Shown here: positions 1 through 40,040 of the stretch, piece by piece | Layout of the letters: the number at the start of each line of letters is the position of its first letter | Position numbering within the stretch: position 1 is the stretch's first letter | Source of the DNA: Thermodesulfobacteriaceae bacterium | Lineage (GTDB): Bacteria; Desulfobacterota; Thermodesulfobacteria; Thermodesulfobacteriales; Thermodesulfatatoraceae | Assembly (NCBI GenBank): GCA_015494065.1 | Contig: WGCA01000067.1 | Location: 1-40,040 of the forward strand | DNA: 40,040 bases | Direction of reading: 5' to 3' | Notes under the pieces: model-generated | Told to the model about the DNA's origin: nothing | Seen by the model: the letters and a program-made list of their open reading frames with translations, nothing else | Databases searched by the model: none | Program-made: the position numbers and the translations under genes

Positions 1-830
1 CTAAAGATGAATGGAAAACGTTGAGTACCTGTTTCAATGAAATGCTTGACAGTCTGGCAAAACATCAGGAAATGTTAGAAGAAAAAGTAAAAGAAGCTAC
101 TGAAGAATTATACCAGGCATATTCAGAATTAAAAAAGACAGAAAAATTCCGTTCCGATTTCTTTTCTAATATTACTCATGAACTCAAAACCCCTGTAACA
201 GCTATCAGAGGTGTATTAGAACTTATCGAAAGAAAAGGAAAAGCAGAAAGTAAACACCTGGAAATTATTAAAAAGAATACAGAAAAGCTCTCAAAGATGA
301 TAAAAGATCTTCTTGATTATTCAAAAATAGAAAGTGGACAGATCGAGTTATTAAAAGAAGAAAACAACATTAACGAAGCAATAGAAGATGCAATCTTTTT
401 AGTAAGTCCTCTTTCCCAACAAAAGAATATCAAAATAATACTTGAAAATGGAAAAGATCTCTGGGCTCCTTTTGACTATGAAAAAATTCAGCAAGTCCTT
501 TCAAATCTTCTCACAAATGCCATCAAGTTCTCTCCGGAAAACGAAAAGATAATCATCCGTACCAAGGAAAATGAAAAGGAAATAGTTGTAAGTGTGGAAG
601 ACTTTGGTCCGGGCATCCCGCCCGAAGAAAAAGACAAAGTATTCCAAAAGTTTTACCGCGTCTCCAGGGACAAGAGGGAAGGCATAGGTTTGGGTCTGGC
701 CATATGTAAGGGAATCGTTGAGGCCCACGGGGGGCGTATCTGGGTGGCTGATCCACCAGGACATTCCGGCTGTGTATTTAGTTTTTCCATCCCTAAAGGA
801 GAACAAGATGGAAGAAAAAAAGAAAAATAA
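1..830 (+). CDS. Sensor histidine kinase, C-terminal part (cut by left edge)
   Basis: This is the cytoplasmic half of a membrane sensor kinase. The frame is open from base 3 with no convincing start, and the first residues (a CFNEMLDSL stretch) look like the end of a HAMP linker, so the gene begins outside the window. A coiled coil follows, then a HisKA box with NITHELKTP (phospho-His codon at 177-179), the N box NLLTNAIKFS, the G1 box VEDFGPGIP and the G2 box GIGLGLAICKGIVEAHGG. It should autophosphorylate and pass phosphate to the response regulator that overlaps its 3' end by 23 bases. The signal is unknown because the sensor domain is missing. Bases 1-600 are clearly AT-rich (about 28-38 % GC in the lines counted), whereas the rest is 48-60 %, so the gene looks like a compositional mosaic. 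Confidence 0.9.
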   Translation, partial: KDEWKTLSTCFNEMLDSLAKHQEMLEEKVKEATEELYQAYSELKKTEKFRSDFFSNITHELKTPVTAIRGVLELIERKGKAESKHLEIIKKNTEKLSKMIKDLLDYSKIESGQIELLKEENNINEAIEDAIFLVSPLSQQKNIKIILENGKDLWAPFDYEKIQQVLSNLLTNAIKFSPENEKIIIRTKENEKEIVVSVEDFGPGIPPEEKDKVFQKFYRVSRDKREGIGLGLAICKGIVEAHGGRIWVADPPGHSGCVFSFSIPKGEQDGRKKEK

Positions 831-1515
831 GATCCTCATCATCGAAGACGATAGCGACATCGTCTTTGTCCTTAAAGAACACCTGGAACTTGATGGTTTT
901 CAAGTCTTTGGTGCAGAAAACGCCACCGAAGGGTTAAAACTCTTGACCGAAAAAAAGCCAGACCTTCTGATCCTCGACTTAAACCTCCCGGACATGGACG
1001 GGCTCAAAGTCTGTCAGCGTATCCGTCAGGAAAGTGACATCCCCATCATAATGCTTACCGCCCGGGATAGTCTTTCTGATAAAATAAAAGGCTTTGAATG
1101 CGGGGCCGATGATTATCTGGTAAAACCCTTTGAATACCTGGAGGTGGTAGCCCGCATCCGGGCCTGTTTGCGTAGGGCCCAAAAGACCAGCGGAAGACCG
1201 AAAGAACTCTTAGATTTCGGTGACCTCAAAATAGATTTAAACAAGCGGGAAGTCCACCTCAAAGGAAAACAGGTAAAACTTACCAAAAAAGAGTTTGAGC
1301 TTTTGCGTATTCTGGCCTCACACCCTGACGAGGTCTTGAGCCGGGATTTCTTGCGCAGCCAGCTCTGGCCGGATAAGGAAATTTACCCCTGGAGCCGGGC
1401 CCTTGACGTCCACATTCAACGCCTGCGCCAAAAAATAGAACCAGATCCAGAAAACCCCCGCTTTATCATTACTCACCCCGGGGTAGGATATCGGTTTGCC
1501 CCGCAGGGTCACTAA
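808..1515 (+). CDS. OmpR/PhoB-family response regulator
   Basis: This is a two-domain DNA-binding regulator of 235 residues, the usual length for the OmpR/PhoB family. The receiver domain carries the acidic pair at Asp14/Asp15, the phospho-acceptor Asp57 in LLILDLNLPDMDG, Thr84 and Lys106 in VKPF. The C-terminal winged helix holds LTKKEFELLRILASHP and ends in the typical DVHIQRLRQKIE and GVGYRF motifs. The ATG at 808 is preferred because it is preceded by AAAGGAG. It overlaps the kinase gene, so the two are translationally coupled and very probably a cognate pair. The 3' end overlaps the convergent napH gene by 47 bases. Its regulon cannot be read from sequence; control of the adjacent nitrate reductase genes is possible but unproven. 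Confidence 0.95.
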   Translation: MEEKKKNKILIIEDDSDIVFVLKEHLELDGFQVFGAENATEGLKLLTEKKPDLLILDLNLPDMDGLKVCQRIRQESDIPIIMLTARDSLSDKIKGFECGADDYLVKPFEYLEVVARIRACLRRAQKTSGRPKELLDFGDLKIDLNKREVHLKGKQVKLTKKEFELLRILASHPDEVLSRDFLRSQLWPDKEIYPWSRALDVHIQRLRQKIEPDPENPRFIITHPGVGYRFAPQGH

Positions 1516-2314
1516 CCCACCGGTAATTCAAGGCGCCAAAACGGCAACTGTCTACACAGGCCCCACAGTTCCAACAATAAGGGCCTTCGCTTTCGCCCCG
1601 CTGCGGTGAAAGCCCCAGGGGACAGGTCCGCTGGCAGAGACCACAGGCGTTACAAGCCTCCTTTGCTCGCACCACCCGAAGCTTCCTTTTAAGGCCCAAA
1701 AAGGCCAGAAGCCCCCCTAAAGGGCAAAAATAACGGCAGAAAAAACGCCTGGTAAAAAGGTTAAGCAAAAGGACCGCCACCACTACCAGCCCTTCTACGG
1801 CCAGGGTATGAAAATAAACCGCCATCATGATCTCCCTGCCCACCAGTCCGGGAGGAGAAAGAAACACGAAGAGTGGAGCCCCAAGGATCATGGCAAGGGT
1901 AATGTCCCCGATAAGGGAAAACCAGAGGAGACGCTTGGGAAGGAGAAAAAGGTCTCTTTGTCTTTTAACCCTTAAAAGACGAAGAAGCCGGTCTTCTAGC
2001 TCGCAAAGAAAGTTGATAGGGCAAATCCAAGCGCAAAAGACCCGCCCCAAAAAGAGGGCCACCAACACCGGGATCAGCATCCCGACCAAAAGGGGGAGAT
2101 AGATGGTCTTGGAGACTAGGACACTTTCTAGGCCCTCCAGCGGGGAAACGAACCAGAGTTTGCCAACACCAAGTGATTGGTACCAACCCTGCACGAAGTT
2201 GAAATGCCAGTAATAGTTCAAAAAAGGGTTTACCAAAATGACCAAAAAGGCCAAAAACTGAACCAATAAACGGATAGAGTTGTATTTTTTATTTTCTTTT
2301 TTTGCGGAAGGCAT
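1469..2314 (-). CDS. napH: NapH-type quinol dehydrogenase membrane subunit
   Basis: This is an integral membrane iron-sulfur protein of 281 residues, close to the NapH length. Several hydrophobic segments (about residues 15-35, 70-95, 130-150 and 165-190) carry the two NapH-type CxxxCP motifs (CAWICP and CRYFCP). The C-terminal part holds two ferredoxin-type clusters, CNACGLCQRTCP and CWNCGACVDSC. In known systems NapH oxidises quinol together with NapG and feeds electrons towards NapA. It is the last gene of the nap set, overlaps napG by 26 bases and runs into the convergent response regulator. With no napC here, NapGH is the only visible quinol-oxidising module. Confidence 0.92.
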   Translation of the reverse strand: MPSAKKENKKYNSIRLLVQFLAFLVILVNPFLNYYWHFNFVQGWYQSLGVGKLWFVSPLEGLESVLVSKTIYLPLLVGMLIPVLVALFLGRVFCAWICPINFLCELEDRLLRLLRVKRQRDLFLLPKRLLWFSLIGDITLAMILGAPLFVFLSPPGLVGREIMMAVYFHTLAVEGLVVVAVLLLNLFTRRFFCRYFCPLGGLLAFLGLKRKLRVVRAKEACNACGLCQRTCPLGLSPQRGESEGPYCWNCGACVDSCRFGALNYRWVSDPAGQTDILPRGE

Positions 2315-2897
2315 AGATGGGCTCGATGTTTATGGCTTTAGGGTTTACGGGACAGCCGTGGGTACAAAGACCACAACCGGTACAAAAACGTTCGTCCACC
2401 ACCGGGCGCAATTGGTCAAGATGGATGGCTTTTTCCTTGAAAGGACAGACGTTGTAACAGGTGCGGCAGAGGGCCAAGCCCAACCAGGTGACACAGCGCC
2501 TGCGGTTTATGACCGCAAGGCCCATCCTGGTCTCTTCCTGGCTTATGGGTCGTAAAGTCCCGGTGGGGCACACCTCCACACATTTCATGCAGAGATAGCA
2601 GGGGATTTCTTCTACGTTAATCAAGGGGGTGCCGGCAAAAACCCCGTATCTCACGTCTAGAATCTTGATGGAACGATAAGGGCAGATCTCGGCACACCGC
2701 CCACAACGGATACACTTAGCCGGAAACAGTTCTTCTGGCACCGCCCCTGGAGGGCGTAGGCGGTTTACCTTGACTGGAGAGGACAAAAGTGGTCTGGCCT
2801 GGGCCGCCCCCGGGCGGAAGAGCAAAAAGGCGGCGGCCAGAAACTTAATGAAGTTTCTCCTGGTCTGGCCGCCTTCCGAAACGGATCTTCGGGACAT
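2289..2897 (-). CDS. napG: NapG-type periplasmic ferredoxin (four 4Fe-4S clusters)
   Basis: This is the electron-transfer partner of NapH. A twin-arginine signal (TRRNFIKFLAAAFLLF) lies about 12 residues from the chosen ATG, which places the folded protein in the periplasm. Four cysteine clusters follow: CIRCGRCAEICP, CYLCMKCVEVCP, a spaced CVTWLGLALCRTCYNVCP and CTGCGLCTHGCP. That is the NapG/MauM arrangement. The open frame extends to 2954, but the start at 2897 gives the signal peptide normal length and has a purine-rich AGAGG upstream. The gene overlaps napD by 53 bases and napH by 26, consistent with translational coupling. About 202 residues. Confidence 0.9.
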   Translation of the reverse strand: MSRRSVSEGGQTRRNFIKFLAAAFLLFRPGAAQARPLLSSPVKVNRLRPPGAVPEELFPAKCIRCGRCAEICPYRSIKILDVRYGVFAGTPLINVEEIPCYLCMKCVEVCPTGTLRPISQEETRMGLAVINRRRCVTWLGLALCRTCYNVCPFKEKAIHLDQLRPVVDERFCTGCGLCTHGCPVNPKAINIEPIYAFRKKRK

Positions 2898-3156
2898 ACT
2901 CGCCTCTTTCGATCTTTTCCACCTCATCTTCACCGTGGAGATAGGCGAGATCACAGGTCAAAACCCCTTCTAAGGCCACTAACCTCTCTACCAAGTTTTC
3001 CATCTCTTCTGAGGTCTCGGTCTCAAGGACGATCACAATCTGTCCCTGTTCGTTATGTCCGTAAACCGTAAGTCCTTCAAACTTAGAAAGGATAGGCAAA
3101 ATTTTTTCTTTGTCTTCCGGTTTGACGTGTAAAACAAAGCCCCCGACCGGCATCAT
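2845..3156 (-). CDS. napD: NapD chaperone for NapA
   Basis: This is a small cytoplasmic protein of 103 residues. It has the NapD pattern: a short beta-strand opening (GGFVLHVKPED), a central EGLTVYGHNEQGQIVIVLE and a C-terminal helix-strand unit LVALEGVLTCDLAYLHGED. NapD proteins bind the twin-arginine signal of NapA and hold it back until the molybdenum cofactor is in place. Two adjacent ATG codons sit just after GGGAGGG; the second, at 3153, has better spacing. The gene lies 81 bases after napA, separated by a hairpin, and overlaps napG, so a supply of chaperone independent of full napA readthrough would need its own signal. Confidence 0.88.
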   Translation of the reverse strand: MMPVGGFVLHVKPEDKEKILPILSKFEGLTVYGHNEQGQIVIVLETETSEEMENLVERLVALEGVLTCDLAYLHGEDEVEKIERGEYVPKIRFGRRPDQEKLH

Positions 3157-3205
3157 CCCTCCCGCAAATGAACTGTAGAATCAATTAATGTCAACCAGCA
3201 CAAAT

Positions 3206-3234
3206 AAAGGGGGAGGAAAAATATCCTCCCCTTT
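3206..3234 (-). terminator. Hairpin between napA and napD
   Basis: A GC-rich inverted repeat pairs GGGGAGGA with TCCTCCCC, flanked by AAA/TTT and closed by a short A-rich loop, with one bulged base. Read on the minus strand it is followed by TTTATTTG, a short weak U-tract. It sits directly after the napA stop. It could be a partial terminator or an mRNA-stabilising hairpin that makes napA more abundant than napDGH. Confidence 0.55.
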
Positions 3235-3237
3235 CTG

Positions 3238-5634
3238 TTATAAGGTTACCAAAAATGGCTTTAAGGGTTTCGGGCCGGAGACGCGCTTTATCCGACAGGC
3301 GCAGATCTTAAACTCCGGCTCCTTGGAGCCCGGGTCAAAGGCGTCCTTGGTGACCCGGTTTATCATACGGTCTTCGTGCATGTCGTGCCAATAGACGAAG
3401 ACCATTCCTTCCATGGGCCCTTCATAGACCTTGGCCGGAAGGATGTTACGCCCGCGCCGGCTCTCTACCAAGACCATGTCTCCTGGCTTAATCCCCAGAC
3501 GTTCGGCGTCTTTGGGGTTGATCTCTACGTACGCGTACGGGTTGGCCCGCATGAGTTCCTTGATCCGGCCGGTCATGCTGGAAGTGTGCCAGTGGTCAAT
3601 CACCCGCCCGGTGGAGAGATAGAAGGGGTATTCGGCGTCCGGTTCTTCCGCCGGACCTTTGTAAGGTCTCAGCCAGATCCAGAGTTTGCGGTCCTTGTGC
3701 GCCGGCCCGTAAAATTGGTAGGGTTTTTCATCCACCGCGTGTTTGTCCGCCAGGGGATCAAGGCCACGGACGAATTTCTTGTAAGTCCCACCTTTTAAGG
3801 CCCATTCTTTGGTAGGCGCCGGCCACTGGACCCCATCTGGCAATTGTTTAAGGACATCATAGGTGGCCCCGCGAAGGTCGTTATCCCTTCCGGCGGTAAG
3901 CTTCTGCGTATACTCGTTCCAGATGGCCTCAGGGAGGGCGTAGCCTTCCTCAAGGCCGAGGAAAGGTTCTACGCATTTTTTGATCACCGGGTCGTTCAAC
4001 TTCTCTGCGAGTTTCAAGGCCCATTCCCGCACAATCCATACCTCGGGTTTGGCCTCCCCCGGTGGGTCAACCGCTTTTAGAGTGAGCTGGGAGCGCCTTT
4101 CCGTACATCCGTAAACTCCGGTCTTTTCAAAGTGAAAGGCCGTGGGCAAAATGAGGTTGGCAAGCTCGGTGGTGCGGGTGGGGAAAATATCCGTCACCAC
4201 CACGAAAACGTCTTCCCGGGCCAGCCCCCGGCGGTATTTATCACAATTGGGAAGACTCTGAGCAGGACTGGTACAGTTGATCCAGATAGCCTTGATCTTT
4301 CCCTCGTTTACCGCAGAAAACATGGCCACCGTGTGATAGCCCGGCTTGGCCGGAATCCGGCCCCGGGGGACGCCCCAAAGATCTTCTACCTGGTGGCGGA
4401 GCTTGTCTATTTTTACCGGCCGGTGACCAGGAAGGATGTGACAAAGACCCCCACCTTCCCGCACGCCACCACAGGCGTTGGGCTGCCCGGTGAGGGAAAA
4501 GCTGTCTGCCCCTGGGCGGCAGAGCTGGCCTGTAAGCAAATGGAGATTATGGATCAAATTGTTGGCCCACACCCCCCGGATACGCTGGTTGATCCCCATC
4601 GTCCAGAAACTCATCGTGGCCGGGGAAGTGGCAAAGATGCGAGCTACTTTGCGGATAAGGTCTGGAGTGATATTTCCGCCGCAAATTTGAGCTGCCCTCT
4701 CGGGAGTATAAGCCGCCAAGAACTTTTTGTATTCCTCAAAATTTACTTCTTTTTTCTTCTTACCTACCCGAAAAGTACAATAATTTTTAATGAAGTCTTC
4801 GTTATAAAGCTTTTCTTCTACGATCACGTAGGCCATGGCGTTAAGAAGGGCCAAGTCAGTACCAGGTTTGAACTGAAGGTGGATATCGGCGATACGGGAG
4901 GTGGGAGAACGGCGCGGGTCAGCGTTAATAACGGTTACCTCCCGAGGATTGTCAAGCTTACGGCGCATCACCCGCCTAAAGAGCACCGGGTGGGCTTCGG
5001 CCATATTGCTGCCGATGATAAAGATGCAATAGGCCTTTTCGATATCGGCGTAAGACCCGATGGGTTCGTCGGCCCCGAAGGAGGTAATATAGCCTCCCAC
5101 GGCGCTTGCCATACAAAGCCTGGGGTTACCTTCGACGTTGTTGGTCCTAAGCCCCGCCCGCATGACCTTTTGAAAAATATAGGTTTCCTCCGTAAGGGCC
5201 TGGCCGGACCCGTAATAGGCCACGGAGTTGGGGCCGTATTTTTGGACTGCCTCGGCGAATTTTTCCGCCGCGATATCAAGGGCCTCTTCCCAGGAAATTT
5301 CCCGGAATTTTTCTTTTTTAGAGGCCCGGTAAAGGGGCTTTTTGAGGCGGTCCGGGTGAGTCATGAGCTGATAAAAGAGCATACCCTTCATGCAAAGGAA
5401 ACCAAAATTAGTCCGCGACTGGGAAACCCCCCTTATGGCTACGGGGCGGCCGTCTTTGAGACCAAGCTCTACCCTACAGCCAACCCCGCAGAAGCGGCAG
5501 GTCCCCCTTACCCATTTATCTGCATCCGCCGCATGGGCCTCTTTCTCCAAATTGAAAGGAAGATTAATGCCGGCCAGAGAGGCCGCGGTAAGGGCCGCGG
5601 TACGTTTCAAAAATTCTCGCCTCGTAAGGGCCAT
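3238..5634 (-). CDS. napA: Periplasmic nitrate reductase catalytic subunit NapA
   Basis: This is a molybdopterin oxidoreductase that reduces nitrate to nitrite in the periplasm. It opens with a twin-arginine signal (TRREFLKRTAALTAASLAG) ending near AHAAD. Cys46, Cys49, Cys53 and Cys81 bind the 4Fe-4S cluster, and Lys83 follows as in Nap enzymes. The expected Mo-ligand cysteine lies near residue 174 in NPRLCMASAVGGY, which favours NapA over formate dehydrogenase. The C-terminal cofactor domain contains LSTGRVIDHWHTSSMTGR. Length is 798 residues, between the short Desulfovibrio and long enterobacterial forms. The ATG at 5634 follows a strong AAGGAGG site, 11 bases after napM. Confidence 0.96.
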   Translation of the reverse strand: MALTRREFLKRTAALTAASLAGINLPFNLEKEAHAADADKWVRGTCRFCGVGCRVELGLKDGRPVAIRGVSQSRTNFGFLCMKGMLFYQLMTHPDRLKKPLYRASKKEKFREISWEEALDIAAEKFAEAVQKYGPNSVAYYGSGQALTEETYIFQKVMRAGLRTNNVEGNPRLCMASAVGGYITSFGADEPIGSYADIEKAYCIFIIGSNMAEAHPVLFRRVMRRKLDNPREVTVINADPRRSPTSRIADIHLQFKPGTDLALLNAMAYVIVEEKLYNEDFIKNYCTFRVGKKKKEVNFEEYKKFLAAYTPERAAQICGGNITPDLIRKVARIFATSPATMSFWTMGINQRIRGVWANNLIHNLHLLTGQLCRPGADSFSLTGQPNACGGVREGGGLCHILPGHRPVKIDKLRHQVEDLWGVPRGRIPAKPGYHTVAMFSAVNEGKIKAIWINCTSPAQSLPNCDKYRRGLAREDVFVVVTDIFPTRTTELANLILPTAFHFEKTGVYGCTERRSQLTLKAVDPPGEAKPEVWIVREWALKLAEKLNDPVIKKCVEPFLGLEEGYALPEAIWNEYTQKLTAGRDNDLRGATYDVLKQLPDGVQWPAPTKEWALKGGTYKKFVRGLDPLADKHAVDEKPYQFYGPAHKDRKLWIWLRPYKGPAEEPDAEYPFYLSTGRVIDHWHTSSMTGRIKELMRANPYAYVEINPKDAERLGIKPGDMVLVESRRGRNILPAKVYEGPMEGMVFVYWHDMHEDRMINRVTKDAFDPGSKEPEFKICACRIKRVSGPKPLKPFLVTL

Positions 5635-5645
5635 GGGACACCTCC

Positions 5646-6038
5646 TTACTTATGTACGGAAAATTTGTGGGCCGGGTGACAGGCCACGCATTTTTTATCT
5701 TTAGGGGCGTGGGTTACCTCTTGGGCATGGCAAGGCATACACCGGGAAGATGAAGGTACCACCTCAAAGTCCTCATAAGTTCCGTGACATTGAAAACACT
5801 TGACGTTGTCGAGCCCGTGGCGGGACTGATACCATTCCTGGTAGATCGCAGGGGTGACTTCCTGGTGGCATTGGGCACAGGGAGTCAACTTTTCCTGCTC
5901 GGAAAGTTCGGGATGAACCGCGGTCTTAGTCTCCTGGGCTACGGCTTGCTTCTTAGGGGCGGTGGCCGTCTGGGTGGTACCACAGGCCACCAGGGAAAGC
6001 CCCAAAAGGATAGCGGCGGATAAGGTCTTAAGCCTCAC
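5646..6038 (-). CDS. napM: Tetraheme c-type cytochrome lipoprotein, NapM-like
   Basis: This 130-residue exported protein has four CxxCH heme sites (CAQCH, CFQCH, CMPCH, CVACH). The N-terminus is a lipoprotein signal with a lipobox LVAC, cysteine at residue 19, so it is probably membrane-anchored and faces the periplasm. Its place directly ahead of napA matches NapM of the Desulfovibrio napCMADGH clusters, where a small multiheme cytochrome is thought to pass electrons to NapA. It starts at GTG 6038, supported by AAGGAGGTG seven bases upstream. Assignment to NapM rests on heme count and gene order; other small tetraheme cytochromes look similar. Confidence 0.85.
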   Translation of the reverse strand: MRLKTLSAAILLGLSLVACGTTQTATAPKKQAVAQETKTAVHPELSEQEKLTPCAQCHQEVTPAIYQEWYQSRHGLDNVKCFQCHGTYEDFEVVPSSSRCMPCHAQEVTHAPKDKKCVACHPAHKFSVHK

Positions 6039-6062
6039 GGGACACCTCCTTTTAAAAGTTAA

Positions 6063-6084
6063 AGGGCCCGGTCTCCCGGGCCCT
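6063..6084 (-). terminator. Perfect 9-bp hairpin between the barrel gene and napM
   Basis: AGGGCCCGG pairs with CCGGGCCCT around a TCTC loop. On the minus strand it lies just after the outer-membrane protein stop and is followed by TTAACTTTTAAAA, a broken U-run, then the napM ribosome site. It is a good candidate for a terminator or attenuator that uncouples the barrel gene from napMADGH. Confidence 0.65.
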
Positions 6085-6097
6085 CAAGACAACCTGG

Positions 6098-7555
6098 TTA
6101 GAAAGTAATTACGGCCTCGACGTAGAAGAAGTCCATATCGTCGTCTTCGGTGAAGTTGTTTTCGATTACGTCGTCACCCCAAACGTGGCTGTAGTAGAGG
6201 TTAAGGCCAAGCTTTACGCCATTATAAGAGGCCAGATCCTTGATGAAGATAGAAAGATCCCACATGGTGGCCAGATCGTCATCGTTACCGGAAGGTTTCT
6301 TTACGTAACCGAAAAGGTCCGGCCTGGTAATACCGGAGCCCAGATACCAATAATCTTCTTCTTCGGTGAGCTGGAGGTAGTGGAGGTCACTTCTGACCAC
6401 TACCTTTTTGTGGGGCTTAAGGATGACCTGGCCGAAGACATACTGGGTATTCATCAGGTTGTAGAAAGGAGTGAAGGCGTAAATACGCAGAGTGGGGATC
6501 ATCATGAAGAAGGTCTCGTGGTCGTCGTCGGTGGGGTCGTCGTCACCGGAGCCGTACCAGTAACCTACCCGGAACCAAGGCTGCCAGGGAAGATCTTTAA
6601 ACTTATAACCGGCCTCAACCGCGATCCCGTATGCGTCGTGATCAAGCCCCTCATAAGTTCCCCACTGATAGACGCCCCAGAAGAGGAAATCAAAGGCTCC
6701 AGGGCCAGCCTCGGCGGTGTAGAGAAGATGGGCGCCGATGTTGTGGATCTCAGGATCCTCAGCCAGACCACGGTCGTCATTGTAGTAGTAATAAAAGACC
6801 TGGGCGTCCAGACCATCAATGTAAGAGTCTTTCAAAGTGGCTGAGACCGCCAGGATGTCTACGTCGTGCACGTCATAACCGTTATAGGTGGGATCGTCCC
6901 GGCGGAGATAAAAGCCACCAGGGGTAGGGTGTACCGCGGTCACGGTGACGTTGTAAAGGGGTTGGTCGTATACGAGCTGGAGCCCGTCAAAGGCACGTCC
7001 GACCCGGGACCATTCAAAACCACCGATCAAACGCTGAGAAATCCGCAGTTTACGCAGCCATTTAAGGGTGGGATTCTTGGGCAGAGCTTCCAGGCCAGAG
7101 TTATAAACGAAACGACCACCGCGCAGGCTAAGCCCTTCGACCTGCGGGCACTTAAGCCTTATCCAGGCCTGAGAGATGGCCCCGTAACCCACGCTGCTAT
7201 CAGGGTCAGACCAGAGGCCAGGCCCTTTATTAGTTTTGTAATAAAGATCACCCGTACCAAAACCAGCGTCGTCAGGAAGATTAAAGAACTGGGTCCAGTG
7301 GAACTGGACAAAACCATCCACCAGTTTGGTGTTTACTCCCAGACCAAAACGCATCTTGCTGGAAACAAAGGTGTAAGAATCATCAATGCCCGGCTTATCA
7401 AAAGTCCACCAGCTTTCGGAACGTACTTCTTCGCGGAAATTAACGTTTACCTTAAAGGGCTTGTCCACCTGGAGTGTGTAAGCCAAGCCCTTTCCGGCCC
7501 ACGCTGCTACCAAAAGAAATACGATCAGGGACAAATACTTTGACCAATCCTTCAT
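6098..7555 (-). CDS. Outer-membrane beta-barrel protein, alginate-export/porin-like
   Basis: This 485-residue protein has a Sec signal peptide (SLIVFLLVAAWAG, cleavage near GLAYT). It then shows alternating polar/aromatic strands with Asp- and Gly-rich loops, typical of a large monomeric barrel, and ends in a terminal Phe (VEAVITF), the usual barrel-assembly signal. The overall look resembles the alginate-export family of porin-like proteins found in many thermophilic Desulfobacterota. The substrate is unknown. Being upstream of nap, it could admit nitrate or other anions, but the many acidic loops do not settle this. The ATG at 7555 has an AAGGAGG site. A hairpin separates it from napM. Confidence 0.75.
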   Translation of the reverse strand: MKDWSKYLSLIVFLLVAAWAGKGLAYTLQVDKPFKVNVNFREEVRSESWWTFDKPGIDDSYTFVSSKMRFGLGVNTKLVDGFVQFHWTQFFNLPDDAGFGTGDLYYKTNKGPGLWSDPDSSVGYGAISQAWIRLKCPQVEGLSLRGGRFVYNSGLEALPKNPTLKWLRKLRISQRLIGGFEWSRVGRAFDGLQLVYDQPLYNVTVTAVHPTPGGFYLRRDDPTYNGYDVHDVDILAVSATLKDSYIDGLDAQVFYYYYNDDRGLAEDPEIHNIGAHLLYTAEAGPGAFDFLFWGVYQWGTYEGLDHDAYGIAVEAGYKFKDLPWQPWFRVGYWYGSGDDDPTDDDHETFFMMIPTLRIYAFTPFYNLMNTQYVFGQVILKPHKKVVVRSDLHYLQLTEEEDYWYLGSGITRPDLFGYVKKPSGNDDDLATMWDLSIFIKDLASYNGVKLGLNLYYSHVWGDDVIENNFTEDDDMDFFYVEAVITF

Positions 7556-7643
7556 CCGCCAACCTCCTTGCTTTTTTAACGCTTTTTTTATACCGTGAGA
7601 AAAAGTTAAAGGGTCGTTAATTTTGTAACAAAAAGGTTACGTA

Positions 7644-8174
7644 TTACTTGTATTTTCGGTGACAATCCTTCTCGTAAGCCAGAATCGCTGAAGAAATCTC
7701 CTTTGCCCGGGCTATATCACCCCCTTTTACCGCTTCGTGTAATTCAAGAACCTTTTCGGCACAAAGAAGCCACGGCCTCCTCCAGCTGTTTTCGACAAAG
7801 GGTTCGTAATCTTTAAAGGCCTGAAGCAATTCCTCTACGTCGGCCAAAAAAGGCAATTCGTTCTGCTTTAACCTGCGCAGGATGGCCTTAAAACTTGCTC
7901 CCATGGCCTTTTTGATCTGCTTCTTAGAAACCCTGGGCTTAGGGACGGATTGGGGACGAACCCCCTGGTCAAGGGCCAGGGTGAGGGCAAATTTGAGTTT
8001 GCCTTCTTTGATCTTCAGTTCCCAGTGGTACTCCAAAACGTCCTTGTCTACGGGCCAGCTTTCCCCTTCAAAGGAAAAGCGCCCTTCCCTTAAAGCAGCG
8101 GCTAAGAGTTCTAACTTTTCTGCTAGCACCTGACGGGCAGCCTGCCCGGAACCCTTTAACTTGTGTTTTTTCAT
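7644..8174 (-). CDS. XXXCH-type protein with amphi-Trp-like N-terminal half
   Basis: This 176-residue soluble protein lacks a signal peptide. Residues about 10-75 (a helix, then WELKIKEGKLKFALTLAL) resemble the amphi-Trp domain. The C-terminal helices end in YEKDCHRKYK, which looks like the end of a cytochrome c' but lacks the first cysteine of CxxCH. This is the defining trait of the deltaproteobacterial XXXCH family. The molecular function of that family is not known to me. The start at 8174 is chosen because TAGGAG lies six bases upstream; the open frame continues to a TTG at 8195. It is first in the row leading to the barrel and nap genes, with an 88-base gap before the barrel gene. Confidence 0.65.
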   Translation of the reverse strand: MKKHKLKGSGQAARQVLAEKLELLAAALREGRFSFEGESWPVDKDVLEYHWELKIKEGKLKFALTLALDQGVRPQSVPKPRVSKKQIKKAMGASFKAILRRLKQNELPFLADVEELLQAFKDYEPFVENSWRRPWLLCAEKVLELHEAVKGGDIARAKEISSAILAYEKDCHRKYK

Positions 8175-8185
8175 GCTAACTCCTA

Positions 8186-8208
8186 ATAACTTCAAATTTA
8201 TAAGTTAT
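8186..8208. promoter_or_regulatory. 7+9+7 inverted repeat, possible operator
   Basis: ATAACTT and AAGTTAT form a perfect inverted repeat around a nine-base AT-rich centre. It lies between the predicted -10 element and the ribosome site of the XXXCH gene, where a repressor could block transcription. No specific regulator family was recognised from the half-sites. Confidence 0.35.
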
Positions 8209-8235
8209 GTTAGTTAATCAAGATTTTAGTTTCAA
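8207..8235 (-). promoter_or_regulatory. Predicted sigma-70-type promoter of the XXXCH-barrel-nap row
   Basis: On the minus strand TTGAAA (8235-8230) is followed after 17 bases by TAACAT (8212-8207). The transcript would have a leader of roughly 30 bases containing the inverted repeat. It is the only promoter-like pair found upstream of this gene row. Confidence 0.4.
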
Positions 8236-8297
8236 GAGCGGTTCTCAGGAGGCGAATTTCGGTTTATTCTCAAGCAAAAACGGTTGAGGAGGCCGGC

Positions 8298-10949
8298 GTG
8301 CGTTATCTGAAGGGGAAAGAAATCCGCCAGTTGTTCCTGGACTATTTTGCCCGCAAGGGGCATACGATCGTACCCAGCTCTTCGCTGGTACCTGCCGACG
8401 ACCCTACTCTCCTTTTTACCAACGCCGGGATGGTGCAGTTCAAAAAGGTCTTCCTGGGCCAGGAAGAGAGGCCTTATAAGCGCGCGGCCTCTTGTCAGAA
8501 ATGCGTACGCGCCGGGGGTAAACACAACGACCTTGAAAACGTCGGCTATACCGCCCGGCACCATACGTTTTTTGAGATGCTCGGCAATTTTTCTTTTGGA
8601 GATTATTTCAAAGAAGAGGCCATCGCTTACGCCTGGGAATTTTTGATCAAAGAGCTCGAGCTCCCGGTAGAACGCCTTTACGTTACCGTTTACAAGGACG
8701 ACGACGAAGCGTATGCCCTCTGGCAAAAAATCGCTGGTCTGCCAGCCGAAAGAATCGTGCGGTTGGGGGAAGCGGATAACTTCTGGGCCATGGGAGATAC
8801 CGGCCCCTGCGGGCCCTGCTCCGAGATCATCTTTGACCAGGGCCCGGAAGTGGGCTGCGGGCGGCCGGACTGCCGGGTGGGTTGCGACTGTGACCGCTAC
8901 CTGGAACTCTGGAACCTGGTCTTTATGCAGTACGAACGGGACGAAGAGGGGCATCTTAACCCGCTTCCCCGCCCTTGTATTGACACCGGCATGGGGCTTG
9001 AACGTATCACCGCCACCATCCAGGGGGGCAAGACCAATTTTGACTCAGATCTCTTCGCCGGCCTGATGGCCAAGATCTCAGCCCTTACCGGTCTTCACTA
9101 CGGCCAGGACCAGAAAAACGACGTGGCCTTCCGGGTCATCGCCGACCATTCCCGGGCAGCCGCCTTTCTCATCGCCGACGGCGTTCTCCCTTCAAACGAG
9201 GGTCGGGGCTACGTTTTACGCCGTATCATTCGAAGGGCCGTGCGCTTCGGCCGCAGTCTCGGTTTGGAAAGGCCCTTCCTCTACGAGACCGCCCACGTGG
9301 TAGTGGAAGAGATGGGGGAGACTTATCCAGAACTAATAAGAGCGGCCCAGACCATCGAGAAAATCCTCGTCTTAGAAGAGGAAAAATTCCGGGAAACCCT
9401 GGAAAGGGGCTTAGCCCTCCTGGAAGAGGAGCTCAGAAAGCTCGCCCAAAAGGGGGAAAGGGTCATCCCCGGAGAATTTATCTTTAAGCTTTATGACACT
9501 TACGGGTTCCCTTACGACATCGTACGAGACGTGGCCCTTGAGCGGGGCTTTAGCCTGGACATGGCGGGTTTTGAAAGAGAAATGGCCAAACAGCGGGAAA
9601 GGAGCCGCAAGGCCTGGCGAGGGGAGCTGGCCAAGGCCCCAAAGGTCTTTCTCTCCCTGCTTGAAAAAGGCCTGGGGAAAGAATTCGTCGGGTATGAAAC
9701 CACCGAGGCGGAGGCCGAGGTGCTGGCCCTAGCCAGAGGTCAGGAAGAAGTCCCGGCGTTGTCTTCAGGGGAAGAAGGGGAAGTGGTCTTTTCAAAGACC
9801 CCCTTTTACGGGGAAGCCGGAGGACAGGTAGGAGACACTGGACTGGTCCTCGCCCCCGGGGGCCAGGCCGAAGTGGTGGATACTTACCGGCTGGGGGAAC
9901 TATTCGTCCACAAGTTGAAGGTCAAAGAAGGGGTTCTGCGTAAGGGTGACCGGGTGAAACTTTCCGTCTTCTCTTCCCGCAGGGCGGCTATTGCCAGACA
10001 CCATACCGCCACTCACCTCTTACACGCCGCCTTAAGGCGTCTTCTCGGTGACCACGTGCACCAGGCAGGCTCCCTAGTGGCCCCTGATAGACTCCGCTTT
10101 GACTTCACCCACTTTGAACCCCTTACCATGGAAGAGATCTTCGCCCTTGAAGACCTCATTAACGCCCGTATACGGGACAACCTCCCGGTGGAAGTAAAGC
10201 TCATGAGCTACAAAGAGGCGGTAGACCAAGGGGCCATGGCCCTTTTCGGAGAAAAATATGGGGTAAAAGTAAGGGTCATAAGGATCGGAAATTTCTCCAT
10301 GGAACTCTGCGGGGGTACCCACGTCCACCGCACCGGAGACATCGGCTACTTTAAAATTATCGCCGAAAGCAGCGTCTCAGCCGGGATAAGGAGGATAGAA
10401 GCCGTAGCCGGGGAGCCCGCGGTAAAATTCGTCCACGCACTGGAAGAGGAACGGGCCCAACTGGCCGCTAAACTCAAGGTGGCCCCCAAAGAGCTTCCCA
10501 AACGGCTCGACACCCTCCTTAAGCAATTGAGAGAAGCCCAACAGGAGATCGAGGCCTTAAGAAGGCAGCTGGCCAGAGGGGGGCTTGAAGGCCTCCTTTC
10601 CCAGGTGAAAGAAATTGACGGAATCAAAGTCCTGGCCGCCCAGGTAGAGGCTCAGGACGCCAAGACCCTTCGAGAAATGGGGGATTTTCTACGTGATCGG
10701 CTGGGGTCCGGGGTGGTCATCCTGGCCTCTCCCACCAACGGAAAGGTCCAGCTCCTGGCCATGGTGACCAAAGACTTGACCTCCAAGGTACACGCCGGAA
10801 AGATCGTAGCGGCCCTGGCCTCTTTGGCGGAGGGCCGAGGAGGCGGGCGCCCTGACATGGCCCAAGGGGGCGGCCCCAAAACCGAGGCCATCCCCCAGAT
10901 AATCGAAAAGGCACCCGAAATAGTCTCAAACCAGCTCAAAAATTCCTAG
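8298..10949 (+). CDS. alaS: Alanyl-tRNA synthetase
   Basis: This enzyme charges tRNA-Ala. At 883 residues it has the full bacterial length and domain order. The class II catalytic core opens with RYLKGKEIRQLFLDYF and contains TNAGMVQFK and GRGYVLRRIIRRAVRFG. The editing domain carries the zinc-type HHTATHLLH and CGGTH motifs. A C-terminal coiled coil and DHHA1-like domain end with GGGRPDMAQGGGP. The start is GTG at 8298 behind GAGGAGG. It is monocistronic here: the gene upstream is divergent and the gene downstream is convergent. A cysteine-rich insert (CGRPDCRVGCDCDRY) in the catalytic domain is a feature of many AlaS proteins. Confidence 0.98.
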   Translation: MRYLKGKEIRQLFLDYFARKGHTIVPSSSLVPADDPTLLFTNAGMVQFKKVFLGQEERPYKRAASCQKCVRAGGKHNDLENVGYTARHHTFFEMLGNFSFGDYFKEEAIAYAWEFLIKELELPVERLYVTVYKDDDEAYALWQKIAGLPAERIVRLGEADNFWAMGDTGPCGPCSEIIFDQGPEVGCGRPDCRVGCDCDRYLELWNLVFMQYERDEEGHLNPLPRPCIDTGMGLERITATIQGGKTNFDSDLFAGLMAKISALTGLHYGQDQKNDVAFRVIADHSRAAAFLIADGVLPSNEGRGYVLRRIIRRAVRFGRSLGLERPFLYETAHVVVEEMGETYPELIRAAQTIEKILVLEEEKFRETLERGLALLEEELRKLAQKGERVIPGEFIFKLYDTYGFPYDIVRDVALERGFSLDMAGFEREMAKQRERSRKAWRGELAKAPKVFLSLLEKGLGKEFVGYETTEAEAEVLALARGQEEVPALSSGEEGEVVFSKTPFYGEAGGQVGDTGLVLAPGGQAEVVDTYRLGELFVHKLKVKEGVLRKGDRVKLSVFSSRRAAIARHHTATHLLHAALRRLLGDHVHQAGSLVAPDRLRFDFTHFEPLTMEEIFALEDLINARIRDNLPVEVKLMSYKEAVDQGAMALFGEKYGVKVRVIRIGNFSMELCGGTHVHRTGDIGYFKIIAESSVSAGIRRIEAVAGEPAVKFVHALEEERAQLAAKLKVAPKELPKRLDTLLKQLREAQQEIEALRRQLARGGLEGLLSQVKEIDGIKVLAAQVEAQDAKTLREMGDFLRDRLGSGVVILASPTNGKVQLLAMVTKDLTSKVHAGKIVAALASLAEGRGGGRPDMAQGGGPKTEAIPQIIEKAPEIVSNQLKNS

Positions 10950-10961
10950 CAATCACCTTCC

Positions 10962-11041
10962 TGTCATCGCGAGGGGCCCCGCAAGACCCCGAAGTGATCT
11001 CATGAGATTGCTTCACGGGCTTTTGACCGCCCGCAATGACA
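10962..11041. repeat. 80-bp element with terminal inverted repeats (MITE/REP-like)
   Basis: The ends TGTCATCGCGAGGGG and CCGCCCGCAATGACA are imperfect inverted repeats. Inside is a second palindrome, GATCTCATGAGAT flanked by GAAGT and TGCTTC. The sequence resembles the TGTCATTGCGAGG...CGCAATGACA class of short dispersed repeats known from many bacterial genomes. It fills most of the 146-base gap between convergent alaS and the ABC transporter, where its hairpin may also end transcription both ways. Confidence 0.6.
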
Positions 11042-11095
11042 GATGAAAGTCATCGAGCGTAGAGGGGATACAATGACCCTTAATAGAAAATCCTT

Positions 11096-12850
11096 TTAGC
11101 CTGCCTTTTCTAGCTGGAAGGAGTGGTAAAGTTCCCGGTAAAGGGGAGAGGTCTTTAGTAGCTCCTCGTGTCTGCCCTGGGCCACCACCCTTCCCTTTTC
11201 CAGCAACACTAACAGATCCGCTTGTACCACCGTAGAGAGCCGGTGGGCGATGACGATGGTGGTCCGGCCGCGCATGAGTCTTTCAAGGGCCTTTTGCACC
11301 TTCTGTTCTGAAACCGCGTCGAGATGGCTGGTGGCCTCGTCCAAAATGAGGATGGGGGGATTTTTGAGGATGGCCCGAGCGATGGCCAGCCTCTGCCGCT
11401 GCCCCCCTGAAAGGTTAAAACCTTTGTGTCCGAGGACCGTATCGTAACCTTGGGGTAGCTGCTTAATGAACTCGTGGGCGTAGGCGAGCTTGGCGGCGGC
11501 GATCACCTCTTCCCGGCTGGCCTTGGGGTTACCGAAAGCGATGTTTTCGTAAACGGTGGCGTTGAAAAGGACGATGTCCTGAGAAACGATCCCGATGAGA
11601 GCCCTTAAGGAGCCCAGTTCAAACTCCCTTAGATCTGTGCCGTCAAGCAGGATCTTTCCCTGGCTGGGGTCGTAAAAGCGGGGGATTAAGGAGACCAGGG
11701 TGCTTTTGCCCGCCCCGCTTGGGCCTACCAAGGCTACCACCTGGCCCGCAGGGATCTTCAAGTTTATGTCCTGCAAGACGAAATCCTCTCCTTCCCGGTA
11801 CCGAAAATAAACGTGGTCAAAGATCAGGCCTTCTTGCGGGGCTGAGGCCTTTTTTGGTCCGCCTTTTTCCTCAGGGTAAGCGAGGACCTCTTCCACCCTC
11901 TCTAGAGCCGCCGAAGCGTCGTAAAGCCCGGTATAGGCCCGGGAGATACGCCGAAGGGGAGAAAAAATCATCAAAATGGCGGTGAGTACCGAAAAAAAGT
12001 CTCCCGGGGTGATGACACCCCTGATGACCAGGTGTCCCCCGTAGGTAAAAACCAGGGCCCCGCCCAGCCCGGTCATTAAATCCACCAAAAGCCTTGCCCC
12101 CTCGCGGTATTTGGTAACCCGGAGTAGGTAACGTAAATAGCCTTCAAGTTTTTGCCGAAAGCGACGAACTAAAAAATCTTCCTGAAGGTACACTTTTACT
12201 TCACGCAGCCCTTGAAGGCTTTCGGTGACCTGATGGGTCACTTCGGCTATTTCCTGCTGGCCCAGTTTGCGCGCCTTGCGGGCCTTAGTCCCCAATTTGC
12301 GGGCCCCGATGGCCACGGCGGGAAAGACGGTTAAGGCCAGCAGGGCAAGATCAAAACGCCGGTAAAGGGCCACCGCTACCAGAGTGATTACGGTAAGGCC
12401 CTCAAGCATTAAGGTGCGAAACATATCGCCCAAAACCGGCTCAAGGGCGGTAGTATCGTTTATGACCCGCGAGACCAGACGCCCCGAGGTCTCGGCAGAG
12501 ACCTCTTTTAGAGGGAGCCGGAGGATCTTCTGGTAGAGCCGGTAACGCAGGTCGTTTACGAAGCGTAGGGCGGCGAGCCGCATGAGATAGGCCTGGAAAA
12601 AGGCGCTAAGCCCCCTTAGGGAAAAGATCCCGATCACTATCAGGGGAAGGATGTCCAGGTAACGGTAATTCTTTTCGAGAAAGATATGGTCGAGAACCGG
12701 CTTCACCAGCCAGGCCACGGACCCTGAAAATAAAGAAGCCACCAGGCTCAAAAGGAGAGAAACCGAAAGAAGGAACCAATAAGGCCGGGCCAAGAAAAAA
12801 ATCTTTTTAAAAACTGACGGACGGCGCAAAGGAATCACCCCTCTTGACAC
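11096..12850 (-). CDS. msbA: MsbA-like lipid exporter (ABC transmembrane + ATPase)
   Basis: This is a half-size ABC exporter of 584 residues, the normal MsbA length. Residues about 20-310 form a six-helix transmembrane domain. The ATPase domain carries Walker A GPSGAGKST, signature LSGGQRQR, Walker B PILILDEATSHLD and switch His in VIAHRLST. In MsbA proteins this flips lipid A core across the inner membrane; a ceramide-based lipid is an alternative substrate suggested by the neighbours. The D-loop reads SHLD rather than the usual SALD. The GTG at 12850 overlaps the upstream gene by 16 bases and lacks a clear ribosome site. A GTG at 12838, in a GTGA overlap with that stop, is an equally possible start. 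Confidence 0.85.
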   Translation of the reverse strand: MSRGVIPLRRPSVFKKIFFLARPYWFLLSVSLLLSLVASLFSGSVAWLVKPVLDHIFLEKNYRYLDILPLIVIGIFSLRGLSAFFQAYLMRLAALRFVNDLRYRLYQKILRLPLKEVSAETSGRLVSRVINDTTALEPVLGDMFRTLMLEGLTVITLVAVALYRRFDLALLALTVFPAVAIGARKLGTKARKARKLGQQEIAEVTHQVTESLQGLREVKVYLQEDFLVRRFRQKLEGYLRYLLRVTKYREGARLLVDLMTGLGGALVFTYGGHLVIRGVITPGDFFSVLTAILMIFSPLRRISRAYTGLYDASAALERVEEVLAYPEEKGGPKKASAPQEGLIFDHVYFRYREGEDFVLQDINLKIPAGQVVALVGPSGAGKSTLVSLIPRFYDPSQGKILLDGTDLREFELGSLRALIGIVSQDIVLFNATVYENIAFGNPKASREEVIAAAKLAYAHEFIKQLPQGYDTVLGHKGFNLSGGQRQRLAIARAILKNPPILILDEATSHLDAVSEQKVQKALERLMRGRTTIVIAHRLSTVVQADLLVLLEKGRVVAQGRHEELLKTSPLYRELYHSFQLEKAG

Positions 12851-13602
12851 GAAAGTATTTTTTGGGCCAGCCGGAGGTCCGCCTCATCGTCCACGTCCAC
12901 CGCGGCCCGGGCGAAGGGAAGTACCACGGGAAAGACCCTGCAACCCAGGACTTTGCTGGCCAGTGAAAAGGCTTCCGCCAGGGAAAGCCGGCCTAACAGA
13001 TACCGTAAAAGCGGACCCGGCCCAAAGGACCATACCACTTTTAGGGGATTTTTACGTCTGTCTTCCACTTCCCGCCAGAAATAAAGGGCCTTCTTTACTT
13101 CTTCCCCCGCCAAAAAATAAAGGTTGGCGGAACAAAAGCGGTCTTCCTTTAGGCGGTAGGTGGTACGGGAGGCTTCTGGATAGGCGTTTTTGACCAGAGA
13201 AAAGGGCACTACCCCTACCCCCAGCGCCCCTTTGGCAGCCCTGGCCTCTTTGACGAAAAAGGAAACAATCTCTTCGGTCAAAAGGACGTGGTCGGCCGTG
13301 GTGAGGAAAAGGGGCCAGGTGGCTATCTCTTCCAGGGCCAAAAAGACGCTAACGCTGGGAGAGGTGGCCTGCGGTAGAAACTTGAAAGAAAATGACGGAT
13401 AGGCTTCCTTCAGGACCGAGGCCAGTTTCGGGGGGCCGGAAACGTAGATCTCTTCAAAGAATGAGACGTTTTTTAGGACCTCGAAGACCCTTTCAAACAT
13501 GGTCTTGCCGCAGACCGGAAGCATGACCTTGTAAGGGACGGCCTTACCTTGAACCAGGGGACTTTTTCGCCGCCTTTCACCCGCCAGCAGCAGGGCCTTC
13601 AT
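12835..13602 (-). CDS. MobA-like nucleotidyltransferase
   Basis: This 255-residue protein has the nucleotide-diphosphate transferase fold. The N-terminal ALLLAGERRR replaces the usual GxGxR loop, followed by the substrate-binding Lys in YKVMLPVCGKTMFERV, the metal-site TTADHVLLTEE and a C-terminal DVDDEADLRLAQ. Such enzymes couple a phosphorylated alcohol or sugar to CTP, GTP or another NTP. It starts at ATG 13602 behind AAAGGAG, one base after the stop of the GNAT-type gene, and overlaps the MsbA-like gene. The pairing suggests a role in lipid head groups rather than in molybdopterin maturation. The substrate cannot be read from sequence. Confidence 0.7.
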   Translation of the reverse strand: MKALLLAGERRRKSPLVQGKAVPYKVMLPVCGKTMFERVFEVLKNVSFFEEIYVSGPPKLASVLKEAYPSFSFKFLPQATSPSVSVFLALEEIATWPLFLTTADHVLLTEEIVSFFVKEARAAKGALGVGVVPFSLVKNAYPEASRTTYRLKEDRFCSANLYFLAGEEVKKALYFWREVEDRRKNPLKVVWSFGPGPLLRYLLGRLSLAEAFSLASKVLGCRVFPVVLPFARAAVDVDDEADLRLAQKILSCQEG

Positions 13603-13603
13603 C

Positions 13604-14722
13604 TCAAAGCTCCTTTTCGTAAATACGATACACTTTGTAGCGTCTGGCGCCCAGGGCCTCGGCTAAACGACACATCCGGCGGTTGTCTTCAAGGATCCAG
13701 GAAAGCTCCAGGGCCTCCACCCCTCTCTTCAAAAGGGCTTCCTTGGCGTCCCTTATGAGCCGTAGAATAAGGAGCGGCCCCACGAGACGGCGCTGATATT
13801 TTTGTTTAACCCCCATCAGGACCACCCGGGCCCTCCTGGGAGGCCTGAATTTAAGACGCCAGAGGAGTTTTAAGATTCCCGCCGGGAAAAGGCGGCCGTC
13901 CAGCTCTTTGATGAGTTCGTTAAAATCAGGAAGGATGGCTATAAAGGCCGCGGCCTCGCCGTCTACTTCGGCGATGCGCACGTAATCTTCCGGGACCAGA
14001 TATTTGAGACTCTTGCCAAAATAGAGGTAATCCTCCCGGGTAAAAGGGATAAAACCCCAGTTCTGGGACCAGGCGTCGTTAAAGATAGCAAAGATCAAGG
14101 CCAGTTCCTCTCCCAGGGCTTTTTTAGAAATGGTACGGATCTTTACGTGGTGAGAGCTTTTGGGGATCAGGCGCTCAACCCGGGCCAGGGTCTCTTCCGT
14201 CCGAGTCATGAGATAGGCCCAGAGGTCCTTGGCCTTTTGGTAACCCAGGGCGGCTAAGTGGGTCTGATAATAAGGCCGGGCATGTCCCATGAGAAAGGTG
14301 GGAGGTGTCTCAAAACCCTCCACCAGGAGACCACATTCCTGGTTGATGGAAAAATTGAAAGGACCAAGGATTTTCTTAAGACCCCTGGCGCGTAAAAAAC
14401 CCTCTGCTACGTCCAGAAGGGCGGCGAAGACCGCCTGATCGTCGATTGCTTCTAAAAAACCGAAATGCCCCTCCGGTCCGTAACGGGCCAGATGGAGCCG
14501 GTTCACCTGGGCGCTTATCCTCCCCACCGGGACCCCGTCCTGGTAGGCCAGAAAAAGACACGCCTCACCGTATTTAAAAAAGGGGTTTCGGGAAGAGAGA
14601 AATTCCTTACGTTCCCAGATAAGGGGCGGCACCCAGGCAGGATCCTCTTGGTAAATCCGCCAGGGAAGCCTGATAAAGGCCTCAAGATCTTTTCTATTTT
14701 CTACTTTTTTTACCTGGACCAT
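13604..14722 (-). CDS. GNAT-fold protein, candidate bacterial ceramide synthase
   Basis: This 372-residue soluble protein has a GNAT-like layout. It opens with EAFIRLPWRIYQEDPAWVPPL, a conserved-looking GPFNFSINQECGLLVEG in the middle, and the acceptor-side PPTFLMGHARPYYQTH. This matches the YghO-like family to which I recall the Caulobacter ceramide synthase bCerS belongs, and the whole ceramide gene set lies 8 kb away, so N-acylation of the sphingoid base is a reasonable proposal. I could not align it to bCerS. It heads a minus operon with a nucleotidyltransferase and an MsbA-like exporter, and diverges from another lipid operon with only 60 bases between starts. A generic acetyltransferase is the alternative. 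Confidence 0.6.
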   Translation of the reverse strand: MVQVKKVENRKDLEAFIRLPWRIYQEDPAWVPPLIWERKEFLSSRNPFFKYGEACLFLAYQDGVPVGRISAQVNRLHLARYGPEGHFGFLEAIDDQAVFAALLDVAEGFLRARGLKKILGPFNFSINQECGLLVEGFETPPTFLMGHARPYYQTHLAALGYQKAKDLWAYLMTRTEETLARVERLIPKSSHHVKIRTISKKALGEELALIFAIFNDAWSQNWGFIPFTREDYLYFGKSLKYLVPEDYVRIAEVDGEAAAFIAILPDFNELIKELDGRLFPAGILKLLWRLKFRPPRRARVVLMGVKQKYQRRLVGPLLILRLIRDAKEALLKRGVEALELSWILEDNRRMCRLAEALGARRYKVYRIYEKEL

Positions 14723-14782
14723 AGCGCTCTAGTTTAAACGAGAATTGCGAAAAACCCTATGGAGAGCTATGGTGCGGGTAAG

Positions 14783-15526
14783 ATGAAAGCCGTCATTCTG
14801 GCTGCTGGCCAAGGAAAAAGGCTTTTGCCTCACACTAAAGACCGCCCCAAATGCCTGGTGCCGGTCGCAGGGCGTCCTATCCTGGAATGGGAGATTTTAG
14901 TCTTGTTGTCCCGGGGCGTAAAAGAAATAGTGATTATGACCGGCTACCGCGCCGACCTGGTGGAAGAATTTTTGAATCAGCGCTTTGCGGGTTACCCTAT
15001 TCGCACCCACTACAACCCTGATTACGCCACCACGGACAATCTCTACACCTGCTGGCTGGCCGGCACCGAAATGACCGAAGACTTCCTTCTTATGAACGGA
15101 GACGTCTTGATCGAGCCGGAAATCTTGACCCGTCTGCTCAAAGAGGCCAGAGCTCCAATTACCCTTACCGTTAACCGCAAAGACACGTACGACGAAGACG
15201 ACATGAAGGTCATAACCAGCGGGAAAAAACTTCTGCGGGTGGGAAAGAACCTTTCCCCCTCGGAGGTAAACGGTGAATCTATTGGTCTGCTGGCCATTTT
15301 AGGGGAGGGGCCAGCCATTTTCCGGGAAACAGTCGCCCGTATTATTTCCGCCCGGGACCCTACCAAACGCTGGTTCCTTTCCGCCATAGATGATATAGCC
15401 AGAAAGGGGCTAGTCTGGGTCTGTGATATTACTGGGCTTTACTGGTGTGAAATAGATTATCCCCAAGACCTTGTCATGGCAGAAAAAGTAGCCTCAAAAA
15501 TCAAAGAAGACCTCGGCCTTACATGA
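14783..15526 (+). CDS. Sugar- or polyol-phosphate nucleotidylyltransferase
   Basis: This 247-residue enzyme has a textbook nucleotidyltransferase start, MKAVILAAGQGKRLLPHTKD, then RPKCLVPVAGRPILEWEI (substrate Lys) and LLMNGDVLIEPE (metal Asp). It ends in EIDYPQDLVMAEKVA, a pattern shared with LicC-like and inositol-1-phosphate cytidylyltransferases. It should make an NDP-activated head-group precursor such as CDP-glycerol, CDP-choline or CDP-inositol. An in-frame ATG at 14759 exists, but the start at 14783 aligns with the family. It overlaps lptF by ATGA, linking head-group activation to the export permeases. Confidence 0.75.
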   Translation: MKAVILAAGQGKRLLPHTKDRPKCLVPVAGRPILEWEILVLLSRGVKEIVIMTGYRADLVEEFLNQRFAGYPIRTHYNPDYATTDNLYTCWLAGTEMTEDFLLMNGDVLIEPEILTRLLKEARAPITLTVNRKDTYDEDDMKVITSGKKLLRVGKNLSPSEVNGESIGLLAILGEGPAIFRETVARIISARDPTKRWFLSAIDDIARKGLVWVCDITGLYWCEIDYPQDLVMAEKVASKIKEDLGLT

Positions 15527-16569
15527 TTTTGACGGCTTATGTCAGGCGTCAGATCCTAAAGTCTTTTGCCCTCTTTCTCTTTACCCTCACCTTCATCTTC
15601 GGGGTTTACATGTTGGCCCGTTACCTAGCCCAGGCCGCGGAGGGGGAGATCCCCACCGCTGTTATCCTAAAACTCGTCTCTTTGCGGGTACTCATTGCCC
15701 AGGAGATAATCCTGCCTACCACCTTTTATTTTGGTGTCCTCATAGGGGTCAACCGACTCTTTCGCAATGCGGAAATGGTGGCCATGTTTGCCTGTGGCTT
15801 CGGAACCAAACACTTGCTGCGGGCCTTCTTACCCCTGACCCTGGTTCTTTTTTTGACCGTAGCCTCCCTTTCCCTTATAGTTCGCCCCCTGGCCTGGGAA
15901 AAATTTTATTCTTTAAAAGAAGCTGCAAGCCGGCGTTTCGCCCTCAAACGTTTAAAGGCCAAAATGTTTTATGCTTTACCCAAAGGTGGCGTCTTTTTCG
16001 CCCAAAGACTCGATCATAAAACGGGCACCGCTTACCAGGTATTCATCTACGTACGCCGGAACGGAAACGTAAGGGTCATTAGGGCTAAAGAGGCCTTAGA
16101 AAAGAGAACAAAGGGCAGAATATACCTGCTTTTGAAAGAGGGCCGGCAGTACGAATTTCAAGAAGGGGGGCTGATCCTGGTCTCCGAGTTTGAATCCTTT
16201 ACCTTTCCCGTGGAAGAAAAGGCAAAGGAAAGCAGAGACCGCTTAAAGGCCTGGCCTACCCCAAGACTTTGGTATGCCAAGGGTAAAAAGGCCCTGGCCG
16301 AACTCCAGTGGCGCATCTTGGCCCCGCTGGGAGTCCTGATTTTAGCCAGTCTGGGGCTCGCCCTGGCCCCTACCACTCCCAGAAAGACCACGGTAAAGCC
16401 CTTTGTCTGGGCCCTTTTTTTCTTCATTCTTTATTTTTACGGGGTGGCCTCCCTCAAAAAACTGGTAGCCCAGGGGAGTTTCCCCACATTACCAGGTCTT
16501 TTCAGTGTACCCCTGGCCCTGGCCGGGGTTACCCTGGTCTCTTTTTGGTATAACTGGCGGCTTAAATGA
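15523..16569 (+). CDS. lptF: LptF/LptG-family permease (first copy)
   Basis: This inner-membrane protein of 348 residues has the LptF/G layout. Three transmembrane helices lie at about 12-35, 55-78 and 95-120. A periplasmic beta-jellyroll region (about 125-250) contains FFAQRLDHKTG and YEFQEGGLILVSEFESF. Three more helices follow at about 260-345. LptF and LptG with LptB extract lipopolysaccharide from the inner membrane and push it onto the periplasmic bridge. It is coupled by ATGA overlaps to the nucleotidyltransferase before it and to lptG after it. The lptF/lptG labels are by order only. A dedicated role in exporting another lipid is possible. Confidence 0.85.
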   Translation: MILTAYVRRQILKSFALFLFTLTFIFGVYMLARYLAQAAEGEIPTAVILKLVSLRVLIAQEIILPTTFYFGVLIGVNRLFRNAEMVAMFACGFGTKHLLRAFLPLTLVLFLTVASLSLIVRPLAWEKFYSLKEAASRRFALKRLKAKMFYALPKGGVFFAQRLDHKTGTAYQVFIYVRRNGNVRVIRAKEALEKRTKGRIYLLLKEGRQYEFQEGGLILVSEFESFTFPVEEKAKESRDRLKAWPTPRLWYAKGKKALAELQWRILAPLGVLILASLGLALAPTTPRKTTVKPFVWALFFFILYFYGVASLKKLVAQGSFPTLPGLFSVPLALAGVTLVSFWYNWRLK

Positions 16570-17636
16570 AAACATTTGACCGGTATCTCCTAAAAATCTT
16601 GCTTCGTTTCTTCCTGATGGTGGCCCTGGGGCTGACGCTTCTCTTTGATCTGTTTGAGTTTTTAAACCAGCTTTCCCGGGTGGGTACCGGTTCCTACCAC
16701 CTCAAAAAGGCCCTCTGGTACGTGCTCCTTACTAGCCCCCATAAGCTATACGTGCTCCTGCCGGTCTTAAGCCTTCTGGCGGTGCTTTTGGCCCAGGGCC
16801 AGCTGGTAGACCGCAACGAAAGTCTGGCCCTTGAAGCGGTAGGCTTCTCCAGGACCAGACAAATCCTGGTTTTTGCCCTGGCGGTCTTTACACTGGGACT
16901 TGGTTGGTGTGGGCTTGAGGAAACTTTTTTCAAAAAGGCCGAGAGCAAGGCCTGGCAAATCCGCGCCAGGGCCCTGGCCTCCCAGAAGTTCACCCCCTAC
17001 GGGGAGGGTTTTTGGACCAAAAGGGGAGAGACGTATCTCAGGGTGGAAAAGGTCCTGGATGACGGTCTGATGGAAGGGATCGAAATCTTTTGCTTTGAGG
17101 GCAAGGAGCTCAAAAGTTACCTTTTTGCCCCCATGGGTAAGGCCGATAAGGGTAAATGGCTCCTCTGGAAGGTCAGGGAAAATCTCTTCGGGCCCCAAGA
17201 GGTTAAGGAAAAATTTTATCCTCGCCTTTTTTGGCAAGCCCCGATCCCGGCGCAGGAACTGAGTAGGCTGGCCCTCCCCTTAGAATTCCTGGACGCCCAA
17301 ACCCTGTGGCACTACCGGCTGATCTTTAAGGCCGGGGGGCAGGACGTGTACCGCTACACCCTGGCCCTGTGGGAGCGGTTGACCACCCCTTTTTTGGTCT
17401 TGGCCATGGGGCTCCTGGCCCTAAGCTTCGCCACGAGCCCCCTTAAAAGGAAAAAACCGGTGCTTACCCGTCTGCTGGGAGGCCTTTTCGGGGGTCTCTT
17501 TTTCTACCTCTTGCGGGAAGCCGTAACCCACACGGGAAGGGTCTACGGCCTCTCCCCCCCTTTGGTAGCCCTTGGTCCCGTTTTCCTGGTATTGGGCCTG
17601 GCCCTCTGGCGTTTCAAAAAAGCGGCTCGGGCCTAA
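16566..17636 (+). CDS. lptG: LptF/LptG-family permease (second copy)
   Basis: This 356-residue partner of the preceding permease has the same plan. Its N-terminal helix MKTFDRYLLKILLRFFLMV is followed by LPVLSLLAVLLAQGQL and the cytoplasmic coupling segment NESLALEAVGFSR, which in Lpt systems contacts LptB. The periplasmic domain covers about residues 125-265 and three C-terminal helices follow, with RLLGGLFGGLFFYLLREA in the middle one. It begins in an ATGA overlap with the first permease and ends 23 bases inside the convergent phosphatase gene. No lptA, lptC or lptD is present in the window. Confidence 0.85.
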   Translation: MKTFDRYLLKILLRFFLMVALGLTLLFDLFEFLNQLSRVGTGSYHLKKALWYVLLTSPHKLYVLLPVLSLLAVLLAQGQLVDRNESLALEAVGFSRTRQILVFALAVFTLGLGWCGLEETFFKKAESKAWQIRARALASQKFTPYGEGFWTKRGETYLRVEKVLDDGLMEGIEIFCFEGKELKSYLFAPMGKADKGKWLLWKVRENLFGPQEVKEKFYPRLFWQAPIPAQELSRLALPLEFLDAQTLWHYRLIFKAGGQDVYRYTLALWERLTTPFLVLAMGLLALSFATSPLKRKKPVLTRLLGGLFGGLFFYLLREAVTHTGRVYGLSPPLVALGPVFLVLGLALWRFKKAARA

Positions 17637-18489
17637 AAGAGGCCCCGTCCCAAACAAAACTCTGAAATACAAAAGTCCCTTTTTGGTCGTCTATACGGAA
17701 AAGGAAAAATCTTGATTTTTTTGTAGGATTTGAACCCAGATAAGTAAGGGAGGAGACCCCAAAGACAGGGGTCCTGCCCCAGAGGGTGTCAAGCTCAAAC
17801 CGGCCAACCCGGTGGGTGTGCCCGTAAAGGACAAGCTCTACCCCCTCCTTCACCAGGATTCTTTGTAAGGCCAGCGCGTCCTTTAAGGCCTTGCGTTTGG
17901 AAACCACCCCTTTGAGAGGTGGGTGATGCAGATAAAGCACCCGGAAAAAATCCCTTTTGCGCAACCAGGCCAAGGTCTGCGCCAGTCTTTCCAGTTGTTT
18001 GAGCCCAAGCCGCCCGACGGCCCAAGGAGGGATGTTAGGGCAGGCGGTACTAAGCCCCACCAGGGCCAGCCTTCCTAGAACCCGCACCCGAGGGAACCGT
18101 TCCGTAAGGGGTCCTTCCCCCTCAAGATAAGCGGCCCACTTTCCGTAGGTGGCCGAAAAATCCTCTGGTGCGTAGGAATCGTGGTTGCCAGGGGCTATGC
18201 CTACCTGCTCAGGGCTACCCAGGCACTTCAAAAAGGAAAGGGCCAAGGTGAACTCCTCAGGCAGCCCCAGGTGGGTAAGGTCGCCGGTGACAATGATCTG
18301 GTGAGGCTTGAGCCGCTTTACCTCCTCACAAAGAGCAAGAAGGGGGGCTAGCCCGTGTTTCTTGCCCCGTAAAAGTCGCCAGCGGAGGTAACCGATGAGC
18401 CGGCGCCCCGCTAGCTTTCGCCAAGGAGGGGCAAGGCTTGCCAAATGCCAATCAGAACAATGAACTAAGAGCTTTTCCCTGGTCAACAT
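17614..18489 (-). CDS. Calcineurin-type metallophosphatase
   Basis: This 291-residue protein has all the metal-binding motifs of the family: DWH near the N-terminus (HCSDWHLAS), GD in VTGDLTHLG, GNHD in APGNHDSYAP, the HH pair in LYLHHPP and GHTH in LYGHTHRVG. No signal peptide or membrane segment is seen, so it should be cytoplasmic. The family includes cyclic-nucleotide phosphodiesterases and lipid-related enzymes such as LpxH and LpxG. Set inside the lipid island, a phosphomonoesterase or pyrophosphatase acting on a lipid or CDP intermediate is a fair guess only. Its ATG lies one base from a possible GTG start of the divergent CDP-alcohol transferase gene. Confidence 0.8.
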   Translation of the reverse strand: MLTREKLLVHCSDWHLASLAPPWRKLAGRRLIGYLRWRLLRGKKHGLAPLLALCEEVKRLKPHQIIVTGDLTHLGLPEEFTLALSFLKCLGSPEQVGIAPGNHDSYAPEDFSATYGKWAAYLEGEGPLTERFPRVRVLGRLALVGLSTACPNIPPWAVGRLGLKQLERLAQTLAWLRKRDFFRVLYLHHPPLKGVVSKRKALKDALALQRILVKEGVELVLYGHTHRVGRFELDTLWGRTPVFGVSSLTYLGSNPTKKSRFFLFRIDDQKGTFVFQSFVWDGASFRPEPLF

Positions 18490-18514
18490 AGTGCTATCCG
18501 TTAAAATAGAAAAG

Positions 18515-19696
18515 ATGGCCCGTTACGTCTATTTTTACGGCAAAGACCAAGTAAGAATCTGGGGGCTTACCGTCCCAGAACGGTTAAAAAGACTCCTCGG
18601 CCCCCAGGTCAAAGAACTAAAAGACCCTTCGCAACTCACCCCCGAGGACGAAGTCTTTATCTTCAACGTGGACTACCTGCTTGACGACCGTCTGGTCAAA
18701 TATCTTGGTACCCAGCCAGGTCTTTTGGTTTACCAAAAAGAAGGCCCCAAAGAAATCCCTCTTGCCGCCTACGTTTCGGCCCCCGTTTTTGCCGAGACCC
18801 TGGCCTGTTTTGAAGGCCGGGGCCCTTTGCCTCAAAGGATCAAAACCCAGCTCCTTGGAGAAATTTCGGCAGCTTTTTTTAAACAGCTGCGCAAATTTGA
18901 ACCGCCCTTTGCCCTCCCGGTCTCGGAGAAAAACCGGGATTTCCTTGAAAGGCGCCTTTATGATTGGTCTTACAAAGGGGTCACTGACCTGGTGACCAAA
19001 TGGCTGTGGCCCCATCCAGCCCGAAGAGTAGTCAAGTGGTGCGTCAAGCTTGGCCTTAAGCCCAACCATGTAACTTTTTTGGGTTTCATCCTGGTCGTCC
19101 TAGCCGGTTACCTCTTTTATCAGGGACGTCTAGGGCTGGGCTTAATAGCGGCCTGGCTTATGACCTTTTTTGACACGGTAGACGGAAAACTGGCCCGGGT
19201 GACGGTCACTTCAAGCAAATTTGGCCATTACTTTGACCATCTCATTGATCTCATTCACCCCCCCATCTGGTATATACTCTGGGGCGTCGGGGTTGAGCGA
19301 TGGGGGCTCACCAACCCGCTGCCTGTCAGTCTGCTGGGCACCTTGCTTGTAACCGGCTACGTCCTAGGAAGACTGGTAGAAGGGGCGTTCATGGCCCGTT
19401 TTGGCTTTGAAATTTTTTGTTGGCGGCCTTTTGATTCCTACTTTCGTCTTATCACCGCCCGGCGTAACCCCTGTCTCATCATCCTGACCGTAAGTTACCT
19501 CCTCGGCCAACCCCAGTATGGTCTCCTGGCCACCACCTGCTGGACGGTCTTTACTAGTTTGGTCCTCCTGTTCCGCTTAGCTCTGGCCTGGTGGCAAGGG
19601 AGGAGAAGGCCCCTTACGCCCTGGCTGGCTGAAATAGAAAAATACCGTGCCCACAAGTTGGCCCTCAAGTGGTTTACCAGAGAAGCCACCGCATAG
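18515..19696 (+). CDS. CDP-alcohol phosphatidyltransferase with extra N-terminal domain
   Basis: This membrane enzyme exchanges the CMP of a CDP-activated compound for an alcohol. The signature DGxxAR(x)nGxxxDxxxD is complete across DTVDGKLARVTVTSSK and FGHYFDHLID, and about six hydrophobic segments lie in the C-terminal 220 residues. The first 150 residues are not part of the family core. They are soluble and include EDEVFIFNVDYLLDDRLV, which faintly recalls a degenerate nucleotidyltransferase; bifunctional cytidylyltransferase/transferase proteins are known for di-myo-inositol-phosphate synthesis in thermophiles. The ATG at 18515 is preferred over the GTG at 18491, though neither has a strong ribosome site. 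It leads the operon with the lipid kinase, Tam41-like gene and lptB. The head-group substrate is unknown. Confidence 0.82.
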   Translation: MARYVYFYGKDQVRIWGLTVPERLKRLLGPQVKELKDPSQLTPEDEVFIFNVDYLLDDRLVKYLGTQPGLLVYQKEGPKEIPLAAYVSAPVFAETLACFEGRGPLPQRIKTQLLGEISAAFFKQLRKFEPPFALPVSEKNRDFLERRLYDWSYKGVTDLVTKWLWPHPARRVVKWCVKLGLKPNHVTFLGFILVVLAGYLFYQGRLGLGLIAAWLMTFFDTVDGKLARVTVTSSKFGHYFDHLIDLIHPPIWYILWGVGVERWGLTNPLPVSLLGTLLVTGYVLGRLVEGAFMARFGFEIFCWRPFDSYFRLITARRNPCLIILTVSYLLGQPQYGLLATTCWTVFTSLVLLFRLALAWWQGRRRPLTPWLAEIEKYRAHKLALKWFTREATA

Positions 19697-20511
19697 CCGA
19701 AGCCGGTCTGGTCATCAACCCGACCTCCGGGCGCAATCTCCGGGAGGCAAACCGCCTGCTGGCGCTCGCCCACCAGGCCGGGCTTGATCACGCTGAGGGA
19801 AAGGACTTTGACTCACTTAAGGAGGCCACCTTCACCCTTTTGGCCCAAAAGAAAAAGATTTTGCTGGTTAGCGGGGGAGACGGGACTTTGTCCGCGGTCT
19901 TAACCACTTGTCTCAAGGCGCGCCGTCTTCCCATACTAGCGGTATTGCCCGGGGGGACCACCAATCTTATTGCCTGGGACGTTAGCCGCCCTAAAGGGCA
20001 GCTTAAAATATTTAGGTACTTTTTGGCTGGAAAACCCCCGGCAGTTGAGATAAGACGGGCACTTAAGATCAAGTCTTACGAGATTTACGGTATGTTTTGC
20101 GCGGCAGGGATGCTGGCCGAAGGGGTAAGACGTTATAATCTAAATCGCCAAGAAAAGGGCCTGCGCGGGCTAAGAAACGCCCTCCCCGTAGCCGTAAGCC
20201 TTTTAAAGGAGGTTTTTTTTCGGGGTCGCCCCGGCTTTCCTTTAAACACCTGCCCGGCCGCCCCTTTCTCCCTGAATACGGTAATGGTGACCACGCTTGA
20301 GAAGGTGTTTTTACCGCTAAAACCCTTTATCTCCCGCTGTCCTTACTTAAAGGTGGGGTTTTTCCCCGAAAAACTCCTACCTTTTAAAGTCTCCTGTCTT
20401 CCCAAGATCGAGCTTAAGACCTCCACCCTGGCGGTGGACGGGGAGATCTTGACCGGGCAGGCCACGTTTACCGTAGAAACCGGACCGGAGGTGATCTTTT
20501 ACCGGTGGTAG
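19669..20511 (+). CDS. DAGK-fold lipid kinase, candidate ceramide kinase
   Basis: This is an ATP-dependent lipid kinase of 280 residues in the diacylglycerol/sphingosine kinase superfamily. It shows GLVINPTSGRN at the start, the nucleotide loop VSGGDGTLSAV, then LPGGTTNLIAWDV, and a C-terminal VDGEILTG strand typical of the YegS/DgkB domain. Beside ceramide genes, phosphorylation of ceramide or a sphingoid base is plausible; Caulobacter has a distinct bacterial ceramide kinase in its sphingolipid locus. Diacylglycerol is the alternative substrate. The GTG start overlaps the upstream gene by 28 bases and no better start precedes the NPTSG motif. It overlaps the next gene by seven bases. Confidence 0.8.
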   Translation: MVYQRSHRIAEAGLVINPTSGRNLREANRLLALAHQAGLDHAEGKDFDSLKEATFTLLAQKKKILLVSGGDGTLSAVLTTCLKARRLPILAVLPGGTTNLIAWDVSRPKGQLKIFRYFLAGKPPAVEIRRALKIKSYEIYGMFCAAGMLAEGVRRYNLNRQEKGLRGLRNALPVAVSLLKEVFFRGRPGFPLNTCPAAPFSLNTVMVTTLEKVFLPLKPFISRCPYLKVGFFPEKLLPFKVSCLPKIELKTSTLAVDGEILTGQATFTVETGPEVIFYRW

Positions 20512-21431
20512 TCTCAAGGGACCTGCTGAGCTATCTGGCAGAATACGCGGTGAGGGAACCAGAGCCAGCCCTTTTGCCCCTCATCGGGGAATTCAAAAAC
20601 ACCTACCCCAATCTCCGGGCCATATTCTTTTACGGTTCCTGTCTCCAGGAAAAGGACCTGACCCAAAGTTTGGTCGATCTCTACCTCTTGACAAAAGATT
20701 ATCGGGGGGCTTACCGCAACCCGGCCCTGGCGCTGGCCAATTATCTCCTGCCCCCCAACGTGTTCTGGGCCTCCCGGGACAGGATAAGGGCCAAATACGC
20801 CGTGATGGCCCTCTGGCATTTAGAAAAGGCCGTAACCCCTAGGTGGTTTCATTCCTATTTCTGGGGGCGTTTTGCCCAGCCCACCGCCCTCATCTGGTGG
20901 AAAGACCCCTTCAGTCGGCAAAGGGCCTTGCGGATCCTGGCCCGGGCCGTAGTCACTTTTTTGCAAGAGACCATCCCTTTGGCCCCGCCGCAGGGGAGGA
21001 TAAAAGACCTCTGGCTTACCGGCCTTACCTATAGTTACCGGGCGGAACTGCGGCCTGAATCCCCTAAAAGGCTTCTGGCCCTCTGGGAGAAAAACAAGGA
21101 TTTCTTTAAAGAAGTGACCAAAAGGGCCGTACCTGCCCTTCCCTTTAATATAAATGTGCAGGAAGACCGCTACGTCGCAAAGATACCCGCCAAACTAAGA
21201 AAACTTGCCTATTTTAAATGGTCCCTCAGGATGGTCCAGGGAAAGGTTCTTTCGGTCTTAAGGCTGGCCAAGGCCTGTTTCACCTTTCAGGGTGGGGTAG
21301 ATTACGCCCTCTGGAAGATTGAACGTCACAGCGGCAAGCGCCTGGAAGTGCCTGCGGTCCTGCGCCGGCACCCTTTTCTGGCCCTTATTTTCTGGGGCTG
21401 GCGCGCTTTACTCACCCGGGGGGTGCGTTGA
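20505..21431 (+). CDS. Tam41-like CDP-lipid synthase (CTP:lipid-phosphate cytidylyltransferase)
   Basis: This 308-residue protein would usually be called hypothetical. Its motifs follow the mitochondrial CDP-diacylglycerol synthase Tam41: a nucleotidyltransferase-type FFYGSC with an acidic residue in SLVDLYLL, then AYRNPALALANYL, KYAVMALWHLEKA and SYFWGRFAQPTALIWW (Tam41 has KYGV and AGRLQKP here), and later LTGLTYSYRAELRP. Tam41 turns phosphatidic acid and CTP into the CDP-lipid. The position between a lipid kinase and lptB, with a CDP-alcohol transferase at the operon head, fits kinase-CDP-lipid-head-group chemistry. It overlaps the kinase by seven bases and lptB by one base (TGATG). The match is by eye, so family assignment is good but not certain and the lipid substrate is unknown. 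Confidence 0.62.
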   Translation: MVVSRDLLSYLAEYAVREPEPALLPLIGEFKNTYPNLRAIFFYGSCLQEKDLTQSLVDLYLLTKDYRGAYRNPALALANYLLPPNVFWASRDRIRAKYAVMALWHLEKAVTPRWFHSYFWGRFAQPTALIWWKDPFSRQRALRILARAVVTFLQETIPLAPPQGRIKDLWLTGLTYSYRAELRPESPKRLLALWEKNKDFFKEVTKRAVPALPFNINVQEDRYVAKIPAKLRKLAYFKWSLRMVQGKVLSVLRLAKACFTFQGGVDYALWKIERHSGKRLEVPAVLRRHPFLALIFWGWRALLTRGVR

Positions 21432-22153
21432 TGAAAACCTTGTGGGCACAAGGACTGGAAAAGAGTTTTAAAAAAAGAAAGGTCGTCAAAGGAGTAAGCC
21501 TTGAGGTCCGAAGCGGGGAGGTGGTAGGGCTCCTCGGGCCCAACGGGGCCGGCAAGACCACCACTTTTTATATGATCGCCGGACTACTCAAACCTGAAGC
21601 CGGCAAAATCTGGCTAAACGAGAAAGAGATCACCTCCTTTTCTTTGGCCAAGCGGGCTAAATTGGGGCTGACCTACCTGCCTCAAGAACGTTCGGTGTTT
21701 CGCGAACTGACGGTAGAAAAAAACATCCTCGGGGTCTTGGAGCTCAAAAAATTAACTAAAGAAGAAAGAGAGCAGCGCAAAGAGGCCATTGTCCAAGAAT
21801 TTGGCCTGGAAGAAGTGGCCGGACACAAAGGTTATACCCTTTCAGGGGGTGAGGCCAGGCGGGTGGAGATCGCCCGGGCCGTGGCCGTGGAGCCTGATTT
21901 TATCCTCCTTGACGAGCCCTTCGCCGGGATAGACCCTTTGACCGTAAAAAACCTCCAAAAACTCATCCTGGAACTCAAGGAGAAGGGAATCGGGATCCTG
22001 ATCTCGGATCATAACGTAAGGGAGACCCTTAAAATTTGCGACCGCGCCTACCTTCTCTATCAAGGAGAGATCCTGATTGCCGGCACCGCCCAGGAAATCG
22101 CCCAAGACCAGAAGGCTAGGAATTTTTACTTGGGGCAGGACTTCAATCTTTAA
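21431..22153 (+). CDS. lptB: LptB ATPase of a lipid-extraction transporter
   Basis: This 240-residue ABC ATPase is clearly of the LptB type: Walker A LLGPNGAGKTTTFYMIAG, the Q-loop YLPQERSVF, signature TLSGGEARRVEIARA, Walker B ILLDEPFAGIDP and the LptB hallmark ISDHNVRETL. It powers LptFG. It starts at an ATG sharing one base with the Tam41-like stop (a TTG at 21428 is an alternative) and ends 11 bases inside the convergent glycerophosphotransferase-like gene. In many proteobacteria lptB sits with lptC, lptA and rpoN; here it is instead last in a lipid-head-group operon. Confidence 0.92.
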   Translation: MKTLWAQGLEKSFKKRKVVKGVSLEVRSGEVVGLLGPNGAGKTTTFYMIAGLLKPEAGKIWLNEKEITSFSLAKRAKLGLTYLPQERSVFRELTVEKNILGVLELKKLTKEEREQRKEAIVQEFGLEEVAGHKGYTLSGGEARRVEIARAVAVEPDFILLDEPFAGIDPLTVKNLQKLILELKEKGIGILISDHNVRETLKICDRAYLLYQGEILIAGTAQEIAQDQKARNFYLGQDFNL

Positions 22154-23327
22154 GCCGTGCCTTGGTCCGGGGGTGTTCGCGTAAAAACTGGTAGATGGCC
22201 GCAGCCCCCCGCTGAGCCGCCGTAGTCCCTGGTTCGTCATAAAAGGTGTAGCGAAAGGCCTCCCTTTGCTTGGGTTCATAAAGAGATTGAAGGGTAAAAG
22301 CCCTTTTAAGACAGCGGGCGAAATCCCTTTCAAAATCCTCCACCACCTGGCCAAAGGTCCAGTGAAGATAATAAGGGTTACCCTGCCATTTGACTCCGTG
22401 GGCGTTTAAATAAATGCAGGGGCGCGGCTTCCAAATAAACTCGTATACCTGACTGCTCACGTCCCCCAGATAAATGTCGGCGGCTAGCATATACGTCATA
22501 TCTACCGAGGCCATGCTGCCCAAATCGATATGGATGTTGGGGCAGCGGTAAAATCTTTTGGGAATTCGGCGGGCCCGGTGTCTGAGCCTCCTCCTGAAAA
22601 GCACCACGTGGGGGGCAAAGATGAGGTTGTATTCCCGGTGCTTGGCAAAAAATTCGAGCACCTTAAGCCCCCATTTGTTCCAGGAGGCCACCCGCTGGTC
22701 AAAATGCGGGTTGTAGACCACGGTGACGTGGTCGTTGGCAAAGATCCTAGGGCGCTGGGGGTGAAGCTTCTCCACCACTTCGAATTTGGGCCAACCCACC
22801 ACGGCGTATTTCCCCTCCTCAAGCAGCCCCAATTCTTTCAGACGGTCCACGTATTTCTGCCCAGGCAACAAAACAAAGTCAAAATATTTGATCTTCGGGT
22901 CAAACCCGCCCTTACGGTCACCGGCACCGTGACGGGTATGGATCATGATCAGGTCTTCCAGACCGAATTTGGTACGCAGGCGCGCACAGTGCCTTTCCGG
23001 CGCCACCAGGACGTCAAGAGTCCTGAAGAACTCAAGGTTCCGGCGAAGGACCATAGTCTTGCGCCCAAAGGCCCAGGTGGAAACGAAAGGATCTAAAAGC
23101 TGGTAATACCAGGGGACAGGGAGTTTGAGAAAACGAGCCTTATGCCCGGGATAAAAAGAGGCTATCTTTTGCGCGAACCTGAGTTCTTCCTCGGTGGCAC
23201 AGGCCACTGTCACGTCCAAGGCTTTCCCATACCGCCTGGATAGTTCAAAGGCGTAAGGGGCGGCGTGGGGCACCTGGTGCGGAAAATAGTGGTTAAAGAG
23301 AAAGCCAACCCTAACTTTGGTTGCCAT
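22143..23327 (-). CDS. CDP-glycerol glycerophosphotransferase-like protein
   Basis: This 394-residue protein has a GT-B-like layout. It has an N-terminal Rossmann half (VGFLFNHYFPHQVPHAAPYA), then IMIHTRHGAGDR, VVYNPHFD and APHVVLF, and the characteristic ADIYLGDVSSQVYEFIWKPR followed by CIYLNAHGVKWQ. That DvSS..yEf..kpRP block is typical of TagB/TagF-type enzymes that transfer glycerol-phosphate or ribitol-phosphate from CDP-polyols. It is last in the ceramide operon, overlapping the GT4 gene by 17 bases. In a Gram-negative this suggests a polyol-phosphate head group on a lipid or surface glycan. The nucleotidyltransferase at 14783 could supply its CDP-donor. The ATG at 23327 is preferred to the TTG at 23342. 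Confidence 0.7.
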   Translation of the reverse strand: MATKVRVGFLFNHYFPHQVPHAAPYAFELSRRYGKALDVTVACATEEELRFAQKIASFYPGHKARFLKLPVPWYYQLLDPFVSTWAFGRKTMVLRRNLEFFRTLDVLVAPERHCARLRTKFGLEDLIMIHTRHGAGDRKGGFDPKIKYFDFVLLPGQKYVDRLKELGLLEEGKYAVVGWPKFEVVEKLHPQRPRIFANDHVTVVYNPHFDQRVASWNKWGLKVLEFFAKHREYNLIFAPHVVLFRRRLRHRARRIPKRFYRCPNIHIDLGSMASVDMTYMLAADIYLGDVSSQVYEFIWKPRPCIYLNAHGVKWQGNPYYLHWTFGQVVEDFERDFARCLKRAFTLQSLYEPKQREAFRYTFYDEPGTTAAQRGAAAIYQFLREHPRTKARLKD

Positions 23328-24471
23328 AGACCAAACTTTCAAAAACTTTGAGGTAATCTAAAACCACCTTTTCCACTTTAAAATCTTCAGCCCTTTTCTG
23401 CAAAAAACTGGCTGGTGGTGGGTTTTCAAGGGTATCCAGGATGGCTTCCGAAAGGGCCTGGTAATCCCCCACCGGCACGAGTCGACCGTAACGGCCGTTT
23501 GCCAGAACCTCGGCACAACCCCCGAAACAGGCGGTACTCACCACCGGACAGCCTACCGCCAGGGCCTCCAGTAACACCCCTGGCAGACCTTCGTAACGTG
23601 AAGACAGGACGAAAACGTCGGCCCGGGCCATAAAAGACCAGGGATTTTCGAAAAAACCCGGCAGAGAAACACAGTTTTCAAGCCCTAGCTTTTTGACCAA
23701 ACGCCACAAAGCCCTCCTTTGCTTCCCCTTCCCCAGGATCACCAGTCTGGCCTCCCTTTTCTGCCTCAAAAGAGAAAAGGCCCGGATCAGGGTGGCAAAA
23801 TCTTTCTGAGGAGAGAGTCTGCCTGCTCCAAGTATCAAAGGGACCTCTTTTGCCTGAAACCAGGGGTGGGGAGGAATTTCCTTAGCTTTTTGGCGAATCT
23901 CTTCTAGCTCAAGGGGGTTGTAGATAACCGCCGTGCGTTCCGCAGGGAAGGGCATGAGGTCCAGGGCGTCTTTAAGAATACTTTCGCAGACCCCGATCCA
24001 AAAATCAGCCTGGGGATAAAAGCGCCTGATGGCTTTGAGTTTTAAAGAATTAAGCCACCTTTTAGGCCAGGTGCCCGCATCTTTTAGGGCCCCAGAAATG
24101 TGGTTGCTCAAACGTAAGACCAGGGGACACGGGCGGCCAGCCCGTTGCCAAGCCCTAACCGCCGGAAGGTGGGCGTGGTTGGCCCCGGAAAGAAAGACAT
24201 CAAGCCTGTTACGGGCCAAATAAGCCGCCAGCTTGGGGACAACCAGCCTGAGACGGAGCCGCCTTTTAAGCCATCCTCCTAAAGCAGGCACCCCTAAGGG
24301 GACCAGGTTCAACGGAAGCCCCTTCACCTTCTTAAAAAGTGGCCCCCTGGGCTCAATAATTAGAAGGTCTACCTGGTGCCCATAGCTCAGCAGCCTCTCA
24401 ATGAGGGTGACTACCCGTCTGGTGGCCCCTCCGCCGGTGAGTCCGTAAAGAAAGACGCCTATTTTCATCAA
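23311..24471 (-). CDS. Glycosyltransferase family 4
   Basis: This 386-residue enzyme has the GT-B fold. The acceptor half opens with FLYGLTGGGATRRVVTLIERL. The donor half has ILGAGRLSPQKDFATLIRAF, PGFFENPWSFMARADVFVLSS and the retaining-GT signature SRYEGLPGVLLEALAVGCPVV. It should add a sugar from a nucleotide-sugar donor to a membrane lipid or glycan on the cytoplasmic face. It is coupled to serine palmitoyltransferase by an ATGA overlap, so glycosylation of a ceramide is the natural proposal; glycosyl-ceramides are known in several Gram-negative lineages. The sugar and acceptor cannot be told from sequence. Confidence 0.88.
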   Translation of the reverse strand: MMKIGVFLYGLTGGGATRRVVTLIERLLSYGHQVDLLIIEPRGPLFKKVKGLPLNLVPLGVPALGGWLKRRLRLRLVVPKLAAYLARNRLDVFLSGANHAHLPAVRAWQRAGRPCPLVLRLSNHISGALKDAGTWPKRWLNSLKLKAIRRFYPQADFWIGVCESILKDALDLMPFPAERTAVIYNPLELEEIRQKAKEIPPHPWFQAKEVPLILGAGRLSPQKDFATLIRAFSLLRQKREARLVILGKGKQRRALWRLVKKLGLENCVSLPGFFENPWSFMARADVFVLSSRYEGLPGVLLEALAVGCPVVSTACFGGCAEVLANGRYGRLVPVGDYQALSEAILDTLENPPPASFLQKRAEDFKVEKVVLDYLKVFESLVYGNQS

Positions 24472-25643
24472 GCAAGGGCGGCAAAGGCCTCGGAGATAGC
24501 CGCAATCTGGGCCGGGGTATGGGCGGCTGAAACGCTGGCCCGCAGGAGGGCCTCACCGCCGGGGGTGGCGGGAGGAAGGACCATGTTTACGTAAACCCCC
24601 CTTTCCAGCAACCCATACCAGGTCTTTAGGGCCTTTTCCGGCTGGCGAAAACGCACCGCCACGATGGGGCTTGGCTCCGGCCCCAGCTCAAACCCCAGTT
24701 CTTTAAGGCGCCCGTAAAGCTGGTAAGCGTTCTGCCAGAGCCTTTCCTTGAGCTCCGGCCTCTCTTGTATGATACGTAAAGCGGCCCGGGCCGCCGCAAT
24801 GTTGGCCGGGGAAAGAGAGGCCGTAAAGACATAAGGACGGCTGGCGTACCTCAAAAGTTCCAGTTCTTCGTAATTGCTGGTACAGTAACCCCCGATGGAG
24901 GCCAGGCTCTTGCTGAAGGTGCCTACGATAAAGTCTACCTTTTCTTCTACCCCGGCCTCTTCCGCCAGCCCCCTTCCCTTCTCGCCCAAAACCCCAAGGG
25001 AATGGGCCTCGTCTACCAGGAGATAGGCTTCGTATTTTTCTTTGAGGTGAGCGATCTCTGCAAGGGGCGCCCGGTCTCCCAGCATGCTGTATAGCCCCTC
25101 CACCACGATGAGGATGTTGGCGGAAGGGTTCTTTTCCCGCAAACGCCTTAATTTCTTTTCGAGGTCTTCCAGGTCGTTGTGCCGGAAACGGTAAACCGGC
25201 ACCCCCCCGAGCCTGGTACCGTCGTAAATGCTAGCGTGACAATCAGCGTCAAGGAGGACCAGGTCGTCTCGCCCAACCAGGGTGGAAAGGACCCCTAAAT
25301 TGGCGGCGTAACCCGTGGTAAAAACAATGGTGGCCCTGCGCCCAAAAAATTCCGAAAGTTCCTGTTCCAGGGCCACGTGACTGTGGTAAGTACCGTTGGC
25401 CATACGTGACCCGGTGGTACCGGTACCTTCGGCCTTGATCGCCGCACAGGCGGCCTCGATGCAGGCTTTATCAAAGGTAAGGCCAAGATAATTATTGGTG
25501 CCCGCCAGGATGACCCTTTGGCCGTTCACGATGGCTTCGGTAGGTGAGATGATCTTTTCAATCACTACGTTGAAGCCACCGAAGAAGGCCCTTACCTGAT
25601 CTAATTGCGCAGCAAGTTTGCTAAACTTATCAAAGATGCCCAT
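24468..25643 (-). CDS. spt: Serine palmitoyltransferase
   Basis: This PLP enzyme condenses serine with an acyl thioester to make 3-ketosphinganine, the entry step to sphingolipids. At 391 residues it has the alpha-oxoamine synthase fold, with the stacking His136 in DADCHAS, Asp211 and His214 in LVDEAHSLGVLG and Lys245 in GTFSKSLASIGGY. Spt-like features include GTNNYLGLTFD, SRMANGTYHSHVALE and YCTSNYEELE. The spacing of these residues matches the Sphingomonas enzyme (recalled as 159, 231, 234, 265). It is directly preceded by an acyl carrier protein and a reductase, without other biotin genes, which argues against 8-amino-7-oxononanoate synthase. It overlaps the acp gene by 14 bases. Confidence 0.85.
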   Translation of the reverse strand: MGIFDKFSKLAAQLDQVRAFFGGFNVVIEKIISPTEAIVNGQRVILAGTNNYLGLTFDKACIEAACAAIKAEGTGTTGSRMANGTYHSHVALEQELSEFFGRRATIVFTTGYAANLGVLSTLVGRDDLVLLDADCHASIYDGTRLGGVPVYRFRHNDLEDLEKKLRRLREKNPSANILIVVEGLYSMLGDRAPLAEIAHLKEKYEAYLLVDEAHSLGVLGEKGRGLAEEAGVEEKVDFIVGTFSKSLASIGGYCTSNYEELELLRYASRPYVFTASLSPANIAAARAALRIIQERPELKERLWQNAYQLYGRLKELGFELGPEPSPIVAVRFRQPEKALKTWYGLLERGVYVNMVLPPATPGGEALLRASVSAAHTPAQIAAISEAFAALA

Positions 25644-25887
25644 GGTCCCCTTCCGTAAGCTTTTCTATCTCCCTTACCAAGTCCCCCACGGTGCGGATTT
25701 CGTTAAGGACGTTTATGGGTACCGTGATATCGAACCTGTCCTCCACCGCCGCGAGAATCTCCATAGCCCTCAGGGAATCAACTTCAAGATCTTTTTCAAA
25801 ACTGGTCTCAGGGGTTATCTCTACCGGGCGGTTCAGTACTTCGGCCAATATTTCTCGAACCGTCTCAAAGATCTCTTCCCGTCTCAT
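25630..25887 (-). CDS. Acyl carrier protein of the ceramide operon
   Basis: This 85-residue carrier has the phosphopantetheine site DSL at Ser38 (LEVDSLRAMEILAAVED) and the usual four-helix pattern. It is not the housekeeping AcpP: the sequence is unusual (MRREEIFETVREIL) and it is fixed between serine palmitoyltransferase and a reductase, overlapping them by 14 and 23 bases. In known bacterial ceramide pathways a dedicated carrier delivers the acyl group to Spt. The long-chain ligase of this operon would load it. Confidence 0.88.
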   Translation of the reverse strand: MRREEIFETVREILAEVLNRPVEITPETSFEKDLEVDSLRAMEILAAVEDRFDITVPINVLNEIRTVGDLVREIEKLTEGDHGHL

Positions 25888-26800
25888 TAGTCACCCATTC
25901 CTTTAAGGCTTTTTCCAAGGGCCAACGGGGCTGCCAGCCAAGGTCTCTGGTTATCTCATCATTAACACAAGTCCAATCGGGGTGGCAAAGCTCAGACACT
26001 TTGTAATGGGAAAAGAGCGGGGCTTTTCCTATTATTTTACTGACCAAAAGGCTTCCATAACCAGCCATTCTTAAAATATTTTCAGGAACGACCACGAGAC
26101 GGGGGGCCTTGCCTGTTATACGGGCCACGATTTCCCGTACCTCAAGCCAGGAATAACCCCTGGGACGCCCGTCGTGCAATTCATAAATTTTGCAAGCTTC
26201 TAGGTCCTTTTCCAGCCAAGAGAGAATGGCTTGACAGAGATCAAAAACGTAGATGAGGGAAAAACGGTTTTCAGGGTCACCCGGAACCGGTAGCACCCCC
26301 TTGAACATAAGCTTTATCAAGGGCGTCAGCCCCTCGTCGTAAGGACCATAGACGGCCGGAGGCCGGAAGACCTGCCAGCACAAAGGGCTTTGCCGAAGCA
26401 AATCCTCGGCCTGTCTTTTGGTGGCAGCGTAAGGGGAAAGATAGGGGTACCTGGCAGCCAGGGAGGAAACATAAAGAAAGCGCTTGACCCCGGCCTGGGA
26501 GGCGGCGGCCACCAGGTTTAAAAAGCCTCTGAGATTGGTGACGGCAAAATCTTCGTAAGAAGTTCCCCTTATGGCACCGGCCAGATGGATTACCGCCTCG
26601 GTCCCGGCCACCAGCCTTTCCAAGGCCTCCGGGCAGGAGAGATCCCCCACGACCCATTCCACCCCGGGAAAAAATCTCTTAAAGGTCTTCAAACGGGCCG
26701 GCCTCACCAGGGCCTTTACCCGTATCCCGGCAGGCAGAAGGGCCAAAAGGTTGCGGCCGATAAAGCCCGTGGCGCCGGTTACTGCGATAGATTTTTCCAT
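25865..26800 (-). CDS. Extended SDR reductase, candidate ceramide reductase
   Basis: This NAD(P)-dependent enzyme of 311 residues has TGATGFIG at the N-terminus, the Ser in YVSSLAAR and the catalytic YAATK pair (Tyr-x-x-x-Lys). It ends with LGWQPRWPLEKALKEWV as in extended SDRs. In Caulobacter-type pathways an epimerase-like reductase (CerR) reduces the 3-keto group of the ceramide precursor. Its place between the ligase and the carrier supports that. A sugar epimerase is the alternative. It starts immediately after the ligase stop (TAAATG) with no gap. Confidence 0.75.
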   Translation of the reverse strand: MEKSIAVTGATGFIGRNLLALLPAGIRVKALVRPARLKTFKRFFPGVEWVVGDLSCPEALERLVAGTEAVIHLAGAIRGTSYEDFAVTNLRGFLNLVAAASQAGVKRFLYVSSLAARYPYLSPYAATKRQAEDLLRQSPLCWQVFRPPAVYGPYDEGLTPLIKLMFKGVLPVPGDPENRFSLIYVFDLCQAILSWLEKDLEACKIYELHDGRPRGYSWLEVREIVARITGKAPRLVVVPENILRMAGYGSLLVSKIIGKAPLFSHYKVSELCHPDWTCVNDEITRDLGWQPRWPLEKALKEWVTNETGRDL

Positions 26801-28576
26801 TTACGAGGCGGCTTTTAACCGGGACTCCGAACTAAAAAAGAGGGGAAGCAAACCCTTTTCCTGGCAGACACGGCGGGTATGGCTGCGGGCCGGTTTCCCA
26901 GAAGTAGTCTTTACGATGGTATTTTTGGGGACCAGAAACACCTGACAATTTATACCAAGCTCTTGCCTTACGGTAGCGGCTATTCTTTCTTTCAGGACTT
27001 TGGCCTCCTCGGCGGTTAGCTTCCTCGTCTCTACCACCAGCACCGGTACGTCCTTTCCCTCCTCGTCCGGCACGGCAAAAGCGCAGGCGTTACCTGATTT
27101 TACCTCCTTAAATCTTTCCGCCACCAGCTCAAGGTCCTGAGGCCAAACGTTTTTTCCGTGGACGATGATCAGGTCTTTGGCCCGCCCCGTTATTACCAGC
27201 TCGCCTTCGTGGAGATAGGCCAGGTCCCCGGTATTCAACCAGCCGTCTTTTAAGACCTCCCTGGTGGCCTCTTCATCTCCCAAATAACCCGCCATCACGC
27301 TTTCCCCGCGCACGTAAAGGAGCCCCACCCTTCCTTCTGGCAGGGGACGTCCCGCCTCATCCCGAATTTCCACCGCCAGACCCGGCAAAGGTCGCCCGCA
27401 GCGGACCAAAGCTTTGGCCTGAGGGGAATTAGAAGGGCAAAAGGACACCCTACCTTCCCTGGCCAGTAGCTCCCGGTCCACCACGTCTACCTTTATCCCC
27501 TCTCCCAGGGGGGTAAAAGAGACGGCCAGGGTGCATTCCGCCATCCCGTATGAGGGCAGAAAGGCCTTGGGGTCAAAACCGCAGCGGGCAAATTTTTGGG
27601 CAAACTTCTTGAGGATAGAGTCCCTTATCATCTCTGCCCCCACCCCGGCCACCCGCCAGCAGGAAAGATCAAGCCCTTCTAGATCTTCCTCTTTTAGACG
27701 CAAGACCGCCAGCTCATAACCAAAAGGTGGTGCGAAGGAAATGGTGGCCCGATGCTCGGAAATCAACTTCAGCCACAGGCCGGGACGCATAATAAAATCT
27801 TTGGGACTTAAGAAATCCACTGACACCTGACTGGCCAAGGGCGCCAGGATAAGCCCCACGAGCCCCATGTCATGATAGAAGGGTAACCAGGAAACCGCCC
27901 GGTCCCCTTCTCTTCGCTCAACCCCATATTTGGCGATCAGATGCAGGTTGTGCATCAAGGCCCGCTGAGTGATCAAGACCCCGCGGGGAAACTTTGTGCT
28001 CCCGGAAGTGAACTGAATATAAGCCAGCTCGTCAGGCCCCAAGGGTTTGAACGGGGCGTCTTTTTCCGGGAGGGCCTCCAGGGTCTCTTCCGTGCCAAAA
28101 TGTGGCACCCGGGCCTCTTTAGCCGCCTCTTGCCCGAACTTTAAAAATTCTTCAGGGACAAATAAGGCCTTGGCTCTTGAGATTTTAAGGAGTCTTGCTA
28201 GCTGTTTGACGTAAGCCTCCGCACTGCTTAACTGGAGCATTAAAGGCAGGGGAACCGGCACGTAACCCGCGTATTGGCAGGCAAAAAATAGCTTTACAAA
28301 AAAGGGGCGCGTATGGGCCAGGATAGCTACCGTGGTTCCCCGTTTAAACCCCAAGGCCAAAAGTTTGCGGGCCCACTTCTGGGCTTCCTGCCTAAGCTCC
28401 TGGTAAGATAGGGCCTTCAGGAGGGAACCACGGGGACCGAAAAAATTAAAACCAGTCCTTCCCTTTGCGGCGTAATCCAGCGCCGCTGCCAGCGTTTCAA
28501 ACTCGGCCCGTTTTATCGGTATGCCACTTTCTGTAGGCGTTGGCCTCATTTTCCGAACCAGATTCTCAAAGGGCAA
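26801..28576 (-). CDS. Fatty-acyl-AMP/acyl-ACP ligase (FAAL-like)
   Basis: This 591-residue adenylate-forming enzyme activates a long-chain fatty acid and should load it on the carrier in the same operon. It has the AMP-binding loop IQFTSGSTKFPRGVLITQ, WLPFYHDMGLVGLIL (a FAAL-like block), LPSYGMAECTLAVSF, NTGDLAYLHEGELVITGRAKDLI and a short C-terminal domain. This is the role of the acyl-ACP synthetase of the Caulobacter ceramide set. The start is TTG 28576, supported by GGGAGGG seven to eight bases upstream. It is the first gene of the six-gene minus operon running to 22143. Confidence 0.88.
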   Translation of the reverse strand: MPFENLVRKMRPTPTESGIPIKRAEFETLAAALDYAAKGRTGFNFFGPRGSLLKALSYQELRQEAQKWARKLLALGFKRGTTVAILAHTRPFFVKLFFACQYAGYVPVPLPLMLQLSSAEAYVKQLARLLKISRAKALFVPEEFLKFGQEAAKEARVPHFGTEETLEALPEKDAPFKPLGPDELAYIQFTSGSTKFPRGVLITQRALMHNLHLIAKYGVERREGDRAVSWLPFYHDMGLVGLILAPLASQVSVDFLSPKDFIMRPGLWLKLISEHRATISFAPPFGYELAVLRLKEEDLEGLDLSCWRVAGVGAEMIRDSILKKFAQKFARCGFDPKAFLPSYGMAECTLAVSFTPLGEGIKVDVVDRELLAREGRVSFCPSNSPQAKALVRCGRPLPGLAVEIRDEAGRPLPEGRVGLLYVRGESVMAGYLGDEEATREVLKDGWLNTGDLAYLHEGELVITGRAKDLIIVHGKNVWPQDLELVAERFKEVKSGNACAFAVPDEEGKDVPVLVVETRKLTAEEAKVLKERIAATVRQELGINCQVFLVPKNTIVKTTSGKPARSHTRRVCQEKGLLPLFFSSESRLKAAS

Positions 28577-28601
28577 AATTTTTCCCTCCCTCTACCATGA
28601 G

Positions 28602-28629
28602 AAAATAAACTACTTCAAGACCAAAGCAA
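28602..28629 (-). promoter_or_regulatory. Possible promoter of the ceramide operon
   Basis: On the minus strand TTGCTT (28629-28624) and TATTTT (28607-28602) are 16 bases apart, with transcription expected about 20 bases before the TTG start. Both boxes are imperfect. It lies in the only upstream gap (84 bases), which is shared with a divergent gene. Confidence 0.3.
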
Positions 28630-28660
28630 TAAGTTTTAAAATGGGCCTGGCTATTTAAAC

Positions 28661-29248
28661 ATGAAAAAAACAATCAAAAAACTTCTAAATTACGCGGCCT
28701 TAATTTTGGTCTTCATTCCTTATCTTCTGGCCTTTTTGGGCCAGAAGGCCTTTAAGAGCGAAAAAATTTATCTTTTTTGGGCCCAGACGCTCGCCCTTGT
28801 TCCGGGGGTGCCGGGCAATTTTTTAAGGCGCGCCTTTTACCGTCTCTGTCTCACCAGGGTGGATTGGTCCTGCGAAATCGGGTTTGGTAGCTTTTTCAGT
28901 CACCCCTTTGGGGTAATCGAGGAAGACGTTTACGTGGGGCCTTATTGTATCCTAGGGCACGTGATTTTAAGGAGGGGCTGTCTTATCGCCTCCCGGGTAA
29001 GTATCCCGAGTGGGAAAAGACAACACCGACGTGACCCACAGGGCCGTCTCCTGGCGGCTGCTCCCCAAAACTTTGAGGTTATTGAAATCGGCCCTCACGC
29101 CTGGATCGGTGAAGGGGCCATTGTTTTGGCCCGGGTAGGGGAAAGGGCCACGGTCGCCGCCGGGGCGGTGGTGACCAGGCCTGTTCCGCCGCGAAGTGTG
29201 GTGGCCGGAAACCCGGCCCAGGTCATAAAAACTAGGGGAGGAAACTGA
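28661..29248 (+). CDS. Hexapeptide-repeat acyltransferase
   Basis: This 195-residue protein has a hydrophobic N-terminus (LLNYAALILVFIPYLLAFL) and a left-handed beta-helix. The imperfect hexapeptide turns run through VIEEDVYVGPYCILGHVILR, then a loop SGKRQHRRD, then IGPHAWIGEGAIVLARVGE and the standard close VVAGNPAQVIK. The family uses acetyl-CoA or other acyl-CoA to modify sugars, serine or antibiotics. It faces away from the ceramide operon across a short intergenic gap, so acylation of the glycolipid is possible but unsupported by anything more direct. The ATG has no clear ribosome site. It overlaps the convergent downstream gene by 17 bases. Confidence 0.75.
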   Translation: MKKTIKKLLNYAALILVFIPYLLAFLGQKAFKSEKIYLFWAQTLALVPGVPGNFLRRAFYRLCLTRVDWSCEIGFGSFFSHPFGVIEEDVYVGPYCILGHVILRRGCLIASRVSIPSGKRQHRRDPQGRLLAAAPQNFEVIEIGPHAWIGEGAIVLARVGERATVAAGAVVTRPVPPRSVVAGNPAQVIKTRGGN

Positions 29249-29696
29249 TCAATTTGCCCTGGGCGTAAAGGCCGCAGCCCCACACCTTCCCCTCGCATTT
29301 GATGATTACGTAGCCCTCTTCCACTTCCGCTTCAAAAGGGAGACGTTTTTCGCGTCTTAGGCGATCAAGCTGGGAGGGGCTAAGCTCAAGGACGTTTTTG
29401 GTGGCCAGATGACCAAAACGCTGCAAGGCCGTGGAAGTAGGTTTGAGCCACCGAGAGACCCTCCTGGTAAATAAAAGCCCCACCGTCTGGACCTTGAGGT
29501 TTTGCAACGGCCTTAAGTCCGGAGGCGCGATAAAGAGCCAATAATTTTTGGCGGTGGAGAGCAAAAGGTAGTCCTGAAAGATCTCTTTCGGGATACCAAA
29601 CCGCTCTTCCCAAAAGGAAAGGACTTCCTCCCTTTCTTTTAAGGAAACCACCCTGGGCCATTTGGCTTCTTTATGGATCTTCTTGCGGCGTCCCAT
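29232..29696 (-). CDS. Detached RsmF-type C-terminal domain
   Basis: This 154-residue protein resembles the C-terminal PUA-like region that follows the catalytic domain in RsmF-type rRNA methyltransferases: WLFIAPPDLRPLQNLKVQTV, GLLFTRRVSRWLKPTSTALQ and EEGYVIIKCEGKVWGCGLY. It begins on the last base of the methyltransferase stop (TGATG), so it looks like the RNA-binding half of that enzyme encoded as its own polypeptide. It is the last gene of a long minus operon. The function is inferred from position and partial resemblance; a stand-alone RNA-binding protein is the alternative. Confidence 0.6.
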   Translation of the reverse strand: MGRRKKIHKEAKWPRVVSLKEREEVLSFWEERFGIPKEIFQDYLLLSTAKNYWLFIAPPDLRPLQNLKVQTVGLLFTRRVSRWLKPTSTALQRFGHLATKNVLELSPSQLDRLRREKRLPFEAEVEEGYVIIKCEGKVWGCGLYAQGKLISFLP

Positions 29697-30622
29697 CAGA
29701 AAAGCCTCTTTATTTTAGCCACAAAAAAGCCCACCGCTTGGGTCTCGTGGGGGTAAAACCGCGCCGTCTTTTGGAGATCCGGGTGAAGGGGCCGACCTTC
29801 CCACTCCGTCACCCCGGGGTGGTGGGGGAGCGGGTAAGTACAGGATACTATCTCGGCCTGCCTTTTGCGCAAAAGATAATCCACCACCATCTCGTTTTCT
29901 TCCGGATTAAAAGTACAGGTGGAATAAACTACGATGCCTCCAACCTTGACCAGGTCAAAAGCCCTTACCAGGAGCCCTTTTTGAATCGCCGGAAGGTTAG
30001 TGTGGCCTTCTTTTTGGTAAAGGAGCTCTCCCTCATAGCCCTCACGGTAACGACCTTCTCCCGAGCAAGGGGCGTCTACCAGAACCTTGTCAAAGGGGAC
30101 CCCAAAGGGAAAGACCTCCCCCCGGTAAAGGGTGGTAAGGGCACAAGCCACTCCCAAACGCTTGAGGTTAGCCACCAGGGCCGTAAGGCGGTCAAGCCGC
30201 CGGTCATTGGCCACAATAACCGCCTTGTCTTCAGCCACCTGGGCTATCTGAGTCGTCTTACTCCCCGGGGCTGCGCACATATCAAGGATATACTCCCCGG
30301 GCTTGGGTTCCAAAGCTATCACCGGTAAGGCGCTGCTCAAGGTCATGGGATAGATATAGCCCAGGTAGTATTCTTCCGTGTTCCCCAGGGGAAAATCGCG
30401 GGGTTCTGCCCGGTAAAAATGGGGAAAACCCGGCACCGCTTCAGCCTTGACCCCTTGACGGGCCAGGCCAGCCAAGACCACCTCAGGGTCCGGAGCTTTA
30501 AGCTCGTTCAGACGGAAATAAAGGGGTAGCGGCTCCCTTAAATGGGCCAAAAATTTCTCAAAGTCCGGGATAATCTCGCGATAACGGGCGAAATAAGCTG
30601 GGGCTTCCGTGACTTTAAGCAT
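29696..30622 (-). CDS. NOL1/NOP2/Sun-family RNA m5C methyltransferase
   Basis: This S-adenosylmethionine-dependent enzyme of 308 residues methylates cytosine in rRNA or tRNA. Motif I is DMCAAPGSKT, motif IV with the first catalytic Cys is DAPCSGEG, and motif VI with the second is STCTFNPEENE. The N-terminal region holds LYFRLNELKA. It ends right after the catalytic domain, and the usual C-terminal RNA-binding extension appears as the next gene in a one-base overlap. It overlaps the upstream HAD phosphatase gene by eight bases. RsmF (16S rRNA C1407) is the closest guess, but the target base is not determinable. Confidence 0.9.
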   Translation of the reverse strand: MLKVTEAPAYFARYREIIPDFEKFLAHLREPLPLYFRLNELKAPDPEVVLAGLARQGVKAEAVPGFPHFYRAEPRDFPLGNTEEYYLGYIYPMTLSSALPVIALEPKPGEYILDMCAAPGSKTTQIAQVAEDKAVIVANDRRLDRLTALVANLKRLGVACALTTLYRGEVFPFGVPFDKVLVDAPCSGEGRYREGYEGELLYQKEGHTNLPAIQKGLLVRAFDLVKVGGIVVYSTCTFNPEENEMVVDYLLRKRQAEIVSCTYPLPHHPGVTEWEGRPLHPDLQKTARFYPHETQAVGFFVAKIKRLF

Positions 30623-31292
30623 GACTTTTCCCGTTTAGCAGGAGGCGATAAAGCTCCCGGTGAGAAGGAAGCACCAGATCGGCCTGTTTCAGATGTTGGG
30701 GGGCAAGGGTGGTGGTGAGGGCCACACAAAAAAGCCCTGCTCCTTTGGCACTCCTAATACCAGCCGGGGCGTTTTCCACCGCCAAAGCCGCCTCCTCTGG
30801 GGCCTTTAACTTTTCTCTGGCCAGTAGATAGGGCTCCGGGTGGGGCTTACGGCGCCTAACCTGATCCCCGGTGAGGATAAAATGAAAAAGCCCCCTCAAA
30901 CTGGAGGGTAAAATTTCTTCCAAAATTTCACGGTGGGAACTGGTAACTAAAGCGAGTTTTTTTCCTTCTTTCCTCAAGTCCGCCAAAAGATCCGGGATCT
31001 CAGGAAATGGTTTTACGAAAGACCAGTATTTCTGCCGGAACAAGGCTCGCTGGCGTTTTAGGACCTGGCGGAAGAGTTCTTCAGTTGGAGAAACCCCCTG
31101 GTCCTCAAAGATTTTACGTGAGGTCTCGGCCTCAATGGCCCCTTCGTGCAGGTAAAGGGCTTCTTCTGGAACGTTAAGTCCGAACTCCCGAAAGGCCTCC
31201 TGCCAGGCCCTGACGTGCCACGGCATACTGTCCAGCACTACGCCGTCCATGTCAAATAATACGGCTTCTGCGTTTCTGACTTTCTCCTCCAT
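30615..31292 (-). CDS. HAD-superfamily phosphatase / phosphoglucomutase-like
   Basis: This 225-residue protein has motif I VLFDMDGVVLDSMPWH with both catalytic aspartates, motif II LALVTSSHRE, the Lys of motif III in RRRKPHPEPYLLA and motif IV AVENAPAGIRSAKGAG. The helical cap from about residue 20 to 85 places it with beta-phosphoglucomutases and phosphoglycolate phosphatases. The exact substrate is not evident. It lies in the phoH-DivIVA operon and overlaps the methyltransferase by eight bases. Confidence 0.88.
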   Translation of the reverse strand: MEEKVRNAEAVLFDMDGVVLDSMPWHVRAWQEAFREFGLNVPEEALYLHEGAIEAETSRKIFEDQGVSPTEELFRQVLKRQRALFRQKYWSFVKPFPEIPDLLADLRKEGKKLALVTSSHREILEEILPSSLRGLFHFILTGDQVRRRKPHPEPYLLAREKLKAPEEAALAVENAPAGIRSAKGAGLFCVALTTTLAPQHLKQADLVLPSHRELYRLLLNGKSHA

Positions 31293-31323
31293 TAAGGCCA
31301 GACCTCCTGCTTTCTACCCAACC

Positions 31324-31605
31324 TTATACTTTGAGCCGTTTTTGCACTTCTTCAAGGGACAACCCCTGAATAAGGACCTGTTTTTGGCGAGAGGTAAGGC
31401 CTTTTAAAATCTTTATTTTCCCCTTGGGTAGAGATAGTCTTTGGGCCAGAAAGGCCAAGAGGGCCTGGTTGGCTTTACCATCCACCGGTGGGGCCTTAAG
31501 CCTGATCTTTAAGGCCCCGGCGTGGGTACCTGCGATTTCATCACGCTTGGCCTTGGGTTGCAAATGGACGGCCAAGATAACGCCTTCTTGCGCTACCCTA
31601 AACAT
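31324..31605 (-). CDS. DUF167 (YggU) family protein
   Basis: This 93-residue protein carries the YggU pattern: LAVHLQPKAKRDEIAGTHAGALKIRLKA split by turns, then PPVDGKANQALLAFLAQ and GLTSRQKQVLIQG. The biochemical role of the family is unknown. It overlaps the divIVA-like gene by eight bases, an arrangement common in bacterial yggT-divIVA clusters. A 31-base gap with a possible ribosome site precedes the HAD gene. Confidence 0.85.
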   Translation of the reverse strand: MFRVAQEGVILAVHLQPKAKRDEIAGTHAGALKIRLKAPPVDGKANQALLAFLAQRLSLPKGKIKILKGLTSRQKQVLIQGLSLEEVQKRLKV

Positions 31606-32053
31606 CCTGCTTAAAGGTCTGAGCCAAGTATTCCTCCCAGGTCTTGAGAAAGGTCTTCAGTTCAAGGAGCATCTTTTCCCGTTCCGCCTTCAGGTTTTCG
31701 ATCTCTAGCTGGATCTTGCTCCGCTCTTCTTTGGCTTCGCTGATGATCCGGTTGGCCTCTTCACGGGCCCGCACCAGAATCTCCTTGGCCTCCACTTCTG
31801 CCTCTTTCTTGATATTTTCCGCCAGTTCCTGGGCCTTTAAGATGGCCTCTTTTATGGATTTTTCCTCCCGCCGCAAGCGCTCAAGTTCACCCTTTACCCT
31901 GGTCAGCTCATCTTTTAAAGCGTTACTCTCCCGTTGGGCCTCTTTGAGAACCGCAGCTATTTCCTCCAGAAATTCGTCTACCTCGTCTTTCCGGTAACCC
32001 CAAAGCCCGGTAGAAAACTGTTTTTCCTGGATATCAAGGGGGGTCAAAGCCAT
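31598..32053 (-). CDS. DivIVA-like coiled-coil protein
   Basis: This 151-residue protein begins with the DivIVA membrane-binding domain (MALTPLDIQEKQFSTGLWGY then RKDEVDEFLEEIA). It continues as a long heptad-rich coiled coil from about residue 30 to 140, rich in Glu, Lys and Arg. DivIVA and relatives mark curved membranes and recruit cell-division or polar growth proteins. It sits four bases after the YggT-like gene, the classical arrangement near cell-division genes. The Gram-negative role is less defined than in Firmicutes. Confidence 0.9.
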   Translation of the reverse strand: MALTPLDIQEKQFSTGLWGYRKDEVDEFLEEIAAVLKEAQRESNALKDELTRVKGELERLRREEKSIKEAILKAQELAENIKKEAEVEAKEILVRAREEANRIISEAKEERSKIQLEIENLKAEREKMLLELKTFLKTWEEYLAQTFKQDV

Positions 32054-32057
32054 CTGA

Positions 32058-32354
32058 TCACCTCAGGGAATAGGCTAAATCGTAAAGTACGGGAATCAAA
32101 AACTGCCGCAAAAAGATGATGCCTAAAATGGCCACCAGCGGGGATAGATCAATCCCCCCAAGGGGGGGCAGCACCCGCCTTATCCTGGCCAGCACCGGTT
32201 CCGTAACCCCGTAAAGGAATCGGACTATCGGGTTGAAGGGATCGGGGTTTACCCAGGACAGAAGAGCACGAATAATGATAAGCCACATATACAGATTTAA
32301 GGCGATATCAAGTACCGTGGCCAAGGCCTTTAGAAAATGTGAGATGATAAACAT
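32058..32354 (-). CDS. YggT family membrane protein
   Basis: This 98-residue integral membrane protein has two hydrophobic stretches (about 5-33 and 65-95). Between them lies the YggT consensus SWVNPDPFNPIVRFLYGVTE followed by PVLARIRRVLPPLGGIDLSP. The family is linked with osmotic tolerance and with cell-envelope or division clusters, but has no proven activity. It is 13 bases after the MoeA-like gene and 4 bases before divIVA. Confidence 0.9.
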   Translation of the reverse strand: MFIISHFLKALATVLDIALNLYMWLIIIRALLSWVNPDPFNPIVRFLYGVTEPVLARIRRVLPPLGGIDLSPLVAILGIIFLRQFLIPVLYDLAYSLR

Positions 32355-32367
32355 AGCTTACTCCTTT

Positions 32368-33399
32368 CTAACCTCCGCGTCCGAAAGGACAGACTGGAAA
32401 GCGACAGGTTTTGCAACCAAAACAAAAACCCCCGTGCCCCATCCTAGCAATGTCTTCCCTTTTCACCTTCTCTCCACAGATAAGGCGGGGCAGGACCAGG
32501 TCAAGTACGGTGGTGCGAAAATACATCCCGCAGGCCGGAATGCCCAAAATAGGGGTATCTCCCCGGTAGGCCACCAAAAACATGGCCCCGGGCAGAACCG
32601 GGCTCCCGTAAACGAGATCGCTCACCCCTAAAGCGGCGATGGCGTGCCGGGTAACGTCATCCGGGTCCACCGACATCCCCCCCGTTACCAGGACGAGCTC
32701 CGCCCCCTGAGCCAAGACCTCTTCCAGGGTCTTTTTGATGAAGGCCTGGTCGTCAGGACAGAAACGGACCGTCAGGACCTCCAACCCCAAGGCCTCAAGT
32801 TTGGGGGTGAGGGCCGGCACGAAGGCGTCTTCTACCCGCCCGAAATAGACTTCGTTTCCGGTGATCACCAGCCCAACTTTTTTGATGACCGGGGGTTTCA
32901 CCGCCAAAAGATCCGTCTTACCGGCGATCTCCTCCACCTTAACCAGCAAATCCTCTTTTACCACCAGGGGAACCGCCCGACCTGCGGCAACCGCCTCCCC
33001 CTTGCGCACGAAAAAATCGGTATGTTTGGTGGAAAGGATAATCTCCCCCAAAAGGTTAAGGGAAAGCAGGGCCTCTACGTCTATCTTTAAAAGGCCGTCA
33101 TAAGCGGCGTAAAAGGTGACCTTCCCTTCTTTGATTTCCGTGCCATAAGTTACCCCCGGCCCGGCCACGGCTTTGGCCAAGCGCAGGGCGGCTTCATCCT
33201 CGTGGAGCTCGCCAGGCTCAAGCTCGAGGGCGTAAATATGATCTTTGCCCATGCGCTTGAGCCGGGGGATATCTTCGGCCCGAATCACGTGGCCCTTGCG
33301 GAAAGCCGGCCCTTTAAACTCCCCGGGGCGGATTTCGGTAAGGTCGTGGGGAATGACCATCCCCACGGCCTCTTCCACGGGAATGAACCGCGCCTTCAT
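32368..33399 (-). CDS. MoeA-like molybdopterin-binding protein with cysteine tail
   Basis: This 343-residue protein has the MoeA/MogA molybdopterin-binding domain in its second half: GLVITGNEVYFGRVEDAF, LVLVTGGMSVDPDDVTRHAI and VLPGAMFLVAYRGDTPILGIP. The N-terminal half (PVEEAVGMVIPHDLTEIRPG) is shortened compared with standard MoeA. The last 20 residues hold CFGCKTCRFPVC, four cysteines that could bind zinc or an iron-sulfur cluster. A role in molybdenum or tungsten cofactor handling, for example for NapA, is likely but not specified. It overlaps phoH by ATGA. Confidence 0.8.
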   Translation of the reverse strand: MKARFIPVEEAVGMVIPHDLTEIRPGEFKGPAFRKGHVIRAEDIPRLKRMGKDHIYALELEPGELHEDEAALRLAKAVAGPGVTYGTEIKEGKVTFYAAYDGLLKIDVEALLSLNLLGEIILSTKHTDFFVRKGEAVAAGRAVPLVVKEDLLVKVEEIAGKTDLLAVKPPVIKKVGLVITGNEVYFGRVEDAFVPALTPKLEALGLEVLTVRFCPDDQAFIKKTLEEVLAQGAELVLVTGGMSVDPDDVTRHAIAALGVSDLVYGSPVLPGAMFLVAYRGDTPILGIPACGMYFRTTVLDLVLPRLICGEKVKREDIARMGHGGFCFGCKTCRFPVCPFGRGG

Positions 33400-34412
33400 T
33401 GGGCAAGTCCCTTCTTCTCTCTCTCCTTCCCTTCGTACGCCTCAATAATGCGCTGGACCAGCGGGTGTCGTACCACGTCCTGCTTGTCAAAAAAGACGAA
33501 GGCGATCCCCTCTATCCCCTGGAGCAGCTCTATGGCTTCGACCAGGCCACTTTTCTTTACCTCCGGAAGGTCTATCTGGGTAATATCTCCCGTGATTACC
33601 GCCCGGGAACTGTAGCCTAACCTGGTCAGAAACATCTTCATCTGTTCAGAGGTAGTGTTTTGCGCCTCGTCCAGGATGATGAAGGCCTCGTTTAAGGTGC
33701 GCCCGCGCATAAAGGCCAAAGGGGCCACCTCGATGGCACCTTTCTGGATAAGGCGGGAGGCCTTATCGTAGGGAAGCATATCGTAAAGGGCGTCGTAAAG
33801 GGGCCTTAAATATGGGTTTACCTTCTCCACCATATCACCCGGCAAGAAGCCCAACTTTTCACCGGCTTCGACCGCCGGCCTTACCAGCACGATGCGCTGG
33901 ATCTCTCCCCGCATAAAATAAGAAATGGCCATGGCCATGGCGAGATAGGTCTTTCCGGTTCCCGCCGGGCCTACCCCGAAGACGACGTCATGGTTACGAA
34001 TGGCGTCGATATAGATTTTCTGGTTAATGGTCTTCGGGGTGATGATCTTGCGGCCGGAACTTACGAAGACCGTCTCCAGGAAGATATCTTTCAGGTTGGC
34101 CAAAGGATTTTGGCTAATGATACGAGTGGCGTACTCCACGTCACTGGGATAAAGGGTATAGCCTGCCTTAAGTAGCCCGTAGAGTTGCTCACAGGTCCGG
34201 TCCGCAAGTTCCGTATCAAACCTTTCCCCGGTTATCTGCATTTCGTTGCCCCGAACCTGGATATGCACGTTAAAGGCTCGCTCAATGGTCTTCAAATGAG
34301 ACCCCTTTTCCCCGTAAAGCCAACGGGCTAAAGCGTTGTCTTCAAAAGTGCGCTGGACCGTAATTATTTCAGGATTGGTGGCTACTCTTTCCTTCATACC
34401 TCTTCGCTTCAC
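33396..34412 (-). CDS. phoH: PhoH-family ATPase
   Basis: This 338-residue protein has an N-terminal region including a KH-like stretch (KGSHLKTIERAFNVHIQVRG), then the ATPase core with Walker A GVGPAGTGKTYLAMAMA, VRPAVEAGEKLGFLPGD, Walker B AFIILDEAQNTT and the sensor VITGDITQIDLP. PhoH-like proteins act in RNA metabolism, often with the endoribonuclease YbeY; no ybeY follows here. The GTG at 34412 has AAGGA upstream. An ATG at 34397 is an alternative start. It heads the eight-gene minus operon ending at 29232. Confidence 0.93.
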   Translation of the reverse strand: MKRRGMKERVATNPEIITVQRTFEDNALARWLYGEKGSHLKTIERAFNVHIQVRGNEMQITGERFDTELADRTCEQLYGLLKAGYTLYPSDVEYATRIISQNPLANLKDIFLETVFVSSGRKIITPKTINQKIYIDAIRNHDVVFGVGPAGTGKTYLAMAMAISYFMRGEIQRIVLVRPAVEAGEKLGFLPGDMVEKVNPYLRPLYDALYDMLPYDKASRLIQKGAIEVAPLAFMRGRTLNEAFIILDEAQNTTSEQMKMFLTRLGYSSRAVITGDITQIDLPEVKKSGLVEAIELLQGIEGIAFVFFDKQDVVRHPLVQRIIEAYEGKEREKKGLAQ

Positions 34413-34454
34413 CTCTTGTCCTTGGTTTTTTTCAAAATTTTAAAATTTTTCTAA

Positions 34455-34482
34455 ATTATAACCGCTAAGAAAGGCTTTTAAA
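34455..34482 (-). promoter_or_regulatory. Predicted promoter of the phoH operon
   Basis: On the minus strand a perfect TATAAT (34460-34455) lies 16 bases after TTTAAA (34482-34477). The leader to the phoH start would be about 35 bases and is AT-rich, in the only gap (75 bases) between the ClC gene and phoH. Confidence 0.5.
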
Positions 34483-34487
34483 GGGGG

Positions 34488-36230
34488 TTAGATAGAAATA
34501 GGACTTCTTTGACGCTTAATCTCAGCCAGTTTTTGGTTATAAAAAGCAATCACTTCGCGACGAGACAACATGCCCAAGAATTTTTGGGGGGATTCGTCAG
34601 CCACCACGGGGAGCTGGTCTATATTGCGCACGGTAAATTTTTGCAGCGCAGAATGAATATCTTCCGAAGGCGTGACGGTAATTACTTGGGGACGGGCAAT
34701 ATCTTTGATGATCAAAAGATCCCAGAGGGTTTCGTCCTTCAAATATGGCCTGACGTCGTTTAATGAGAATATACCCACGAGCCGACCTTCCTGGTCTACC
34801 ACCGGAAAATAATGTTGTTCGGTTTCATGAAATATTTTAACAAACTCCCGGAAAGGCATGTCCTCCGGGAGCAGGAGCCACTTTTTGCGGGCGGGATCAA
34901 AAATATCCTTCACTTTGGTACCGATTAAGACGTCGTAAAAGAACTCACCCCGGTGGGCAGGGGATTCAAATTTGGTGGGGACCTGGCCTTCGTAAAGACT
35001 CTGATATTTTAAAGGACCGGCCATAAACCTTTGCATCACGTAAGAAATCGTAACCGAAAGGGCGGCGGCCCCTAATACGTGAAAAGCCCCAGTCATTTCG
35101 ATTACCATGAAGAGGGCGGCCAAAGGGACTCGGGCAGCGGCGCCAAAAACCGAAAGCATCCCGATTACGGCGTAAGGAGCGGGAGGTTGTTGAAAGACGT
35201 GGGCCAGCACCCCGCCTAACATGGCCCCCACAAAAAGACTGGGGGCAAAGACTCCCCCTGACCCCCCGGAACCTACCGTCAAGGAAAGGGCCAGTATTTT
35301 GGTAAAAATCAGTACGAACATGAGGTTTACCGGGATTTTTCCTTCAATCGCCGCCTGGATCCAGGGATAACCCCCTCCGAGCAATTGGGGCAGTTTCATC
35401 GCGATAAGACCCAGAAAAAGACCCCCTATGGCCGGTTTAAAGATGTTGGGTATGGGCAAGGCACGGAACAAGTCTCTTACCCGGTAAAAGACCTCCGGTA
35501 AAAAGGAGGCCACCATCCCCGCACAGATTCCCAGACTGGCAAAGGCGAGATACTGGGAAAGTTCTGTGATATAAAAATCGGGCACCCTAAAAAGCGGGGC
35601 CCAACCCACTAAAAATCCGTTTAAGGCGTAAGCCGTTACCGAGGCCAGGAGGCAGAAAAGGACGGCGTGGGCCTCGATATCTACTTCGCTATAAAGAATA
35701 CCCACCGAAAACATGGCCGCGCCAATGGGGGAGCGGAAGACCGCAGCCAAACCGGCCGCCATCCCGATTAGCAATAAAAGACGTGTCTCCGGAACCGATC
35801 GTTTGGTAAGGGTGGCATAAAGAGAGGCGATACCAGCACTTATCTGGACCACCGGGCCTTCACGCCCTGCTGACCCGCCTGAACCGATGGTGACCGCCGA
35901 GGCAATCATTTTGACCAAGGGAACACGGGGCCTGATCTTGCCTTCGCTAAAATGAAAGGCCTTGATGGCCGCATCCGTCCCGTGCCCCTCAGCTTCAGGA
36001 GCCAGGGTGTAAACGATAAGTCCTGAGATTAGCCCCCCTAAAGTAGTGCTTACGGGAACCAAATAGGGGGTGAAATTTGGACCCGGCACCAGTCCGTTAA
36101 AACCTACTAGACGTTCTAAAAAAAGATGATGGACGGTATCTACCAGAAAGGTAAAAACCTGGGCCGAAACAACACCTATTATGCCTAAAAGGAAGGCGTC
36201 GAAAAATAATTTAGTGTATTCTTTTTTCAC
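34488..36230 (-). CDS. ClC-family chloride channel/transporter with CBS pair (copy 1)
   Basis: This 580-residue membrane protein has the ClC fold over residues 1-430. The external-gate glutamate is in GGSAGREGP and a later pore motif in GGSGGVFAPSLFVGAM. Two CBS domains fill the C-terminus (YFPVVDQEGRLVGIFSLND and QLPVVADESPQKFLGMLSRR) and may sense adenine nucleotides. By eye the position of the proton glutamate of the E. coli transporter reads FSVGILY, so both of its glutamates are lost, as in channel-type members. The usual GSGIP is replaced by GHGTD. The GTG start abuts the stop of the second ClC gene with no gap, so the pair is one transcript. Confidence 0.9.
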   Translation of the reverse strand: MKKEYTKLFFDAFLLGIIGVVSAQVFTFLVDTVHHLFLERLVGFNGLVPGPNFTPYLVPVSTTLGGLISGLIVYTLAPEAEGHGTDAAIKAFHFSEGKIRPRVPLVKMIASAVTIGSGGSAGREGPVVQISAGIASLYATLTKRSVPETRLLLLIGMAAGLAAVFRSPIGAAMFSVGILYSEVDIEAHAVLFCLLASVTAYALNGFLVGWAPLFRVPDFYITELSQYLAFASLGICAGMVASFLPEVFYRVRDLFRALPIPNIFKPAIGGLFLGLIAMKLPQLLGGGYPWIQAAIEGKIPVNLMFVLIFTKILALSLTVGSGGSGGVFAPSLFVGAMLGGVLAHVFQQPPAPYAVIGMLSVFGAAARVPLAALFMVIEMTGAFHVLGAAALSVTISYVMQRFMAGPLKYQSLYEGQVPTKFESPAHRGEFFYDVLIGTKVKDIFDPARKKWLLLPEDMPFREFVKIFHETEQHYFPVVDQEGRLVGIFSLNDVRPYLKDETLWDLLIIKDIARPQVITVTPSEDIHSALQKFTVRNIDQLPVVADESPQKFLGMLSRREVIAFYNQKLAEIKRQRSPISI

Positions 36231-37997
36231 TTAACTACGTTGGGATTCCTTTTTTAATTGGTTAAGTCGCCGGTTGTAAAAGTCTATTACCTCTCGCCTG
36301 CTAATCATCCCCAGAAAACGTTTGGGATCATCGTCTGCCACCACGGGCAATTGATCGATATTGCGAATAGTAAACTTGCGCAAAACCGTATTGATATCTT
36401 CGGAAGGAGTAGTAGAAATAATATCTTTTCTGGCAATATCTTTGATTACCAAAATATCTTTAATATCTTCGTTAAACAAAAAGGGACGAATATCATTTAT
36501 GGAAAAAATTCCTACCAGATTGCCTTCTTTATCCACTACCGGAAAATAATGCTGTTCGGTGCGGCCAAAGAAGTTCAAAAATTGACGAAAGGTCATATCC
36601 TCAGGGATGGTGGCCCAGGTCTTAGAAGGCTTAAAGATATCTTTGACCTTGATGCCGGCCAAAATATCCGTAAAAAACTCTCCCCGGTGGGCCGGCGAAT
36701 GGACCGGCGTGGGGACCTGCGATTCGTAGAGGCTACGATAAGGAAGATACTGGGAAAGGGAAGTTTGGATGAGATAGGCCAGCATGACGGAAAGCCCTGC
36801 GGCAGGCAAGAGGTGAAAACCGCCGGTGATCTCCACCACGATGAGACTGTTAGCGATAGGGGCCCGGGCCGCCGCCCCAAAGACCGAGGCCATACCTACC
36901 ACTACGTAAGCCGCCGGAGGCTGGTCAAAAAGGCTCGCGACGAAGCCGCCCAACATACCTCCCACGTAAAGACTCGGGGCAAAATCGCCCCCTGAACCGC
37001 CGGAACCGACGGTCAAAGAAAAGGCCAGGGCCTTGGCCAGGGATAAAATCAACATCATAGTACCAGGTAATTCACCGTTCATGGCCTTTTGCAACCACCC
37101 GTAACCTATCCCCAGCACCTGAGGCAAAAAAAGGGCCAAGACACCCAGCAAAAAACCCCCAAGCCCGGGCTTAATGAAAAAAGGGAGGGGCATCCTGTCA
37201 AAAAAGGAATGGATAGTGCCAAAAATTACGGGAAGGGCGGCCCCCATAAGCCCGCTCAAGATCCCTAGTACGGCAAAAAATAAATATTCGTGGGTCTGGG
37301 TGAGGGCCAGATTTTCCGGTAAGGAAAAAAGGGGTTCCCAGCCGGTGAAAAAACCGGTAAAGGCGTAGGCCACCACCGCGGAAATGAGACAGTAAAGCAG
37401 GGCCCGGGATTCAAACTCTATCTGGCTGTAGAGGACCTCAATGGCAAAAAAGGCACAGCCGATGGGAGACCGAAAAATGGCCGAAAGGCCCGCCGCCATA
37501 CCCATGAGGAGGAGGAGACGTCGCTCATGGGGAGGACGTTTGGTCAAGTGGGCATAGATAGCCCCAATGCCTGAACCGATTTGGGCGGTAGGACCTTCCC
37601 TTCCCGCAGAACCCCCGGAGCCCAAAGTGACGGCGGAGGCGATCATCTTGACAAAAGGGACCCGGAAACGCACCCGGCCTTCCTCAAAATGAAAGGCCCT
37701 GATAGCCGCATCCGTACCGTGTCCTTTCGCCTCTGGCGCCAAAAACTGGACAATGAGACCGGAAATGAGGCCTCCTACGGTGGTTACCACGGGGATTAAC
37801 AGGAGGCCATAGGGGCCTACCCACTCCTGCAGGCTACCCCCTTCGTTAGGAAGTCCGGGAGGGCGATAATGGGCCAGTTTCACTAAGAAAAATGCCTGGG
37901 AAAGATCAACCAGGTGGGCAAAGACAAAAGCGGCTACCGCGCCCACCAGCCCCATCAGCACCGTATCAGCAAGGAGCCAAAGATGGCGTCTCTCCAA
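36231..37997 (-). CDS. ClC-family chloride channel/transporter with CBS pair (copy 2)
   Basis: This is a 588-residue paralogue of the next gene on the same strand, with matching architecture: a ClC domain with GGSAGREGP, GHGTD in place of GSGIP and GGSGGDFAPSLYVGGM, then two CBS domains (YFPVVDKEGNLVGIFSIND and QLPVVADDDPKRFLGMISRR). At the proton-glutamate position it reads FFAIEVLY, that is Glu-Val where E. coli has Glu-Glu, which is typical of channels. Start is TTG 37997 with AGGTGG upstream. Similar sequence and adjacency suggest a tandem duplication and perhaps a heterodimer, since ClC proteins are dimers. Confidence 0.9.
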   Translation of the reverse strand: MERRHLWLLADTVLMGLVGAVAAFVFAHLVDLSQAFFLVKLAHYRPPGLPNEGGSLQEWVGPYGLLLIPVVTTVGGLISGLIVQFLAPEAKGHGTDAAIRAFHFEEGRVRFRVPFVKMIASAVTLGSGGSAGREGPTAQIGSGIGAIYAHLTKRPPHERRLLLLMGMAAGLSAIFRSPIGCAFFAIEVLYSQIEFESRALLYCLISAVVAYAFTGFFTGWEPLFSLPENLALTQTHEYLFFAVLGILSGLMGAALPVIFGTIHSFFDRMPLPFFIKPGLGGFLLGVLALFLPQVLGIGYGWLQKAMNGELPGTMMLILSLAKALAFSLTVGSGGSGGDFAPSLYVGGMLGGFVASLFDQPPAAYVVVGMASVFGAAARAPIANSLIVVEITGGFHLLPAAGLSVMLAYLIQTSLSQYLPYRSLYESQVPTPVHSPAHRGEFFTDILAGIKVKDIFKPSKTWATIPEDMTFRQFLNFFGRTEQHYFPVVDKEGNLVGIFSINDIRPFLFNEDIKDILVIKDIARKDIISTTPSEDINTVLRKFTIRNIDQLPVVADDDPKRFLGMISRREVIDFYNRRLNQLKKESQRS

Positions 37998-38029
37998 AGG
38001 GCCCCCACCTGTCTTCAGAGTCTTCTGGC

Positions 38030-38058
38030 CTTATAGCCTGTTCACGCTCGCTATGCAA
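38030..38058 (-). promoter_or_regulatory. Predicted promoter of the ClC pair
   Basis: On the minus strand TTGCAT (38058-38053) and TATAAG (38035-38030) are separated by 17 bases. They lie in the 81-base gap between the hybrid kinase and the ClC gene. The -10 box is good and the -35 box is weak. Confidence 0.4.
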
Positions 38059-38078
38059 CAATCCACCTGGAATGACGG

Positions 38079-40040
38079 TTAACTTTTTCGCAAAAGGCGG
38101 GCGATAGTAGTATGAAGTTCCCGAAAGCTATACGGCTTGCGTAGGAAATCCTTTATTCCCAGTGTTTCTAGTATAGAAAGGTCTAGATATTGGCCACTAG
38201 AAACTATTATCCGAATACGCGGATCGATTTCTTTAAAGGCCTTCAGGAGCTCGTGTCCGTCAAGTGAACCTTTTAGGTAAAAATCTACAATAACGAGATC
38301 GAAGGGTTTCCCTTCACGGAGAGCACGACGATAAATCTCTAGCCCTTCTTTTCCGGTGGTGGCCTCTTCCACATCAAAACCGAGGACTTCCAACATTTCT
38401 TTTAAGCCCTCTCTCAGTTGTTTTTCGTCTTCTACGATTAAAATCTTTCCATAAAATTCCGCACACCGAACTGTGTTATTGGTTTCTTTATATTCTTCGC
38501 CTTTTTGTTCTCTTTCTTTGGCGGGAAGATAAATTTCAAAAAGGGCTCCTCCGTTGGGAGACCCTTCCACCCTAATTTTCCCACCGTGATTTTTGATTAT
38601 AGAATATACCGTGGCTAAACCCAGGCCGGTTCCGGTCTCTTTGGTAGTAAAAAAGGGGTGAAAAATCTTATCCCTGATATTAGCCGGAATCCCTGGACCT
38701 TCGTCAGCTACTGAAATATATAAATACAACCCGGGTTTGAGCTCCGGATCGTCTTTAATTTCTACTACCGAAGTTTTAACCCATATACGACCTTTTCCTC
38801 CCATAGCCTCGATAGCATTTAGAAATAAATTTTGGAATACTTGTAATAATTGATGTCTATCACCTATGACACAACAAAGATCAGGAGGAAAATCCAAAAT
38901 TAATTCACAACTAGTTCCTTTGAAAGTTATTTCAGCTGCTTCCTTGATAATAGGTGGTAAACTTACTTTTTGTTTTTTAGGCAAACCGCCTTTAGTTATT
39001 GCTAAAAGTCTCGAAGTAAAATCTTTTCCCTTTAAACAAAGTTTTTTTGCTTTTTCTACATAGTCAGAACACTGATTAGGCTTTAGCAAAGCCATTTCAA
39101 GATACGAAAGAATAGCAGCTAATAGATTATTAAAATCATGAGATAATCCGCCGGCAGTTAAAGCAAGAATTTCTAAACGACTTAATAATTCCTGTCTTTC
39201 TTCGAGGATTTTCTCTTTAGTTATATCTTCTATAATAGCAAGAAAATTAATATTACTCTCGTCTTTAATGGCCGAAAATAAAATACGTGCATAAAAATTT
39301 GAACCATCTTTTCTGGTAAGAATTAATTCCTTTTTGATTGGAAAATCTAAATTATCCGATATTTCTTCAAATATTTCTAATTCACAACCATAGAGATCTT
39401 CTAGCGAATATCCAGTCATTTCAGAATAAGATTTATTAAAATATTGAACACGTTTATTAGAATCAACCAAAACAATACCTACAGGGGACTGAGATACCGC
39501 CAATGCAAACTTTTTTAACTCTGAAGATAGGGCTTTTGTTTTAGATAATAAAGCCTGCAAATTGGCTATGTTCTTATAAAGATTTTGAGCAAATTCATTT
39601 ATCGTATTTTTAAGGTCTACAATTTCAGAAAAGCAGGGATCATGTTTGATAGTTTGTGATAAATCAGCAGATAATTTACTTGTATCTTCATGAAGCTTTT
39701 TAATATCATTTAATAAACAGCCAAAAAGCATATAGCCCAAAAACAAAGTTATCAAAAATGAAATTAACAAACATGATAAAATAACAAATATAGCATTACG
39801 TAAAAAAACAACTTTTTTTGAAAGTTTATTTTCAATACTAGAAATAACAAGCAAAAATTTTTCGTTTTCCTGTGCAGATTTAGAAAGAGATCTATACAAT
39901 AGACGACTAACTTTTTTAAATTTTTTAACCAAGCGAGATAATTGATTTAAGTTTTTAGTATAAACTTCTACAAAATTTTTATTAATTCTATTGCCAGAAA
40001 CAGAACGCAATTCGTTTAATAAAGAGAAAAGATCATTCAA
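38079..40040 (-). CDS. Hybrid sensor histidine kinase (cut by right edge)
   Basis: The visible 653 residues contain a helical N-terminal portion, a transmembrane segment (about 82-108), a HAMP-like or coiled linker, a PAS domain (about 170-285, with VGIVLVDSNKRVQYFNKSYS and the NFYARILFSAI strand) and a HisKA box GLSHDFNNLLAAILSYLEMA. The ATPase domain has FLNAIEAMGG, DEGPGIP and GTGLGLATVYSIIKNHGG. A C-terminal receiver follows (ILIVEDEKQLREGL, acceptor Asp in VIVDFYLKG, FLRKPYSF). The frame is open to the last base, so the true start and any periplasmic sensor lie outside. Bases above about 38820 are strongly AT-rich (25-35 % GC in the lines counted) but below that about 43-52 %. No partner regulator is visible. 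Confidence 0.92.
   Translation of the reverse strand: MNDLFSLLNELRSVSGNRINKNFVEVYTKNLNQLSRLVKKFKKVSRLLYRSLSKSAQENEKFLLVISSIENKLSKKVVFLRNAIFVILSCLLISFLITLFLGYMLFGCLLNDIKKLHEDTSKLSADLSQTIKHDPCFSEIVDLKNTINEFAQNLYKNIANLQALLSKTKALSSELKKFALAVSQSPVGIVLVDSNKRVQYFNKSYSEMTGYSLEDLYGCELEIFEEISDNLDFPIKKELILTRKDGSNFYARILFSAIKDESNINFLAIIEDITKEKILEERQELLSRLEILALTAGGLSHDFNNLLAAILSYLEMALLKPNQCSDYVEKAKKLCLKGKDFTSRLLAITKGGLPKKQKVSLPPIIKEAAEITFKGTSCELILDFPPDLCCVIGDRHQLLQVFQNLFLNAIEAMGGKGRIWVKTSVVEIKDDPELKPGLYLYISVADEGPGIPANIRDKIFHPFFTTKETGTGLGLATVYSIIKNHGGKIRVEGSPNGGALFEIYLPAKEREQKGEEYKETNNTVRCAEFYGKILIVEDEKQLREGLKEMLEVLGFDVEEATTGKEGLEIYRRALREGKPFDLVIVDFYLKGSLDGHELLKAFKEIDPRIRIIVSSGQYLDLSILETLGIKDFLRKPYSFRELHTTIARLLRKS

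Follow-up and report, generated by a model that had tools for sequence, protein, structure and literature searches.

The protein encoded at positions 13604-14722 on the minus strand of the window (the 40,040-nucleotide stretch of Thermodesulfobacteriaceae DNA analyzed here) is very probably, as predicted from its sequence, the enzyme that adds the second fatty acid in ceramide synthesis. We are confident that its orthologues are bCerS in Caulobacter (CC_1154/CCNA_01212) and YghO in E. coli, and that it is a predicted GNAT-type N-acyltransferase for the long-chain base made by serine palmitoyltransferase (Spt). This enzyme type is already known in bacteria, and the window protein is an additional representative of it. 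Its gene completes a predicted ceramide pathway in a lineage with reverse gyrase, the Caulobacter-type gene set is now seen in another phylum, and an insertion in GNAT motif A suggests a hypothesis on the acyl donor that can be tested.

Homology to Caulobacter bCerS and E. coli YghO

Four Caulobacter genomes, reached via a Caulobacter S-layer bait, were used for comparison, and each of the four contained exactly one homologue of the window protein, with 43-45% identity over residues 2-372. Pairwise alignment of the window protein with Caulobacter bCerS gave 44% identity over 379 columns (E = 5e-105), and the length of about 370 residues is conserved. Homology together with position points to CC_1154 as the Caulobacter homologue, the genomes compared being other than strain CB15. 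E. coli YghO is 47% identical over 371 residues. These full-length matches bore out the initial annotation, which had likened the protein to the YghO/GNAT-like family that includes bacterial ceramide synthase and had proposed the sequence comparison with Caulobacter bCerS. Padilla-Gomez et al. (2022; PMC9386255) list yghO (ECD_02850, 'aca'), which adjoins spt in E. coli B, as the E. coli counterpart of CC_1154, the acyl-CoA N-acyltransferase that Caulobacter requires for ceramide.

Besides sequence, Caulobacter bCerS shares with the window protein the motif-A insertion and the flanking genes; however, the window host belongs to another phylum and is probably hyperthermophilic, and Caulobacter bCerS lies within a nucleotidyltransferase-lptF-lptG operon, whereas the window gene is divergent from that operon and has an msbA copy downstream. 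An intact E. coli locus reads yghO-aasR-cerR-acpR-spt, genes whose counterparts the window also holds, but K-12 lacks spt and its neighbours at an IS5 insertion, and the head-group genes were unmatched there. The eukaryotic ceramide synthase of the Lag1/TLC type also N-acylates a sphingoid base, so that the net reaction is the same, but is a multi-pass membrane protein unrelated to bCerS. As a separate observation from two E. coli records (L003 and L064), K-12 retains yghO beside an IS5 and lacks the spt-acpR-cerR-aasR-lptFG stretch present there in the other E. coli, and the K-12 annotation of YghO as a 'putative transcriptional regulator' is contradicted by homology.

A Caulobacter-type sphingolipid island in the window

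The features of the island are as follows.

11096-12850, minus: MsbA-type lipid (ABC) exporter; 72% identical to the second MsbA of the genome, a recent paralogue
12835-13602, minus: MobA/CofC-like nucleotidyltransferase, CC_1153 counterpart; 31-32% to the Caulobacter gene, same place
13604-14722, minus: predicted ceramide N-acyltransferase, bCerS (CC_1154/YghO/'aca') orthologue with insertion-type motif A; Pfam, homology, tree
14759-15526, plus: nucleotidyltransferase, CC_1152 counterpart; 49-50% to the Caulobacter gene, same place
15523-16569, plus: LptF-type permease, second copy
16566-17636, plus: LptG-type permease, second copy
17614-18489, minus: metallophosphoesterase, CC_1158 counterpart
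18491-19696, plus: CDP-alcohol phosphotransferase, CC_1159 counterpart
19669-20511, plus: DAGK-type lipid kinase, counterpart of ceramide kinase CC_1160; weak, 26-36% over part
20505-21431, plus: CC_1161 counterpart
21428-22153, plus: LptB ATPase; 350 bits (cut-off 240)
22143-23342, minus: CC_1167 counterpart; weak TagF-like (CDP-glycerol glycerophosphotransferase) similarity
23311-24471, minus: family-4 type glycosyltransferase
24468-25643, minus: serine palmitoyltransferase Spt; NCBIfam NF047599, 608 bits (cut-off 500)
25630-25887, minus: acyl carrier protein AcpR, 85 aa, DSL phosphopantetheine motif; PF00550, E = 3.6e-18
25865-26800, minus: CerR-type reductase, NAD-dependent epimerase fold
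26801-28576, minus: fatty acyl-AMP ligase AasR

The bCerS gene heads a tight minus-strand run, lying 1 bp from the nucleotidyltransferase gene 12835-13602, which itself overlaps the MsbA-type exporter gene by 16 bp. The plus-strand nucleotidyltransferase-lptF-lptG run starts 36 bp away, and after lptG come the metallophosphoesterase gene (minus) and the plus-strand genes for the CDP-alcohol transferase, the lipid kinase, the CC_1161 counterpart and LptB. The spt operon, on the minus strand, has the order aasR-cerR-acpR-spt-glycosyltransferase-22143 gene and, as first noted, holds no acyltransferase gene within 24468-28576. The N-acyltransferase gene should not be called missing, however, since a single conserved island contains both it and the spt operon, at opposite ends. 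The distance from spt is about 9.7 kb in the window versus about 7.4 kb in the Caulobacter locus (L077), where bCerS had correctly been said to lie some genes away.

All five ceramide genes (aasR, cerR, acpR, spt and the bCerS gene) occur in the window together with counterparts of all six Caulobacter phosphosphingolipid (head-group) genes. Window proteins matched the Caulobacter locus at aasR, cerR, acpR, spt, CC_1161, CC_1160, CC_1159, CC_1158, bCerS, CC_1153 and CC_1152, in matching places. In L077 the bCerS homologue comes directly after the LptF/LptG permeases and before two nucleotidyltransferases, the same as the published order CC_1156, 1155, 1154, 1153, 1152; the phosphosphingolipid island is described as CC_1168-CC_1152, and the neighbours of the window gene follow the order published for CC_1165-CC_1152 (PMC11324152). 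By these sequence comparisons, the full Caulobacter-like set of genes for synthesis and export of a ceramide lipid with a phosphate-bearing head is very probably present in the window.

Much the same gene set recurs in three genomes of the same phylum (G161, G117 and G056), in a sister species (G204) the whole island is collinear gene for gene, and parts of it occur on a Roseomonas replicon and on a Diaphorobacter IncP plasmid. The latter, pDCB2 of Diaphorobacter sp. JS3051 (L154), is typed as conjugative IncP and carries a large part of the Caulobacter-type island; the pathway may therefore travel by conjugation.

Proposed pathway and head group

In the proposed pathway, AasR would load a fatty acid onto AcpR, and Spt would condense acyl-AcpR with serine to 3-ketosphinganine, which the bCerS protein would N-acylate at the cytoplasmic face before CerR reduces the product. 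The next steps would be assembly of a phosphoglycerate-like head group, through the kinase, the CDP-alcohol transferase and the nucleotidyltransferases, and export of the lipid by the MsbA and LptBFG copies. This analysis contributes homology, gene order, co-occurrence and clade membership, whereas the reaction, localisation and head-group chemistry are carried over, by analogy, from published Caulobacter work; we infer that the whole scheme holds in the window organism, including which of acylation and reduction comes first and the part played by MsbA and Lpt in transport. Caulobacter bCerS was reported to be a cytoplasmic peripheral membrane protein, with Spt likewise cytoplasmic and CerR periplasmic, which favours acylation before reduction, although an opposing proposal places reduction first (PMC11087976). 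The acylation-first order is adopted here by analogy, as the presumed one for the window organism.

A functional bCerS would also be compatible with an end lipid different from Caulobacter ceramide diphosphoglycerate, a reading that competes with the head-group part only and that we consider quite possible, though somewhat less likely than not. The similarity of the kinase counterpart is weak, and the spt operon contains the extra glycosyltransferase gene 23311-24471, for which no counterpart was found in the Caulobacter locus; on the other side, each of the six head-group genes published for Caulobacter is matched by a window gene in the corresponding place, which argues for the Caulobacter-type head group. 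The glycosyltransferase is also present in sister species, and the lipid may receive a sugar from it. The 22143-23342 protein, 38-39% identical to the gene in the Caulobacter CC_1167 position, is kept in the island across phyla; CC_1167 was termed 'probably unrelated' (PMC11324152), and by similarity the window protein is a candidate transferase of the head-group pathway.

With regard to transport, the window genome (G000) has a second lptF/lptG pair elsewhere (contig C8) and a second MsbA (contig C44, 19294-21015), the paralogue of the island MsbA. In sister species, the MsbA encoded in the island is nearer to that of the window (about 80%) than the window protein's own paralogue is, and thus the duplication predates the divergence of these species. 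The Caulobacter-type island includes LptC2 and the CC_1166 flippase; LptC was seen in the Caulobacter locus, and the window has an MsbA copy instead. One study stated that a flippase or lipid transporter had yet to be identified for this pathway (PMC11087976). The island MsbA, sharing a gene run with bCerS, is possibly a dedicated ceramide flippase.

Co-occurrence with Spt and family tree

We searched 198 genomes of the same phylum with the window protein and with Spt, leaving 197 once the window genome was set aside, at thresholds chosen by eye (about 165 bits or more for the bCerS family and at least 290 bits for Spt). The family was found in 28 of the 30 genomes with a close Spt versus 19 of the 167 others (Fisher p = 3e-19, which is too small because the genomes share ancestry), in line with the expectation that the family co-occurs with spt over many genomes. 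More telling than the p value, spt lies 30-125 bp from the bCerS-family gene in many genomes. In one genome of the genus (G206) Spt is almost identical and bCerS was not found; its contig breaks off within the kinase gene, short of the bCerS place, and we thus read the absence as an assembly gap. In some of the 19 genomes the contig also carries a more distant Spt (e.g., G056 and G006); with 19 of the 47 family-bearing genomes lacking a close Spt, the family at large may act on other substrates.

This bears on the reading that the window protein is a same-family N-acyltransferase for another amine (e.g., an amino-sugar, an ornithine-type or a sulfonolipid base) and stands in the island by chance, which we judge highly improbable. 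Family members lacking Spt in the fetched locus do exist in Bacteroides, Prevotella, Ensifer, Shinella and several families of the same phylum. However, in a tree of 81 members, each marked for whether its fetched locus contains Spt, the window protein fell into a clade (support 95/87) with Caulobacter, E. coli, Pseudomonas, Sphingomonas, Roseomonas, Diaphorobacter and the island-bearing genomes of the phylum, a clade tied to Spt loci; it did not cluster with GNAT proteins of organisms lacking spt, the outcome that had been named as speaking against a ceramide role. For all but one of the clade members without a visible Spt, the absence can be put down to a short or partial contig, the K-12 IS5 site or the end of a plasmid record; the exception is G003 (84% complete), where the Spt search found none at all. 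The Spt-less members outside the clade include those of Bacteroides and Prevotella, and Bacteroidota sphingolipid genes are scattered (PMC11334938). Moreover, a search of the window genome found no second homologue, so that its Spt pathway would be left without an acyltransferase if this protein served another amine.

Domain structure

The bCerS gene is an uninterrupted open reading frame of 372 codons (372 aa), and Pfam places a GNAT domain (Acetyltransf_1, PF00583) at residues 211-358 in the C-terminal half (E = 4.7e-10, 40.2 bits, cut-off 20.7). That domain would fit an ordinary small-molecule or protein GNAT acetyltransferase, as would the best solved-structure profile matches, each of them a weak match to a small acetyltransferase (E = 0.004 or worse), but conservation of the full length with bCerS and of the lipid-gene surroundings across phyla leaves that assignment next to no credence. 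Searches of the PDB with the single sequence and with a profile gave nothing beyond weak GNAT matches, and none of the NCBIfam models and solved structures searched covers the bCerS-like family. A PF13480 profile run against the window genome matched other genes and not this one, and no relatives were found in the viral contigs searched. The two halves of the bCerS orthologue matched each other weakly by profile (P = 0.014), only a weak hint that the GNAT fold may be duplicated internally, and a single-sequence AlphaFold model had a mean pLDDT of 33.

Motif-A insertion and the acyl donor

The segment G304-E339, GNAT motif A (CoA-binding), has 36 residues in the window protein and its clade versus 32 in most other members, that is, a 4-residue insertion. 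Many proteins of the non-insertion type show the canonical Q/R-x-x-G-x-G/A loop (as in EYRKRGIE and similar sequences), and the insertion type has it in altered form. When the count was limited to members linked to Spt or acpR/aasR, acpR or aasR was nearby in 13 of 14 insertion-type proteins (the window protein counted among them, as having acpR/aasR) versus 1 of 26 non-insertion proteins; the insertion type is essentially one clade, so the association is close to a single evolutionary event and by itself no proof. The non-insertion proteins (Spt-bCerS-CerR operons in many genomes of the phylum, Streptomyces and Rubrobacter) are of the same family, 36-43% identical and likewise directly beside spt, but they lack the insertion and have no acpR/aasR nearby.

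From this pattern, insertion-type bCerS enzymes may use acyl-AcpR; among the papers searched, none tested the acyl donor. A fuller proposal, which we put forward as speculative and rather unlikely, is that their CoA-binding loop was rebuilt to take the acyl chain from acyl-AcpR instead of acyl-CoA, so that the pathway runs on its own carrier, in a hyperthermophile that is possibly a source of phosphosphingolipids in hot marine sediments.

Host and distribution

Reverse gyrase is a mark of hyperthermophiles. The window genome encodes a full-length one (contig C12, 2976-6392; 1307 bits, cut-off 472), and a hyperthermophilic or strongly thermophilic host is therefore likely. The island is patchy: all or part of it occurs in five of the eight genomes of the genus (G000, G202, G203, G204 and G206), and the other three, each 99% complete, have neither the bCerS gene nor a close Spt. 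Both were likewise absent from every genome seen of a neighbouring family (f2). Excerpts from a study of hot (40-80 C) marine sediments at Milos report phosphate-headed sphingolipids as up to 40% of bacterial lipids and attribute them to bacteria, with no producer named in those excerpts (PMC5572230). The window island is a candidate source of these lipids. Finally, at the contig end, positions 38001-40040 (a sensor kinase gene) have a G+C content of 35% versus about 53% in most of the window, and this is possibly a foreign segment.
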